A stretch of 64,000 nucleotides of DNA from Kushneria aurantia DSM 21353 (GTDB taxonomy: Bacteria; Pseudomonadota; Gammaproteobacteria; Pseudomonadales; Halomonadaceae), in assembly GCF_000382245.1 (NCBI RefSeq), contig NZ_KB907869.1, forward strand, positions 1-64,000, in the 5' to 3' direction. Below the pieces are notes generated by a model, which worked only from the letters and a program-made list of their open reading frames with translations, did no database searches and was not told the DNA's origin. The translations under genes and the position numbers were made by a program. Below are positions 1 to 64,000 of this stretch, piece by piece (position 1 is the first letter of the stretch; the number at the start of each line of letters is the position of its first letter).

Positions 1-13
1 CGCAAGCAGGCCT

Positions 14-736
14 TCAATAAAGCCCGCCGTTGACTGCAATCACCTGGCGGGTTACGTAGGCGCTATCCGGCGAGCAGAGGAAACTGACCACCCCGGCGAC
101 CTCCTCGGCGCTGCCCATGCGCTGCATCGGTACCACCTTTTTGATCTCGACGTCGCTGCCTGCCGTCATATCGGTGTCGATCCAGCCCGGGGCCACACCG
201 TTGACCGTGATCCGTCTTTTGGCCAGTTCCAGCGCCAGCGACTTGAGCGCCGCGATCACGCCGCCCTTGGCGGCAGCGTAATTCACCTGGCCGCGATTGC
301 CCACCTGGCCCGCCGCCGATGAGAGCGCCACGATGCGCCCGCCGCGGCGGCGCTGGATCATCGGCATCACCAGCGGCCGGAGGACGTTGTAGAAACCGCC
401 CAGATCGACGTTGAGAACGCTGTCCCACTGTTCATCGCGCATGCCGGGGAAAGGCGCGTCGTGGTGGAGCCCGGCGTTGAGCACCACTCCATAGTAGGCG
501 CCGTGCTCGGCGATATCCGCCTCCAGCCGCTGACGGGCCTGCTCGCGCTCGCCGACATCGAATGCCAGCCGCCGCGCGCAGCGCCCCAGCGCCTCGATCT
601 CGGCGCACACCTCGCGTGCTTCGCATTCGCGGCTTTTGTAGTGCACCACGATATCGAAACCGTCGGCGGCCAGCCGCAGGGCGCAGGCGCGGCCGATGCC
701 GCGGCTGGCGCCGGTCACCAGTATCGTATTGGTCAT
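14..736 (-). CDS. 3-oxoacyl-ACP reductase, FabG/SDR family (APE ketoreductase)
   Basis: A 240-residue short-chain dehydrogenase that should reduce the 3-oxoacyl-ACP intermediate with NADPH during polyene chain growth in the cytoplasm. The nucleotide-binding motif TGASRGIGRA lies at about residues 8-17, NAG at about 88, and the catalytic Ser of ALSSAAG and Tyr/Lys of NYAAAKGG are all present. The length is normal for FabG. Its start overlaps the dehydratase stop by 4 bp (ATGA), so the two are translationally coupled as the last genes of the APE operon seen here. This is the only intact ketoreductase in the window: a degraded copy lies at 1586-1910 with its 5' stub at 5970-6004. Role (ApeQ-like) is inferred from context. 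Confidence 0.93.
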   Translation of the reverse strand: MTNTILVTGASRGIGRACALRLAADGFDIVVHYKSRECEAREVCAEIEALGRCARRLAFDVGEREQARQRLEADIAEHGAYYGVVLNAGLHHDAPFPGMRDEQWDSVLNVDLGGFYNVLRPLVMPMIQRRRGGRIVALSSAAGQVGNRGQVNYAAAKGGVIAALKSLALELAKRRITVNGVAPGWIDTDMTAGSDVEIKKVVPMQRMGSAEEVAGVVSFLCSPDSAYVTRQVIAVNGGLY

Positions 737-1268
737 GGCGCGTCTTCCTGATGGCCGGTGTCGGCTGTGTCGGCACGTGGGGTGGGCGGCGTCTGCAGCA
801 CGCTCAGGTCGGCTTCGGCCAGCGGTTGGTGGGTCTCGCCGTCATGCAGGCTGCCGATAAAACGCCCCAGGCCGCTGTCGGCAAGTACCTCCAGGCGCAC
901 TCGCACCTGCAGTGCGCGGTCGAAGGGCAGCCAGTCGCAGTGCGCCGTAAATCGCCGCGCGCCCAGCAGCATGCCCTCACGTGGTCCCTCGTCACCCTCG
1001 CCGGGATTGAGCGTTGACCAGGCGGCCGCCGCCTGAGCCATCCACTCCAGCGCAGCATGCACGTGTACCCCTTCGGCTTCTGCCAGCAGGTCGTCGCGAC
1101 GTGGTGTGACCTGTGCCACGATCTCGTCGCTGTCGACATTCACCACGCCGTCGAGCAGACACATCGGCCCCTGATGGGGGACCAGCATGGCGATATCGAC
1201 GGACAGCAGATAATCAGGCGTCATCGGTGCGTTCCAGCAGCAGAGCGGCATTGTTGCCGCCAAAGGCG
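702..1268. repeat. Direct repeat copy A (567 bp)
   Basis: Nearly identical, with no visible indels, to 5970-6536 at a constant offset of 5268 bp. It spans the first 11-12 codons of the ketoreductase, the whole dehydratase and the last codons of the ketosynthase. Identity stops abruptly at both ends (cggctggcg on the left, caaaggcg on the right). Scattered substitutions show the two copies have diverged slightly. Confidence 0.95.
733..1224 (-). CDS. ApeP-like hotdog-fold 3-hydroxyacyl-ACP dehydratase, copy A
   Basis: A 163-residue hotdog-fold protein expected to dehydrate 3-hydroxyacyl-ACP to the trans-2-enoyl form. The FabA/FabZ-like signature is present: PHQGPMCLLD near residue 16 with the catalytic His, and EWMAQAAAAW near residue 60 with the acidic partner. 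The ATG at 1224 is chosen because the equivalent start is used in copy B and because it overlaps the stop of the upstream ketosynthase tail (stop at 1214). The protein differs from copy B (6001-6492) at about 13 positions by eye, all outside the two motifs. It is translationally coupled to the intact ketoreductase. Whether both copies are expressed cannot be told from sequence, since copy A is cut off from the main APE operon by the insert. Confidence 0.88.
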   Translation of the reverse strand: MTPDYLLSVDIAMLVPHQGPMCLLDGVVNVDSDEIVAQVTPRRDDLLAEAEGVHVHAALEWMAQAAAAWSTLNPGEGDEGPREGMLLGARRFTAHCDWLPFDRALQVRVRLEVLADSGLGRFIGSLHDGETHQPLAEADLSVLQTPPTPRADTADTGHQEDAP

Positions 1269-1375
1269 CGCTTGGCAGGGTCGACCTCCAGCGTGGTGAC
1301 CTCGGCATCGTCGTTCAGCAGGCCTGGATAGTAGTGGGTGTACCATTCGCAGCCCACCATCAGAATCCGTTTCAT
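1214..1375 (-). pseudogene. Chimeric ORF: methyltransferase-like start fused to ketosynthase C-terminus
   Basis: A 53-codon open frame from ATG 1375 to TGA 1214. The last 16 residues (FGGNNAALLLERTDDA) match the end of the intact ketosynthase at 6482-7663. The first part (MKRILMVGCEWYTHYYPGLL, then VTTLEVDP) does not; it looks like the first beta strand and acidic loop of a class I SAM-dependent methyltransferase, recognised only by eye. The junction lies at the Phe-Gly codons, where both parents plausibly share sequence. Too short to be an enzyme; read as the scar of the duplication that made copy A. It could still be translated and couple expression of dehydratase copy A. Confidence 0.7.
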
Positions 1376-1585
1376 GTCGTCGCGCTCGGCGGTAGCAGGC
1401 AGAATGCGCTAAGCGGTCAGGGTAGGGGTAGCGCAGCCGCACTCCGCGCTGGTCCAGCGCTCTGAATGCACGAGGCCCTGATAAAGCGTCGCTTTCGCGC
1501 CCATGAATTCTCCTCTGGATCAGTATTGTTGTTCATGGAACACCCCCTGTGAAGGGGCTGCTTTCCCGAGACTGAATAGAGAGCG
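1376..1585. other. Scar region without an intact gene
   Basis: Lies between the chimeric ketosynthase stub and the ketoreductase pseudogene. On the minus strand a good ribosome binding site (AGGAG) precedes an ATG at 1503 that opens only 31 codons (MGAKATLYQGLVHSERW..., stop at 1408); a second frame continues to 1221, suggesting a frameshifted gene start. I do not recognise the product. It probably belongs to the same foreign or relocated segment as the methyltransferase-like start. Confidence 0.5.
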
Positions 1586-1910
1586 TCAGTAGGGCCTGCC
1601 GTTGACCGCGATGCGTCTTGTGGACAGCGCCAGCGGCCTGAGCGCCGTGATCACGCCGCCCCTGATGGCGGCGTAATTCACCTGGCCGCGATTGCTCACC
1701 TGACCCGCCGCCGAGGAGAGCGCCACGATACGCCCGCCGCGGCGGCGCTGGATCATCGACATCACCACAGCGGCCGGAGGACGTTGTAGAAACCGTACGG
1801 ATCGACGTTGAGGACGCTGTCCCACTTTTCATCGCGCATGCCGGAGAACGGCGCGTCGTGGTGGAGCCCGCATAGTAGTTGCCGTGCTCGGCGATATCCG
1901 CCTACAGCAG
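1586..1910 (-). pseudogene. Degraded ketoreductase (fabG) copy, 3' part
   Basis: Aligns with positions of roughly 185-527 of the intact ketoreductase gene. It has an internal deletion that joins the RRITVNG region directly to the C-terminal VNGGLY region, giving RRIAVNGRPY then stop; a 2-bp insertion near 1768 (catcaccacagcgg versus catcaccagcgg); and a loss of about 14 bp near 1870. Both indels shift the frame, so no functional SDR can be made. The matching 5' end of this copy is found about 4 kb away at 5970-6004, so the copy was interrupted by the insert. Confidence 0.85.
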
Positions 1911-2237
1911 CTCTGATTGGGACCATCAAACGTCTCGGGCATTTTGATCACAATAGCCCGATTTTTTGCTACTGATGTATGACAGCTGTGCCCGCATTGC
2001 TCTCATTGTGGCACCATCCTGAAGGCACAGTGAATGATCGCAAGGGGATAGGTGGAGCCGTGCGTTACCAATTTCCGGATGTTGTGTTTTAAATGATTTG
2101 TCAAAAGAGTACGTGCATAGGCGCAACGGAATCCGCTTCTGGTGGCGCTATCTTTTAACGAAGAGTCCATGCTCAGGCATCTCCTCCGGGAATGCTTCGC
2201 ATGATTTTTCAGGCCTTGCAATAATGTGAGATATAAA
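1911..2237. other. Left non-coding part of the insert
   Basis: 327 bp of AT-rich sequence between the ketoreductase pseudogene and the LysR gene. Short open frames on the minus strand (1926-2126, 2003-2221) resemble nothing I recognise and lack ribosome binding sites. It should contain the LysR promoter, but no convincing -35/-10 pair was picked out. Confidence 0.4.
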
Positions 2238-3134
2238 ATGGAATTAAGGCATTTAAGATATTTTGTTGCTGTTGCTGAAAATCTTCACTTCGGTCAAGCT
2301 GCACGGCAGCTAAATATTTCTCAGCCGCCGCTCAGTAGTCAGATTAAAAACCTGGAGGAAGAGGTTGAGGTTCAGTTGTTGATTAGAAATAACAAGGAGG
2401 TAAGGCTGACACCGGCAGGAAAGAATTTCCTCACGGCGGCTAAAAATTGCATAGCCACCCTGGAGCGTGATATTGCGGTGACGCGAAGAATTGCCGAGGG
2501 TAAGCAGGGTAGTGTTTCGATTGGTTTTAGTGGAACAATGTCGTTCCATCTTGTACCGGAGATTGTAAAGAATTTAAATGAACACCATCCGGATATTGAT
2601 ATCCAGCTTCAGCAACTAACCACACATGATCAGGTTGCCAGCCTATTACATGGTGATATCGATGTCGGTTTTTTAGTGTCACCTGTGCTGGATGATCGGA
2701 TTGATACCGTAGCCATAGTTGAAGAACCATTTGTAGCCTGTTTGCCTGAAACTCACGAATTGGCACAGGCAATTGAGCCCTTGAATCTGGGGAAGCTGAG
2801 TTGCGATGCGTGGGTTATGACGCCAAGGGAAGCTGGCCATGGCTACTATGATGCAGTTCTCGCACTCTGTAACGGACATGGATTTAGCCCTCATGTTGTT
2901 CAAAACGCTCAGGAGCAACAGACACTTGTTGCGCTCGTCGCGGCGGAGGTAGGGGTAGCGCTATTGCCTGCCTCAGCCGCATGTATCATAAATGAAAGGG
3001 TCGTTTTTAAAACTATTAATTCTGACGTTAAAAAAATAAACTCCATGGCGTGGAACCCCGCCTTACTCACAGACGTTGGTGCCTTTTTTGTGAGCTATAT
3101 TCGCGCCAATTTTATTGGCGGCACGAAAACCTGA
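2238..3134 (+). CDS. LysR-family transcriptional regulator
   Basis: A 298-residue regulator with the standard LysR layout: an N-terminal winged helix-turn-helix (MELRHLRYFVAVAENLHFGQ, then AARQLNISQPPLSSQIKNLE) over residues 1-60 and a periplasmic-binding-protein-like effector domain after about residue 88. The ATG at 2238 is preferred over the GTG at 2226 because LysR proteins of this subgroup start MELRHLRYF. It is convergent with the YfcC carrier and sits in the AT-rich insert, so it is the natural candidate to control the M24-carrier operon through the dyad at 5871-5893. The effector is unknown. The N-terminus resembles the BenM/CatM-like subgroup, but this does not fix the ligand. Confidence 0.9.
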   Translation: MELRHLRYFVAVAENLHFGQAARQLNISQPPLSSQIKNLEEEVEVQLLIRNNKEVRLTPAGKNFLTAAKNCIATLERDIAVTRRIAEGKQGSVSIGFSGTMSFHLVPEIVKNLNEHHPDIDIQLQQLTTHDQVASLLHGDIDVGFLVSPVLDDRIDTVAIVEEPFVACLPETHELAQAIEPLNLGKLSCDAWVMTPREAGHGYYDAVLALCNGHGFSPHVVQNAQEQQTLVALVAAEVGVALLPASAACIINERVVFKTINSDVKKINSMAWNPALLTDVGAFFVSYIRANFIGGTKT

Positions 3135-3154
3135 AGCCATCGTGCCGCTGTGTG

Positions 3155-4570
3155 TCAGAATGGGCCTAAATTGATCATGACAGCGATGCTCAAGGCGACA
3201 GCACCGATTGCCATCCATATAAGTAGCAGTGGAATCACGAATTTTATCCACTTGATCCATGGAATGCCACCGATGGCAATGCTGGCCATCAAGATACCTG
3301 AGGTTGGTGTGACAATATTGGTAAACCCATCTCCAAAGTTATAAGCCAGGACAGCAACTTGTCGCGTTAGTCCAATGGCGTCGGCCAGTGGCGCCATGAC
3401 AGGTACGACGATGGCAGCCTGACCGCTAGCAGAGCTAATAATAAGGTTGAATCCGAGATTGAAGATATACATTCCCAGTGCAGCTACGACATGTGGCAGC
3501 GGGCCCAGCATTACAGCAATACTGTTAACGATAGTATCCAATACATATGCGTCTTCGAGTACAACGACGATAGCTCGAGCCAAACCAACGATGAGCGCTG
3601 CATAGAGCATGCCCTGAGCGCCCTGAATAAACAGGCGCACATATTGATTTGGGTTTATCCTGTTGATAGCGGCCGTTCCGAGGCTTATAACCATAAATAG
3701 CGCGCCCATCTCGCTAAGCCCCCAGCCTAACGTAAAAACTCCAGTGACGTAACCTGTCATACAGAGTGTGAAATAGGCAAGAATGATCTTATGAAGTTTT
3801 GTGAAATTGTTGGGGATGGAAGAAGAGTTTTCAATTTCAGCGGGGAAGGGAGTCTTTCCAAGAATAGACTGGCTTTGATCTTTTGAAATTTTTGATATGT
3901 AGCGGCAAAGGTAAATCACTGTCGCGGCAAGTACGCAAAGGTAGACAGCAAATCGGAACCAAAGTCCGCTGAATACAGGAAGGCCTGCAATCTCCTGACC
4001 GAATCCCGTAGTGATTGGGTCAAGTCCACCAATCGTATAGCCGGCATAAGCCCCCAGGTAAATAATCGCGACGCCCGCGATGGCATCCAGTTTGAAGGCG
4101 CGAGCGATAATAATGCCGATAGGTATAAATGCGATTACGGCGGTTTGCAAGGCGCCTATAAAACCTGCGATGGAGAAAACTACAGATACCGTGACAACAA
4201 GGGAGTACTTCTTCCCTCTTGTCTTGTTGATAAGGCGCATGATACCAGCTTGTATGGCTCCCGTGTAGTCGAGTATCGCAAAAGCGCCACCTATGATTAA
4301 TACCAAAAAAATTATATTGGCCGAGTCAATGAGGCCTGCCTGGATCGAGAGAAAGAAATCCAGCAGTGTCGTTGGGTTTGAGTGGAGAGACTGATAGCTG
4401 TCCGGAACAACCATGGGGACGTTATCGCCGGTTGTCCTCTCGAAGCTTCCCGCTGGGATCAACCATGTGGTTATAGAAGCCACGATCAGCATGGCGAGCA
4501 GGATAACGTATGAGTCTGGTAAAGCTCTCTTCTTGTCTTTCTTGCTGCTGGGGTTTTGAGGTATATTCAT
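3155..4570 (-). CDS. YfcC/DcuC-family membrane carrier
   Basis: A 471-residue polytopic inner-membrane protein with about 12 hydrophobic segments and a charged cytoplasmic N-terminus (SSKKDKKRALPDSYVILLAM). The features GGAFAILDYTGAIQAGI near residue 95 and the C-terminal GDGFTNIVTPTSG fit the C4-dicarboxylate anaerobic carrier/YfcC family (PF03606), whose members take up dicarboxylates, amino acids or peptides. The ATG at 4570 has an AAGAGA ribosome binding site. It lies 46 bp downstream of the creatinase-like M24 gene in the same direction, which suggests the carrier imports the substrate, or exports a product, of that enzyme. Specific substrate unknown. Confidence 0.85.
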   Translation of the reverse strand: MNIPQNPSSKKDKKRALPDSYVILLAMLIVASITTWLIPAGSFERTTGDNVPMVVPDSYQSLHSNPTTLLDFFLSIQAGLIDSANIIFLVLIIGGAFAILDYTGAIQAGIMRLINKTRGKKYSLVVTVSVVFSIAGFIGALQTAVIAFIPIGIIIARAFKLDAIAGVAIIYLGAYAGYTIGGLDPITTGFGQEIAGLPVFSGLWFRFAVYLCVLAATVIYLCRYISKISKDQSQSILGKTPFPAEIENSSSIPNNFTKLHKIILAYFTLCMTGYVTGVFTLGWGLSEMGALFMVISLGTAAINRINPNQYVRLFIQGAQGMLYAALIVGLARAIVVVLEDAYVLDTIVNSIAVMLGPLPHVVAALGMYIFNLGFNLIISSASGQAAIVVPVMAPLADAIGLTRQVAVLAYNFGDGFTNIVTPTSGILMASIAIGGIPWIKWIKFVIPLLLIWMAIGAVALSIAVMINLGPF

Positions 4571-4616
4571 TTTGATCTCTTCTTGTACTGATTGTGTAGG
4601 GATATGCTTTCACATT

Positions 4617-5795
4617 CTAGATAATGAGAGATTCGAGGTCTCTTGGGTAATATGTGATCATTTCCATTCCCTTGTCGGTTACCACAATCGTATCGGAGTG
4701 TCGAAACGCGCCTATACCCTCTACATATAGACCAGGCTCTATGGAAAATACCATGCCTGGCTCAAGTATGGTTTGATCACCCAAATCGAAAAATGGCGCC
4801 TCATGGTTCAGGAGTCCCATGCTATGGCCCGAATGGTGTTTCGCATAATCCAGGAGTTTGTTTTCCCTGAAGTACTTTTGAACTTCCTCCTCAATACGGC
4901 AAGCTGGAAGGCCTGGCCTGATAGTTCGGAATGCTATTTCCTGGGCTTCATGCATGTGGCGAAAGAAATTTTCCTGAGTTTTCGAAACTTCTCCGATAAA
5001 CATCGTCCGTTCGAGTTCGCTTTTATAGCCCCACACGTCGCTGGCTGCCTGTGAGACTACGTTATAGCCGGTCTTGAACATTGCATTCTGGTTCTGGGAG
5101 TGTGGGAAAGCCGAGTGCTCCCCTATCTGACCTCGATAGAAAGCGTGAGCGGGAGAGCCATAAGGCCTATAACCGGCACCCAGGGTGTCGAACATTGCAC
5201 GAGTTGCTTCATTTGTGGAACGGCTTTCGGCCTCAATCTCTCGCTCTCCGGGAACCGTGTATTTGACCAGTAATGTATGTGCCAGATTGCCCCAACGTGC
5301 GGATTCTCTGATTAATTCAATTTCGTTGTGAGATTTAATATAGCGCTGCTGTTCGACGACTCCCTTGAGAGACTTTGTCTCTTTAAATGAGCATATGGTG
5401 GTTAGATGAGGGCCTGTATAACCCTTTGCAGAGGCATATCCCTCGGCATCCACACCTACCCTGAGATTTTTAAAATTTCTATCTTCAAGTATGTTGGCCA
5501 TGTATTTCATTGGATGGGTCTTGCCAGGGTACTCTGGATATTCGTGAGTTTCTTCAATCACCGCATAGCGATGTGCGTGCTCACGTTCCATACGTGGGAC
5601 CAATAGAGAGAAAATGCCTTTCGGATCGATTATGAGGGCAATCGGACGCTCGGAAGGTCGAAAATGAAAGCCTGTAAGGTAAAAAATATCAGTCACACTA
5701 AACAAGACGGCAGCATCACATTCCTTTTTTTGCAATGTTTCAAAAAATGTCTGCTGCCTGGATTTAATTTCCGATTCGGGAATTTCCAAAATCAT
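4617..5795 (-). CDS. Creatinase-like M24-fold hydrolase with altered metal site
   Basis: A 392-residue protein with an N-terminal creatinase/prolidase domain (residues 1-150, including FSVTDIFYLTGFHFRPSERP) and a C-terminal M24 pita-bread domain. The M24 His motif is present (HHSGHSMG) and so is IEPG. The metal-binding set is otherwise changed: the DxG Asp is replaced within VVSQAASDVWGY, the second Asp is Glu (SELERT), and the final RxED motif reads FRHSD. Creatinase is a known metal-independent member of this fold, and the LERT and C-terminal regions look like it, so hydrolysis of a small C-N compound rather than a peptide is plausible. GGAGA-like ribosome binding site before ATG 5795. First gene of an apparent operon with the carrier. 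Confidence 0.78.
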   Translation of the reverse strand: MILEIPESEIKSRQQTFFETLQKKECDAAVLFSVTDIFYLTGFHFRPSERPIALIIDPKGIFSLLVPRMEREHAHRYAVIEETHEYPEYPGKTHPMKYMANILEDRNFKNLRVGVDAEGYASAKGYTGPHLTTICSFKETKSLKGVVEQQRYIKSHNEIELIRESARWGNLAHTLLVKYTVPGEREIEAESRSTNEATRAMFDTLGAGYRPYGSPAHAFYRGQIGEHSAFPHSQNQNAMFKTGYNVVSQAASDVWGYKSELERTMFIGEVSKTQENFFRHMHEAQEIAFRTIRPGLPACRIEEEVQKYFRENKLLDYAKHHSGHSMGLLNHEAPFFDLGDQTILEPGMVFSIEPGLYVEGIGAFRHSDTIVVTDKGMEMITYYPRDLESLII

Positions 5796-5870
5796 GCGGG
5801 CTCTCCATGGAATAGATTATGGAAAGCTATCAGGTTCTTTCTATAGAGGTAAAATACTGTTTATGTTTTA

Positions 5871-5893
5871 AACGATACGCGAAACATATCGTT
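5871..5893. promoter_or_regulatory. Candidate LysR-type operator
   Basis: Perfect inverted repeat AACGATA-N9-TATCGTT, containing a T-N11-A core, 76-98 bp upstream of the M24 start. This is the form and position expected of a LysR-type binding site. An AT-rich promoter-like stretch lies between it and the gene. Binding by the LysR protein at 2238-3134 is inferred. Confidence 0.6.
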
Positions 5894-5969
5894 GCTAACG
5901 TTTACCCAAAAGCATGGGTCAGCGCTATAATGCCTGCTCTCACTAGTGTCCCCCACTTCCCGATATCAA

Positions 5970-6004
5970 CGGCTGGCGCCGGTCACCAGTATCGTATTGG
6001 TCAT
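5970..6004 (-). pseudogene. 5' stub of the interrupted ketoreductase copy
   Basis: The first 11-12 codons of the ketoreductase (MTNTILVTGAS), with its ATGA overlap to dehydratase copy B intact; the frame then runs into unrelated AT-rich sequence. It is the 5' end of the copy whose 3' part lies at 1586-1910. Confidence 0.8.
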
Positions 6005-6492
6005 GGCGCGTCTTCCTGATGGCCGCTGTCGGCTGTGTCGGTGCGGGAAGCGGGCGGCGTCTGCAGCACGCTCAGGCCGGCTTCGGCCAGCGGTTGGTGG
6101 GTCTCGCCGTCATGCAGGCTGCCGATAAAACGCCCCAGGCCGCTGTCGGCAAGTGCCTCCAGGCGCACTCGCACACGCAGCGCACGGTCGAAGGGCAGCC
6201 AGTCGCAGTGCGCCGCAAATCGCCGCGCGCCCAGCAGCATGCCCTCACGTGGTCCCTCGTCACCCTCGCCGGGATTGAGCGTTGACCAGGCGGCCGCCGC
6301 CTGAGCCATCCACTCCAGCGCAGCATGCACGTGTACCCCCTCGGCTTCTGCCAGCAGGTCGTCGCGACGTGGTGTGACCTGGGCCACGATCTCGTCGCGG
6401 TCGACATGCGCCACGCCGTCGAGCAGACACATCGGCCCCTGATGGGGGACCAGCGTGGCGATATCGACGGACAGCAGTGAATCAGGCGTCAT
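6001..6492 (-). CDS. ApeP-like hotdog-fold 3-hydroxyacyl-ACP dehydratase, copy B
   Basis: A 163-residue paralogue of the protein at 733-1224 with the same PHQGPMCLLD and EWMAQAAAAW signatures, so predicted to dehydrate 3-hydroxyacyl-ACP. The ATG at 6492 overlaps the ketosynthase stop (6482) by 11 bp, which shows it is the copy still transcribed with the main APE operon. Downstream, its natural partner, the ketoreductase, is destroyed. Either copy could serve the pathway; differences are scattered and conservative, with no sign of inactivation. Confidence 0.88.
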   Translation of the reverse strand: MTPDSLLSVDIATLVPHQGPMCLLDGVAHVDRDEIVAQVTPRRDDLLAEAEGVHVHAALEWMAQAAAAWSTLNPGEGDEGPREGMLLGARRFAAHCDWLPFDRALRVRVRLEALADSGLGRFIGSLHDGETHQPLAEAGLSVLQTPPASRTDTADSGHQEDAP

Positions 6493-7663
6493 CAGTGCGT
6501 TCCAGCAGCAGAGCGGCATTGTTGCCGCCAAAGGCGAAGGCGTTGGAGAGCGCCAGGCGCGGCGGCGAGCGGTCGAAGCCGGCCTCGATCAGCGTCAGCG
6601 GCATCAGTGTCGGGTCGAGCGGCAGCTCGTGCACATGGCGGGGATAGAAGCCGCGTTCCAGCGCCAGCCAGCAGAAGGCCGCCTCCAGCGCGCCGGCGGC
6701 GCCCAGCGTATGGCCGGTGAGCGCCTTGGTGGCGCTGGCAGGCGGTGCTGCGTCGCCGAAAAGCGCGTGCAGGGCGCGCGCCTCCATGGCGTCGTTGTGG
6801 CGGGTGGCGGTGCCGTGCAGGTTGAGGTAATCCACCTCTGCAGGACGGCGCCCGGCCATGTCGAGGGCAGCGCGCATGGCTTTCAGGGCGCCGCTGCCCT
6901 CCGGGTCAGGCGCCGAAATATGGTGGGCATCCGAGCTTTCGCCGTAGCCCGTGAGCTGAATGCCGCCCGTTTCACGGGTCACCACGAACAGGGCCGCTGC
7001 CTCGCCTATGTTGATGCCGCCGCGCTCGGCAGTGAAGGGTTGGCAGGCTGTGTCGCTGATCGCGCCCAGCGCATCGAAGCCGTTGATGGTCAGACCGCAC
7101 AGCGTATCGGCGCCGCCGGCGATCACCGCGTCAGCCTGACCGGAGAGCAGCAGCCGGCGCGCGGCGGACAGCGCCCGGGCGCCGGAGCTGCAGGCGGTGG
7201 AGATCGTCCAGGCCGGTCCCGCAAGCCCCAGCCGGTCGCGAATGAAGTGCGCCGGCGCGCCCAGCTCCTGGTGAGCGTAGCGATAGCGTTCATCGAAAGG
7301 CTGTCCCGGTCCACAGCGCGCTATCGCCGCTTCTGTTTCGGAGATGCCCGAGGTGCTGGTGCCCATGACGACGGCGATGCGCTCCGGGGCATGATGGCTC
7401 AGAGCGGCATCGAGCGCCTCGCCCAGCGCCGCCAGCGCACTGGCGATCAGGCGATTGTTGCGGCTGGCCCACTCGGCCGGCCAGCCCTCGGCATCTGCCA
7501 GCGGCGCTTCGATGGCGCCCAGCGCCAGCGGCCGTCCCGGCGTGTAGCGGTCGCTGTCGGTCAGGCCGCGCCGGCCGTCACGCAGTGCCTGGACGATGCG
7601 CTCATGATCGGCACCGAGGCTGCAGATCACTGCCGGGCGAGATAGGCGGCAGGGCGCTGTCAT
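6482..7663 (-). CDS. Beta-ketoacyl-ACP synthase, FabF-like (APE ketosynthase)
   Basis: A 393-residue condensing enzyme expected to extend the ACP-bound polyene chain with malonyl units. The nucleophile Cys is in STACSSGARA near residue 155, the first His in LHGTATRHND near 290, the second in TGHTLGAAG near 325, and the C-terminal FGGNNAALL is typical. The ATG at 7663 is chosen over a longer upstream frame because it overlaps the preceding gene's stop (ATGA, 7660). APE systems use a ketosynthase paired with a chain-length-factor-like partner plus a second ketosynthase; a second one would be expected just left of this window. The last codons of this gene are repeated in the chimeric ORF at 1214-1375. 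Confidence 0.92.
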   Translation of the reverse strand: MTAPCRLSRPAVICSLGADHERIVQALRDGRRGLTDSDRYTPGRPLALGAIEAPLADAEGWPAEWASRNNRLIASALAALGEALDAALSHHAPERIAVVMGTSTSGISETEAAIARCGPGQPFDERYRYAHQELGAPAHFIRDRLGLAGPAWTISTACSSGARALSAARRLLLSGQADAVIAGGADTLCGLTINGFDALGAISDTACQPFTAERGGINIGEAAALFVVTRETGGIQLTGYGESSDAHHISAPDPEGSGALKAMRAALDMAGRRPAEVDYLNLHGTATRHNDAMEARALHALFGDAAPPASATKALTGHTLGAAGALEAAFCWLALERGFYPRHVHELPLDPTLMPLTLIEAGFDRSPPRLALSNAFAFGGNNAALLLERTDDA

Positions 7664-8211
7664 GACGCTGAGGTCTCGCCGAAGGGAGCGATCACCATGC
7701 GAAAACCGAACTGAAAATCGGTCAGTACCTTGCGGCCATCCCGGAAGCCGTCGATACGCGCGCGCAGGGTATCGCCCTGGTAGATGCGCCGCACCGGGCC
7801 ATGCTCGAAGTGCTGCTGTTCGACCCGCCATTCACTGCCGGCAAAGGCACGCGCCAGCTCGGCTTCGGAACGCAGGCTCCACTCGAGGCGCTGAGCGAAC
7901 CAGCCGGCGGGGAAGGGGGGATCCATCAGACTCTGCGTATAACGCGCGCCGTCGGCGTCACGCTCCAGCGTCATCAACCGCTGGCCGGTGGGTGTCGTGA
8001 CCACCACGCGCATCCCCTCCGGGGTGAGGCGGGTGACCGTCAACAGGGTGCGCTCGGGCTGCGTATCGTCGAATGGCTCGAGAGTCAGGCGGCGCTTGAG
8101 GGTTTGCGTTTCGCTCCAGCCGGCCGGCGGCTGGGGCGCCATGCTCGGCACGCTACAGGCGCTCAGCGTCAGGACAAGCAACAGGGCAACAGCAGGACGC
8201 GCTTTGATCAT
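7660..8211 (-). CDS. DUF3261 lipoprotein of the APE cluster
   Basis: A 183-residue protein with a lipoprotein signal: Lys-Arg start, hydrophobic core VALLLVLTL and lipobox LSAC with the modified Cys at about residue 19. The mature part is soluble and matches the DUF3261 family regularly found in APE clusters. It is probably anchored in the outer membrane and helps place the polyene lipid there together with the LolA-like and MMPL proteins; this role is inferred from context. ATG 8211 overlaps the flavoprotein stop at 8208; a longer frame to 8226 is less likely because it would lie inside the flavoprotein gene. Confidence 0.8.
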   Translation of the reverse strand: MIKARPAVALLLVLTLSACSVPSMAPQPPAGWSETQTLKRRLTLEPFDDTQPERTLLTVTRLTPEGMRVVVTTPTGQRLMTLERDADGARYTQSLMDPPFPAGWFAQRLEWSLRSEAELARAFAGSEWRVEQQHFEHGPVRRIYQGDTLRARIDGFRDGRKVLTDFQFGFRMVIAPFGETSAS

Positions 8212-9452
8212 GAGGCGTATCCGCACAGGGCGGCCAGGGTATCGAGGTGACGGCGCGGCCGCGCCACGAAGGGGTTATCGGTATCCCACACATAACCGGC
8301 CAGCACGGCGCTGATAGGGCGTCGCAGCCAGTCGGGCGGTTCGGGGTGAAAGATGATGGCCGGTAAACGGCCATCGTACCAGGCCTCGACGAAGGCGCGA
8401 AAGACATCAATGCCGCGTCGTAGCGGCTGCTCCCATTCGCGCTGCCAGTCGACCGCTTCGTCGTCCAACTGGCGGTCGATCAGCGGCGCGGCGAGACAGG
8501 CAGAGCGCACTGCCACGGTTACGCCGGAGGAGAAGATAGGGTCGAGAAACTCACCGGCGTTGCCCAGCAGCCGGTAGCCGGGGCCGATGAGCGAGCGGGT
8601 ATTGCGGCTGTAGTCGTCAAGCGCCGCTACCGGGCGGTGAAAGTGGCGAGTATCGAGCCATTCGCCCAGTTCCTCGAACTGCGCCAGGCAGGCCCTGAAG
8701 GCGTCAGACGGGTCACCGCCGTCGTTCAGCGCGCTCGCCTGTGAGGTCTCGCCGACGAAACCCAGCGAGGCGCGACCGCTGGAGAAGGGAATCAGCCAGT
8801 ACCATAGCGCCGCCGAATCGCTCAGGCCGATCTGAATGCTGTCGCGCTGAAAACCCGGCGCCGGTGTTTTCAGCGATAGATGGCTGAACAAAGCGCGCCG
8901 CGCGCTCAGGTGCGCCTCGCTGCGGGTTCCCTCGAGGCGCGGCAGCAGCTGGGCGAAGCCGCTGGCATCCAGCACCAGCCGCGCGCCGAGGCGATAGCGT
9001 TGACCGTCGTCACGCTCGATCGTGACAGCGGGACGTACCGGGTCGGCGTCGAAGGCGACGGCACGCTCGCCGAAGCGGGTTTCGGCGCCGCGCGCCGCGG
9101 CGGCCTCGATCAGGCGTTGATCGAAATCGGCACGCTCTACCTGCCAGGCGCGACCGGGGCCGGCACAGCTCTTGTCGCTGAAATCGATATCGACGCGCTC
9201 GGCGCCGCGCACGAAGCGCGCGCCGCCCTTGTGCTGAAAACCGGCCGCCGCGATGACACCGTCGAGACCGCTGCGCTGCAGATCGTCGAGGCACTGCGGC
9301 AGCAGGCTCTCGCCGATCGCAAAGCGCGGGAAGTGGCTCGCCTCGATAACCCTGACATGCCGGCCGCGCTCGGCCAGCAGGGCGGCGGCGACCGCCCCGG
9401 CGGGGCCGGCGCCGATGATGGCGATGTCGGTATCGATGTCGACTGCGCGCAT
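8208..9452 (-). CDS. FAD-dependent oxidoreductase, tryptophan-halogenase-like fold (APE cluster)
   Basis: A 414-residue flavoprotein with an N-terminal Rossmann motif (AIIGAGPAGAVAAALLAERG, residues 9-28), then FPRFAIGESLLP near residue 42 and WYWLIPFSSGRASLGFVGE near residue 205. The last two are shared with flavin-dependent halogenases and geranylgeranyl-reductase-like enzymes. Such flavoproteins recur in APE clusters, where they may modify the aryl head group or polyene; the reaction is not established from sequence. It sits between the lipoprotein and exporter genes, 13 bp downstream of the MMPL stop. Confidence 0.82.
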   Translation of the reverse strand: MRAVDIDTDIAIIGAGPAGAVAAALLAERGRHVRVIEASHFPRFAIGESLLPQCLDDLQRSGLDGVIAAAGFQHKGGARFVRGAERVDIDFSDKSCAGPGRAWQVERADFDQRLIEAAAARGAETRFGERAVAFDADPVRPAVTIERDDGQRYRLGARLVLDASGFAQLLPRLEGTRSEAHLSARRALFSHLSLKTPAPGFQRDSIQIGLSDSAALWYWLIPFSSGRASLGFVGETSQASALNDGGDPSDAFRACLAQFEELGEWLDTRHFHRPVAALDDYSRNTRSLIGPGYRLLGNAGEFLDPIFSSGVTVAVRSACLAAPLIDRQLDDEAVDWQREWEQPLRRGIDVFRAFVEAWYDGRLPAIIFHPEPPDWLRRPISAVLAGYVWDTDNPFVARPRRHLDTLAALCGYAS

Positions 9453-9465
9453 GGCTGCCTTCTCC

Positions 9466-11781
9466 TCACCCGTCGGTAGCCGATTCGCGCCGCTGCACCA
9501 GCGCAGTAAGCAGCCATACGCCGGCCAGCCCGATCAGGGTGGTCATGCCGATATAGTGCAGCACGGGCGTGGCGCTGAAGGCCAGCAGGCCAAAGGCCAG
9601 CAGGCTGGAGAGGATCGACAGGGTGATCGCCAGCCAGGCGTGGTGCGCGCGGGGATGCTCCTGCATGAAGATACCGGCATCCAGCCCGATGCCCAATACC
9701 AGCAGCAGTGCCAGCTGGTGAAAGAGGTTGATCGGTACGCCGAGCAGCGCATAGAGGCTCAATACGCCGAGAATGGCACCGCCCGCCGGTGCCAGCACGC
9801 GCCAGCTGCGGCGTCGGTAGCGCAGCGTCAGCAGGGCGGCCACCAGCGCCAGCGCACCGGCCACCCACAGGGCGATCTGACGGCGCAGCTCGCCCAGTAC
9901 CGTCGAAATGCGTGCCACCCGGTCGACCAGCTCGACCCCCGGGGTCTGTTCGGCCAGTTCGGCCAGCGACGTGCGGGCCTGCGCGTCGGCACGGCCGCTG
10001 AGGGTGATCATGCCGGCCACGCCGCTGTCGCTTGCGTCGCTGTTGGCGCCCAGCCACAGGCGCCGGTCGGCCTCACCGGCGGATGTGGCCAGCCACGCCT
10101 GCAGGTCGAGAAAGGGCGGGGCGTCGAGTTCGGCGCGGGCGCGGGGTGCCAGTGCCGCGGGCAGGCCGGCGGCGGCCAGCAGGGGATCGAGCTCGCGGTC
10201 GTAGAGGGTACGGGTCAGCGCCAGGTTGTGGCGCTGGCGCTGATGTGAAGGGACATGCTCGGCAAGGCTCGAATAGCCGCCCAGGTGGCCTTCGGCCACC
10301 AGCCGGTCGAGAGGTGCGGCAAGTGTCTCGGCGCGTTCGAGAAAAGCCTCACGGTCGGCGGCGTCGATCAGCAGGTAGAGTGAACCGGTATCGCGCCCCA
10401 ATTCGCGCTGGATCAACTGCTCGTCCTCGATCAGGCGCGGCGACGAGGTGTTGATCAGCCGCAGGCTGTCATCGCTCTCCAGGCGTAGACCGACCAGTAC
10501 CAGTGCCGCCACTGCCAGCAACGCTGCCCGGCGCGGCCCCAGCCGGCCGCGCAGCCGTGCCAGTACCTGCCACAGCCGAAGCGCCAGCCGTTCGGTGCCG
10601 GGGTGGCAGCTTATCCTGATCAGCGGCAGCCACAGCACTACGCTGAGCCAGGCGCCGATCAGTCCGAGGGCAGCGAATACCGCCATCTGCTTGAGCCCCG
10701 GCAGTGGGGTAAAGGCCTGCACGACATAGGCGGTAACGCTGGTGACCAGCCCCAGTGCCAGACCCGGCAGCATGCTGGCCAGCCGGAACCGGCTGCCGCC
10801 GAGCGTGCGGGCGCACTGCAGGTGCAGGGCGTAGTCGATCGCCACACCGATCAGGCTGCCGCCGAAGGCCAGCGTCAGCAGGTGAATACTGCCAAACAGA
10901 GTCAGGGTCAGACTGAAGGCAAACAGCCCGCCGGCTGCCAGCGGCAGCAGCAGCGTGGCCAGGGTGCGCGGCGAGCGAAACACCAGCAGCAGAATGGTCA
11001 ACACGCCGAGCAGCGAGCCCAGCCCGATGGTGTTGATCTCGCGGCTCGCCTGTCGTGCGCCGTCGGCGGCGTGGAATACCATGCCCGAGCGCCACAGCTG
11101 CACGTCGGGATGGGCCGCTTCGAAGTCGCGCAGCGCGTCGGTGAGCCGCGACTGCAGGGCCGGCGTCCAGGCGCTGCCGGCCAGCCGGCCGGTGATCGCC
11201 ACCAGCGCGTGGCCGTCGACCTCGAGCGTGATCAGCTCACCGCTGGTGTCAAGGCGGCTGGAGAAGGCGCCCTCGACCCAGCGGTCGAGCAGCGCGAAGG
11301 GGTCGCGCAACGGATGCTGATCCAGCGCGGTGGGCATCACCAGGGTGGCCAGTGCCTGCTGGCGCAGCGCCGCGGTGTCGCCGGCGGCGATATCGTCGGC
11401 CAGGCCCGGTGTCAGCAGCCGATAGCGCGCCGGACCGAGAAGATCGATCAGGCTGTCGAGCGGAAAGTCGCCGGGACGGTAGCGCAACTCATCGATTGCT
11501 CCGGAGGCGCGCAGTCGTTCGGCCAGCGCGTCGCTGGCACGGCGCCTGTCGGGGGCGTCAAGCAGCAGCACGAAGCGGTCGGTAAAGGGGGCGGCAAGCT
11601 GGGCATTGGCACGCTCGATGCGCGGTGACTGCGCGGTTTCGGGCAGCAGGGCGGTCACCCGGGTGTCGAAGCCGGCGCCGTGCATCAGCTGCCAGCCGCC
11701 CAGCGCCGCACAGGCCAGCAGTACCGATAGCCACAGCAGTGCCAGCCACCGTATGGGCGTGGTTCCCGGCATCACGCTCAA
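9466..11781 (-). CDS. MMPL/RND-family exporter
   Basis: A protein of about 771 residues with an N-terminal membrane helix, a large periplasmic domain (about 30-230), a block of five or six helices (about 240-420), a second periplasmic domain (430-600) and a second helix block to the end: the duplicated RND/MMPL plan. It should move the finished aryl polyene lipid across or out of the inner membrane and pass it to the LolA-like protein. The start is a TTG at 11781 whose TTGA overlaps the LolA-like stop; the next in-frame ATG is 11772. The same TTGA arrangement recurs at 14111. Confidence 0.88.
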   Translation of the reverse strand: MSVMPGTTPIRWLALLWLSVLLACAALGGWQLMHGAGFDTRVTALLPETAQSPRIERANAQLAAPFTDRFVLLLDAPDRRRASDALAERLRASGAIDELRYRPGDFPLDSLIDLLGPARYRLLTPGLADDIAAGDTAALRQQALATLVMPTALDQHPLRDPFALLDRWVEGAFSSRLDTSGELITLEVDGHALVAITGRLAGSAWTPALQSRLTDALRDFEAAHPDVQLWRSGMVFHAADGARQASREINTIGLGSLLGVLTILLLVFRSPRTLATLLLPLAAGGLFAFSLTLTLFGSIHLLTLAFGGSLIGVAIDYALHLQCARTLGGSRFRLASMLPGLALGLVTSVTAYVVQAFTPLPGLKQMAVFAALGLIGAWLSVVLWLPLIRISCHPGTERLALRLWQVLARLRGRLGPRRAALLAVAALVLVGLRLESDDSLRLINTSSPRLIEDEQLIQRELGRDTGSLYLLIDAADREAFLERAETLAAPLDRLVAEGHLGGYSSLAEHVPSHQRQRHNLALTRTLYDRELDPLLAAAGLPAALAPRARAELDAPPFLDLQAWLATSAGEADRRLWLGANSDASDSGVAGMITLSGRADAQARTSLAELAEQTPGVELVDRVARISTVLGELRRQIALWVAGALALVAALLTLRYRRRSWRVLAPAGGAILGVLSLYALLGVPINLFHQLALLLVLGIGLDAGIFMQEHPRAHHAWLAITLSILSSLLAFGLLAFSATPVLHYIGMTTLIGLAGVWLLTALVQRRESATDG

Positions 11782-12350
11782 GTGCCCGGGCTGGCGTTGG
11801 TCGCGGTGTCGGTCAGCAGGTGAATATCGAGGCGGTCACCGTCGGCCATGGCCATCTGCACGTTTTCGAGCTGCGCGCCGCCACGCATGTCGATGCGTTC
11901 GAGGTATTCGGCAAGCCCCGCCTGGCGCGGCCGCAGCGTGGCATGCCAGTTCGCCTCGCTGCCCTGCAGATCGATCTCGAAGCGCTCGGCCAGCGCCGCC
12001 AGCCGGCCGTTGAGCAGCTGCATGATCAGCGTCGCCACGCCGGCCGGGTCATCCTGGAGCGCCTCGCCGTTGTGGCGAATGCCCGCCTCGGAGAGCTCCA
12101 GCGTCTCCTTCACCGGCTTTTCGAGTTGCCAGATCACCCGTTCGCCCTGCTCGAAGCGATAGCGACCGCTGCCTTCGATGCGGGTATCCAGATCGGCCAG
12201 GTAGCGGCTCTGCTCGAAGCGCCCGGAGACGTCGCCGCTGACGGCGAGATGCTCGGCCAGTGACGCGACGCTCAGGGCGTGAGCCGCCGGCACGATCGAC
12301 AGCGCCAGCATGGTGGTCATCAGCAGTAGACGTAAACGGCGAAAGGGCAT
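11778..12350 (-). CDS. LolA-like outer-membrane lipid carrier
   Basis: A 190-residue secreted protein with a signal peptide (MPFRRLRLLLMTTMLALSIV, cleavage after AHA near residue 25) and a LolA-type domain: SGRFEQSRYLADLDTRIEGS near residue 45 is the typical QxKxL-like start. It probably binds the hydrophobic polyene lipid in the periplasm and carries it to the outer membrane. ATG 12350 is chosen over a longer frame because it places the signal peptide at the N-terminus. It overlaps the MMPL start, as expected for partners in one export path. Confidence 0.85.
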   Translation of the reverse strand: MPFRRLRLLLMTTMLALSIVPAAHALSVASLAEHLAVSGDVSGRFEQSRYLADLDTRIEGSGRYRFEQGERVIWQLEKPVKETLELSEAGIRHNGEALQDDPAGVATLIMQLLNGRLAALAERFEIDLQGSEANWHATLRPRQAGLAEYLERIDMRGGAQLENVQMAMADGDRLDIHLLTDTATNASPGT

Positions 12351-12357
12351 TGCGATA

Positions 12358-13329
12358 TCAGCTCCCGGAGGACTCCGGCACGCGCTGTTCCGGGGTGGCG
12401 GACCGGGCGTGCCAGAAGGCATAGAAATTGAACCACTGTAGTGGATAGCGACAGCAGTAGTGTTCCAGACGTTCCACGAACAGGGTCATGGCGGTGGCGA
12501 TCCATGTCGAACGTTCGCGCCGTGACGGGTCGGCGCCGTCGCCGAGGGACTCGAAGTGGACGTGATAATGCCCTTGATGACGGGCGCAGATCAAAAAGTA
12601 GAGCGGGCAGCGCAGCAGGGTGGCGAGCCAGAAGGCGCCCTCGGGAAAGGGCGCCGTCGCGCCCAGAAAGGAGATATCCCGGCGTCTGGCATGCTGTTCG
12701 ATGGGGTCGCGATCGGCGGCGATGACCACGAAACCGCCGGCTGCAATACGCGCCTGCAGGCGTTGAGCGGTGGCCGGTCCCATGTCGCTGACCTCGATCA
12801 GTTCCACTGCCATGGGCCGCTCGATATCGTCGAACAGCGCGTTGAAGCGCCGGGCATGGTGGGTGTGCATCACCAGACTCATTGACAGCTCCGGTCGCAG
12901 CCGCCCCAGCAGCTGGCAGATTTCATGGTTGCCGAGATGGCTGACCACGATCAATCCGCCGCGGCCGCTTTCGATGGCGGCGGCGAGACGGTCGCGATCC
13001 ATCACCCGGACACGGTCGAGATCGAGCCGACCGTGGAGGGCAAGGATACGCTCCAGCATGGCGGTACCAAAGCTGGTGAAGTGGGCCAGGGTGGCAAGAC
13101 GCGGTAGTCTGACGCCGGGGCAGAAGTGGCGCAAACGGTGCTGATATTCCCGCGAGGCGCGCCGCGCCAGCGGCCGACGCAGCCAGTAGTAGAGGGTCAC
13201 CGGCGCCAGTACGGCGCGAAACACGCCCATGCCCAGGCGCTCGTGAATCGCCAGCATCAGGCGAATGCCGGCGGTCGAGCCGGATTCGCCGATCGACGCC
13301 CAGTGGCGCTCCCGGTCTGCGCGCGACAT
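12358..13329 (-). CDS. LpxL/HtrB-like acyltransferase
   Basis: A 323-residue protein of the lauroyl/myristoyl acyltransferase (LABLAT) family. The HX4E catalytic motif appears as VVSHLGNHEICQ near residue 132. In APE clusters these enzymes are thought to attach the polyene chain to its lipid or sugar anchor at the inner membrane. ATG 13329 overlaps the glycosyltransferase stop (ATGA); the open frame extends upstream to 13752, but that portion is the antisense-like shadow of the glycosyltransferase gene and is rejected. Confidence 0.87.
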   Translation of the reverse strand: MSRADRERHWASIGESGSTAGIRLMLAIHERLGMGVFRAVLAPVTLYYWLRRPLARRASREYQHRLRHFCPGVRLPRLATLAHFTSFGTAMLERILALHGRLDLDRVRVMDRDRLAAAIESGRGGLIVVSHLGNHEICQLLGRLRPELSMSLVMHTHHARRFNALFDDIERPMAVELIEVSDMGPATAQRLQARIAAGGFVVIAADRDPIEQHARRRDISFLGATAPFPEGAFWLATLLRCPLYFLICARHQGHYHVHFESLGDGADPSRRERSTWIATAMTLFVERLEHYCCRYPLQWFNFYAFWHARSATPEQRVPESSGS

Positions 13330-14111
13330 CAGCGCTGCTCCTCGCCGGCGGGCGTGGCGCTGCGGCGCGCCAGCAGTGACGGCAGGCGGCGCAGCATGCC
13401 AGCGGTCAGGCGCAGGTGCATGCGGGCCATCAAAAGGTTGTCGCGCAGCAGCCGGAAATGTGACACGCCATCCACCGGGTAGCGCACGCGCACCGGCAGA
13501 TTGTCGACCGCGCCACCCTGCCAGAACCAGCGCACCAGCACTTCGGTATCGAACTCCATGCGATCGCCACAGGCGTGACGTGCCAGCAGGGCGTTGATCG
13601 CCGCCAGCGGATAGAGGCGCACGCCGCACATGGTGTCGCGCAGCCGTATCGACAGGGTGTTGCCCCATACCCAGAGGTGGGTAATGTAGCGGCTGGCGAA
13701 GCGCAGCCAGGGCACGCTGTGATCGAAACGGGGATAGCCGATCATCAGGCACGTCGGATGGCGTCGGCCGGCGTCGATGAAAGGCGCCAGCGAGGCGCTG
13801 TCGTGCTGGCCGTCGGCATCGACCTGCAGGGCGTGGCTGTATCCCAGCGCGGCGGCATGGCTCAGTCCTTCGCGCACCGCACGCCCCTTGCCGCCGTTAT
13901 GCGCCAGTCGCAGCAGCCTGACGTCGTCTTCAGCCGTCAGTGCGTCGAGCACGCCGGCGCACTCCCGGTCGCTGCCGTCATCGACCAGCAGGATCGGCAG
14001 TCCCAGCGCTTCGCGCAGGGCCTGACAGGTTGCGGCCACGGCGTGCTCGTGGTTGTAGACCGGTATCAGCACGCAGGGGCGAAAGGCGTCATGCGGGTGC
14101 TGCTCGCTCAA
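13329..14111 (-). CDS. Glycosyltransferase family 2
   Basis: A cytoplasmic-facing GT-A transferase of about 260 residues, with PCVLIPVYNHEHAVAATCQA at about residues 13-32, the nucleotide-binding VDDGS near 47 and the metal-binding QVDADGQHD near 100. It likely adds a sugar to the polyene lipid or its carrier. There is no good ATG near the expected N-terminus; a TTG at 14111, whose TTGA overlaps the upstream stop at 14108, fits the family start and mirrors the MMPL gene. The much longer frame to 14318 lies inside the ligase gene and is rejected. In many APE clusters this domain is fused to the acyltransferase; here they are separate but overlapping. Confidence 0.85.
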   Translation of the reverse strand: MSEQHPHDAFRPCVLIPVYNHEHAVAATCQALREALGLPILLVDDGSDRECAGVLDALTAEDDVRLLRLAHNGGKGRAVREGLSHAAALGYSHALQVDADGQHDSASLAPFIDAGRRHPTCLMIGYPRFDHSVPWLRFASRYITHLWVWGNTLSIRLRDTMCGVRLYPLAAINALLARHACGDRMEFDTEVLVRWFWQGGAVDNLPVRVRYPVDGVSHFRLLRDNLLMARMHLRLTAGMLRRLPSLLARRSATPAGEEQR

Positions 14112-15775
14112 GAAACGTCTCCTGCCGGCAGTAGCGTCATCTGTAGATGATCGCCGCGATGGGAGAAAAGCCGCACGGCCAGCCGCCGGTTGGCGCTGCG
14201 GCCGAGCGTCAGGGTAGCGCGATCGCCGGGCAGCAGGGCGGCGGGAAAGCGCACCCGGTGCAGGTCGCGCCAGCCACCGGGGTTGTCGAACAGCGCCTCG
14301 GCACGCTGTCGCGCCCACTGGATCAGGACGATGCCGGGCACCATCGGCCGCGCCGGGAAGTGGCCCGCCAGCGACGCCAGCCGTTCGGGTATTTCCAGCG
14401 TCAGCCGCCAGTCGTTGGCGCCGAGCTGCTCTGTCCCCAGCCAGCGCGGCTGGCGGCGGTCATCAAGGTCGTCGAACAGCGCGCGCGCCGCGGCATGGGT
14501 CAGCTTGCCCTGGGTGTTGCGCGGCAGCCGCGTCACGAAGCGCCAGAAACGTGGCAGTGTCACTGCCTCGAAGGTGGCCGACAGGTGTTCGCGCAGCGCG
14601 GCGATCAGCGCTCGGCGCGCCTCGTGGTGGGCCGGCAGCCGCTCTTCGTCGAGTGCCACCAGCGTGCCGATGCGACCGCCGGCGTGGTCGAGGGCGAGAC
14701 AGTGGGCGGCGTTGACGCCCGGCGCGCATTCGAGGTGACGCGCCATTCCCTCCAGCGAGACACGGCGGGCGCCGATCTTGACGATACGGTCGGCGCGTCC
14801 CAGCAGCCGGAAACGCTGCGGCGTCGCCTCGACGAGCGCAATGCGGTCGGCGGCCGCGCCGTTATCGTCCACGCAGCGCGGCGAGACCAGCCGGGCACCA
14901 GCGGCGTGAGCTGTGAGGCTGACGTCGTCGAGTGGCGTCCAGAGTGTCTCCCGTGCCGGCTGACGAAAGCCCAGTGCGCCACATTCGGAGCTGCCGAAGA
15001 TTTCCACCACCGGCGCGCCGAAACGCGCTTCGACGTCACGGGCGGTTGCCGGGCTCAGCGCTGCCGCAGCGCTGAAAATGCGCTGCGGCCGGCGCTCGCC
15101 TGGGCCGCTCGGCGTGTTCGGCAGCCGTGAAAGCTGAGGCGGCGCGCTGATGACTGCGCTGACCGATAGTCGTGCCAGGCTGGCGTCGAGCTGTTCCGGC
15201 CAGCTCAGCGTCTCCAGCCCGAAGGGGCGATTTTCGACCAGCGCGCGCAGCAGGCCGGCGGTGAGTCCCCAGGTGTGCTGATGGCTTACCTGACTGATCA
15301 CCGCCCCCGGGCCCAGCGGCCAGTGGCGATAAAAGGCGTGAACCTCGCCGTCGAGCTGCGAGAGCGTGCGCTGAATGGGGGTTGGCGTGCCGCTGGAGCC
15401 GGAGGTGAACAGCACCACCGCCGGCTGCTGCGCCGCCAGCGCGGTGACAGGCAAGGCCGGCGCTGTGGTGGTCGCCAGCGTACCATCGAGCAGCGTCACG
15501 CCCTGCCCGGCAAGGGCCGCACGGGTGGCAGGCAGATTGTCACCCGGCAGCCACACGCGGCGGCCGGCGTGCCACAGCCCCAGCAGGGCAGTCACAAAGC
15601 GCCACGGGTCGGGCTCGAAAAGCGCCACTTCGCCGGCCGGCAGCGCCGCGCCCGCCCAGCGGGCGACGGCGTCAAGGAGCGCGGCGCGGCGGCGCGACGC
15701 CGTGGTCGACACGGCGACGATGTCATCGGCGTCGCCCTTCGACCAGGGCGCGGCGGAGAGTGGCGTGAGACTCAT
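14108..15775 (-). CDS. AMP-dependent acyl/aryl ligase fused to a hotdog dehydratase
   Basis: A 555-residue two-domain protein. Residues 1-430 form an adenylation domain with the P-loop VVLFTSGSSGTPTP near 125, DRIVKIGARRVSLEGM near 340 and the catalytic Lys in NTQGKLTHAA near 437. It should activate 4-hydroxybenzoate-like starter acids and load the ACP. The last 110 residues look like a FabZ/ApeI-type hotdog domain (GHFPARPMVPGIVLIQWA), a second dehydratase activity. So ApeH-like and ApeI-like functions appear to be on one chain. ATG 15775 overlaps the upstream membrane-protein stop at 15772; a frame extending to 15892 is a shadow. Confidence 0.87.
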   Translation of the reverse strand: MSLTPLSAAPWSKGDADDIVAVSTTASRRRAALLDAVARWAGAALPAGEVALFEPDPWRFVTALLGLWHAGRRVWLPGDNLPATRAALAGQGVTLLDGTLATTTAPALPVTALAAQQPAVVLFTSGSSGTPTPIQRTLSQLDGEVHAFYRHWPLGPGAVISQVSHQHTWGLTAGLLRALVENRPFGLETLSWPEQLDASLARLSVSAVISAPPQLSRLPNTPSGPGERRPQRIFSAAAALSPATARDVEARFGAPVVEIFGSSECGALGFRQPARETLWTPLDDVSLTAHAAGARLVSPRCVDDNGAAADRIALVEATPQRFRLLGRADRIVKIGARRVSLEGMARHLECAPGVNAAHCLALDHAGGRIGTLVALDEERLPAHHEARRALIAALREHLSATFEAVTLPRFWRFVTRLPRNTQGKLTHAAARALFDDLDDRRQPRWLGTEQLGANDWRLTLEIPERLASLAGHFPARPMVPGIVLIQWARQRAEALFDNPGGWRDLHRVRFPAALLPGDRATLTLGRSANRRLAVRLFSHRGDHLQMTLLPAGDVS

Positions 15776-16320
15776 GCCGCCGCCCGGCGTCGCGCGCGCC
15801 GACGCACAGGGTATTCGAGGGCCATCAGCAGGGCGGGCGGCAGATACGCCAGTGCCCCGTTCCACAGCTGCCACAGCCACAGCGGCGCCCATAGCGCGGT
15901 GGCCAGCGCCGCCAGCGTATTAGCGCTCAGCAAAAGCCCCCAGACCAGCGTCAGGCGGCGGGTATAGCGCACGCCCGAGGCAGGCAGTCCGGGTTCGCTC
16001 AGGCGTGCCAGGCGTTCGATCAGCGGCGTCCTGGCCAGGCTGGCGAGAAAGGCCGCGGCCAGCGCCAGATTGAGCGCTACCGGATAGCAGCGCACGCCCA
16101 CCTCCGCCCGGCCGCCGATCAACGTCGCGCTCAGCAGCGCCGCCAGCGTCAGCGTCAGCCAGCGCCGCTCACTGCGCCGCAGGGCGGCGATCAGGCAGAG
16201 TGCGATCAAAACGATCAGCAGCGCCTGCACGCCCAGCAGGGGCAGCACCACCCACAGCGCCAGCGGCAGGGCGGCGAGCGGCAGTAGCGCGAGCAGTGAC
16301 GACGGCGGGCGCGGCGGCAT
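15772..16320 (-). CDS. COG4648-type membrane protein of the APE cluster
   Basis: A 182-residue integral membrane protein with about five hydrophobic stretches (residues 8-48, 55-68, 80-96, 125-145, 148-172) and an Arg-rich cytoplasmic tail (YPVRRRARRRAAA). It fits the COG4648 family found next to the ACP and ligase genes in APE loci. Function unknown; a scaffold that holds the soluble enzymes at the inner membrane is one guess. Overlaps the ligase gene by 4 bp. Confidence 0.78.
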   Translation of the reverse strand: MPPRPPSSLLALLPLAALPLALWVVLPLLGVQALLIVLIALCLIAALRRSERRWLTLTLAALLSATLIGGRAEVGVRCYPVALNLALAAAFLASLARTPLIERLARLSEPGLPASGVRYTRRLTLVWGLLLSANTLAALATALWAPLWLWQLWNGALAYLPPALLMALEYPVRRRARRRAAA

Positions 16321-16334
16321 GGCGGCTATCGCCT

Positions 16335-16610
16335 TCAGTCGGTGCGGCGTTCGGCAACCAGCGCGCTCAGCTTGCGCAGGCTGGCGAAGTGGTCGCGGTT
16401 CTCCTCGGCATCGCTGTCAAGGCGAATGCCATAGCGCTTTTGCAGGGCGAGGCCCAGCTCCAGTGCATCGATCGAGTCGAGCCCCAGGCCGTCGCCGAAC
16501 AGCGGTGCCTGCGGGTCGATATCGTCGGCGCTGATATCCTCGAGCTCCAGCGCGTCGATAATCATGTGGGCGACATCGCGTTCCAGCTCGCTCAGCGGGT
16601 GATCGGACAT
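16335..16610 (-). CDS. Acyl carrier protein (APE cluster)
   Basis: A 91-residue acidic four-helix ACP with the phosphopantetheine site in DGLGLDSIDALELG (Ser near residue 43). It carries the starter and growing polyene between ligase, ketosynthase, ketoreductase and dehydratases. The ATG at 16610 is chosen over an upstream frame (16685) with no ACP-like sequence. Characterised APE systems encode two ACPs; only this one is seen here, followed upstream by a 124-bp gap. Confidence 0.93.
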   Translation of the reverse strand: MSDHPLSELERDVAHMIIDALELEDISADDIDPQAPLFGDGLGLDSIDALELGLALQKRYGIRLDSDAEENRDHFASLRKLSALVAERRTD

Positions 16611-16734
16611 CCTGCTTCTCTCTGTTGCCGCAGCGGTCTGACGCCGCTGCATGCCGGCCCCGTGGCCGGGGTGGCGTGGTGTCATGGTGGCGCTATGATG
16701 CCAGATTCGCCCGCCGCTTGCCTGCGCTCGAGGT

Positions 16735-17451
16735 TTATGCCGGCCCGGCAGGGGCCAGCCGCCAGCGGCGCGGCGGCGCCCTGGTAGCCAGCGCCGCGCC
16801 GTCGGTCAGCCAGTCGACCAGCTGCGCGACGGTGATCGGCGCGGGTTCGGCGCTGTCGCGTGGCTCGCTGGTCAGCGTGCGACTGCCGGGTTGGTCGCGC
16901 AGAGAGAGCTGCAGAGCCACCGCCGCCGGATACTCGGGGGCGTCGATGCGATAGCGCGCCGGTACCGGCGAGTCGGTCAGCACCAGCACTACGCTGTCGC
17001 ACCCTTCGGCGAGATAGCCGCGGGCCTCGGCAAGCAGCGCCTCGAACTCCTCGCCGGCGGCGGCGATAGCGGCCATTGAGGTGTGGTTGCCGGCGGCAAT
17101 GGAGTAGACGCCGAGTACGGCGTTGTGGACCGACAGGCCGAAGCGCGCCGGCGACAGCGGCTCGCCTGCGGCGAGGGTGTCGAGCATATCCAGCGGCCGG
17201 TGACCGTCGCCGTGGCGCGAGGCGTGCAGTATGGGCACTTCGCCGGCGCCGATATCGAGTTCGCTCAGCAGTTCGCACACCGCGCGCCCCATCGGTGTCA
17301 GACGACGGCGCAGCATGGCCGGCACCGCGGCGGCGGCGGGTCGCTCGTCGGTCATGATGGCGCCACTGTCGGCCCGGCCGGCGCGCTGCGGCAGCCAGCC
17401 ACGCCAGCCGAGCAGCTGTAGTTCGGGGGCAGTGACACGGGGTGAGGACAT
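16735..17451 (-). CDS. Beta-ketoacyl synthase-like chain length factor (ApeC-like)
   Basis: A 238-residue protein resembling the N-terminal half of a condensing enzyme but without the catalytic Cys: the region that would hold TACSS reads YSIAAGNHTSMAA near residue 105. This is the hallmark of the ApeC-type chain length factor, which pairs with a catalytic ketosynthase to set polyene length. ATG 17451 has a GGAG site 8 nt upstream; a TTG at 17469 is less likely. It appears to be the first gene of the APE operon, with the promoter in the 78 bp before 17530. Confidence 0.85.
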   Translation of the reverse strand: MSSPRVTAPELQLLGWRGWLPQRAGRADSGAIMTDERPAAAAVPAMLRRRLTPMGRAVCELLSELDIGAGEVPILHASRHGDGHRPLDMLDTLAAGEPLSPARFGLSVHNAVLGVYSIAAGNHTSMAAIAAAGEEFEALLAEARGYLAEGCDSVVLVLTDSPVPARYRIDAPEYPAAVALQLSLRDQPGSRTLTSEPRDSAEPAPITVAQLVDWLTDGAALATRAPPRRWRLAPAGPA

Positions 17452-17529
17452 GGGGCTCTCCGTAACCAACAGCGGCGATTTTAAGCAGCCCCGGGTGGAT
17501 TGATAAAGCCCGCGCTCTTTGCATGCGCT

Positions 17530-19056
17530 TCAGTTGAAGGATGTCGCGCCCGGTACCGGCGTGCGGCGTCCGCCGCGCTCGGCGGTGTGGCGCAGCCGGC
17601 GCAATACGGCGTCGACGGCGACGTTGAGCAGGGCGGTAAGGGTCAGCAGCGCCACGGCATAGTCGAACTGCAGCCAGGCAAAGCTCGAGTCGATGTGAAA
17701 GCCCAGCGTCGCCACCCCCAGCATGCCGAGCAGGGCGGTTTCGCGCATGATCACCTCGGCGCGGTAGAACAGCAGCGCCAGCAGCCCCGGGTAGACCCCT
17801 GGCAGCAGTTCGTAACTGTACAGGTCAAGGCCGCGCAGCCCCGGCATGCCGGGCGTCAGGCTATCGGCGTGGCGAGCCACCAGAAAGGCGATCAGTGCGC
17901 CGTTGTGCAGCGCCAGTGCCAGCCAGGCGGGCAGCATGGAGGGGCCGGTCAGCAGCAGGAAGATAAAGGCCAGCAGCAGCTCCGGGGTCGAGCGCAGAGC
18001 GATCAGCAGGCCGCCGTTCAGGGTGCGGCTCGGGCGGCTGCCGAAGTGGCGGCTGACCAGTGGCCAACACACCAGGGCCACCGCCAGGCTACCGACGGTG
18101 CCCAGCAGCGCCAGCAGTAGCGTATTGCCGATCGCCGGCAGCAGGTCGGGCAGCCCCGCCAGCCAGCCCGGCAGGGCGGCGAGATCGCCGTTGCGCAGCG
18201 GCGGAGGCCAGATATCGACGCTGACGAACTGCCACACCAGGGTGAAGTCGACCGCCGGCCAGGGGCCCAGCAGCCAGGGCGTAGCCAGCAGCCACAGCGG
18301 CAGCAGACGGCGATGCGCCCACCAGGGCAGGAGTGCGATCAGCAGGTAGAAAATCCACAGCAGCGCGCCGGCTTCATGATAGCGCCCCTGGCGGAAAGCG
18401 CTTTCGAGGTGATAGCCCAGCGTGGGGATACCCACAAAACCCAGCAGTACGCTGGCGCGCAGGGCGCACTCGAAGCGGTAGCGGGTATAGGCGGCCAGCC
18501 GCTGGCGGGCCAGCGGCAGCTCGACGTAGAGAAAGCGTGACAGGCGGTCGGTGGCGCGCGCCAGGGTGTCGCCCGGCGCGCGCTCGACCTGCTCTAGAAT
18601 CTCGGCGTAGACGCGGGCGAAGGTGGCGGCGTAGGGCAGGGCGATGGCGGCCAGCGCGGTAACTGCCGAAAGGCCGAAGACCTGCAGAAAGAGCAGCGCC
18701 CAGAAAAGCTCGTGGATGGCGCGCACGAAGGCGCAGGCGCTACGCAGCAGCGCCGAGCGGTTGAACAGCAGCGCCAGTGGAAAGCCCAGTGCGACACCCA
18801 GCGCGACTCCCCAGAAGGCGAAGGCGATGGTCAGCGCCAGGGCGTGCAGCGGCGACTCGGTAGCGCTGAAGTCGGGCTGTATGAAGCCCGCCAGCATGCG
18901 GCCCAGCTCCGCCCAGGGGGCGCCGGTGGTGATCGACAGATCGGCCAGCGGCAGCAGTACGGCGGTCAGCAGCAGCAGGCCCAGCGTCAGCCGTACCAGC
19001 GGCGCACTGCGAAGGCGCTGTCGCCAGCCGGGTAGCGGGGCGTCAGCGCTGGGCAT
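17530..19056 (-). CDS. PhnE-like ABC permease with two fused membrane domains
   Basis: A 508-residue inner-membrane permease made of two PhnE-type domains in tandem (about residues 20-270 and 280-505). Each has its own EAA-like coupling segment: LLGFVGIPTLGYHLESAF in the first and LLGMLGVATLGFHIDSSF in the second. It should form the full transmembrane pore alone, where other importers use a dimer of single permeases. ATG 19056 overlaps the ATPase stop by 14 bp; an upstream Ser/Thr-rich extension to 19164 is an artefact of overlap. Substrate is set by the binding protein at 19740-20594. Confidence 0.87.
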   Translation of the reverse strand: MPSADAPLPGWRQRLRSAPLVRLTLGLLLLTAVLLPLADLSITTGAPWAELGRMLAGFIQPDFSATESPLHALALTIAFAFWGVALGVALGFPLALLFNRSALLRSACAFVRAIHELFWALLFLQVFGLSAVTALAAIALPYAATFARVYAEILEQVERAPGDTLARATDRLSRFLYVELPLARQRLAAYTRYRFECALRASVLLGFVGIPTLGYHLESAFRQGRYHEAGALLWIFYLLIALLPWWAHRRLLPLWLLATPWLLGPWPAVDFTLVWQFVSVDIWPPPLRNGDLAALPGWLAGLPDLLPAIGNTLLLALLGTVGSLAVALVCWPLVSRHFGSRPSRTLNGGLLIALRSTPELLLAFIFLLLTGPSMLPAWLALALHNGALIAFLVARHADSLTPGMPGLRGLDLYSYELLPGVYPGLLALLFYRAEVIMRETALLGMLGVATLGFHIDSSFAWLQFDYAVALLTLTALLNVAVDAVLRRLRHTAERGGRRTPVPGATSFN

Positions 19057-19735
19057 AGAGGGCGTCGATGCGGCTGCGGTCGAGGGTGTCGACGGGGGCA
19101 TCGAAGACGATGCGGCCGTCAGCGATGGCGATGATACGCTGGAAGTGTTGCAGGGCCAGTTCACGCTGATGCAGTGCCACCACGCTGGTGCTGTGGCGCT
19201 GCTCGGTCAGAGCCAGCAGTTGGCTCGCCTGGCGCGGGTCGACGCTCGAAACCGGTTCGTCGCCGACAAACACCTCGCGGTTCTGATAGAGGGCTCGGCC
19301 GATCATGACGCGCTGGCGCTGACCGCCGGAGAGGCTGTCGACCCGCCGCAACAGCAGCCCGGCCAGCCCCAGTTCGGCCGCCAGCGCGCTGATGTCGTGC
19401 CAGGCGGCGCGGCGCGGACGCACCAGGTTGACGAGATTCTGCCAGCGCGAGAAGGCGTGCAGACGCCCCATGTAGATGTTGTGATAAGCGCTCAGTGACG
19501 GCACCAGCGCATCCGCCTGGGGGCACCAGGCGGCACTGTCGGCGAGCCGTTCGCGCAGTGCCGCCAGCAGTGTCGACTTGCCCGCGCCACTGCGCCCCAG
19601 CAGGGCGACCCGTTCGCCGCGATGCAGGGTCAGGCTGACCCCGGGCAGTATCACCCGGTCGCCGTAGCCGAGGTCGACGCCGTCGAGCTGTAAAAGCGCC
19701 TCGCCCGCTCGTGCGCTGCCGTGGTCCTGCGCCAT
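19043..19735 (-). CDS. PhnC-like ABC transporter ATPase
   Basis: A 230-residue ATPase with Walker A GRSGAGKST near residue 40, Q-loop PQADALVPSL near 70, signature LSGGQRQRV near 140, Walker B VFVGDEPVSSVD near 160 and the switch His in VVALHQRE. It powers the import complex at the inner membrane. ATG 19735 lies 4 bp after the binding-protein stop, giving a compact three-gene operon (binding protein, ATPase, permease). Confidence 0.9.
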   Translation of the reverse strand: MAQDHGSARAGEALLQLDGVDLGYGDRVILPGVSLTLHRGERVALLGRSGAGKSTLLAALRERLADSAAWCPQADALVPSLSAYHNIYMGRLHAFSRWQNLVNLVRPRRAAWHDISALAAELGLAGLLLRRVDSLSGGQRQRVMIGRALYQNREVFVGDEPVSSVDPRQASQLLALTEQRHSTSVVALHQRELALQHFQRIIAIADGRIVFDAPVDTLDRSRIDALYAQR

Positions 19736-19739
19736 GGCG

Positions 19740-20594
19740 TCAGGGGCGCAGCAGATCGAGCGCCTGCCCCGTCTCCTCGATGGGGGCGTAGTCGTCGTTG
19801 TCGGCGGCAATGAAGCCGGAGCGGGGAAAGCTCTCCAGCAGGCTCGGGTCGCTCATCGACAGCAGGGCCTGCTGAATCTGCGCGGTGGTATCGTCGCCAA
19901 AGCGTTCATCGACATCGCCGCGAATGGTCCATTGATAGTCGGGATAGGGCGGCGTCTGCCAGATCACTTTCACCTCGTCGCTATCGACCCGACCGTCGGC
20001 CACGGCGGCATCCCACACCTTGTAGTTGACCGCGCCCACGTCGAAGCTGCCGGCGGCCACCAGCGCAATAGTGCGGCTGTGATCGCCGGAGAAACCGACC
20101 CGTGAGAAGATTGCCTGCGGCGACGCATTGAAGCGCTGGCGCAGGTAATACTCCGGCATCAGCCGGCCCGACGTCGAGGTTCGGGCGCCGAAGGTAAAGC
20201 TCATACCTTCCATGTCCTCGGGCAGCTGCGACTGATCGGCGGCCAGTCCGGTATCGGCGCCGGCAATGAAGTAGCTGCGAAATTCGGCGTCCTCCACGCC
20301 CTGGGCGATCGCCTGCGAACCGGGCACCAGCGCGCGTGCCTGGACGCCGGTCAGGCCGCCGAACCAGGCCAGCTGCACCTGATTGTTACGAAAGGCGCTG
20401 ACCGCCGCCGGATAGGACTTGACCGGCACGTACTCGACATCCAGCCCGGTCTGCTCGGCGAGATAATCGGCGACTCGCTCGAAGCGTTCGACCAGTCGTG
20501 CCTCGTCCTCGTCGGGGATGGCGGTGAAATGAAAGGTTTCGGCATGAACGCTACCGGCAGCGAGTGCCAGCGCAAGGGCGGAAAGCCAACGCAT
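19740..20594 (-). CDS. PhnD-like periplasmic binding protein, selenate/phosphonate type
   Basis: A 284-residue secreted protein with signal peptide MRWLSALALALAAGSVHA. The mature sequence matches PhnD-like oxyanion binders: YPAAVSAFRNNQVQLAWFGG near residue 62 and VAAGSFDVGAVNYKVWD near 188. Proteins with this signature are often labelled putative selenate ABC binding proteins; phosphite or phosphonate are also possible, and no phosphonate catabolic genes are nearby. First gene of the importer operon. Confidence 0.85.
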   Translation of the reverse strand: MRWLSALALALAAGSVHAETFHFTAIPDEDEARLVERFERVADYLAEQTGLDVEYVPVKSYPAAVSAFRNNQVQLAWFGGLTGVQARALVPGSQAIAQGVEDAEFRSYFIAGADTGLAADQSQLPEDMEGMSFTFGARTSTSGRLMPEYYLRQRFNASPQAIFSRVGFSGDHSRTIALVAAGSFDVGAVNYKVWDAAVADGRVDSDEVKVIWQTPPYPDYQWTIRGDVDERFGDDTTAQIQQALLSMSDPSLLESFPRSGFIAADNDDYAPIEETGQALDLLRP

Positions 20595-21038
20595 CGGGGA
20601 AACTCCTCAGAGTGCGTGCTTGAAAGGGAGCGTTATTGAAGTAGTCGCGTGGATCGTGCTCCGGCATCCTGGCACGCTGACCGGTTAATACAACCCCCGG
20701 TGGTTTGTGGCTGATGACCGGCCGGCGCGATACCGTATCGTGAAGGGCGCCGGATGTTCACGCGGACGGCTGAAGTGTGTCATACATTGGTCTAATAATA
20801 TGGAGCAAAGCGACAAAATCAGGGGTCGAAAAGGCAAAAGAGCGTCCCCTCTCGCCATGATGGCTGATATCATTGAAGCATATACAGCCACTGTAGTGTC
20901 CGGCTATGGTCATACCATAGCGCTGCAAACTGCTGCTGTTACGCTGCGGGTTGCAACCACCGAAACGATCATTTGCGAGGGTGACGAGCCGATGTCCAGG
21001 GTTGTCGCAGTTCCGGCCGGATCGAAAGGGAGCACGGC
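20595..21038. other. Divergent intergenic region between ABC operon and zwf
   Basis: 444 bp that must hold the promoters of the ABC importer (leftward) and of zwf-pgl-eda (rightward). An open frame at 20707-21042 has no ribosome binding site or recognisable product and is not taken as a gene. Contains the palindrome at 20904-20920 and an AT-rich stretch around 20781-20830. Confidence 0.5.
20904..20920. promoter_or_regulatory. Palindrome upstream of zwf (candidate operator)
   Basis: Perfect inverted repeat CTATGGT-CAT-ACCATAG, 119-135 bp before the zwf start. It does not match the HexR consensus (TGTARTWWWAYTACA) known from other gammaproteobacterial zwf genes, so if it is an operator it binds something else. 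Confidence 0.4.
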
Positions 21039-22520
21039 ATGAGTTTAAAGGACGACACCAGTACTGCCGTCGATCTGGCCCTGTTCGGGGCGCTGGGTGA
21101 TCTCGCCCTGCGCAAGCTCTACGTGGCACTTTACCATCTTGATCGTGAAGGCCTGATGGCCGACGAGACGCGCGTTCTGGGGCTGGCCCGACAGGATTAC
21201 GACGGCGATGCCTTTCGCGCCAGGGTGCGCGATGCGCTGGAGTCGCGCGTGCGCGCCGACGAGCGCAGCGAAGAGAGCATGACGCGTTTTCTCGGCCGGC
21301 TCGAATATCGACAGGTCGATTTCAAAACGCCCGGCGACTACGCCGCTATCGCCCAATGGCGCAGCGACAGCAGCCTGCCGCTGACCATCTATCTGTCGGT
21401 GCCGGCGGCGCTTTACGGCGATATCTGCTCGAGTCTCTCCAGCGCTGGCTGTCTTGACGACGCCTCACGGGTGGTGGTCGAAAAACCGATCGGCTACTCG
21501 CTGGAGAGTTCGCAGGAGATCAACGACGCCATTGGTGCGGTATTCGACGAGAGCCGCATCTACCGCATCGACCACTATCTGGGCAAGGAGACGGTGCAGA
21601 ACCTGCTGGCCCTGCGCTTTGCCAACCCGCTGTTTGGCGGCCAGTGGAACCAGTCGCACATCTCCCACGTCGAGATCACCGTGGCCGAAACGGTGGGTAT
21701 CGAAGGGCGTTGGGGCTACTTCGACCAGGCCGGTCAGCTGCGCGACATGGTGCAGAACCACCTGATGCAGCTTTTGTGCATGATTGCCATGGACCCGCCT
21801 TCCAGTCTCGATGCCGACAGCATCCGCGACGAAAAGGTCAAGGTGCTCAAGGCGCTGCGGCCGATCGACAGTGAGCGGCTCAATACCGATGTGGTGCGCG
21901 GGCAGTACATTGGCGGCACCATCGGGGGCAAGGCGGTGCCGGGCTATCTCGACGAAGAGGGCGCCAACGTCGATTCGCGTACCGAAACCTTCGTCGCCTT
22001 CAAGACCGAGATTCAGAACTGGCGCTGGGCCGGCGTGCCTTTCTATCTGCGCACCGGCAAGCGCATGCCGGAGAAGCTGTCACAGATCGTGATTCACTTC
22101 CGGCCCCAGTCGCACTACATTTTCGACCCCGATCAGCGCAGCATGGCGACCAACCGCCTGATCATCCGGCTGCAGCCGGACGAGGGCATCGCCCTGCAGG
22201 TGCTGACCAAGGACAGCGGGCTGGACAAGGGCATGCGCCTGCGTACCGGGCCGCTGTATCTGGACTTTCATACCGCCTTCCCCAGCGCGCGCATTCCCGA
22301 TGCCTACGAGCGTCTGCTGCTCGAGGTCATGAAAGGGCAGCAGTATCTGTTCGTGCGTCGCGATGAGATCGAATATTCGTGGCGCTGGGTCGATCGCCTG
22401 ATCGACGGCTGGGAGTCCCGCGACATGGCGCCGCGGCGCTATCCGGCGGGCTCCTGGGGGCCGGTATCATCGATTGCCATGATTACCCAGGATGGACGCA
22501 GCTGGTATGAAGACTACTGA
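21039..22520 (+). CDS. zwf: Glucose-6-phosphate 1-dehydrogenase
   Basis: A 493-residue enzyme that oxidises glucose-6-phosphate to 6-phosphogluconolactone with NAD(P)+. The nucleotide-binding [12 protein letters not shown] is at residues 15-26 and the substrate-binding/catalytic [12 protein letters not shown] near residue 177; [10 protein letters not shown] lies near 335. Full length. A clear AAAGGGAG site precedes ATG 21039. First gene of zwf-pgl-eda; it overlaps pgl by 14 bp. Confidence 0.97.
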
Positions 22521-23187
22521 AACCCCGGACGAGCGCTCTCGTCTCGCCCTCGATCTGGCCCGCAGCGTCGCCGTGGCGCTGGAAGAAGACCTGAGCCGTC
22601 AGCAGCGGGTCACGCTGGTGGTTTCCGGCGGCAGCACGCCAAAGCCTTTTCTGCAGGCGCTGAGTGCCATCGAGCTGCCCTGGTCGCGGGTCGACGTGAC
22701 GCTGGCCGATGAGCGCTGGGTGGCGATCGATGACGATGACAGCAACGATCGTTTCGTACGCACGCATCTGCTGATCAACCATGCGGCGCAGGCGTGCTTT
22801 CATTCGCTGGTCAACGACGCGGCCGGTCCGGAGGAGGGCGCCGCCGAGGTCGGTGAGCGCATCGCAGCGCTGAGCTGGCCGGCCAGCGTGGTGGTGCTGG
22901 GTATGGGGGGTGATGGCCATACGGCGTCGCTGTTTCCCGACAGTGAGCAGCTGAGCGCCGGTCTGGAGAGCGATGAGACGGTGATCGCGGCGCATGCGCC
23001 CAGCGTGTCGCAGCCGCGTATCAGCCTGACCCGCCACAGGCTGATGCAGTCGCGGCGACGCTACCTGCATCTCACCGGTGAGGATAAAAAGCGCACTTTG
23101 GCGGCCGCGATGGCCGGCAGCGACGTTCACGAGCTGCCGATCCGCGCTTTTCTCGACGCCTCACTGGCACTTTACTGGGCTCCGTGA
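22507..23187 (+). CDS. pgl: 6-phosphogluconolactonase
   Basis: A 226-residue enzyme that hydrolyses 6-phosphogluconolactone. Motifs [12 protein letters not shown] (near residue 37), [10 protein letters not shown] (near 62) and [17 protein letters not shown] (near 128) are typical of the DevB/Pgl family. The ATG at 22507 is chosen over 22492 because it gives the usual short N-terminus. Translationally coupled to zwf. Confidence 0.95.
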
Positions 23188-23243
23188 CAGGATAAATTAT
23201 CGGCTGTCGGGTCCTGCATGGATCGACGGCAACAGGAGGTTCT

Positions 23244-23906
23244 ATGCCATCTGATAAACAGCTTCCCTCCACGCGCACTACCGAGCTTGACAGTATCTGT
23301 CAGCGCGTCAGCGTCATTCCGGTACTGACCATCAACCGGCTGGAGGACGCCGTGCCGCTGTGCCGTGCGCTCTACGAAGGCGGACTGACGGTGCTGGAAA
23401 TCACCCTGCGTACCGACTGTGCCATGGAGGCGCTGCTGCGACTGCGCGATGAACTGCCGGAGGCCAGCATCGGCGCCGGTACCGTGCTGACGCCGGCCCA
23501 GTATCGCCGCGCCGAGGATGCCGGGGTCGATTTCGTGGTCACACCGGGGACCACCGACCGCCTCTATGAATACGGTATCCAGAGCCATGTACCGCTGCTG
23601 CCCGGCGTCTCCACGCCCACCGAGCTGATGACCGGCTGGCAGTATGGCTACCGCCGCTTCAAGTTCTTTCCCGCCGAAGCCAGCGGCGGCGTTGCGGCGC
23701 TCAAGTCGATGGCCGGACCCTTCCGGGACGTGCACTTCTGCCCGACCGGCGGGATCACGCCTGACAACGCCGCCAACTATCTCAGGCTGCGCAACGTAAT
23801 GTGCGTGGGCGGCACCTGGGTGGCGCCAAAGGAGATGATCGAAGAGGAGAACTGGGACGCTATCCGCGATATCGCCCGCGAAACCGTCGAAACGGTCAAA
23901 TACTGA
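23244..23906 (+). CDS. eda: 2-dehydro-3-deoxyphosphogluconate (KDPG/KHG) aldolase
   Basis: A 220-residue class I aldolase that splits KDPG into pyruvate and glyceraldehyde-3-phosphate. It has the catalytic Glu in LEITLRT near residue 50, TPGTTDRL near 107, and the Schiff-base Lys in RFKFFPAEASGG near 139. AGGAGG ribosome binding site before ATG 23244. Together with zwf and pgl it points to Entner-Doudoroff use, although edd is not in the window. Confidence 0.97.
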   Translation: MPSDKQLPSTRTTELDSICQRVSVIPVLTINRLEDAVPLCRALYEGGLTVLEITLRTDCAMEALLRLRDELPEASIGAGTVLTPAQYRRAEDAGVDFVVTPGTTDRLYEYGIQSHVPLLPGVSTPTELMTGWQYGYRRFKFFPAEASGGVAALKSMAGPFRDVHFCPTGGITPDNAANYLRLRNVMCVGGTWVAPKEMIEEENWDAIRDIARETVETVKY

Positions 23907-23970
23907 ACTGCATGAGGCGGGCTGAACGGCTCGCCGCAACCCTCTCTCTCGGCAGCCTCGGCTGTTGTTT

Positions 23971-23998
23971 GCCCGTCTGTTCGCAGGCGGGCTTTTTT
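23971..23998 (+). terminator. Rho-independent terminator of zwf-pgl-eda
   Basis: Nine-pair stem GCCCGTCTG/CAGGCGGGC with a TTCG tetraloop, followed by six T residues, 65 bp after eda. Confidence 0.9.
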
Positions 23999-24064
23999 GC
24001 ATCCGTCTACCGAACCGGCAAGTGTCGGCATTGATTCGTCGCCGCCACGCCCGGCGGGGCTGTC

Positions 24065-24931
24065 TCAGGGCACCCGGAAGGCGCGCGCCGCTTCCAGCAG
24101 CGCGAACCACTCGGGGCGCGACAGGGTCAGGCCGGCATCGCTTGCCAGCGTGCGCAGGCGTTTCTCGCGCAGCGTACCGACCACCGGCACCGGGCGGCCG
24201 GGCAGGGTGGTCAGCCACGCCAGCGCGACGCCCGCCGGGCTGACGTTGTGGCGCCGGGCAAGATCGCCGAGCATCTGGCCCAGCTGGTTTTCGAAAATGC
24301 GTCCGCCCCATAGCGGCGAGCAGGCCAGCCCGGTCATGCCGTCCTGCTGAAGGCTCTGCCACAGGCCGTCGAAAAGCACCGTGTTGTGGGCCACCGACAG
24401 CGGCAGCTGCTGGCAGGCCAGCGGTGTCTGCATGGCGGACTGCAGGTGACGCCACTGGGCCGGCAGGAAGTTGGCCACGCCCACTCTTTTGACGCGGCCG
24501 TCGGCGATGAAGGCGTCGAGCGCACGCCCGGTCGCCGCGACGTCCATCAGCGGGTCGGGCCGCATCAGCAGCAGGGTGTCGATCCGCTCGACGCCCAGCG
24601 CTTTCAGCACCCCTGTCAGGGAGCGTTCGAGCCCCTCGGGGCTGGTGTCATAGTGCTTGGTTCCCATTCCCGACGAGTCCTGCAGCGCCGGAATCACGCC
24701 CAGTCGCACCACCAGCCGCATGTTGCGGGCGAGATCGGCGTCCAGGCCGATGGCGCGCCCCAGCAGATCGGTGAACTCACCGCCGCCGTCGATGGGAGCG
24801 TGGTCGAACCAGTGCAGACCCTCGTCGACGCGCGACGACAGCCAGCGTGCCAGTCCGGCCGAGGACAGCAGGGCATCGTAGCGATGCAACCGGCTCAGGC
24901 CGATGACAAAGGGGGCGTCGACCATGCTCAT
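24065..24931 (-). CDS. Aldo/keto reductase homologue lacking catalytic residues (YdhF-like)
   Basis: A 288-residue protein with the AKR (beta/alpha)8 layout, closest by eye to E. coli YdhF (shared FDHA, RPDPLMD, VGVANFLPAQ, QWF). The catalytic tetrad Asp-Tyr-Lys-His is largely gone. Asp remains in WFDHA, but the Tyr position reads Asp (HAPIDGGGEF, normally xIYG), the Lys position reads Arg (LVVRLGV, normally SKCG) and the His position reads Met (LLLMRPDP, normally LIHRPDP). It is therefore probably not an active reductase. It is the last gene of a glk-mutarotase operon and starts on an ATGA overlap, so a sugar-sensing or structural role is possible; this is inference. Confidence 0.82.
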   Translation of the reverse strand: MSMVDAPFVIGLSRLHRYDALLSSAGLARWLSSRVDEGLHWFDHAPIDGGGEFTDLLGRAIGLDADLARNMRLVVRLGVIPALQDSSGMGTKHYDTSPEGLERSLTGVLKALGVERIDTLLLMRPDPLMDVAATGRALDAFIADGRVKRVGVANFLPAQWRHLQSAMQTPLACQQLPLSVAHNTVLFDGLWQSLQQDGMTGLACSPLWGGRIFENQLGQMLGDLARRHNVSPAGVALAWLTTLPGRPVPVVGTLREKRLRTLASDAGLTLSRPEWFALLEAARAFRVP

Positions 24932-25803
24932 GGCGCAGTGGGCTCCGCGGGTTCGGCGCTGATGTGCAGCGCCAGCAGGTGCTGGGCGCCCGGGGCGAGC
25001 CACACCGGGTCGAGGCGGGTGCAGGCCGGCTCGATGCAGAGGAAGGCGTAGCGCTGTTCATCGGGAACGTCACCCGGGGCGCTGTCGCCGGGATGCCATA
25101 CCACGCTCGAGTCGCTGCCCTGTTTGGCGATGCGCAGACGGCGCTGGCCGTCGTCGAGCAGTAGCGGTCGGCTCGAGTGGTAGATACGATCCAGCGCGCC
25201 GCGCACGCCCAGTTCGCCATTCTGATCGCGCTCGGCGAAGTCGTCGAGCTTGTCGAGATAGCGCGCGCCGGCCAGCCCTTCGACACGCGCGCGATGAACG
25301 TCCGCTACGGCGAAATAGGCGTGCAGCGCCTGGGTCAGTTTGAGCGGCGTCTCGCCGCGATGCTCGGTGATCAGTTCCAGCTCCAGCCGCCGGGCGTTGG
25401 CGCGAATGACCAGCCGCGGTGCGAGCTGGTCATGCAGCGGTTTTTCGGGGGAGAGGTGAATTTCGACGCCCCCTTCGATCTCTTCGTCGATGGCGTCGAT
25501 GCGCCAGTCGGCGGTGCGCGCCAGGCCGTGCATGGGCCCCTGGCCATCTTCCGGCTCGGCGAACCAGGGCCAGCACAGCGGTACACCGCCGCGAATGGCG
25601 CCGGGCACTGCTTTGGGTGTCGGGGTCGTCCACAGCCAGCCGCGCTCGCCGGCGGGGGCGTAGTGCAGCAGGTGAGCGCCCTGGCGCGACACGATCAGCT
25701 CGCCCCAGGACTCGTTGATGACCAGCAGGGAGCGGCCCTGCCAATCAGCGTCGCGGCGTCCACGGGTCGCGCTCAGCAGATCTGCAAACGTCTCCGCAGT
25801 CAT
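24928..25803 (-). CDS. D-hexose-6-phosphate mutarotase (YeaD-like)
   Basis: A 291-residue galactose-mutarotase-fold protein that interconverts alpha and beta glucose-6-phosphate. Typical features are GAHLLHYAPAGERGWLWTT (near residue 38), GGVPLCWPWFAEPE (near 70) and HAYFAVADVHRARVEGL (near 162). Start ATG 25803 overlaps the glk stop; a longer frame to 26151 is a shadow inside glk. Mutarotase after glucokinase fits feeding of Zwf, which uses the beta anomer. Confidence 0.92.
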   Translation of the reverse strand: MTAETFADLLSATRGRRDADWQGRSLLVINESWGELIVSRQGAHLLHYAPAGERGWLWTTPTPKAVPGAIRGGVPLCWPWFAEPEDGQGPMHGLARTADWRIDAIDEEIEGGVEIHLSPEKPLHDQLAPRLVIRANARRLELELITEHRGETPLKLTQALHAYFAVADVHRARVEGLAGARYLDKLDDFAERDQNGELGVRGALDRIYHSSRPLLLDDGQRRLRIAKQGSDSSVVWHPGDSAPGDVPDEQRYAFLCIEPACTRLDPVWLAPGAQHLLALHISAEPAEPTAP

Positions 25804-26759
25804 GACACCTCCTCGTTGTGCAGGGCTTCGGCAGCCCCCAGCAGGCCGGTCCATTTGGCAGTGACCACCCAGGTCACGATATCGGCATTGTAAGGCGACA
25901 TGCGCCCCTTGTCGGCAAAGGCGGTGCGAAATTCGCTCTCCTGCAGCATATCCAGAATACGCGGCAGGATACCGCCACACAGATAAACGCCGCCGCGGGC
26001 GCCCAGCGTCAGGGCGGCATCGCCGGCGACATGGCCGAGAATCCGGCAAAACTGCATCACCGTACGCCGCGACATCTCGTTGCCATCGCGGGCGGCATCG
26101 GTGATCGCTGCCGGCGAGTCCAGGCTTGCCTCGACGCCTTCGAATTCGCACAGCGCATGGTACAGGTCAAGTAATCCCTGACCGCACAGCACGCGCTCTA
26201 TCGAGACGCGGCCATAGCGCACGCGCAGCCATTGCAGCAGCGCGATCTCGACGTCATCGGTGGGGGCAAAACCGGCGTGGCCGCCCTCGGCGGAAAGCGG
26301 AATCCAGTAGCGCTGGCTGGGCGCCAGCCCGGCCATGCCCAGGCCGGTTCCCGGCCCCATCACCAGGCGGGCGCGGCCCGGCTCGCTCCTGCCGTCGCCG
26401 ACGCGCACCAGGTCGTTGTCGTCAATGTGCGGAAGCCCCAGCGCCATTGCCGTGAAATCGTTGATGACCTTGAAGTTTTCAAGCCCGAGGCGGCTTTTCA
26501 TGTCGCGCTTGCCGAAATGCCAGGGGTTGTTGGTCATGCGGATGTCGTCGTCGTGTACCGGGCAGGCGAAGGCCAGGCAGGCCTCGGTGGGGGCGTCGCC
26601 GCCCACCTTGTCGAGGTAGGCACTCACGGCGTCATCAAGGTGGGTATAGTCGGCGCAGGCAAGGGTCTCGATATGCTGCAGATCGAATTCACCCGGGGTG
26701 ACCAGAGCGAAACGGGCGTTGGTGCCGCCGATATCACCAACAAGGGCGGGGCGTGTCAT
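25800..26759 (-). CDS. glk: Glucokinase
   Basis: A 319-residue ROK-independent bacterial glucokinase: phosphate motif VGDIGGTNARFAL (residues 7-19), INDFTAMALGLP near 97, GPGTGLGMA near 133 and EGGHAGFAP near 154. It converts cytoplasmic glucose to glucose-6-phosphate. First gene of glk-mutarotase-AKR-like; it supplies both the zwf block upstream and the glycogen/trehalose genes downstream. Confidence 0.96.
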   Translation of the reverse strand: MTRPALVGDIGGTNARFALVTPGEFDLQHIETLACADYTHLDDAVSAYLDKVGGDAPTEACLAFACPVHDDDIRMTNNPWHFGKRDMKSRLGLENFKVINDFTAMALGLPHIDDNDLVRVGDGRSEPGRARLVMGPGTGLGMAGLAPSQRYWIPLSAEGGHAGFAPTDDVEIALLQWLRVRYGRVSIERVLCGQGLLDLYHALCEFEGVEASLDSPAAITDAARDGNEMSRRTVMQFCRILGHVAGDAALTLGARGGVYLCGGILPRILDMLQESEFRTAFADKGRMSPYNADIVTWVVTAKWTGLLGAAEALHNEEVS

Positions 26760-27341
26760 GGGGGCCTCCTGAAGCAGTCTGTCCTGTCCGGGCTGTTATG
26801 GTTGTCGACGTCAAAAACAGCGTGCGTCGTCAGGTCGCATCCTGCCATATCCGCGACGTCGAGTGGGTGATATCGGCCCGGTTTCCGCCATTATAGCGAC
26901 TGTGAGCCTTTTGCCTTGTCTTGTAGCGATCAGGCTGACACGATTCACCCATGGCATACGCCATTGCCCGCTCGTACTCGTTGGTGGCGCCGCCGGCTTT
27001 TCTTGACCATGCTGAATAAAAGGATAAAAGTGTCGATTGCGCCCGCGAACCGGCAGGCAGCGATGCCTTTTCCGGGGCCGAGGCGCCAGCGCGCTGCGGC
27101 ATCGGGTTTGCACAACACGGTTTAACGCAACATCCTACAAGTATTGCGGACGAACCGGCGCACCCTGAGTGAACCGGTCGTTCATAACAAGGCCGAAGAC
27201 CGAGAGAATTGCGGCTCAGCCCTGCAGTATTCGACGCCTACCGGCAGCCTGACGACAGCGCAGCGTCGTCCCGCCGCTGCCGGGGATATTTGAATCCTCG
27301 CAGGCCATGGGCTCTACTCAATGAATTCCGGAGGAAATAAC
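26760..27341. other. Divergent intergenic region between glk and gap
   Basis: 582 bp without a credible gene; small frames at 26811-27113 have no ribosome binding site and look like chance. It must hold the promoters of glk (leftward) and gap (rightward). A possible rightward promoter is TTGACC at about 27004 with an AT-rich stretch (ctgaataaaaggataaaagt) after it, which would leave a leader of about 300 nt before gap. The motif GAACCGG occurs twice at about 27150-27180. Confidence 0.45.
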
Positions 27342-28343
27342 ATGACGCTTCGTGTCGCAATCAACGGGTTCGGACGTATCGGACGCAACACCTTTCGTGC
27401 GCTATACGAAAACGGCTACCGCGACCGTATCGAGGTAGTGGCCATCAACGATCTGGGCGATCCGGCGCTCAACGCCCTGCTGCTGGAAAATGACACCACG
27501 CATGGCCACTTCAACGCCGAGATCAGCCACGACGACGACAGCTTCACCGTCAATGGCGACCGGGTACGCATCCTCTCCGAAAAGGATCCGGCCAAACTGC
27601 CCTGGGGTGAAATGAACGTCGATCTGGTGATGGAGTGCACCGGTATCTTCACCAAACGCGCCGATGCCGCCAAACACATCGAGGGCGGTGCCAAACGGGT
27701 ACTGATCTCCGGCCCCAGTGGAGATGCCGATGCCACCGTGGTGTTCGGCGTCAACGAACAGACCCTGACCGCCGAGCAGACCGTAGTCTCCAACGCTTCC
27801 TGTACCACCAACTGTCTCGCCCCGGTGGTCAAGGCGCTGCTGGATTCGGTAGGCATCGAAAACGGCCTGATGAATACCATTCACGCCTACACCAACGACC
27901 AGAACCTGGCCGACGTTTATCACAAGGACCCGTTCCGGGCGCGCAGCGCGACCCATTCGATGATTCCGACCAAGACCGGTGCGGCCTCCGCGGTGGCTCA
28001 GGTACTGCCGGAGATGGCGGGCAAGCTGGACGGTTTCGCCATTCGCGTGCCGGTTCTCAACGTGTCGGTGGTCGATCTGACCTTCACCGCCTCGCGCGAG
28101 ACCAGCCGTGAAGAGATCAACCGCATCATGGAAGAGGCCGCTGCCAAATCGCCGGTCCTCAACGTCAACGCCAAACCGCTGGTATCCATCGACTTCAACC
28201 ACAACCCCAGCTCTTCGACCTTTGACACCAATCACACCCGTGTCAACGGCCGGCTGGTCAAGATTCTCTCGTGGTACGACAACGAGTGGGGCTTCTCCAA
28301 CCGCATGCTGGATACCGCCCTGGTGATGGGCGAGACGCTTTAA
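27342..28343 (+). CDS. gap: Type I glyceraldehyde-3-phosphate dehydrogenase
   Basis: A 333-residue enzyme oxidising glyceraldehyde-3-phosphate with NAD+ and phosphate. The NAD site [15 protein letters not shown] is at residues 7-21, catalytic Cys in [12 protein letters not shown] near 152, and the C-terminal [14 protein letters not shown] is typical. The ATG at 27342 has a perfect GGAGG site; an upstream in-frame ATG at 27321 is not used. It takes over the triose phosphate made by Eda. Confidence 0.97.
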
Positions 28344-28382
28344 GCCGCGAGAGACCCGCCGGGTCCTGCGGTAGTGTTTCAT

Positions 28383-28406
28383 GGGGCGCCTTCGGGCGCC
28401 CCTTTC
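28383..28406 (+). terminator. Rho-independent terminator of gap
   Basis: Eight-pair stem GGGGCGCC/GGCGCCCC with a TTCG loop, followed by TTTCT, 40 bp after gap. Confidence 0.85.
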
Positions 28407-28413
28407 TGTGACT

Positions 28414-28469
28414 GTCTTTCAAGAGCCGTCTTTCAAGAGCCGTCTTTCAAGAGCTGTCTTTCAGGAACT
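28414..28469. repeat. Four tandem copies of a 14-bp unit
   Basis: Units start at 28414, 28428, 28442 and 28456: GTCTTTCAAGAGCC twice, then GTCTTTCAAGAGCT, then GTCTTTCAGGAACT. The array lies immediately after the gap terminator and 16 bp before the HAD gene, within its leader. Confidence 0.9.
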
Positions 28470-28485
28470 TTCTCATGGAGGAGAT

Positions 28486-29184
28486 ATGACCACGCTTCTG
28501 GCCTTTGACGTTTACGGCACCCTGATTGACCCCTGGGCTATTGCCGACGAGCTGCAACCGACGCTGGGTGACCGGGCCGATGCCGTTTCGGCGCAGTGGC
28601 GCGCCAGTCAGCTGCAGCTTTCTTTTCGGCGCGGCCTGATGGGGCGCTACGTTGACTTTGGAACCTGCACGCGGGACGCGCTTGATGTTGCCATTGCGGC
28701 GCAGGGGCTCGAGGTGGATGAGACAACGCGCCGTGAGTGGATGGCAGCCTACCAGCGGCTGCCCGCCTTCGATGAGGTCGATGCCGCCCTGGCCGGCCTG
28801 GTGGCGGCCGGTTTTCGCTGTGTGGCCTTCTCCAACGGCACCGCAAAGGCCATGCAGACCGTGCTGGGCAACGCCGGCATTGATCATCACTTCGAGGCGA
28901 TGATCAGCGTCGATGCGATCAAACGCTTCAAGCCCGACCCGGCGGTCTATCACGATATGATACGTCGTACCGGTGCGCTGCATCGCGACAGTTGGCTGGT
29001 ATCGAGCAACAACTGGGATGTGCAGGGCGCGCGCCATGTTGGCCTCAATGCGGCCTGGATTCACCGCGATCCGACGTCGATCATCGAGGATCGGGCGCTG
29101 GTCCCCAACCTCGAGGTGAGCGGGCTTGACGAACTGGAACCGGCGCTGGCCCGGCATGAGACGGGTGGCGCGGCGCTGAAATGA
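28486..29184 (+). CDS. Haloacid dehalogenase, type II (HAD superfamily)
   Basis: A 232-residue HAD hydrolase. Nucleophile Asp in AFDVYGTLIDP (near residue 8), FSNGTAKAMQ near 117, Lys in KRFKPDPAVYHD near 150 and SSNNWDVQGARHVG near 174. The SSNxWD box is characteristic of L-2-haloacid dehalogenases, which convert 2-haloacids to 2-hydroxyacids; the real substrate is unknown. ATG 28486 has a GGAGGA site; the frame upstream runs through the 14-bp repeats and is not coding. Separately transcribed from gap, judging by the terminator. Confidence 0.88.
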   Translation: MTTLLAFDVYGTLIDPWAIADELQPTLGDRADAVSAQWRASQLQLSFRRGLMGRYVDFGTCTRDALDVAIAAQGLEVDETTRREWMAAYQRLPAFDEVDAALAGLVAAGFRCVAFSNGTAKAMQTVLGNAGIDHHFEAMISVDAIKRFKPDPAVYHDMIRRTGALHRDSWLVSSNNWDVQGARHVGLNAAWIHRDPTSIIEDRALVPNLEVSGLDELEPALARHETGGAALK

Positions 29185-29357
29185 AAAACTGTCGCTGCTG
29201 GGCGACAGAAATATTGACAATTTTGAAGTGTTCTGCTCGTCTTGCTGTGTTAGTGTATAAGCATCTGATAGACAATCAGAACCGGTTTTTTGCGCTCGAA
29301 TGCAACACAACACCAGGGGACGACTGCCGTTCGAAGGCAGCAGCAGGTCAGCCAGCC

Positions 29358-29669
29358 ATGTCTGATAATATTTCCAGAAAGTTCGTCAGCGGCGTTCATC
29401 AGCTGCTGGGCTCGACGCTGCGTGACAGCCGTCGCGAGCGCCAGGGGCGTATTGTGGGTATCGATCAGACGCGCGAGCATCCGGTCATCGATATTGTCTG
29501 GCAGGGCCAGGCCAAAGCGGAGCGCACCATTATTACCTTCGACCAGCTCGATGATCTTGTCAGGGCCTGCGCACAGCGCGACAGCGGCAGTAAAGCGCCA
29601 TGCGACGCTGAAGCCAACGGCGGCGGGTCGGAGCCGTCCGCAACACTCGAGCAGCGCTACCGCGCCTGA
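29358..29669 (+). CDS. Small hypothetical protein
   Basis: A 103-residue cytoplasmic protein with no signal or membrane segment. The N-terminal 70 residues look folded (VSGVHQLLGSTLRDSRRERQ, then VIDIVWQGQAKAERTIITFD and QLDDLVRACAQRDS); the tail is Gly/Ser/Ala-rich and probably disordered. I do not recognise the family. ATG 29358 is chosen since the upstream extension overlaps the HAD gene end. Its upstream 170 bp is AT-rich and includes a TTGACA at 29214, and a strong terminator follows, so it appears to be an independent transcription unit. Confidence 0.6.
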   Translation: MSDNISRKFVSGVHQLLGSTLRDSRRERQGRIVGIDQTREHPVIDIVWQGQAKAERTIITFDQLDDLVRACAQRDSGSKAPCDAEANGGGSEPSATLEQRYRA

Positions 29670-29693
29670 GACGTTCGCTTCCTTATCCTTTTT

Positions 29694-29728
29694 CGGGCCT
29701 CGCCGCTGTAGCGGCGAGGCCCGTTTTT
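29694..29728 (+). terminator. Strong rho-independent terminator
   Basis: Thirteen-pair perfect stem (CGGGCCTCGCCGC and its complement) with a TGTA loop, followed by five T residues. It closes the small hypothetical gene. Confidence 0.93.
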
Positions 29729-29880
29729 ATAGCGGCAGCGGCCTGCGGGTCTGCACTGACCCGGCCGGGCATGTCACCCGTTCATCGCTATACTGAATGT
29801 AGCGACCTTCGCTGCACCGCAAGGAACCAGCCCGGCTCGGTGTAACGGCATCAATGATTCAAGGTAGACAGGGAGCACCC

Positions 29881-30738
29881 ATGAGAAACGTTTTTCTCGG
29901 CCTTTGCCTCGGGGCCGGCATGCTGCTGGCCGGTACCGGTGCCTGGGGCAATGAAGAGGGAACGCTGGGGCGCATCGGCCCCGATGTGGAGACGCGCACT
30001 TTGAGCTATAGCGTCGATGGTGAAACGCACAGCGGCTATCTGGCACGTGATACCCGCATGGAGGGCGAACGCCCGCTGGTATTGATAGTGCACGAGTGGT
30101 GGGGGCTGACCGACTACATCCGTCAGCGTACCGAACAGCTGGCGGCGCTGGGCTATGTGGCACTGGCCGTCGACATGTATGGCGGTGGCAGAACGGCGAC
30201 CCATCCGGACGACGCCGGCAGTTTCTCGCGGGAGGTCATGAGTGACTGGCCGGCAGCGCAGCGCAACCTGGAAACGGCGATCGCCGAGGCGAGCCGGGTG
30301 CAGGGCGTCGACGCCGACCGCGTGGCGATTATCGGCTACTGTTTCGGCGGTGCAGTGGCGCTCAATGCCGCACTGGCCGGTATGCCGCTCGATGCCGTGG
30401 TGAGTTTCCACGGCAGCCCTTCGCAGGTGGTTGATGCGCCACAGCACTTCGACGGCCGCGTGATCATCCAGAACGGCCTGGCGGATCCGCTGGTCGAGCA
30501 GAGTGCGCTGCAGTCGCTGGCGGATACCTTCGAGTCAGTGGATACCGATGTCACTGTGGTGCAGTATCCGAACGCCATGCATGCGTTCACCAACCCTTAC
30601 GCGGATGCGAAGGCGAGAGAGTTCGATCTGCCGCTGGCCTACAGCCCCGCCGCCGATGCGGCGAGCTGGCAGGTGATGCTCAACGTCTTCAATCGAGCGT
30701 TTTCCACCGGCGCCGAGCAGAGCGGTAGCCGGCAGTAA
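29881..30738 (+). CDS. Exported dienelactone-hydrolase family protein
   Basis: A 285-residue alpha/beta hydrolase with a signal peptide (MRNVFLGLCLGAGMLLAGTG, cleavage near residue 23), so probably periplasmic. Nucleophile Cys in GYCFGGAVAL near residue 156, Asp in NGLADPLVEQ near 204, His in NAMHAFTNP near 238: the dienelactone hydrolase triad. LIVHEWWGLTDYIRQ near 65 is typical. The natural ester or lactone substrate is unknown. Start 29881 has a GGGAG site; an upstream ATG at 29854 would spoil the signal peptide. Confidence 0.88.
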   Translation: MRNVFLGLCLGAGMLLAGTGAWGNEEGTLGRIGPDVETRTLSYSVDGETHSGYLARDTRMEGERPLVLIVHEWWGLTDYIRQRTEQLAALGYVALAVDMYGGGRTATHPDDAGSFSREVMSDWPAAQRNLETAIAEASRVQGVDADRVAIIGYCFGGAVALNAALAGMPLDAVVSFHGSPSQVVDAPQHFDGRVIIQNGLADPLVEQSALQSLADTFESVDTDVTVVQYPNAMHAFTNPYADAKAREFDLPLAYSPAADAASWQVMLNVFNRAFSTGAEQSGSRQ

Positions 30739-30795
30739 CGTCGGCTGAGATCGCCCGCTCACGAGCGCTCCGGGCTCCTTTTGCCAAGCAAGCGT

Positions 30796-31962
30796 TCAGG
30801 TCGGCAGGGACAGGATGCGGCGGGCAAGGTTGAGCATATCGGCCTCGCCCGTATTCTTTTCGCGGATGTCGGAGAGCTTGACCACCGGCAGCCACTGCTG
30901 ACCCTCCGGGCGCGTTTCGGTCATCTTGACCACCATATTGAGCGGTTTAAGACCCACATCGTTGGTGAAGTTGGTACCGATGCCGAAGGACATGCCGATG
31001 CGACCCTCGCAGAAGCGGGCGATCTTCTCCACCTTGTGCGGGTCGAGGGCATCGGAAAAGATGATGGTCTTGCTGCGCGGGTCGATGCCGTAGTGCTCGT
31101 AGTGGTCGATGGTCGCCTTGGCGAATTCGATCGCATCGCCGCTGTCGTGGCGAATGCCGTCGAACAGTTTGGCAAACATCTTGTCAAAACTTTCGAAGAA
31201 CACCCGCGTGGTGAAGGTGTCCGACAAGGCGATACCCAGATCGCCGCGATAGACCCGTACCCAGTGCTCCAGCGCCAGGGTGTTGGCCATCTTGAAGCCG
31301 AAGCGGGCGGCGTGAAACATGAACCATTCGTGGGCGTGAGTGCCCAGCGGTTTGACCCCGTGACGATGCGCCAGATGCACGTTGCTGGTACCGCTGAAAG
31401 CGCTGCCGCCGTAGCGTTTGAGGGCGCCCACAACCCGGTCGTGTACCGCATAGGAGTGGCGCCGCCGGGTGCCGAATTCGGCGATGCGCACCCCCAGTTC
31501 GCCGTAGTGCTCGATCTTGTCGCGGGTGCGCTGTACCACCACCTCATCGTCGTCGCGCGGCTCGCCGTGCATCTCGTACCAGATCTGGCTGATCAGCGTC
31601 ATCAGCGGTACCTCCCACAGGATGGTGCGGTACCACAGTCCCTCGATGGTGACATGGAGCGAGCCGCCGTGCTGCTCGATGGTCACCTCTTCGGGCTTGT
31701 AACGAAATCCCTCCAGGAAGTCATGATAGGTGGGGTCGAGATAGGGGCAGGTGACCTCCAGAAAGCGCCGCTCCTCGGCGCTCAGCGCCAGTGCCGCCAT
31801 GGCATCCACTTCGCGGCGCAGGCGCTCGCCGAAGCCCGGCGGGAAGACGTGTTCGCCGCGGTTGATGAACCCGTAGCGCGCCCAGGCCGTCGGGAAGAGC
31901 TTCACCACCGCGTTTTGCATGGTGAATTTGTAGAAGTCATTATCGAGAAGCGAGTGCAGCAT
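30796..31962 (-). CDS. pncB: Nicotinate phosphoribosyltransferase
   Basis: A 388-residue enzyme joining nicotinate to PRPP in NAD salvage. Features: NDFYKFTMQNAVVKLFP near residue 8, the phosphorylated-His region GVKPLGTHAHEW near 210, and KTIIFSDALDPHKV near 298. ATG 31962 is the family start; the frame stays open to 33198 upstream, but that part is antisense to the acetyltransferase gene and is rejected. Divergent from the acetyltransferase gene. Confidence 0.95.
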   Translation of the reverse strand: MLHSLLDNDFYKFTMQNAVVKLFPTAWARYGFINRGEHVFPPGFGERLRREVDAMAALALSAEERRFLEVTCPYLDPTYHDFLEGFRYKPEEVTIEQHGGSLHVTIEGLWYRTILWEVPLMTLISQIWYEMHGEPRDDDEVVVQRTRDKIEHYGELGVRIAEFGTRRRHSYAVHDRVVGALKRYGGSAFSGTSNVHLAHRHGVKPLGTHAHEWFMFHAARFGFKMANTLALEHWVRVYRGDLGIALSDTFTTRVFFESFDKMFAKLFDGIRHDSGDAIEFAKATIDHYEHYGIDPRSKTIIFSDALDPHKVEKIARFCEGRIGMSFGIGTNFTNDVGLKPLNMVVKMTETRPEGQQWLPVVKLSDIREKNTGEADMLNLARRILSLPT

Positions 31963-32127
31963 GGAGCGGATGGTGTCTCTGTCGGAAAACCTGAAAAGGT
32001 GGGCATGGCACCAGCGCCACCTGCCGCAGCACCGATGGCTGCCTGACCGAACAGAATAGCGCAGCCTGAAGGCTGACTCCATCCTGTGGCGGCTACCCTG
32101 CCGCCCCCACGCCAAAGGAGAGGCGTC

Positions 32128-33267
32128 ATGCATCTGAAGGTCCGCGATATCGATGCCGTCTGCGACATCGAGACCGCGCAATGGAACGCGCTGACCGGGA
32201 CCGACTACCCCTTCCTGCGCCATGAGTTTCTCGACGCGCTGGAGCGTTCCGGGGCGGTATCGCCGCACAGCGGCTGGACCCCGCGGCATCTGACCCTGTG
32301 GCAGGGGCAGCGGCTGGTGGGTGTCATGCCGCGCTACTTCAAGGATCACTCCTGGGGTGAATACGTTTTCGACTGGCAGTGGGCCGATGCCTGGGAGCGT
32401 GCCGGCGGGCAGTACTATCCCAAGCAGCTCAGTGCCATTCCCTTCACCCCGGCCAGCGGGCCAAGGTTGGCGCTGGCCGAGGATATCGACGCTGGCGCGG
32501 CGCTGACCGCGCTGGCCGAGCATATTGAGGCTGCCGGGCTGCTCTCCTGGCATCTGCTGTTCCCCGATGCCGATCAGGCGGCGCGCTGGCGCAAGGCCTG
32601 GCCCGCGCTGCTGGAGCGCCAGAGCATGCAGTATCACTGGTTCGATCGCGGCTACGGCGACTTCGACGGCTTTCTCGCCACCATGACCTCGAAGCGGCGC
32701 AAGGAGACCCGCCGCGAAAGGCGGCTGGTTGCCGAGCAGGGATTGACCATGCGTCGTCTGACGGGCCGCGACATCGACGAGACGGCACTGCACCACTTTT
32801 ATCGCTGCTATCAGATCACCTATCTCGAACACGGCCAGCGCGGCTATCTCGACTTCGAATTCTTTCGTCTGCTGTGGCAGCGCATGCCGCAGGCGCTGGT
32901 GCTGATCCAGGCGCTGGATGGCACGGCGCGGCCGGTTGCCGCAGCGCTCTGTCTGCAGGGATCGACTACGCTTTATGGGCGTTACTGGGGCAGCGAAGTC
33001 GTGGCCAGCTGTCTGCACTTCGAAACCTGCTACTACCAGGGTATCGAGCACTGCCTGGCGACCGGCCTGAACCACTTCGATCCTGGTACCCAGGGAGAGC
33101 ACAAGATTGCGCGCGGCTTCGAGCCGATCGTTACCCGCTCGCTGCACTGGCTGGCCCATGACGGCTTTCGTCAGGCGGTCGAGGCGTTCCTCGGCCACGA
33201 GCGCGGGGCGGTTGACGAGTTACGTCACCGGGTGTCGGATATGCTGCCGTTTCGGCGCGGTGACTGA
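32128..33267 (+). CDS. FemAB-like GNAT acetyltransferase (COG3146 family)
   Basis: A 379-residue soluble protein of the FemAB-like/peptidogalycan group: PFLRHEFLDALERSG near residue 25, DWQWADAWERAG near 88, SKRRKETRRERRLV near 190, and the terminal FDPGTQGEHKIARGFEP near 322. Family members are predicted N-acyltransferases; the acceptor is unknown, with a cell-envelope target suggested by the relation to FemAB. AAAGGAG site before ATG 32128. Confidence 0.85.
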   Translation: MHLKVRDIDAVCDIETAQWNALTGTDYPFLRHEFLDALERSGAVSPHSGWTPRHLTLWQGQRLVGVMPRYFKDHSWGEYVFDWQWADAWERAGGQYYPKQLSAIPFTPASGPRLALAEDIDAGAALTALAEHIEAAGLLSWHLLFPDADQAARWRKAWPALLERQSMQYHWFDRGYGDFDGFLATMTSKRRKETRRERRLVAEQGLTMRRLTGRDIDETALHHFYRCYQITYLEHGQRGYLDFEFFRLLWQRMPQALVLIQALDGTARPVAAALCLQGSTTLYGRYWGSEVVASCLHFETCYYQGIEHCLATGLNHFDPGTQGEHKIARGFEPIVTRSLHWLAHDGFRQAVEAFLGHERGAVDELRHRVSDMLPFRRGD

Positions 33268-33305
33268 CGCCCCGCATCGGGATCCATGAAGCGGAGTTTG
33301 CAACG

Positions 33306-33875
33306 ATGATCAGAAGAGTGACAATCGCGCTACTGCTGGCGGCCCTTATGGCTACCGCTACGGCCGCCTCGGCCGGCGCTTCCGAGTCGGGCCAGCAGTC
33401 CCGACAGCAGCAGCCGGGCGAGCGTCTGCGCGGAGAACAGCGCAGTCTGCTGCAGGCGCTCGAGGAGGCCGGGAAGTTCAACACGCTGCTTAAGGCGCTT
33501 CGCCGGACGGGGCTTGCCGAGGAGCTGGCGGATGGCGGCCCCTGGACACTTTTCGCCCCCACCGACCGCGCTTTTGCGCAGCTTTCGGACCAGCGCCGCA
33601 AGGCGCTGCTGAGCGGCAATGACACCGCCTGGCTGCGCAAGCTGCTTGAGCATCACATTCTGCCCGGGGCAGTGCCGGAGAGCGAACTCGGCGTGCTGTC
33701 CCATCCCCAGGCGCTGAACGGACAGCTGCGCATCAGCCGTACCGACAGCGGCTGGCAGGTCAATGACGTCCCCGTAGCGGGCAGCGAGATACGCAGCCGT
33801 AACGCCATCATTTATCCCATCGACGGCCTGCTGACGCCCTTCGATACGACCAACATCAGTCCGGGCAACCACTGA
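33306..33875 (+). CDS. Secreted fasciclin-domain protein
   Basis: A 189-residue protein with a signal peptide (RRVTIALLLAALMATATAAS, cleavage near residue 25), a Gln/Arg-rich linker (30-48) and one fasciclin (FAS1) domain: TLFAPTDRAFAQL near 79, HHILPGAVPESEL near 118, and NAIIYPIDGLLTP near 170. FAS1 domains mediate adhesion or protein contacts. It starts 38 bp after the acetyltransferase gene and may share its transcript. Confidence 0.9.
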   Translation: MIRRVTIALLLAALMATATAASAGASESGQQSRQQQPGERLRGEQRSLLQALEEAGKFNTLLKALRRTGLAEELADGGPWTLFAPTDRAFAQLSDQRRKALLSGNDTAWLRKLLEHHILPGAVPESELGVLSHPQALNGQLRISRTDSGWQVNDVPVAGSEIRSRNAIIYPIDGLLTPFDTTNISPGNH

Positions 33876-33885
33876 GCAGGCCGTA

Positions 33886-34914
33886 TCAGAAAGCGCTGGG
33901 GCGCACCATCAGCGGTGAAATGTCGGCACTATGGGTATTCAGCAGCAGCGTAATGCCCAGCGCGGCGATGAAAAGACCGGCGCACAGCGCTGCACCCTGT
34001 CCGGTCAGCAGTTGCCAGCGTGGCGGCGTGCGATGCCCCAGTCGTGTCATGCGCGAGCGCACCAGTACCGTCAGCAGCGCCAGCAGCGATGTCGACAGCG
34101 CGGTGCCCAGCGACATGGCGGCTACCGCCAGCACCCCGGCCCACCAGAAGCCCAGCAGGGCCGCTACGCCCAGCACCATCACCGCGCCGCTGCAGGGCCG
34201 CAGGCCGATCGCCAGCACCGCGCCGAGTGCCTCGATAGCGCTGCCGCGGGTTGACTCGGGTTCGACGTGGTGGGCGCGACCGCAGCTGGCGCACACCGCC
34301 GCGCTTTCCAACGTGGACGGGGCGCGCTGCGGCGCCAGGGGCAGCGCTACAGCAGAAGCGGTCGTCACCATACTGAAGATAGGCGTTGCCGCCGGTGGCT
34401 GCCTTGCAGTGGCGTGCTGCAGCCGGCGCAGCGAGCGCCACACCAGCCATAGACCCAGGCCGACAACCGCCACGAAACTGGCGCGCTCGGCCCACAGCGT
34501 CGACGTCATTGCCTCGCGGGTGACCAACCCCAGCCCCAGCACCAGCACCGTGACCAGCGCAATCGCCACAGCCCCCTGCAGCAGGGCGGCTGCCAGCGTC
34601 ATGGCAATGCCGCGGGTCAGGGCGGCGCGCCGTGCCAGCAGCCAGCTGGCGATCACCGCCTTGCCGTGTCCCGGGCCCAGGGCGTGAAAGACGCCATAGC
34701 CGAAGCTCAGCGCGATCAGGTCAAGCCAGTCGCTGATAGCGTCGCGGCGTGACAGCGCCATCATCGCCTCGGCAAGGCCGCGGTGCAGGCTGCGCTGATA
34801 GTCGAAGACCATCACCGTAAAGCTTCCCCACAGCGTCGTGAGGGGAGCGATGGCCAGCAGGACGGCCAGTGCCATGACGGCAATCAATGCGGCCACGATC
34901 AGGGGGCGGGACAT
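33886..34914 (-). CDS. NicO/RcnA-family nickel-cobalt transporter
   Basis: A 342-residue inner-membrane protein with about seven helices, the signature HALGPGHGKAVIAS near residue 77 and GLRPCSGAVMVLG near 240. Between them lies a loop with a potential metal site, CASCGRAHHVEPE (near residue 213). The family moves divalent metal ions. The start overlaps the DUF1007 gene by 16 bp, so the two are a unit. Zinc as well as nickel or cobalt is possible, since DUF1007 partners occur with several metals. Confidence 0.88.
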   Translation of the reverse strand: MSRPLIVAALIAVMALAVLLAIAPLTTLWGSFTVMVFDYQRSLHRGLAEAMMALSRRDAISDWLDLIALSFGYGVFHALGPGHGKAVIASWLLARRAALTRGIAMTLAAALLQGAVAIALVTVLVLGLGLVTREAMTSTLWAERASFVAVVGLGLWLVWRSLRRLQHATARQPPAATPIFSMVTTASAVALPLAPQRAPSTLESAAVCASCGRAHHVEPESTRGSAIEALGAVLAIGLRPCSGAVMVLGVAALLGFWWAGVLAVAAMSLGTALSTSLLALLTVLVRSRMTRLGHRTPPRWQLLTGQGAALCAGLFIAALGITLLLNTHSADISPLMVRPSAF

Positions 34915-35585
34915 GTCATCACTCCGGTTTCGGCAAAAAAGCGGCCGATTTTTTCATCCTCGGGCTGCTCGTCGGCATCCAGCGCGGCCGCGGCGGCGAC
35001 TTTCGCCGGGTCGGGGTCGGCCGCAATGATCTCGCTTTTGCAACCCGCCGGAGCGTTCTCCAGCACGACAGGGGTGTCGCTGCGGTCACTGTGGAGAAAC
35101 TCGATGTAGTAGGTCGGGTCGTAAATCTGCCAGCGCAGCGGTTCGGTGGGCGGTAGCGGTTCGTCGAGAGGCAGCTCGAAGGCGAACTCTACCCGGTCGT
35201 TATCGAGCCGTGTGGTGTAGTGTTCGATATCACCGACCTTCAGTTCGCGCTCGCCGCTGAACAGATGGGTCAGATTGCCGTTGGTATTGAGGTTGGCGGC
35301 AATCTCCTGGCCCACCGCATCGAGGCCCTGCTGCAGCGTCGTGCCTTCGACGCTGCCGAGCCCCTCGGTCAGGGTCAGACTCTGAAAGGGGTCCAGCAAC
35401 CAGTACTGTTTGAAGGCCACCACCCGCGAGCTGTCGTCGAACACCACCGCCACCCGATAGTCGACCCAGCCGTGGGGATGCGCCATCGCCGCGCCGGCCA
35501 CCAGCAGCATGATGAGCGCCATGAGTGCCCGAGCCGGATGTCGTGCTGAACGAGGCGGGTGTCGTGCTGAAAGAGTGGCGTGCAT
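34899..35585 (-). CDS. DUF1007 periplasmic protein, metal-transport partner
   Basis: A 228-residue protein with an Arg-rich start followed by a hydrophobic signal segment (MALIMLLVAGAAMA) and the family hallmark AHPHGWVDYR right after the cleavage site, which may bind metal at the new N-terminus. The start at 35585 is kept because it provides the positive charges a signal peptide needs; ATG 35522 is the alternative. It probably hands metal to the NicO transporter that it overlaps. Confidence 0.82.
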   Translation of the reverse strand: MHATLSARHPPRSARHPARALMALIMLLVAGAAMAHPHGWVDYRVAVVFDDSSRVVAFKQYWLLDPFQSLTLTEGLGSVEGTTLQQGLDAVGQEIAANLNTNGNLTHLFSGERELKVGDIEHYTTRLDNDRVEFAFELPLDEPLPPTEPLRWQIYDPTYYIEFLHSDRSDTPVVLENAPAGCKSEIIAADPDPAKVAAAAALDADEQPEDEKIGRFFAETGVMTCPAP

Positions 35586-36091
35586 CGTTCGCCCTTTTAC
35601 CTGTGTCGGAGGCGGTTATCTTGCCCTGGAAGAGAGTATGGCGGCGAGAGGCAATGTCGGATAACCGAACAGGGACGGCCGTTGTCGCGCGGCGGCGATT
35701 TTAGTGATGCGGCAGGTCGCAGGGGCGACTATGCTTAAGATAAATCGGGCCGATGAAAAAAATTACAAAAATAGTTCCGGCGTCATCGAATGGGCTTTGA
35801 CGCCGGGGCGCGATGAGGACTATATCTGGTCTTTAGCCGGGCAGGCGCTGGCCACGTTCCGGACAACATTCAATAGTGAACGATCATCAGGCTGCGGTGG
35901 TGCCGGATGCACAACCAACTTCGAGCCCTGATAGCGGCGGCAGGGAAGAACGACGCGACACTGTGCCCCCGGTGAGGAGGCCGGCCAGCGCGACGCTTCC
36001 GACGGGACATCCCCAACGACCTTGCCACCGCCGGCTCTATTGGTTCGCGACCCTTTCGGCGTCAGCGCGCCCTCTTGAAGAGAGGTGGCGC
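35586..36091. other. Regulatory region upstream of glgA
   Basis: 506 bp between the divergent metal-transport operon and glgA. Open frames at 35704 and 35876 lack ribosome binding sites and family matches. An AT-rich block lies at about 35745-35775. A perfect 9-bp inverted repeat follows (CCGGCGTCA, 12-nt loop, TGACGCCGG; 35777-35806). Promoters for both directions must be here. Confidence 0.5.
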
Positions 36092-37671
36092 ATGTCTCAT
36101 TCAGCCGTGGACACGATTCGGACGCCCGACGCCGGTGCTTCGAGCGGCGTCGCACCGCCGTCTTCCCGTGCCATTGCCCCGAGCGGCCTTCATGCCGGCC
36201 AGAGTGAGCCGGCCGAGCCCATTTTGTTCGTAACCTCCGAGCTTGCCGACTTCGTCAAGGTGGGGGGGCTGGGCGACGTTTCCGCGGCGCTGCCGCGAGC
36301 CCTGCTCAACCACTACGACATGCGGCTTTTGATGCCCGCCTATCGCGAGGTGATCGAGAGCATCTGGCCGATTCGCGTTATTGCCGAACTGCCTGGCCTG
36401 GCCGAGATTCCGGCCTGTGAACTGGGCCGCATCGATCTGCCCGAGGGGCTGACGGTCTTCGTACTGCTGTGCCCCGAGCTGTTCGAGCGCCCCGGCAGCC
36501 CCTATCTTGACGAGAATGGCCGGGAGTGGCCGGACAACGCCATTCGCTTCGCTCGGCTGTCACTGGCGGCGGCGCAGATGGCGAGTGGCGCGGTGACCGC
36601 CGACGATGACGGCTGGCGCCCGGCGCTTTTACATCTTCACGACTGGCAGGCAGGCCTGGCGGCGGCCTATCTGCGCTGGCAGGGCGACGATACGCCCTGT
36701 GTCTATACCATCCACAACCTGGCCTACCAGGGCCTTTACGCTCCCGAGTGGATGAGCCGGCTGGGCATCCCCGAAGCCGCCTTCGAAAGCGGCGAGATCG
36801 AGTTCTACGGCAACTTCTCCTTCATGAAGGCGGGGGTGATCTACAGTGACCATATCACCACGGTCAGCGCCACCTACGCCCGCGAGATCACCACCCCGGC
36901 CTTCGGCTGCGGCCTCGAGGGGCTGCTTTCCGAGTGTGCCGCCGCGGGGCGTCTCAGCGGTATCGCCAACGGCATCGACGACAGCTGGAACCCGCGCACC
37001 GACGCCTATCTGGCCTGCGCCTTCGCGACCAACGACTGGGCCGGCAAGCGTGCCAACACCGATTACATCCGCCGCATGTTCCGTCTCGCCGTCAGCCACG
37101 GCCCGCTGTTCGCGGTAGTGTCGCGGCTGGTACATCAGAAGGGGCTCGATCTCACCATCGCCGCCGCCGAGATGATCGTACGCGCCGGCGGTCAACTGGT
37201 GGTGATCGGCTGCGGCGAGCCGCCCATCGAGAACGCCCTGCGCAATCTCGAGGCGCGCTTTCCCGGCGCGATCGGCGTGCATATCGGCTTCAGCGAGCGC
37301 GAAGCGCGCTGCATTTTCGCCGGCAGCGACTTCCTGCTGATGCCGTCGCGCTTCGAACCCTGCGGCCTGTCGCAGATGTATGCCCAGCGCTTCGGTTCGC
37401 TGCCGATCGCGCATCGCACCGGCGGTCTGGCCGATACCATCGAAGATGGCGTGACCGGTTTTCTGTTCGATCAGCTGTCGCAGGAGGCCTTTCAACACGC
37501 CATCAACCGCGCCTTCCGCATCTTCGGCTGCACTGAGCTGTTCTACGCCATGCGGCGTGCGGCGATGGCCATTCACTATCAATGGCGGCTGTCGGTCACC
37601 CCCTACCGGCGGCTCTATCATCAGTTGATGACCGGTGACGCCGAACACACTTCACTGCGCCGCGAGGTGGT

Positions 37672-37675
<4 letters not shown>
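36092..37675 (+). CDS. glgA: Glycogen synthase (ADP-glucose type)
   Basis: A 527-residue GT5 enzyme extending alpha-1,4-glucan from ADP-glucose. About 40 low-complexity N-terminal residues precede the first strand ([20 protein letters not shown]), whose KVGG is the sugar-nucleotide site. [14 protein letters not shown] lies near residue 180, [13 protein letters not shown] near 343, and the catalytic [15 protein letters not shown] near 420. ATG 36092 with a GAGAGGTGG site is chosen over the longer frame from 35876. First gene of glgA-glgB-treZ-malQ-treY; overlaps glgB by 4 bp. Confidence 0.94.
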
Positions 37676-39878
<2,203 letters not shown>

Positions 39879-39882
<4 letters not shown>

Positions 39883-41678
39883 GTGCTACCAGCGCGTCGT
39901 CCGCCAATGGCGAAGATTTTCATCACCCCTGCCGTTTCGGTGCCGCTGCGGTCGACGACGACCGTACCCGCTTCACGCTGTGGGCGCCATCCGCCGGGCA
40001 CGTCGCCGTCGAGATCGAGCGCACCGCGGGTAGTGACCCCGAGCGCCTCGAGATGCAGCGCGATGACAGCGGTGTCTACAGCCTCGAAGTGGCGTGCACT
40101 CCCGGTACCCGCTATCGCTACCGCATCGACGACGAGCTGTCGGTCCCCGATCCCGCCGCGCGCGCCCAATATGGCGATGTCGACGGCCCCAGCCTGGTGG
40201 TCGATCCCGCCGCCTATCGTTGGCAGAACGCCCACTGGCGCGGCCGCCCCTGGCACGAGTGCGTGATCCTCGAAGTGCACGTCGGCGTTGCCGGCGGCTT
40301 CGAAGCCCTCGCCGAGCGGTTGGCGGAGTGGTCGGCGCTGGGCATCACCGCCATCGAGCTGATGCCGCTCAACGAGTTTCCCGGCGCGCGTAACTGGGGC
40401 TATGACGGCGTGCTGCCCTATGCCGTAGAGGCCTCCTATGGTGCGCCGGAAGCGCTCAAGGCGCTGATCGACCGGGCCCACGGGCTGGGCATGATGGTCT
40501 TTCTCGACGTGGTCTATAACCACTTCGGCCCGGACGGCAACTATCTGCCGCACTACGCCGCGGACTTCTTTACCGGTGAGCGTACCCCCTGGGGCGACGA
40601 GATCGACTTCGAGCGCCGCGAAGTGCGCGATTTTTTCATCGACAACGCCCTGATGTGGCTGCTCGAGTACCGCTTCGACGGCCTGCGCTTCGATGCCGTA
40701 CATGCCATCAACAACGATGACTTTCTTCGCGAGATGAGCGATACCCTGCGCCGCAGTACCGCGCCGGACCGCCATGTGCATCTGATGCTGGAGAACGAGC
40801 GCAACAGCGCCTCGCTGCTGCAGACGCACTACCGCGCCCAGTGGAACGACGACTTCCACAACGTCATGCACGCCCTGCTGACCGGCGAGAGCGAAGGCTA
40901 CTACGCCGACTACAGCAAACACACCACCGACAAGCTGGCCAGCTCGCTGCTCGCCGGTTTCATCTTTCAGGGCCAGCCCGACCGGCGCGGCCAGCGCCGC
41001 GGCGAGCCCAGCGGCCACCTGCCGACGACGGCCTTCATCAACTTTCTGCAGAACCATGATCAGGTCGGCAACCGCCCCATGGGCGACCGCCTGATTACCC
41101 TGATCGATGACGAGCGGCTGGAAGCGGCCACTGCGCTACTGCTGCTGTGCCCCACTGTGCCGATGCTGTTCATGGGCGAGGAGTGGGGCGAGAAGCGTCC
41201 CTTTCTGTTCTTTACTGATCATCGCGACGAGCTGGCCGAGGCGGTGCGCGAGGGGCGTCGTGGCGAATTCGCCGACTTTGCTGCCTTCAGTGACGAAGCC
41301 TCGCGTGACGCCATTCCCGACCCCAATGCGGCGTCTACCTTCGAGCGCTCGGTGCCGCGTGCCCACCTTGAGGACGATCCCGAGGCGGCGATGTGGAACG
41401 CCCGCTACATGACCCTGCTCGATCTGCGTCACGCCGAGATCATCCCGCGCCTGCCGGGCACAGCGGCCATGGGAGCGGTACCGCTGGGTGAAGGGGCGGT
41501 ACTGGCACACTGGCGCATGGGGGATGGCACGGTACTGGCGATCGGCGTCAATTTCGGCAGGCAGGGCGTAGCGATCGAGGTGCCGGACGGGCAGCGCCTC
41601 TATGAGCTGGGGGAGTCGGATAACGCCGATGTGCTGGTGCCGGGAGCGGTGCGGGTATGGCTGAGCAGTCACCTATGA
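39879..41678 (+). CDS. treZ: Malto-oligosyltrehalose trehalohydrolase
   Basis: A 599-residue GH13 enzyme that releases trehalose from the maltooligosyltrehalose made by TreY. An N-terminal CBM48-like domain ([17 protein letters not shown]) is followed by the barrel: [14 protein letters not shown] near 210, nucleophile Asp in [11 protein letters not shown] near 268, Glu in MLENERNSA near 304, and [13 protein letters not shown] near 388. Sits in the same operon as treY, two genes apart. Confidence 0.95.
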
Positions 41679-43678
41679 ACGCCGAATTGATCGCGCTGGC
41701 CGAGCTGGCCGGTATCATGATCGATTGGCAAGACAACGACCGGCAGGCACAGCGCCTTGAGGCATCGACCCTGCGCCGGGTGCTGGCAGGTCTGGGTTAC
41801 CCCGCCGACAGCGACGCCGAGATAGCCGACAGCCGCGCTCGGCTCGAACGCCTGGCGCACCCTGAAGGCCCCCGGCAGTGGCCGCCGCTGATCACCGCCG
41901 AAATCGACGCCACCGTCGAGCTGCCTTCTGCGCTGACGCCCGGCACCCGCTGGCGGCTGACCGATGACCAGGGCCGTGCCAGCGAGGGCGTGCTCGGCGA
42001 GCGTGGCGCCCTGAGCGCACCGTCGCGCCCCGGCTACTACCGTTTCGAGATCGGCGACATCGCCCTGACGCTGGCTGTCGCGCCGGGCCGATGCGTGAGC
42101 TTCAGCGATCTGGCCGGCGGCGCGGCGATGCCCATGGCCGGGCTGGTGGCCCAGCTTTATGGCCTGCGCCGCATGGACGACGAACACGGCATGGGCGATA
42201 TCGAGGCGCTGGCGCGGCTTGCCGAGGCCAGCGCGCTGGAGGGTATCGATGCGCTGGCGATCAGCCCGCTGCATGCCCTCTTTGCCCATCAGCCGCAGCG
42301 CTACTCGCCCTATTCGCCGGCCACCCGTCTGGCGCTCAATCCGCTCTACGTCAGCCTGCCGGCGACCTCCGGTGAGGCCGCCACGGGCGAGCTGATCGAC
42401 CCGGTGGCGGTGGCCGAGGAGCGGCGTGTGGCGCTCGATCGCGCCTTCGCGGCGCTCGACGGTCAGCAGCTGGCCGATTTCGAAGCTTTCCGCCGCCAGC
42501 GCGGCGAAACGCTCGAGCACCACTGCCGCTTCGAGGCGATCAGTGAGGTGTACGGCGCGCTGGACGACTGGCCGGCGGCGCTGCGCCGGGTCGACGATCC
42601 GGCGGTAACCGAATTCGCCCGCAGCCACGCACAGCGTGTGGCGCGTCACGCCTGGGCCCAGTGGCAGATCAGCCACGAGCTGGAGCGCGCCCAGAGCCGT
42701 GCCCGCGCCGCCGGTATGCGGGTAGGGCTGATCGCCGACATCGCGGTGGGCGTTGATCCACAGGGTTCCGAGGTGTGGAGTCGGCCGCGGCAGATGCTCG
42801 GCGCATTGCGCATCGGCGCGCCTCCTGATGCCTTCAACGCTCGCGGTCAGGAGTGGGGCGTCACCGGCTTTTCGCCTCAGGGGCTGGTGGCGTGTGGTTT
42901 CGAAGGCTTTATCGCCACCCTGCGCGCCTGTCTGCGCGGCGCCGGCGGTCTGCGTATCGACCACATCATGGGGCTGTCGCGGCTGTGGCTGATTCCCGCA
43001 GGCGGCACACCCACCGAGGGCGCCTATGTGCGTTTTCCCGAAGAGGACCTGCTGCGGCTGGTGGCGCTGGAGTCGTGGCGCCACCGGGCGGTAATCATCG
43101 GTGAGGACCTGGGCACTGTCGAAGCCGCTTTCCGCCAGCGCCTGGCACGTGCCGGTATCGCCGGTATGGGGGTGATGTGGTTCGAGCGCGATGACCAGGG
43201 ATTCAGCGCCGCCGCTGACTATCCCGAGCGTGCGGTGGCGATGACCACCACTCACGACCTGCCCAGCCTGGCCGGCTGGCTGCGCGGGCGTGATCTCGAC
43301 TGGCGTATCGAGCTCGACATGCTGGGCGAGGGCGAAAGCGCCGCCGGCCAGCGCCGCCAGCGGCAGGTCGAGCGCCAGCAGCTGGCGGTCACCCTGGGAG
43401 TCGACGACAGCGCCGATACCCTGCAGTGGCTGACGGCGGCGATACGTCATATCGGTGCCACGCCAACGCCGCTGGCGCTGCTGCCACTGGAGGACCTGCT
43501 GGGCCTCGAGGAGCAGCCCAACCTGCCCGGCACCCTGGATGAGCACCCCAACTGGCGGCGGCGACTGCCGCTGGCGGTCGAACAGTTCTACCGCGACGGC
43601 GAGATCGCCTCGCGCATCGCGGTCTTCAGACAGGCACGCTCGGCACGGGCCGGGCTCGAAGGAGTCGGCCATGAGTGA
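41675..43678 (+). CDS. malQ: 4-alpha-glucanotransferase (amylomaltase)
   Basis: A 667-residue GH77 enzyme that transfers glucan segments between maltodextrins. YSPYSPATRLALNPLYV near residue 210, nucleophile Asp in LRIDHIMGLSRLW near 428, Glu in VIIGEDLGTV near 475, and TTHDLPSLAGWLRGRD near 528 are family features. ATG 41675 overlaps the treZ stop; the ATG at 41657 is upstream and less likely. It recycles short chains left after TreYZ and GlgX action. Confidence 0.94.
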   Translation: MNAELIALAELAGIMIDWQDNDRQAQRLEASTLRRVLAGLGYPADSDAEIADSRARLERLAHPEGPRQWPPLITAEIDATVELPSALTPGTRWRLTDDQGRASEGVLGERGALSAPSRPGYYRFEIGDIALTLAVAPGRCVSFSDLAGGAAMPMAGLVAQLYGLRRMDDEHGMGDIEALARLAEASALEGIDALAISPLHALFAHQPQRYSPYSPATRLALNPLYVSLPATSGEAATGELIDPVAVAEERRVALDRAFAALDGQQLADFEAFRRQRGETLEHHCRFEAISEVYGALDDWPAALRRVDDPAVTEFARSHAQRVARHAWAQWQISHELERAQSRARAAGMRVGLIADIAVGVDPQGSEVWSRPRQMLGALRIGAPPDAFNARGQEWGVTGFSPQGLVACGFEGFIATLRACLRGAGGLRIDHIMGLSRLWLIPAGGTPTEGAYVRFPEEDLLRLVALESWRHRAVIIGEDLGTVEAAFRQRLARAGIAGMGVMWFERDDQGFSAAADYPERAVAMTTTHDLPSLAGWLRGRDLDWRIELDMLGEGESAAGQRRQRQVERQQLAVTLGVDDSADTLQWLTAAIRHIGATPTPLALLPLEDLLGLEEQPNLPGTLDEHPNWRRRLPLAVEQFYRDGEIASRIAVFRQARSARAGLEGVGHE

Positions 43679-46559
43679 TCTCGCCATCAGCGCACCCCGG
43701 GCATTAACCGGCGTCGACACGCCGCTTTCGATGATGCGGCTGCAGTTTCATCCCGACTTCGGTCTCGACGCTGCCACTGCGCTGGTCGACTACTTCGCCG
43801 CTCTTGGCGTTACCCATCTCTACGCCTCGCCCATCTGGGCGGCGCGCAGCGGTTCGACCCACGGTTACGACGGCATCGACCCGACCCGGCTCAATCCCGA
43901 AATCGGCGACGAGGCGGCGCTGGAGCGGCTGGTGGCCCAGCTGCGGGCGCATGACATGGGGCTGATCGTCGACTTCGTGCCCAATCATTTGGCCGTGGGC
44001 GGTCGCGACAACCCCTACTGGCTCGATGTACTGCGCTGGGGACGGGAGAGCCGTTTCGCCGATATGTTCGATGTCGAGTGGGACGGTGGCGGCAACCCGG
44101 ACCTGCAGGAGCGCCTGCTGGTGCCCTTTCTCGGCACCCCCTACGGCGAGGCACTGGCCAGCGGCGATATGCAGCTGGCCTTTGATGCCTCCAGCGGCCT
44201 TTTCCACATTGACTACTTCGAGCACCGTTTCCCCATCGACCCGCGCTGCCAGGCGCTGATGCTGCTGGAAGCCGGGATAGGGGAGATGGCGGCGCCGTTC
44301 GAGCAGATCGAACAGGCGCTGTCGCTGGAGGCGGGCGCCGAGCGCGCCGGTCTGGCGCTGGCCGAATTCGCCCGCAGCGCCGAGGGTAAAGCACGCATCG
44401 AGGCGCTGCTGGGTGCCTACAGCGGCGACAGCGAGGCGGGATGCGAGCGGCTGCATGCGCTGCTGGAGCGCCAGCACTATCGGCTGGCCTTCTGGCGCAC
44501 CGCTCACGACTGCCTCAACTGGCGGCGCTTTTTCGATATCACCGAACTGGGCGGCATTCGCGTCGAGGATCCGGCGGTGTTCGCCCAGACGCATGTCTAT
44601 CTGCTGGAGCTGATCGAGCGCGGCCTGGTGGACGGCGTGCGCCTTGATCACGTCGACGGTCTCGCCGACCCGGCCGCCTACTGTCGCCTGCTGCGCCAGC
44701 GGGTCGACGAGGCCGCGGCGCGCCGCCCGGGTGGCGTGCCGCGCCACCCGCTGCCGATCTACGTGGAGAAAATTCTCGAGGGCAATGAGTCGCTGCCCGA
44801 GGACTGGGGCGTTACCGGCACCACCGGCTATGAGTTCATGAACGCCATTTCGAAGCTGCAGCACGACGCCGGCGGTGAACCCGCCCTGAGCGCGCTGTGG
44901 CACGCCATGTCGGAGCGTGAGGCCACTTTCGAAGAGGAGGTGGCGAAGGCGCGGCGTGAAATGATCGAGACGGCGCTGGCCACCGAGTTCGACCGCGCGG
45001 TGCGGGCCTTCGTTGCAGTGGCCCGCGCTGACCGCGCGACCCGCGACATCACGCCCGGCATGATTCGACGCGCGACCCGCGAGCTGGCGATACAGTTTCC
45101 GGTCTATCGCTCCTACGCCGACGAAAAGGGACGCCCGGCGCGGGACAGGCTCTTTTTCGCCCACGCGCTGAAAGCGGCGCGCGCCCACCTCGACCCGCCC
45201 GACCATGTCGCTCTCGAAGCGCTGGACGACTGGCTGGGGGGAAGGGCGCCAGAGACGTTCGACGAGCCGCAGCGCTCGCATCGGCTGACCGCCATGGTGC
45301 GTTTTGCCCAGTTCACCTCGCCGCTGGCCGCCAAGGCCGTAGAGGATACCGCCGGCTATCGCAGCGCGGTGCTGATCTCGCGCAACGACGTGGGCTTCGA
45401 CGGCGCCCATTTCGCGGCGCCGGTAGAGGCCTTTCATCGCTATAACGCCCGGCAGGCGCGTCACTTCCCCCACGCCATGCTGACCACCGCCACCCACGAC
45501 CACAAGCGCGGCGAGGATGTGCGGGCGCGGCTGGCGGCGCTCTCCGAGCTGGGCGACACCTACGCCGAACGGGTGCGTCACTGGATGACGCGCTCACCCG
45601 TACTGCGCGATGGCAGCGATGCCACCGGCCCTACGCCCGGCGAGGAGATGATGCTCTACCAGATCGTCATCGGCGCCTGGCCGCTGGCGCTCTCACCGCA
45701 GGACAGCGCCGGGTTGTCGACGTTCGCCGAGAGGGTGGCGGACTGGCAGCAGAAGGCGCTGCGCGAGGCCAAGCTCAGCTCTCACTGGCTGTTCCCCGAC
45801 GAGCGGCACGAGGCGCAGTGCCGCCACTTCACCATGGCGCTTTTGACCGCACCGGAAGGGGAAAGCCTGCGCCGCGACATTCACGCCCTGGTCGAGCGGC
45901 TGGCCGGCCCGGGTGCGGTAAATGGCCTGGTGCAGGCGCTGGCGCGGATGACCGCGCCGGGCGTGCCGGACTGCTATCAGGGTACCGAGCGCTGGGACTT
46001 CTCGCTGGTCGACCCCGACAATCGTCGGCCGGTGGATTTCGCCGCCCGCCGCGCTCAGCAGGAGAGTGTCGTCGACTGGCCGGCGCTGGTCGGCGACTGG
46101 CGCGACGGCCGGGTCAAGCAGGCGTTGATCAACGCCGTGCTCGATCTGCGCCGGCGCCTGCCGTCGCTCTTTCTGGAGGGCGACTACCAGCCGCTGGTGG
46201 TCGAGGGGGAGTGGGCCAGCAGGGTGGTCGCCTTCAGCCGCAGCCTGGGAGAGCAGTCTGTTGCTGTCATTATGCCGCGCCATGTAGTGGCCCTGAGTGA
46301 CAGCGGGACGCTGGCGATCACGCCGCAGCGCTGGGGCAACACCCGGATTCAGGCCCCCGCCGAGGATGGCTGGCGCTCGCTGATGGGTGGCGAAGCGGTC
46401 GAAGGGGCGCAGTGGCCGCTGAGCGCGCTGTTCGCCACTCTGCCGCTGGCGGTGCTGGTGCGCCACGGCGACGACACCACGGTCAGCGTTCAGGCCGAGG
46501 CACGTCAGGCCGGCGTAAACGATTTTGATGCCGATACGGCGGCGCTGGATAGCGCTTGA
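43671..46559 (+). CDS. treY: Malto-oligosyltrehalose synthase
   Basis: A 962-residue GH13 enzyme that turns the reducing-end linkage of a maltodextrin into a trehalose unit. Conserved pieces are LYASPIWAARSGSTHGYDG near residue 45, VDFVPNHLAV near 100, nucleophile Asp in DGVRLDHVDGLADP near 323, Glu in IYVEKILEGNE near 364 and TATHDHKRGEDVRARL near 605. Long relative to some TreY proteins (700-900). ATG 43671 has a GGAG site and overlaps malQ by 8 bp; the longer frame from 43455 is a shadow of malQ. Last gene of the first operon. Confidence 0.94.
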   Translation: MSDLAISAPRALTGVDTPLSMMRLQFHPDFGLDAATALVDYFAALGVTHLYASPIWAARSGSTHGYDGIDPTRLNPEIGDEAALERLVAQLRAHDMGLIVDFVPNHLAVGGRDNPYWLDVLRWGRESRFADMFDVEWDGGGNPDLQERLLVPFLGTPYGEALASGDMQLAFDASSGLFHIDYFEHRFPIDPRCQALMLLEAGIGEMAAPFEQIEQALSLEAGAERAGLALAEFARSAEGKARIEALLGAYSGDSEAGCERLHALLERQHYRLAFWRTAHDCLNWRRFFDITELGGIRVEDPAVFAQTHVYLLELIERGLVDGVRLDHVDGLADPAAYCRLLRQRVDEAAARRPGGVPRHPLPIYVEKILEGNESLPEDWGVTGTTGYEFMNAISKLQHDAGGEPALSALWHAMSEREATFEEEVAKARREMIETALATEFDRAVRAFVAVARADRATRDITPGMIRRATRELAIQFPVYRSYADEKGRPARDRLFFAHALKAARAHLDPPDHVALEALDDWLGGRAPETFDEPQRSHRLTAMVRFAQFTSPLAAKAVEDTAGYRSAVLISRNDVGFDGAHFAAPVEAFHRYNARQARHFPHAMLTTATHDHKRGEDVRARLAALSELGDTYAERVRHWMTRSPVLRDGSDATGPTPGEEMMLYQIVIGAWPLALSPQDSAGLSTFAERVADWQQKALREAKLSSHWLFPDERHEAQCRHFTMALLTAPEGESLRRDIHALVERLAGPGAVNGLVQALARMTAPGVPDCYQGTERWDFSLVDPDNRRPVDFAARRAQQESVVDWPALVGDWRDGRVKQALINAVLDLRRRLPSLFLEGDYQPLVVEGEWASRVVAFSRSLGEQSVAVIMPRHVVALSDSGTLAITPQRWGNTRIQAPAEDGWRSLMGGEAVEGAQWPLSALFATLPLAVLVRHGDDTTVSVQAEARQAGVNDFDADTAALDSA

Positions 46560-46683
46560 GCCGCCATTGTCGTAAATAGTGAGATGTGGATACCGCTGTT
46601 GCTCGAGCCCTTGTCGGATAGTCGGCGACGCGACAGCGGTCGATGTATTCGACCCTTCCAACGACAACCAGGAGGAGTGCGCC

Positions 46684-47091
46684 ATGGCTGATGATCAGCT
46701 ACGGACTCGACTGCTCGCCTACCGTATCTGGGAGGCCGAGGACTGCCCCGACGGTGAAGCGGAGCGCCACTGGCATCTGGCCTGCCGGCTGGTGGCCGCC
46801 GAGCGCATTACCGATCTTCCCCAGGAGGTGCCGGCGCCGCGAGCGGCGCGTCGACCGCGCCCTGCGGCAGATTCGGCGCCTGCGGTACCGACATCGCCGC
46901 CGGCCGCTGTAACGACCGCCGAGGAGGGCGCAGCGGACAGCCCGGCCGCGCCGGCCGCTGCGCCGAAAGGCACCACCAAACGCAAATCTTCGGGCGGCAG
47001 GAAAGCCGCCGCAAGCGACGTCAAGGGGGCCGCTACCCGGCGCCGCAAGCGTAGCGACAAGACCTCCGGTGACGACGGCGCGGCACCCTAG
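46684..47091 (+). CDS. DUF2934 protein with basic Ala/Lys tail
   Basis: A 135-residue protein. Residues 1-40 form a DUF2934-type motif (LLAYRIWEAEDCPDGEAERH), small acidic-basic helical units often found beside trehalose and glycogen genes. From about residue 45 it is Pro/Ala-rich, ending in a Lys/Arg-rich histone-H1-like tail (KRKSSGGRKAAASD, RRRKRSDK), likely disordered. Function unknown; nucleic acid or glucan-surface binding are possible. AGGAGGAG site before ATG 46684. It sits alone between the two glycogen operons. Confidence 0.75.
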   Translation: MADDQLRTRLLAYRIWEAEDCPDGEAERHWHLACRLVAAERITDLPQEVPAPRAARRPRPAADSAPAVPTSPPAAVTTAEEGAADSPAAPAAAPKGTTKRKSSGGRKAAASDVKGAATRRRKRSDKTSGDDGAAP

Positions 47092-47260
47092 CCTGGTGAC
47101 GCGGCATCCGGGTCGGTATTGAACGGCCTTGCAGGGGAAAAGCTGCCCACCCCCGCATGCCGAAAGCCTGCTCCGGGCGGGCGAGGTCCGGTTTCGGAGC
47201 ACGCTTTGTACAATGGTATTCAGGGAAGACAACATCAGCGGTTTCATCACGGAGTAGACC

Positions 47261-49486
47261 ATGTCGAGTACACCGATTCATCCCGGCGCCCCCTCCCCCG
47301 GTATTGTCGCGGGCGAGAGCGAACCACGGGTCAGAGATGACGCCGGCAATACCCATCGCAGCCGCGTGCGCGAGGGGCTGCCCTATCCGCTGGGTTCCAG
47401 CTGGGACGGTCTCGGGGTCAACTTCGCGCTTTTTTCGGCCAATGCCACCAAAGTGGAGCTGTGCCTTTTCAGCGATGACGGTAGCGAGGAGCTCGAGCGT
47501 ATCGAGCTGCCGGAGTTCACCGATGAGGTGTGGCACGGCTACCTGCCGGATGCGCGACCGGGTCAGCTTTACGGCTATCGCGTGCACGGCCCCTACGACC
47601 CCGAAAACGGTCACCGCTTCAATCCCAACAAGCTGCTGATCGACCCCTGCGCCTGCCAGCTGGTGGGCGAGTTGCAGTGGGATGACGCCCTCTACGGCTA
47701 CACCATCGGCCACGAAGACGGCGACCTGAGCTTCGACGAACGCGACAGCGCGCCCTTCATTCCCAAATGCCGGGTCATCGACCCCGCCTTCACCTGGGGA
47801 CGCTCGCGGGAGATTCATGTGCCCTGGGACCGCACAGTGGTCTATGAGGCCCATGTGCGCGGTCTGACCATGCAAAATCCCGCCGTACACGAGTCGCGTC
47901 GCGGCACCTTTTCCGGCATCGGCGATCCGGCGATGCTCGACTACCTGCGTCATCTGGGCATCAGCTCGCTGGAGCTGATGCCGATCCACGCCTTCGCCGA
48001 CGATCGCCACCTGCAGGAGAAAGGGCTGCACAACTACTGGGGCTACAACACGCTCTCCTTTTTTGCGCCGCACCCCAATTACATGGCGACCGAAACCATC
48101 AGCGAGTTCAAGCAGATGGTGGCCGGCTGCCACGCCGCGGGTATCGAGGTGATTCTCGATGTGGTCTACAACCACACCGCCGAAGGCAACGAGATGGGGC
48201 CGACGCTCTCCTGGAAGGGCATCGACAACGCCAACTACTACCGTCTGATGCCGGAGGAGAAGCGCTACTACATCAACGACACCGGTACCGGTAACACTCT
48301 CAACCTTTCCCATCCGCGCGTGCTGCAGATGGTCACCGACTCGCTGCGCTACTGGGCCGACGAGATGCGCGTCGACGGTTTCCGCTTCGACCTGGCGACC
48401 ATTCTGGGGCGCGAGCCGCACGGCTTCGACGAGGGTGGCGGCTTCCTCGACTCCTGCCGTCAGGACCCGGTTCTGTCGCAGTGCAAGCTGATCGCCGAGC
48501 CCTGGGACTGCGGCCCCGGCGGCTATCAGGTAGGTGGCTTTCCTCCCGGCTGGGCGGAGTGGAACGACAGGTTCCGCGATAACGTGCGCGCTTTCTGGAA
48601 GGGCGACGAGGGCCAGCTGGCCGAGTTCGCTACCCGTCTGACCGGTTCGGCGGACCTTTTTAATCATCGCGGCCGCAAGCCGTACGCCTCGGTCAATTTC
48701 GTCACCGCTCATGACGGCTTCACCCTGCGCGATCTGGTGACCTACAACGACAAGCACAACGAGGCCAACGGCGAGGACAACAACGACGGTCACGACAATA
48801 ACCACGCCTGGAACCACGGCGTGGAAGGCGAAACCGACGACCGGCAGATTCGCGACCTGCGCCTGCGACAGATGCGCAACATGCTGGCCACGCTGCTGTT
48901 TGCCCAGGGCACGCCGATGATCCTGGCCGGCGACGAATTCGGCCGTACCCAGGGGGGCAACAACAACGCCTACTGCCAGGACAGCGAGATCGGCTGGGTC
49001 AACTGGGATCTTTCCGAGGAAGGTGACTCGCTGCTCGATTTCACACGCCATCTGATTACCCTGCGGCGACGCTACCCGATGCTCCACCGTTCCCGCTTTC
49101 TTACCGGTGAGTGGAACGATGAGCTGGGGGTACGCGACGTCAGCTGGATTACCCCGGAGGGTGAGGAGATGGAAGTGGGCTACTGGGAGGATCCGGCATC
49201 GCGCGCCATCGGTGTGCTGCTCGACGGTCGTGCCCAGCCCACCGGTATCCGTCGCGCCGGTTCGCACAGCACGCTGCTGATGCTGATCAACGCTCATCAT
49301 GAGCCGATCGACTGGCGCCTGCCTGCTGTCTCCTGCGGCAAGCACTGGGTTTTCCGGCTCGATACGGCAGAGCCGTCGCGCAAGGAGGGCGGACATTTCG
49401 AATTCGATACGCACTTCGAGTTGATCGGACGTTCGCTGGTACTGCTGGAGCTGGTACGCGACGACAGCGACGCCTGTCGTTTCTGA
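47261..49486 (+). CDS. glgX: Glycogen debranching enzyme
   Basis: A 741-residue GH13 isoamylase-type enzyme that cuts alpha-1,6 branches. CBM48-like start (NFALFSANATKVELCLFSDD near 55), DVVYNHTAEGNEMGPTLSW near 303, nucleophile Asp in DGFRFDLATILGREP near 373, Glu in LIAEPWDCGPGGYQVGGFPP near 408 and VTAHDGFTLRDLV near 480. Opens the second operon (glgX, glgE, treS-mak, glgB) after a 170-bp gap that should carry a promoter. Confidence 0.95.
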   Translation: MSSTPIHPGAPSPGIVAGESEPRVRDDAGNTHRSRVREGLPYPLGSSWDGLGVNFALFSANATKVELCLFSDDGSEELERIELPEFTDEVWHGYLPDARPGQLYGYRVHGPYDPENGHRFNPNKLLIDPCACQLVGELQWDDALYGYTIGHEDGDLSFDERDSAPFIPKCRVIDPAFTWGRSREIHVPWDRTVVYEAHVRGLTMQNPAVHESRRGTFSGIGDPAMLDYLRHLGISSLELMPIHAFADDRHLQEKGLHNYWGYNTLSFFAPHPNYMATETISEFKQMVAGCHAAGIEVILDVVYNHTAEGNEMGPTLSWKGIDNANYYRLMPEEKRYYINDTGTGNTLNLSHPRVLQMVTDSLRYWADEMRVDGFRFDLATILGREPHGFDEGGGFLDSCRQDPVLSQCKLIAEPWDCGPGGYQVGGFPPGWAEWNDRFRDNVRAFWKGDEGQLAEFATRLTGSADLFNHRGRKPYASVNFVTAHDGFTLRDLVTYNDKHNEANGEDNNDGHDNNHAWNHGVEGETDDRQIRDLRLRQMRNMLATLLFAQGTPMILAGDEFGRTQGGNNNAYCQDSEIGWVNWDLSEEGDSLLDFTRHLITLRRRYPMLHRSRFLTGEWNDELGVRDVSWITPEGEEMEVGYWEDPASRAIGVLLDGRAQPTGIRRAGSHSTLLMLINAHHEPIDWRLPAVSCGKHWVFRLDTAEPSRKEGGHFEFDTHFELIGRSLVLLELVRDDSDACRF

Positions 49487-49597
49487 TCCGCCACGGGTTG
49501 CCGGCCACAGCCGCCGGCATTCAGGGGTCCGGCGCGACGGCATGAGCAGGCATGGCGCCTGCTGCCGTCTCGCCCATCAAGCAAGGAGCGAGCCGCG

Positions 49598-51646
49598 ATG
49601 TCGATGGAGCAATATCCGCCATCCCGCGCCGATGACGGCCGCAAGGGCGGCACCCTTTCAGACAGTGAGCGTGCCCACCGCGCGGCGCTGGCGCCACGCA
49701 TTGCCATCGAGGATATCCAGCCGGCGGTGGACAGCGGGCGTTTCGCCGCCAGGGCGGATGTCGGCAGAGCCGTCAACGTCAGTGCGGTGATCGTCGCCGA
49801 CGGTCATGACGTGCTGGCCTGTGCCGTCCACTGGCGACGTCGCGGCGACTCGGCATGGCACTGCATCGCCATGTCGCTGGTGCGACCGCTGGGTAACGAT
49901 CTCTGGGAGGCGAGCTTTACGCCAGGTCGTGCGGGGCCCCACGATTTTGTCATCGAGAGCTGGTGGGACCGCTACGCGACCTTCCACTACGAGCTGAGCA
50001 AGAAACACGCCGCCGGCGTGCCGATCGCGCTGGAGTTGCGCGAGGGCAGGGCGCATCTCGAGCGCGCGCTGGAACTGGCCGCCGGCAGTGGCAGCAGCGC
50101 CGATGTTACCGCGCTCGAGGCCTGTCTGGCGCGTCTCGATGATGCCGCTGGCGACGCCGAGCGGGTCGCGCTGCTGCTGTCGCGGGAGACGCTGGCGCTG
50201 ATGCAGCGCTGCGACGAGCGGCCCCATTTGAGCCGCAGCCGGGCGATGCCGCTGGAAGTAGAGCGCGAGCGCGCCCATTTCGCCAGCTGGTACGAGCTCT
50301 TTCCGCGTTCCGAAAGCCAGGACGAGAGCCGCCACGGCACTTTCGCCGATGTGCAAAAGCGTCTGCCGATGATTCGCGATATGGGCTTCGACGTGCTCTA
50401 TTTCCCGCCCATTCATCCCATCGGTCACACGCACCGCAAGGGTCGCAACAATACTCTGACGCCCGGCCCCGACGACCCCGGCAGCCCCTACGCGATCGGC
50501 AACGAGCACGGCGGCCATGACAGCATTCACCCGCAGCTCGGCAGCCGCGAGGATTTTCGCGCGCTGGTCGCGGCGGCGGCCGAGCACGGCCTCGAGATCG
50601 CCCTCGACTTCGCCATCCAGTGTTCGCCGGATCACCCCTGGCTCGACGCGCATCCCGGCTGGTTCGACTGGCGCCCCGACGGCACCATTCGCTACGCCGA
50701 GAACCCGCCCAAGAAGTACGAGGATATCGTCAACCTCGACTTCTACACCGAGGCGGCCATTCCCGAGCTGTGGCTGACGCTGCGCGATGTGGTGCAGCAC
50801 TGGGTGGATGAGGGGGTGAAAATATTTCGCGTCGATAATCCCCATACCAAGCCCTTCCCGTTCTGGGAGTGGCTGATCGACGATATTCGCAGCCGCGATC
50901 CGGACGTGATCTTCTTCGCCGAGGCCTTCACCCGCCCGGCGATCATGGCGCGGCTGGGCAAGATCGGCTTCAATATGAGCTACACCTATTTCACCTGGCG
51001 CAACACCAAAGCGGAGCTGACCGAGTACCTGACCCAGCTCAACGCGTCGCCCCTGCGCGAATGTTTTCGGCCCAACTTTTTCGTCAACACGCCGGATATC
51101 AACCCCACCTTCCTGCAGAGCTCGGGGCGCCCCGGGTTTTTGATCCGGGCCGCGCTGGCCACCATGGGCTCGGGGCTGTGGGGTATGTATTCGGGCTTCG
51201 AGCTGTGCGAGGCCGCCGCGATACCGGGCAGGGAGGAGTATCTCGACGCCGAGAAGTATCAGCTCAGGCCGCGTGACTACCATGCGCCCGGCAATATCAG
51301 CGCCGAGATCGCCCGGCTCAACTGGATGCGCCGGCGCAACCCGGCGCTGCAGAGCCATCTCGGCATCCGTTTCCACTACATTGATAACGATCGCATTATC
51401 TATTTTGAGAAGTCGACGCCGGAGATGGACAACGTGGTGCTGGTGGCGATCAGTCTTGACCCTTTTCACGACCAGGGCGGCAACTTCGAACTGCCGCTGT
51501 GGCGCTTCGGGCTGGAGGATGACGCCGCCATGCAGGGCGAGGATCTGATGAACGGCCATCGCTGGGTGTGGCACGGCAAGTGGCAGTCGACGCACCTGAC
51601 GCCGCAGATGCCGTTCGGCATCTGGCGACTCACGCCGCTGGGTTAA
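49598..51646 (+). CDS. glgE: Alpha-1,4-glucan:maltose-1-phosphate maltosyltransferase
   Basis: A 682-residue GH13_3 enzyme that adds maltosyl units from maltose-1-phosphate to alpha-glucan. Features: VESGRF-like start region (AVDSGRFAARADVG near 44), FPPIHPIGHTHRKGRNN near 270, nucleophile Asp in KIFRVDNPHTKPFPFWEW near 410, Glu in VIFFAEAFTRP near 440, and AENPPKKYEDIVNLDF near 367. Normal length. AGGAG site before ATG 49598. Substrate comes from the maltokinase domain of the next gene. Confidence 0.95.
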   Translation: MSMEQYPPSRADDGRKGGTLSDSERAHRAALAPRIAIEDIQPAVDSGRFAARADVGRAVNVSAVIVADGHDVLACAVHWRRRGDSAWHCIAMSLVRPLGNDLWEASFTPGRAGPHDFVIESWWDRYATFHYELSKKHAAGVPIALELREGRAHLERALELAAGSGSSADVTALEACLARLDDAAGDAERVALLLSRETLALMQRCDERPHLSRSRAMPLEVERERAHFASWYELFPRSESQDESRHGTFADVQKRLPMIRDMGFDVLYFPPIHPIGHTHRKGRNNTLTPGPDDPGSPYAIGNEHGGHDSIHPQLGSREDFRALVAAAAEHGLEIALDFAIQCSPDHPWLDAHPGWFDWRPDGTIRYAENPPKKYEDIVNLDFYTEAAIPELWLTLRDVVQHWVDEGVKIFRVDNPHTKPFPFWEWLIDDIRSRDPDVIFFAEAFTRPAIMARLGKIGFNMSYTYFTWRNTKAELTEYLTQLNASPLRECFRPNFFVNTPDINPTFLQSSGRPGFLIRAALATMGSGLWGMYSGFELCEAAAIPGREEYLDAEKYQLRPRDYHAPGNISAEIARLNWMRRRNPALQSHLGIRFHYIDNDRIIYFEKSTPEMDNVVLVAISLDPFHDQGGNFELPLWRFGLEDDAAMQGEDLMNGHRWVWHGKWQSTHLTPQMPFGIWRLTPLG

Positions 51647-51656
51647 ACAGGGCAGC

Positions 51657-51687
51657 CGCCACCCCGGCGGCCTGTAGCGGGGTGGCG
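51657..51687. other. Hairpin between glgE and treS
   Basis: Ten-pair inverted repeat CGCCACCCCG/CGGGGTGGCG with an 11-nt loop and no T-run, 10 bp after glgE. It may attenuate or stabilise the transcript rather than terminate it. Confidence 0.5.
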
Positions 51688-51734
51688 TTCACATCGTTGC
51701 CCTATGGGCAAAGCGATTACGAAGGGGAGTGACC

Positions 51735-54700
51735 ATGAACGTCAGGGAAACCACCGGTACCACCTGGCAAAGTGCGGATGACGCCCGCCCCGCCTTTATC
51801 GATGATCCGCACTGGTACAGGGACGCTGTCATCTACCAGGTGCACGTCAAATCCTTTTTCGATGCCAACAACGACGGTATCGGCGATTTCGAGGGCCTGA
51901 TCGCCAGCCTCGACTACATTGCCGGGCTGGGCGTCAACACCATCTGGCTGCTGCCGTTCTACCCCTCGCCGCGCCGCGACGACGGCTACGATATCTCCGA
52001 ATACTGCGCGGTCAGCCCCGACTACGGCACCCTCGAACAGGCCCAGCAGTTCATCGAGGCGGCCCACGCGCGCGGACTGAGGGTGATTACCGAGCTGGTC
52101 ATCAACCATACCTCCGACCAGCACCCCTGGTTTCAGCGCGCCCGTCGCGCCCCCAAAGGCTCGCCCGAACGCGCGTTCTACGTCTGGTCCGACAGCGACG
52201 AGTACTACAGCGGCACCCGCATTATCTTTCTCGACACCGAGTCCTCCAACTGGACATGGGATCCGGTCGCCGGCCAGTACTTCTGGCACCGCTTTTACTC
52301 CCATCAGCCCGATCTCAACTTCGACAACCCCGTCGTATTCGACGAGGTGATGAAGGTGATGCACTACTGGCTGTCGATGGGCGTCGACGGCCTGCGCCTC
52401 GATGCCATCCCCTACCTGGTCGAACGCGACGGCACCAACAACGAGAATCTGCCCGAGACCCACGAGGTGCTCAAGCGTATCCGCGCGGTGATCGACGAGC
52501 ACTATCCCGACCGCATGCTGCTCGCCGAGGCCAACCAGTGGCCGGAGGATACGCGCCCCTACTTCGGCGACGGCGACGAGTGTCACATGGCGTTCCATTT
52601 CCCGCTGATGCCGCGCATGTACATGGCGGTGGCGCAGGAGGACCGCTTCCCGATCACCGATATTCTGCGCCAGACCCCGGATATCCCCGAGGGCTGCCAG
52701 TGGGCGATCTTTCTGCGCAACCACGACGAGCTGACGCTGGAGATGGTCACCGATCGCGAGCGCGATTACCTGTGGAACCACTACGCCGCCGATCGCCGCG
52801 CGCGTATCAATCTCGGTATTCGTCGCCGGCTGGCGCCGCTGCTGGAGCGCGACCGACGCCGTATCGAACTGCTCAACAGCCTGCTGCTGTCGATGCCGGG
52901 AACGCCGACGATCTACTACGGCGACGAGATCGGTATGGGGGACAACATCCATCTCGGCGATCGCGACGGCGTGCGTACCCCCATGCAGTGGTCGATGGAC
53001 CGCAACGGCGGTTTCTCGCGCGCCGACCCGGCCAGCATGGTGCTGCCGCCGGTGATGGACCCGCTCTACGGTTTTCAGACCGTCAACGTCGAGGCGCAGA
53101 GCCGCGACAGTCACTCGCTGCTCAACTGGATGCGCCGCATGCTGGCGGTGCGGGGACGCCAGCAGGCGTTCGGCCGCGGCGCGTTGCGTTTTCTGTATCC
53201 CGCCAACCGCCGCATTCTGGCCTACGTGCGCGAACTGACCCGCGACGACGGCAGCCAGGAGAGCATTCTCTGCGTTGCCAACGTATCGCGCACCGCCCAG
53301 GCGGTGGAGCTGGACCTGAGCGCCTGGGAAGGGCGGGTACCGGTAGAGATGATCGGCGGCAGCAGCTTTCCGCCCGTCGGTCAGCTCAACTACCTGCTGA
53401 CCCTGCCGCCCTACGGCTTCTACTGGTTCATGCTGGCCCCCGAGGCGAGCATGCCGGTCTGGCACGAAGCGCCGCGGCACATCATGCCGGACCTTTTGAC
53501 GCTGGTGATCAAGCGCCATCTCGACGAAGTGGGGCGCGGCAGCCCGCGCCGCACTCTGGAGCGCGATATTCTGCCCCAGTACCTGCCGCGTCAGCGCTGG
53601 TTCGCCGCCAAGGGCAGCCTCATCGACAGGGTGTCGCTGCTCTGGGCGGTGCGCTTTGACCGCCGCGGCACGGCGGACAGCGCCGCCGACGTGCCGATGC
53701 TGCTGGGCGAGGTGGCGGTGCACTATGCCGATGCCACGCCCTGTGAGTGCTACGCCCTGCCGCTGGGACTGGTCGACGAGGTCGACAGCCCGCTGCTGAG
53801 CCAGCAGCTGGCGATGGCGCGGGTAAGGCTGGGACGTGAGGTGGATCTGCTGACCGATGCCTTCGCGCTGCCCGAGTTCGCCCGTGCGATTGTCGCGGCG
53901 CTGCGCGAGGGTGTCAGCCGCTCGCTGGCGGATAACCTGGTCGAGACGAGCGGCGAAACCTCTGCGCCCGGCACCCTCGAGTTCACACCCACCTCGCAGC
54001 TGGCGGCCCTCGCGCTGGCCGACGATGCCGAGGTGCGCCACCTGCATGCCGAGCAGTCCAACAGCTCGTTGATTATCGGCGATCAAGTGATGATCAAGCT
54101 GCTGCGTCGCGTCGAAGGCGGTATCCACCCCGAGGCGGAGGTGGGGCGCTATCTCACCGAGCGCGGTTTTACCCATATGGCGCCACTGCTGGGGGAGGTG
54201 ACCCGCCGCGACAACGACGGTGTAGCGCACGTGCTGATGGTCGTGCAGGGCTATATCGACAACCAGGGGGATGCCTGGAGCTGGACGCTCAATAATCTTG
54301 AGCGTGCCATCCACGATGCCAGCGAAGCCAATCATACCGGCGTCGAGGAGCAGTTGACGGCGCTTGCCGACCTGAGCCGTTTCGCCGCTGCACTGGGGCT
54401 GCGGCTGGGGCAGATGCATGCGCTGCTGGCGCAGCACGACGACGACCCGGATTTCGCCCCCGAGGTGGCTGACGCGGCGCGCTGCGCCGACTGGGCGCAG
54501 CGGGTGAAGGAGCAGGTGCAGCGTGCGCTGGCCATTGCCGAGCACCACCTGACGGGATTTGGCGAAGAGGAGCAGCAGCTCATCCACTGGCTGCTGTCGC
54601 GCCGCGAGCGGCTGATGGCCGCGGTCGACGAACTGGCCGCGCAGTCTGTCGGCAGCCTCTGCACCCGTACCCACGGCGATCTTCACCTCGGCCAGGTACT

Positions 54701-55163
54701 GGTTTCTCACGACGATGCCTGGATCATCGACTTCGAGGGCGAACCGGCCCGGCCGCTGGCCGAACGTCGCGAGAAAACCACGCCGCTGCGTGACGTTGCC
54801 GGTGTGGTGCGCTCCTTCGACTACGCCTCGGCGATGGCGCTTGATCGCGCCTGGCAGGCCGACGTGGCGCAGGATCGCGAGAAGATCAGCCGCGGCGTGA
54901 TCGAGGGATACCGTCAGCGCGTTACCCAGGCCTTCCTGCTCGCCTACCGCGAAGCCGCTCAGCAGATCGGCCATCAGTGGCAGTTCGACAACGGTGCCAG
55001 CGCCGCACTGTCGCTTTTCACGCTGGAGAAAGCGGTTTACGAAATCGCCTACGAAGCGGCCAATCGCCCGGCCTGGCTGGGCGTGCCGCTGCGCGGCCTG
55101 GCCGCCATGCTGGAAGCCCTCATCAACCAGGCGCCCGATCCGTTCGCGGCGCCGGGAGCTTAA
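51735..55163 (+). CDS. treS: Trehalose synthase fused to maltokinase
   Basis: A 1142-residue bifunctional protein. Residues 1-560 are a GH13 trehalose synthase (maltose to trehalose isomerase): [19 protein letters not shown] near 35, nucleophile Asp in [16 protein letters not shown] near 220, Glu in [11 protein letters not shown] near 262. Residues 600-1142 are a maltokinase: [11 protein letters not shown] near 620, [11 protein letters not shown] near 980 and [17 protein letters not shown] near 998 with the catalytic loop. The fusion channels trehalose through maltose to maltose-1-phosphate for GlgE. Start ATG 51735 with a GGGGAG site; GTG 51729 is the alternative. Confidence 0.95.
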
Positions 55164-55167
55164 CCCC

Positions 55168-57417
55168 ATGACCGAATCGACGCTTTATGGCGAGCCCGCC
55201 GGCTCCGACGTCTCGCTCGATATTCATCCCGACGCGGCTCAGGCACTGGTGGAGGCTAGCCATGGCGACCCCTTTGCCGTGCTGGGTCCCCACGAGGTCG
55301 ACAACGCCATGGTGGTGCGCGCGCTGCTGCCGGGGGCGCTGGGTGTCGATCTGCTGGCACACGACAGCGACCGGGTGCTGGGTCGGCTGCAGCCGGGTCA
55401 GGTTCCCGATCTGTTCGTCGGCCGGCTGGATCACGTCACCCCCTATCGGTTGCGCATCCGCTGGCCTTATGGGGAGGAGGTGCGCGAGGATCCCTACGCC
55501 TTCGGTGCACTGCTCGGCGAGCTCGATCTCTATCTGATCGGCGAGGGCAACCATCGCCAGCTCGGCCACTGCCTCGGCGCTCAGGTGACCAGCGTCGACG
55601 GCGTCCCCGGAGTGCGCTTCGCGGTATGGGCGCCCAATGCCCGGCGCGTCTCGGTGGTGGGCGCCTTCTGTCAGTGGGACGGGCGACGCTTTCCCATGCG
55701 TCTGCGTCAGCCTACCGGGGTGTGGGAGATTTTCATCCCGCGGCTGGCGGTCGGTACGGTCTACAAGTATGAAATTCTCGGTCCCGACGGCCTGCTGCCG
55801 CTCAAGGCGGACCCGGTGGCGTTGGCCACCCAGGCGCCGCCGCAGACCGGCTCGGTGGTGGCCGAGCCGCTGCAACACGAGTGGCGCGACGAGGTCTGGA
55901 TGGCCGGACGCGCAGAGCGTCATCAAGGCGATGCGCCGATTTCGGTCTACGAGGTGCACGCCGCTTCCTGGCGACGTCACGGCGGTGACGAGGGGGCGCT
56001 TTACACCTGGCAGGATCTGGCCGAATCGCTGATTCCCTACGTTGTCGAGATGGGGTTCACCCACATCGAGCTGCTGCCGATCATGGAGCATCCCTTCGGC
56101 GGCTCCTGGGGTTACCAGCCGCTGTCGCAGTTCGCTCCCAGCGGCCGCTTCGGTTCGCCCGGTGGTTTCGCTGTCTTCGTCGACGCCTGTCACCGCGCCG
56201 GCATCGGCGTGATCCTCGACTGGGTGCCGGCCCACTTTCCCACCGACCCTCACGGCCTGGCGCGCTTCGATGGCACCGCGCTGTACGAATACCAGGACCC
56301 GCGCGAGGGGTTCCACCAGGACTGGAACACCTACATTTACAACCTTGGCCGTCACGAGGTGCACGGCTTCATGCTCGCCTCGGCGCTGCACTGGCTGAGG
56401 GAGTTTCACGTCGATGCGCTGCGCGTCGATGCCGTCGCCTCGATGCTTTACCGCAACTATTCGCGCCGCGACGGGGAGTGGATTGCCAATATCCACGGCG
56501 GCCAGGAGAACCTCGAGGCGATCGACTTCCTTACCCATCTCAACAGCGTGGTGGCCGAGGAAGCACCGGGGGCGCTGGTCATCGCCGAGGAGTCCACTGC
56601 CTGGCCGGGCGTTACACGTCCCACGCAGGAAGGGGGGCTGGGCTTTGGCTACAAGTGGAACATGGGCTGGATGCACGACAGCCTGAGCTACATGAGCGAA
56701 GATCCGCTCTATCGTCGTTATCATCACGATGCGGTGACCTTCGGGCTGGTCTATGCCTTCTCGGAGCATTTCATGCTGCCGATCTCCCACGACGAAGTGG
56801 TGCACGGCAAGGGCTCGCTGATCAACAAGATGCCCGGCGACCGCTGGCAGCAGTTCGCCAACCTGCGCGCCTATCTTGGTTTCATGTGGACCCACCCCGG
56901 CAAGAAGCTGCTGTTCATGGGCTGCGAGTTCGCCCAGTTCCGCGAGTGGAGCCACGATCGCGAGCTGGACTGGTTTCTGCTTGGCGAACCGCCACATCGG
57001 GGCGTGCAGCAGCTGGTGGGTGATCTCAACCGCCTTTACCGTGAGAGTCCGGCGCTTTACGAGCAGGACGGCGTAGCCCAGGGATTCCAGTGGGTGGTGG
57101 GCGATGACAGCGATAACAGCGTTTTTGCCTGGCTGCGCTGGAGCCGTCACGGCGAGCCGCTGCTGGTGGTGCTCAACATGCTCCCGCAGGTGCTCGACGG
57201 CTATGAGCTTGGCGTGCCGAGCGGCGGCTGGTGGCGCGAAGTGTTCAACAGCGATGCCGGTCACTATGGCGGTAGCGATGTGGGCAACCAGGGCGGCCGG
57301 CAGGCGCTCGAGCTTGACCGCCACGGTCACCCCTTCGCTCTGCGGCTGCGGCTGCCGCCGCTGGGGGTGTTGGTACTGGCACCGGGCGACCGTTCACAGG
57401 GCGAACAGGGCGCTTGA
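55168..57417 (+). CDS. glgB: 1,4-alpha-glucan branching enzyme, copy 2
   Basis: A 749-residue GH13 branching enzyme with N-terminal domain ([15 protein letters not shown] near 31), CBM48-like domain ([15 protein letters not shown] near 165) and barrel: nucleophile Asp in [20 protein letters not shown] near 418, Glu in [12 protein letters not shown] near 472 and [13 protein letters not shown] near 540. Its N-terminus is the full-length type, whereas copy 1 begins with a slightly shorter, divergent domain. It lies 4 bp after treS and is therefore the branching partner of the GlgE route. Start ATG 55168; the frame continues upstream inside treS but is not coding. Confidence 0.95.
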
Positions 57418-57462
57418 GGCCCTGGCGTTACAGACCGCTGTATGACGGTGACGGTTGACCAC

Positions 57463-57488
57463 AAAAAAGCCCGCGACGTATCGCGGGC
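57463..57488 (-). terminator. Rho-independent terminator of the PRC-barrel gene
   Basis: Read on the minus strand: stem GCCCGCGA/TCGCGGGC with a four-base loop, then six T residues. It lies 18 bp past the stop of the gene at 57507. Confidence 0.9.
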
Positions 57489-57506
57489 TTGTGTCGATGG
57501 TGAGGC

Positions 57507-58028
57507 TTATTGCCCGATCGCCTCGCCGGCCTGCTGCAGCAGGTTTGAAGTTGCCTGACGGGTATCCTGCCAGGCGCTGCTGGCGGCATCGGTCGTCTCC
57601 TGCCAGGCCTGCGATGCCTGCTGACGGGCGTTCTGCCACCAGTCGTTGTCCCATTCGGGCTGCGCGGCCAGCTCGTCGCGGTCGAGATTGATGATGACGT
57701 TGTATTCGAGATCGCCGAGATCGGTATCGTTGCTGGTCTCGACGGTGAAATCGCCGCGCTGGATAACGTAGCCACGACCGTCGAGATCGAAGCCGTCATC
57801 ATCGATTTCGATCACCATCGCCTGCAGCGTCATGTCGTCGCCAAAAAGCAGATCCTCGACCTCGCCGATGGTGCGACTCTCGTGGAGCAGATGGACGTCG
57901 GCGTCGAGCAGGCGGTTGGCCGAGTAGAGGCCTTCGGTGGCCTGCGGCGTCTGCTCGGCGTGAGCGCTGGCCAGCCCCGTCATTGCAGTGGCGGCAGCCG
58001 TGGCGAGTGCGATAGCGCGAAATGTCAT
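57507..58028 (-). CDS. Exported PRC-barrel protein with helical tail
   Basis: A 173-residue protein with a signal peptide (MTFRAIALATAAATAMTG, cleavage near residue 25), a PRC-barrel domain (residues 35-115: LLDADVHLLHESRTIGEVED, then LQAMVIEIDDDGFDLDGRG) and a C-terminal amphipathic region with repeated W-Q/T-x motifs (ARQQASQAWQETT, SSAWQDTRQA). Probably periplasmic. PRC-barrel proteins of this type are common in halomonads and are often stress-related, but no reaction is known. Start 58028; the longer frame to 58190 would lack a signal peptide. Confidence 0.85.
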   Translation of the reverse strand: MTFRAIALATAAATAMTGLASAHAEQTPQATEGLYSANRLLDADVHLLHESRTIGEVEDLLFGDDMTLQAMVIEIDDDGFDLDGRGYVIQRGDFTVETSNDTDLGDLEYNVIINLDRDELAAQPEWDNDWWQNARQQASQAWQETTDAASSAWQDTRQATSNLLQQAGEAIGQ

Positions 58029-58186
58029 GGTCGTTTTTCCTGTGCCGAATTGACGCCTTACAGCATGGCATGGAGTCGATTGTATCGCCTGCTGCGCAGC
58101 GCTGAATTCAGCTCTGTTCAAGAGGGTCGTGGCCCCGGTTCGGCTGTACACAGAACCGTCCCGGCCGGCCCGGGCCTCGCCCATGC

Positions 58187-59245
58187 TCAATCGTGTCGTT
58201 GCTTCTGTGAAGCGCTGTCCTGTCCGCTCGGTGCCGGTGTGTCGTTGAAGCCGCTGGTGCTGATGTCGTGTGCGTTTTTCGCTACCGTATCGGCCGCCCA
58301 GGCGCCGCGGCTGCCCATCGGCCTGGGGCGTCCGGTGGTAGTATCACGGCTGGTCTGACGTTCCAGCTCGCAGTTGAGCGCTGCTCCCAGCAGCACAATG
58401 AAGGCCGAGATCCAGAACCACAGCAGCAGTACCATCACGGCGCCGATAGTGCCGTAGGTCTGGTTGTAGTTGGCGAAATTGCGCACATAGATCGAAAAGC
58501 CGATCGATGCCAGCGCCCACAGCAGGGTGGCCATCACGGCACCGACGCTCAGCCAGTTGGCGCGTGGCGGCGCACGGTCGGGTCCAAAACGATAGAGGAT
58601 GGTGATGGCAGCAATTACCAGCAGCAGCAGTACCGGCCAGCGGATATAGATCAAAAGCGCCGACAGGGCGTCACCGAAGGGCAGGCGAGCGAGCAGCGGC
58701 GGCAGTACCGCGATGGTGGCGAGTGTCAGGATGGTCATCACGATCAGACCGCCGGTCAGCACCCAGATGGTCAGGGTACGCTTGATCAGGCCACGCTTTT
58801 CGCGCTCGCCGTACATGATATTGAGCCCTGCCATGAAGCCGCGCATACCCTTGGAGGCGCTATAGACGGTGAACATCAGGCCGGCGATGGCGGTAATGCT
58901 CATACTGGTGGAGGCGCTGCTGCTGACCGCCAGTGCCTGGTCGCGGATGATGCTGGCGGACTCCGCAGGCAGCACGCTGCTGAGCATGGCGATCTGCGCC
59001 TGCACCTGCTGCGGATCGAAGGCCAGCCCCCAGATGGAGATGAAAGCGGCGATGGCAGGAAAGATACCCAGAAAGCCGTAAAAGGCGATGCTGGCGGCGA
59101 TCAGGTTGGCGTGATTGGCTTCCAGCTGATGCCTGACGCGCAGGCAGGTCTCCCACCAGCCACGACCGGGGATGGCCAGCGGAGTATCGGCGTCGCGGCC
59201 GCGACGATACGGGTCGGAAGAGGGAGGCTGTCTACTCTGCTGCAT
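58187..59245 (-). CDS. YihY/BrkB-family membrane protein
   Basis: A 352-residue inner-membrane protein with about six helices, the family segment LIAASIAFYGFLGIFPAIAA near residue 48 and RFGPDRAPPRANWLSVGAV near 222, followed by YNQTYGTIGAVMVLLLWFW near 266. The last 50 residues are polar and probably disordered. The family was once labelled ribonuclease BN in error; its true function is unclear. Confidence 0.88.
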   Translation of the reverse strand: MQQSRQPPSSDPYRRGRDADTPLAIPGRGWWETCLRVRHQLEANHANLIAASIAFYGFLGIFPAIAAFISIWGLAFDPQQVQAQIAMLSSVLPAESASIIRDQALAVSSSASTSMSITAIAGLMFTVYSASKGMRGFMAGLNIMYGEREKRGLIKRTLTIWVLTGGLIVMTILTLATIAVLPPLLARLPFGDALSALLIYIRWPVLLLLVIAAITILYRFGPDRAPPRANWLSVGAVMATLLWALASIGFSIYVRNFANYNQTYGTIGAVMVLLLWFWISAFIVLLGAALNCELERQTSRDTTTGRPRPMGSRGAWAADTVAKNAHDISTSGFNDTPAPSGQDSASQKQRHD

Positions 59246-59598
59246 GGTGATTATCCTGAAAAAAAGCGGTATCCAAAAACCGGCGCATCCTGCTGGTTCA
59301 GTGTAGGTCCTGCCGCGCCATTCGGCACCCGCGCCACAGGCAACCCGGTGCGCTGCTGTAGCGTTCGAGATTAAAAATTAAATGAATGCACAAATCGGTC
59401 GATATATATCTTGTGGGCTTCCTTCGTCGGCGTTTTGCATGTCTGAAGAACGAAGATGGCAGCATGGAGACCCGGCCCGCTGCGCAGGCTCGGGCGCAGA
59501 TCGGTTGGGGGCCGTTCGAAATACCACCGTTCCCCTGAGTTTGTTCTGATGGCGAAAAGGAAATCTACAGGCGATGCTGGCGTTCATGGAGGTTCTTC
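59246..59598. other. Intergenic region between BrkB-like and glutaredoxin-like genes
   Basis: 353 bp with no credible gene. An AT-rich stretch (about 59370-59415, including gatatatatctt) is the likely promoter region for one or both divergent genes. Confidence 0.45.
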
Positions 59599-59916
59599 AT
59601 GAGTAACGAAATCCTGTTGGTGGAGCGCACCCTCGAACGCCAGGCAGAGGTTGATCTGGCTTGTCGAGCCCTGAGGCTTTATGAGTCGGATACCTGCACC
59701 TTCTGCCACTTCGTGGAGATGGAGGTCGAGCGTCTCAATCTCAGTATCGAGCTGTTCAATATCGATGCCGAACCCGCTGCGCGGCAGGAGCTTGTCGAAG
59801 GTGGCGGACGGGCGCGGGTGCCCTGTTTGCGCATCGAGCACAGTGGTGGCGACATCCAGTGGCTGTATCAGGCCGCCGAGATCATCAAGTGGCTGGACCA
59901 TCACTTCGGATCCTGA
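59599..59916 (+). CDS. Glutaredoxin-like protein (CxxC type)
   Basis: A 105-residue thioredoxin-fold protein. Redox motif CTFC at about residues 34-37 in LYESDTCTFCHFVEMEVERL and cis-Pro region RVPCLRIEH near 73, with a glutathione-binding-like turn after it. Expected to reduce disulfides or glutathione adducts in the cytoplasm. GGAGG site before ATG 59599. It is related to the protein at 63491-63892, sharing QAEVDxACxxLxLY before the CxxC and VPCL after it. Confidence 0.87.
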   Translation: MSNEILLVERTLERQAEVDLACRALRLYESDTCTFCHFVEMEVERLNLSIELFNIDAEPAARQELVEGGGRARVPCLRIEHSGGDIQWLYQAAEIIKWLDHHFGS

Positions 59917-60059
59917 GCTTTCATCCTGCTGGCGGCATTTTGTGCCCTGGAAATTCTTGTATCGACTTGAAAATGCCGTAAAACAGCTAAAATGAGAGAG
60001 CGACGTCGAGATGGAATGCGCCAATAATGACGCTATCTCGACGAACGGAGGATATGACC

Positions 60060-60242
60060 ATGACGAAAGATGCCAAAACCGACAAGGCCGAAGGTTTTAT
60101 CGACAAGGTGGCCGGCAAGGCAAAGGAGATGATGGGCAAGGCGACCGACAGCTCGTCTACCGAAGCCGAAGGACGTGCCCAGCAATCCAAAGGCCATGTC
60201 GAATCCGCCAGGGGTGAAGCAAAGGAGTCACTCAAGAAGTAA
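60060..60242 (+). CDS. CsbD-family stress protein
   Basis: A 60-residue highly charged helical protein with the CsbD repeat pattern (KVAGKAKEMMGKATDSSSTE, then KGHVESARGEAKESL). CsbD proteins are induced by general stress; their molecular role is not known. ATG 60060 is preferred over ATG 60054 because the GGAGG site sits 8 nt before it but only 2 nt before the other. Confidence 0.88.
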   Translation: MTKDAKTDKAEGFIDKVAGKAKEMMGKATDSSSTEAEGRAQQSKGHVESARGEAKESLKK

Positions 60243-60267
60243 TATTGCGACACCCTGTGTCATATCG

Positions 60268-60297
60268 GGAGCCGCCTGCGGGTGGCTCCTTCTGTTT
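60268..60297 (+). terminator. Terminator after csbD-like gene
   Basis: Nine-pair stem GGAGCCGCC/GGTGGCTCC (one G-T pair) with a TGCG loop, followed by TTCTGTTT. Confidence 0.75.
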
Positions 60298-60338
60298 CAG
60301 GGTTATGCGCCGGTCGTCCCCCATTCCCAGGAGCGCCC

Positions 60339-61331
60339 ATGAAAGAGTGGCTGAGAACGCTGCCCAAGGCCGAACTGCATCTGCACATCGAGGGCACCCT
60401 CGAACCCGAGCTGATGTTCGAACTGGCGGCGCGCAACGGTATACGTCTCGCCTGGCAGAGCGTCGAGGCCCTGCGTGCGGCCTATGATTTCGACAGCCTG
60501 CAGTCCTTTCTCGACCTTTACTACCGGGGCATGAGCGTGCTCTGCACCCAACAGGACTTCTTCGAGCTGGCGATGGCCTACTTCGAGCGCGCCCATGACG
60601 ATGGCGTGGTTCATGTCGAACTCTCCTTCGACCCGCAGCCGCACCTCGAGCGTGGCGTGACGCTGCAGACGATCCTTGCCGGACTGGAAAGTGCATGCGA
60701 TGAGGCGCGCCGGCGTTTCGACATCTCCAGCGCGCTGATCATGAGCTTTCTGCGTGATCGTCCGGCACAGGAGGCGATGGCGGTGCTGGAGCAGGCCGCG
60801 CCCTGGTACGATCGGCTGGCAGCGGTGGGGCTGGACAGTGCCGAAGTGGGCAACCCGCCGGAGAAGTTCACGGCCGTTTTCGAACGCGCCCGAGCGCTGG
60901 GGCTGGCGCGTATCGCCCATGCCGGCGAAGAGGGGCCGGCGGACTACATCAGTGGCGCGCTGGATGCCCTCGATGTCTGCCGCATCGACCACGGCGTGCG
61001 CTGTCTGGAAGACGAGGCGCTGGTGGCACGGCTGCACAGCGAGCAGATTCCCCTGACCGTTTGCCCGCTCTCCAACGTCTATCTGAAGGTGTTCGAGCGG
61101 CTGGAGTCGCACTGCCTGCCGGCACTGCTCGACAACGGCCTGTGCGTCACCCTCAACTCCGATGACCCGGCCTACTTCGGCGGCGGCATGCTGGCCAATT
61201 TCATGGCCTGCCACGAGGCGTTCGGCTGGGACGAGGACGCCTTCCGCGAACTCTCGCGCAACGCCCTGGAGGCCGCCTTTATCGACGATCAGCGTCGCGA
61301 GCGGCTGCTTGCCGCGATTGCGGCGCACTGA
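60339..61331 (+). CDS. Adenine/adenosine deaminase (type 2 adenine deaminase-like)
   Basis: A 330-residue metal-dependent deaminase: HLHIEGTLEPELMFELAARN at residues 14-33 (two zinc His), ELSFDPQPHLERGV near 92, catalytic His/Glu in HAGEEGPADYI near 194, CRIDHGVRCLED near 213 and zinc Asp in NSDDPAYFGG near 273. Sequence signatures match the group first called adenosine deaminase but shown in Pseudomonas relatives to act on adenine, so purine salvage via hypoxanthine is the likely role. CAGGAG site before ATG 60339. Confidence 0.88.
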   Translation: MKEWLRTLPKAELHLHIEGTLEPELMFELAARNGIRLAWQSVEALRAAYDFDSLQSFLDLYYRGMSVLCTQQDFFELAMAYFERAHDDGVVHVELSFDPQPHLERGVTLQTILAGLESACDEARRRFDISSALIMSFLRDRPAQEAMAVLEQAAPWYDRLAAVGLDSAEVGNPPEKFTAVFERARALGLARIAHAGEEGPADYISGALDALDVCRIDHGVRCLEDEALVARLHSEQIPLTVCPLSNVYLKVFERLESHCLPALLDNGLCVTLNSDDPAYFGGGMLANFMACHEAFGWDEDAFRELSRNALEAAFIDDQRRERLLAAIAAH

Positions 61332-62228
61332 TCAGGACGCCGCACCGAGCAGCCACAGCGCCACGCTGAGGGTGAAAAACGACGCCACCGTGGCGGTCAG
61401 CAGAGCGGCGGCACACAGGCCATCCATCGCAAAGCGCGCGCCGAAGATAGGGTAGATGCTCAACATGGGCGCACCGGCGATCAGCAGTGCGCCGGTCATC
61501 AGCGCGGTGTCCTCGAGCGGGAAGAGCTGGAAAAAGAGCAGCACCATGAGCGGATGCAGGATCAGTTTGGCCAGTGCGATCTGCCCCACCCGGCGGTACA
61601 TGCCGCGCACCTTCAGGCCGTAGAGGGTACCGCCGATGACGAAAAGGGCGACCGGTGCTGAAGCGCTGGCCAGCATATCGACCGCCTGTGACAGCCAGCC
61701 GGGCAGGCGGATACCGGAAAGCGACAGCAGGGCTCCGCCGATAATGGCGATGAATACCGGGGTACGCCCCAGCCGCGAGAAGGTGGCCGTCAGGGTACGT
61801 ATCAGCGAGCCCTGCTGCTGACGGCCGGACTCGGCCAGGGTCAGGCAGATGGGCAGCATCAGCATATTTTCGACCAGCATGCACAGCGCCAGAGCGATAC
61901 CGGCGCTCTGCCCGATCACCATGGCGGCGACCGGATAGCCGATAAAGCCGCTGTTGGCGGTTGCCATGCCCAGCGCTTCGATAGCGGCGTGATCGAGCCG
62001 GCGACGCTGGAGTCCGAACGTCAGCGCCAGCCCCAGTGCCAGCGTCGCCAGCGAACCCAGCCCGTAGGCGAGCAGATAATGGCCGTTAAACATCTCGTCC
62101 AGTGGCTGCTCGCTCAGGGCGTGAATGATCAGTGCCGGCAGGGCGAAGTTGATCACGAAACGCCCCATGCCGCGGATGTGTTCGGCCTGCACGATCGCGC
62201 CTCTGGCGGCCAGCCAGCCCAGCGCCAT
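61332..62228 (-). CDS. AEC-family transporter (auxin efflux carrier type)
   Basis: A 10-helix inner-membrane carrier, 298 residues from ATG 62228; family motifs include GRFVINFALPALIIHAL near residue 22 and MATANSGFIGYPVAAMVIGQ near 87. Substrate unknown. From this ATG the first helix would be cut short. The frame stays open 13 codons further to a CTG at 62267, preceded by GGAG at a 9-nt spacing, restoring the usual N-terminus (AVLAITAPIFLLMALGW). A non-AUG start at 62267 is therefore likely. The gene's stop lies directly next to the deaminase stop. Confidence 0.85.
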   Translation of the reverse strand: MALGWLAARGAIVQAEHIRGMGRFVINFALPALIIHALSEQPLDEMFNGHYLLAYGLGSLATLALGLALTFGLQRRRLDHAAIEALGMATANSGFIGYPVAAMVIGQSAGIALALCMLVENMLMLPICLTLAESGRQQQGSLIRTLTATFSRLGRTPVFIAIIGGALLSLSGIRLPGWLSQAVDMLASASAPVALFVIGGTLYGLKVRGMYRRVGQIALAKLILHPLMVLLFFQLFPLEDTALMTGALLIAGAPMLSIYPIFGARFAMDGLCAAALLTATVASFFTLSVALWLLGAAS

Positions 62229-62404
62229 CAGCAGAAAGATGGGAGCGGTAATAGCAAGTACGGCCAGGGCGAATCACTCCGTAGGTAGACAGGAAATAGA
62301 AGAGTTTGTACGCACGAGCGGTGCCACGGCAAAAACTGCCGGGGTTGTATTACAGCGCTGGCGCCGTCATACAGTTCCCATATTCTCGATCAGAGGTGAT
62401 GGCT

Positions 62405-63448
62405 ATGCGCGCACGTCCGATATCACACGGCACCCTCGAGTGTTTCCCGGCGGGCCTTGTCGACGACAGCGGCGAGCCGGTCCATGCCGAGGTGTCGGCG
62501 GTGGTGTATGACGGCAAGCGGCTGATTCTGGGCAGCGACAAGCCGATACCGGGCGAAGGACGCTCCTCGGTATTCTCCGTCGATATCGACGACGAAGGCC
62601 GGCCGCACCCGGAGACGCTGGGTTATTATACCCAACCGCTGATCCGCAGTGCGATCAAGTACGAGGATTTCGCTCTCACCGCCGATGGCCGCCACGTGCT
62701 GGCGACCACCGGCTTCGATCGTATCAGCGATCGGGACCATTCGCTCAACGCCTACAACCACCTGCTGATCTGGCCGCTGGGCGATCCCGACCGGGTGCAG
62801 GTGGTCGACCCTGACCCGCGCGACAACGTCGAGGGATCGCTGGAGCTGCGCCAGCGGCTGACGGCCGCCATTGGCGTGCCCTACTACAAGATCGAGGGGC
62901 TGGCGGCGATCCCGGGCGAGCGCGACGACGGCATGCTGCTGTTCGGCGTGCGCGAACAGGGCCAGCATTTCGATGACTTCGAATACGTCTGCCGCGTGGT
63001 AGGCGCGCATTACCGCGTCAACGACAGCGGCGCACTGATATTTACCGACGATCTGCGCGAGGTCTATCGTTTCGACCCGGGCGAATTCGACGCGGTCGAG
63101 CACGTCTGCGGGCTCTCCAGCCTCGAATATGACCCCTATAATCATCGTCTCTATCTGATGACCAGTTTCGAAAACGAGAGCGAAGGGCTCGACAGCATTG
63201 GCGGCTATCTATGGCTTTTAAGCCTCGAGGCGTTCGCTCGCGGCGAGGCGCCGGCGCTGGTCGAGGATGACGAGGGCAATACCCTGGTGTTCGAGCACAA
63301 GTCGGAGGGACTGGCGGTGCTCGATCGTGATCGGCTGTTCGTCGCCTACGACAACGACCGCGAGCTGGCGCTGGGGTCGGTCGACGGCGATCGCGACGAG
63401 AAGCACGCCTGCGAAGCCCCCTGGACGCTGTTGAAAATGGTCGAGTAG
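62405..63448 (+). CDS. Unrecognised protein, possible beta-propeller
   Basis: A 347-residue acidic, soluble protein with no signal or membrane segment. It shows repeated strand-turn patterns with Asp-rich loops (VYDGKRLILGSDKP near 37, FALTADGRHVLATTGF near 93, LSSLEYDPYNHRLYLMTSF near 237, LDRDRLFVAYDNDREL near 315) that suggest a beta-propeller. I do not recognise the family. ATG 62405 has an AGAGGT site at good spacing; ATG 62399 is too close to it. No operon partner on either side. Confidence 0.7.
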   Translation: MRARPISHGTLECFPAGLVDDSGEPVHAEVSAVVYDGKRLILGSDKPIPGEGRSSVFSVDIDDEGRPHPETLGYYTQPLIRSAIKYEDFALTADGRHVLATTGFDRISDRDHSLNAYNHLLIWPLGDPDRVQVVDPDPRDNVEGSLELRQRLTAAIGVPYYKIEGLAAIPGERDDGMLLFGVREQGQHFDDFEYVCRVVGAHYRVNDSGALIFTDDLREVYRFDPGEFDAVEHVCGLSSLEYDPYNHRLYLMTSFENESEGLDSIGGYLWLLSLEAFARGEAPALVEDDEGNTLVFEHKSEGLAVLDRDRLFVAYDNDRELALGSVDGDRDEKHACEAPWTLLKMVE

Positions 63449-63490
63449 GGCGTCGCCCCTCGGCAGTTTCGAGAATTGTGGAGTTTGATT

Positions 63491-63892
63491 ATGGGTACAG
63501 TCACACGAACCTTTTTCCGCGGCGTGCGCAGCGCGTTGACGCCCGCCATGCTGGCTTTTGACCGCTTCGGCAAGCCGACACCAGTGGAGCGCTCCGCCGA
63601 GGCGCAGGCGGAAGTCGACCGCGCCTGTCAGGATCTGACGCTCTATCAGTTTCGTACCTGCCCCTTCTGCGTGAAGGTGCGCCACGAAATCCATCGCCTG
63701 GCGCTGCCGATCGCGCTGCGCGATACCCGCGAGGATCCGGCTGCCAAAGAGGCGTTGCAGGCCGGTGGCGGGCGCACCATGGTGCCCTGTTTGGCGATCG
63801 CCGGTGAGGGCAGCGAAACCCGCTGGCTCTACGAGTCGGAGGAGATCAAGCGCTACCTGCGCCATCGCTTCGAGCCGGCGTCGACGGGATAA
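63491..63892 (+). CDS. Glutaredoxin/GST-N-domain protein
   Basis: A 133-residue thioredoxin-fold protein with an N-terminal extension (TRTFFRGVRSALTPAMLAFD) that could lie on the membrane, then CPFC at about residue 57 in LYQFRTCPFCVKVRHEIHRL, cis-Pro region MVPCLAI near 98 and a final helix WLYESEEIKRYLRHRF. Probable glutathione-linked redox role. Related to 59599-59916. Confidence 0.85.
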   Translation: MGTVTRTFFRGVRSALTPAMLAFDRFGKPTPVERSAEAQAEVDRACQDLTLYQFRTCPFCVKVRHEIHRLALPIALRDTREDPAAKEALQAGGGRTMVPCLAIAGEGSETRWLYESEEIKRYLRHRFEPASTG

Positions 63893-63923
63893 GGCAGGTC
63901 CGGTCAGAGGGTTTCTCGGGGCC

Positions 63924-64000
63924 TCAGTAGTGGTATCGCAGCTGCGCGATAAGCAGAGCATCATCCGTGACCTTGTAGACCATGCGATGCTCTTCGTTGA
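63924..64000 (-). CDS. yoeB: YoeB-family toxin, C-terminal end (cut by window edge)
   Basis: Only the last 24 codons are in the window, reading NEEHRMVYKVTDDALLIAQL then RYHY and stop at 63924. NEEHRMVY and the terminal RYHY, with the catalytic His and Tyr, are diagnostic of the YoeB mRNA interferase of YefM-YoeB toxin-antitoxin pairs. The antitoxin gene is expected just beyond the right edge. Confidence 0.82.
   Translation of the reverse strand, partial: NEEHRMVYKVTDDALLIAQLRYHY

Follow-up and report, generated by a model that had tools for sequence, protein, structure and literature searches.

A tandem copy and an interrupted ketoreductase at the end of an APE-type gene cluster in Kushneria aurantia

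Results

The features detected at the left end of the window (the whole stretch of 64,000 nucleotides analyzed here) are collected in Table 1. The ApeP-like dehydratase (DH; PF22817, found in both copies) is located with the ketosynthase (KS) and the ketoreductase (KR) in order, which points to a cluster of the APE type. The KS-DH-KR order and the families involved are those of ApeO/ApeP/ApeQ, and the genes are collinear with those of genome G004 as far as 20594. In relatives, KR is followed by a methyltransferase gene (MT, PF08241). The native position belongs to DH2, not to DH1. A promoter scan of 1200–6600 returned 6 sites against 5.7 expected, and none was shown for DH1-KR1.

Table 1. Coordinates of the features found at the duplicated end of the cluster
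Feature	Position	Strand	Remarks
Contig-end overlap C54-C8	1..159	+	exact, 159 bases
KR1, APE-type ketoreductase (ApeQ/FabG-like), copy 1	14..736	-	intact, 240 aa; PF13561/PF00106; NF004200, TIGR01831 above cut-off
DH1, ApeP-like dehydratase, copy 1	733..1224	-	PF22817; 163-aa open frame
KS tail	1214..1268	-	last 55 bases of ketosynthase frame, copied along with DH1
Duplication join	1258..1268	.	11 bases common to KS tail and MT head
MT2, decayed methyltransferase 5' part (~85/200 codons) and upstream stretch	1269..1583	-	293/316 ungapped bases versus intact C16 MT
KR2 3' part	1586..1912	-	pseudogene; matches to KR1; further internal loss of ~171 bases
Inserted block C	1913..5969	.	edges are where KR similarity stops
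LysR-type regulator	2226..3134	+	PF00126, PF03466
DcuC/YfcC-like carrier	3155..4570	-	PF03606; NF008611 below cut-off
M24 peptidase, Xaa-Pro dipeptidase-like	4617..5795	-	PF00557, PF01321; all NCBIfam matches below cut-off
KR2 5' stub	5970..6004	-	first 11 codons; encodes same first 11 residues as KR1
DH2, ApeP-like dehydratase, copy 2	6001..6492	-	native position after KS; PF22817; 163-aa open frame
KS, native ketosynthase	6482..7831	-	PF00109/PF02801; NF006618 above cut-off

The initial annotation had described 702–1268 and 5970–6536 as near-identical at a fixed offset of 5268, and this was borne out: the two segments are direct copies sharing 544/567 bases (23 mismatches, longest exact run 123 bases), with the match starting at 702 and stopping at 1268. 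Among 20,000 random ungapped placements in 7000–64000, the maximum was 214/567. Alignment likewise confirmed that the 3' part and the 5' stub of KR2 are in the right order and orientation with the LysR/carrier/M24 block between them, and that about 170 bp are missing from this gene, the gap corresponding to KR1 532–701 (170 bases).

The copied unit is ~1.6 kb long and consists of the KS tail (55 bases), DH, KR and the MT head (~85 codons), its copies standing head-to-tail. The proposed tandem copy of ketoreductase, dehydratase and ketosynthase end therefore holds for these parts, but its extent was underestimated, as the unit also takes in the MT head. The join was read by comparing native KS, native MT (on contig C16) and the window junction. 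KS tail and MT head meet at 1268/1269 without other DNA between these two native neighbors, and 11 bases (CGCCAAAGGCG) are common to both. Adjacent direct copies with a new end-to-end join, few shared bases at the junction and an ancestral single copy (see below) are what is expected of tandem duplication by microhomology. DH1 and DH2 grouped together in a tree (ultrafast bootstrap 92, SH-aLRT 84, just below the 95/80 mark of the tree program), in which DH frames started at the ATG of MTPD and relatives were trimmed to the tblastn match. Their divergence (dS 0.064, dN 0.042, ratio 0.64) rests on 23 changes.

MT-KR-DH-KS was single and uninterrupted in all nine other Kushneria genomes, and KS-DH-KR was so in 80/80 wider loci (the best 80 of 571 found), four of which are apparently from the same genomes as G001, G002, G008 and G009. 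For the wider loci, named queries above 45 bits starting after base 9500 were listed, with L092 checked separately. Many of these loci hold further KS, counted as separate genes, as was a second KR-like match (33%) ~6–7 kb away in L082 and L101. A duplicated end with inserts was not seen in any of these APE loci (9 Kushneria, 80 wider). The uninterrupted single copy expected in relatives was thus found, no related genome was found in which the block would be ancestral, and the single copy is the ancestral state. Block C as an ancestral feature of this site was rejected on the same ground.

The two ketoreductase copies differ in their state of preservation. KR1 is 78–80% identical over its full length to its counterparts in 7 of the 9 Kushneria relatives and 70% identical over residues 5–240 in the other two. 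No other full-length ketoreductase of the APE type was found in the genome that carries KR1, where the next full-length match is 42% identical, and the left copy is thus probably the sole working ketoreductase, as had been suggested. At the position matching the KR2 insertion site, KR1 has no trace of block C. The KR2 3' part aligns in three pieces (1625–1767 with 230–372 of KR1, 92%; 1768–1870 with 371–473, 93%; 1871–1912 with 490–531, 90%). A second loss, internal and of ~171 bases, lies close to the 3' end of KR2, where the window has short repeats (CCGTTGAC), and the C16 counterparts of the ends of this loss share a 14-base exact repeat. When changes were polarized by the commonest base among the nine relatives, 28 of the 34 differences in 326 positions were assigned to KR2 and 3 to KR1 (3 unclear). 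Judged from these changes, KR1 is conserved and KR2 is decaying. One motif reads YAAAK in KR1 and YAAIR in KR2, and we take it to correspond to Tyr153 and Lys157 of FabG. The catalytic residues of FabG include Tyr153 and Lys157, according to an excerpt of PMC8041823.

The almost unchanged KR1 and decayed KR2, as well as the 23 base differences between the DH copies, would also agree with the opposite order of events, in which block C disrupts the sole KR and a sibling strain later supplies an intact KR1-DH1. However, the strain would have had to pass through a stage lacking any functional KR, and the imported piece must join exactly where native KS and MT overlap by 11 bases, so we consider such a rescue very unlikely. 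Duplication followed by insertion into one copy, the order initially proposed, is instead supported by the single-copy relatives and the block-free KR1. That this duplication may have made the insertion tolerable is consistent with the conservation of KR1 and the decay of KR2.

Block C has a GC content of 46.7% versus 66.8% for KR1-DH1. It is the only block for which gain of foreign DNA is accompanied by loss of recipient DNA (the 170 KR bases). Its gene order recurs elsewhere in genome G006, and matches to its DNA extend over 2.5 kb in G201, G202, G023 and G215. When 369 genomes drawn from the class were searched for a donor with the M24 protein as query, no genome but its own gave a match at an E value of 1e-60 or below. 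The deviating GC content, together with two transposase-gene remnants in the neighboring block B, might suggest a transposon or integrative element that targets KR. However, its three genes are not recombinases (neither transposase nor integrase), Pfam recognizes none of the three small edge frames, its ends are not defined by fitting terminal or flanking repeats of at least 14 bases, and no tRNA gene occurs in the window. In addition, the matches in G006, G201 and G202 span the block C genes and stop short of both block edges. A transposon was therefore rejected, having neither a recombinase nor fitting repeats, and an element of this kind is extremely improbable.

Base 1 of the window is the end of contig C8 in a draft assembly of 61 contigs. 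Exact end overlaps join C16 to C54 (95 bases) and C54 to C8 (159 bases), with none between C16 and C8; the contig order is therefore C16-C54-C8 and the C16 genes lie to the left of KR1. C16 carries an intact MT, a conserved 174-aa gene (no NCBIfam or Pfam match) and a KR tail stub, arranged as in relatives. The right end of C54 fits C8 and not C16 (two base differences and 11 bases past the KR stop). C54 as only a separate circle was rejected because of this fit and the end overlaps; a circle in addition to chromosomal C54 is possible. The locus is thus larger than first described: block C in KR2 stands, but two more inserted blocks, A and B, are located on C16 and C54, with a nearly identical KR fragment between them.

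Block A encodes TetR, aldo-keto reductase, epoxide hydrolase, NmrA and TetR proteins and has a host-like GC content (64.6%). Among 275 family genomes, 111 had some match to it, mostly short, the longest non-self match among those listed being 656 bases at 66% (G175). Block B encodes MocR, two GNATs and LysE. Its two transposase-gene remnants are, we presume, IS30-like and IS481-like. Some match to block B was present in 236 of the 275 genomes; the longest of those listed (~750–960 bases, 65–73%) were to the MocR gene, and the transposase remnants accounted for others. Block B also holds a gene scrap of 64 codons, "aminotransferase-like" by eye with no Pfam match, which is 80–88% identical over ~195 bases to sequences in at least 6 genomes of another genus (G162–G166, G168; best G165, 88%).

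A draft of this kind, with the window beginning at a contig end and a 123-base exact run within the repeats, raises the question of whether repeats or block were misjoined. This run exceeds the contig overlap of 95 bases, and therefore the assembler needed longer information at the repeats. Moreover, 23 DH differences, 34/326 KR differences and a KR2-specific deletion are beyond what misjoining would produce, and the contamination estimate is 0.04. We consider an assembly artefact most improbable.

Discussion

The evidence favors an order in which duplication preceded insertion. The copy would have arisen by illegitimate (microhomology) recombination inside the chromosome. With KR doubled, an illegitimate insertion-deletion would have placed the low-GC LysR/carrier/peptidase block in KR2 at the cost of 170 bases. 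Afterwards KR2 and the MT head would have decayed, with KR1 kept under constraint, and later events at the 3' side of KR1 would have left blocks A and B, separated by the KR fragment. We assign this whole account a probability of roughly 0.7. It predicts that the 567-base repeats would still recombine, yielding a 5268-base circle and one uninterrupted KR1-DH-KS.

The same topology could result from a single recombination with imported DNA, in which an incoming block, homologous to KR/DH at one of its ends, recombines unequally and makes duplication and insertion together. The route would be homology-facilitated illegitimate recombination or merodiploid-forming transformation, and repeated events of this kind would have built the array. 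Three unrelated blocks in or at one gene with KR pieces between them would fit such a capture, and the divergence of KR2, at 28 changes in 326 positions, about equals the DH dS of 0.064; therefore the duplication and the loss of KR2 may be close in time. Arrays of this type were proposed in PMC5361080 and transformation-made tandem duplications were reported in PMC3784515, in the excerpts of these papers. A ComEC-family gene is also present, above cut-off. However, ComEC was found in 10 of 14 control genomes as well, E. coli included, and is therefore no proof of competence. The junction unites KS tail and MT head with nothing between them, and the flanks look native, so that a donor anchor would be indistinguishable from native sequence. 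We consider one-step capture unlikely, and return to duplication first as the preferred reading.

A more speculative and quite improbable extension is that the KR end might be a self-feeding landing site, where partial KR copies would give homology for the next incoming fragment. Operons would then pile up bracketed by KR pieces, without an integrase and with one intact KR always kept, a reading to which we give little credence.

Several known systems resemble parts of this locus. Microhomology-joined tandem duplications with 9-base borders are described in an excerpt of PMC11111574. Like these, the Kushneria copies are direct and head-to-tail, with a GC-rich join of ~10 bases and no need for a recombinase; unlike those in the excerpt, the Kushneria case is natural, its copies have diverged by several percent and one is broken by other DNA. 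Vibrio T6SS immunity arrays have been proposed to form by homology-facilitated illegitimate recombination (excerpt of PMC5361080). In these, too, modules are added successively at one gene and older pieces are left between, whereas the gene repeated in Kushneria is a biosynthetic ketoreductase to which the modules bear no relation, and the case comes from one genome. In Streptococcus pneumoniae, merodiploids arise through transformation and likewise carry a gene in both an intact and an interrupted copy within a single chromosome, but the duplications given in that part of PMC3784515 are ~100–900 kb with IS-derived repeats, compared with ~1.6 kb and an 11-base join in Kushneria. Compared with the other APE loci, this cluster differs in its duplicated end and inserts. 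Our literature searches found nothing on tandem duplication with insertion in aryl polyene gene clusters or on tandem duplication in Kushneria, and a search for aryl polyene in Kushneria returned only a Nocardia genome study.

The locus is ordinary in kind and unusually legible. It offers a natural example of the textbook idea that duplication lets one copy take damage, in which one can read where the copies were joined, in what order the events took place and how unequally KR1 and KR2 have decayed. The predicted collapse of the repeats, which would restore an unbroken operon, lends itself to direct testing. Should the KR end prove to be a landing site, the locus would show how operons can build up inside a biosynthetic cluster with no mobile element involved. 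It can be viewed as an explainable record of spare gene copies gathering other DNA.

Duplicated genes of the APE cluster

Aligned over 567 bases, the direct copies at 702-1268 and 5970-6536 show 23 mismatches; similarity starts and stops exactly at these coordinates. Each contains ketoreductase (KR) codons 1-11, an entire ApeP-like dehydratase (DH; both copies match PF22817) and the final 55 bases of the ketosynthase (KS) frame. The near-identical copies and split second ketoreductase described in the initial annotation were confirmed. The middle of KR2, corresponding to KR1 532-701, is absent, and a further ~171 bases, flanked by short repeats, have been lost close to its 3' end. At 1268/1269, the KS tail copy abuts the 5' part of a methyltransferase (MT) gene (PF08241, 23.0 bits versus a cut-off of 21.2), and CGCCAAAGGCG is common to native KS and native MT at this join. 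Such a join is the trace expected of a tandem copy; therefore, the tandem duplication proposed initially was correct, but its unit is longer than claimed, extending into the MT head (1592 bases as the sum of parts).

Features of the interrupted locus (window positions unless L009, the sequence of contig C54, is named)
Feature	Position	Content	GC
KR1	14-736	complete	
KR2	1586-1912; 5970-6004	3' part; 5' stub	
Block C	1913-5969	LysR, DcuC-like carrier, M24 peptidase	46.7%
Block A		TetR, aldo-keto reductase, epoxide hydrolase, NmrA, TetR	64.6%, host-like
Block B		MocR, two GNATs, LysE; two transposase-gene remnants at its end, before KR1	50.6%
Transposase-gene remnants	L009 182-364; 365-530	mutually abutting, near KR1 3' end	
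64-codon gene scrap	L009 3906-4097	aminotransferase-like by eye	

The initial annotation had also proposed a search for an uninterrupted single copy in related APE clusters. A single, unbroken KS-DH-KR was found in all nine other Kushneria genomes and likewise in every one of the 80 loci fetched in a wider search (the best 80 of 571), the two sets sharing four genomes (G001, G002, G008 and G009). One of the 80, L092, was checked separately from the other 79. MT directly follows KR in each of the nine. Over 6482-20594, the remainder of the cluster, gene order is collinear with Kushneria genome G004 save for ~1.9 kb extra in G004 (L179, about 12963-14835), located between genes matching 16756-17451 and 17548-19182.

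Inserted blocks

In another Kushneria genome, G006, the three genes of block C occur in identical order (protein identity 64, 80 and 76%, respectively). This copy (L129 4847-8446) occupies an unrelated locus, next to frames that by eye resemble a permease and an acetamidase. DNA matches to block C were detected in 15 of 275 family genomes, own included, and, apart from the own genome, exceeded 2.5 kb in five of these (G006, G201, G202, G023 and G215). Pfam searches of block C genes and edge frames detected no recombinase, and neither repeats fitting the block ends nor a tRNA gene in the window were found.

The genome (3.75 Mb, 61 contigs; completeness 99.98, contamination 0.04) carries the window as positions 1-64000 of C8, a contig of 134,807 bases. 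Window base 1 is a contig end, within the ketoreductase region, so the initial annotation covered no more than the right-hand side of the locus. The KR fragment at the end of contig C16 corresponds to window 12-277, with 2 mismatches over 266 bases. C54 is 4231 bases long and carries pieces of KR at either end. Exact contig-end overlaps join C16 to C54 (95 bases) and C54 to C8 (159 bases); none joins C16 to C8. Read in the orientation of the window, the joined contigs give a conserved 174-aa gene, an intact MT (on C16) adjoining a decayed KR tail stub, block A, a KR fragment, the scrap with block B, and KR1, in that order. At GGCAGC, the KR fragment between blocks A and B passes into 48 bases of KS. 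Because this fragment is nearly identical to KR1, this part of the locus would be younger than the KR1/KR2 duplication.

Fuller relatives of the transposase remnants carry HTH_38 and rve domains, and relatives of both are present at several other sites in this genome. Among the matches listed, the 64-codon scrap showed 80-88% DNA identity in six genomes of another genus and none elsewhere in its own genome.

Fate of the copies and proposed mechanism

KR1 and KR2 differ at 34 of 326 compared positions; polarised against the nine relatives, 28 changes fall in KR2, 3 in KR1 and 3 are unclear. KR2 has YAAIR at the position of YAAAK in KR1. Beyond KR1, the genome has no full-length close ketoreductase, its next full-length match being 42% identical. 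In E. coli, the ketoreductase of the APE cluster is named as ApeQ, and every APE gene is apparently needed, apeR perhaps excepted (PMC8253772). DH1 and DH2 are both open frames that cluster together (support 92/84), with DH2 holding the native place. Their divergence (dS 0.064, dN 0.042, ratio 0.64) suggests that both may be functional, or that one may be under relaxation.

The best supported scenario is that a tandem duplication arose through microhomology, that block C then entered KR2 by illegitimate insertion with loss of KR2 bases, that KR2 decayed, and that later blocks were added beside KR1. Alternatively, a single event involving imported DNA may have produced both the duplication and the insertion. 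The reading of duplication followed by insertion is, as a whole, supported, within a locus bigger than could be seen initially. The phenomenon is of a known kind and of moderate interest as a single legible case. From the direct repeats, recombination is predicted to restore an unbroken operon and release a circle of 5268 bases.
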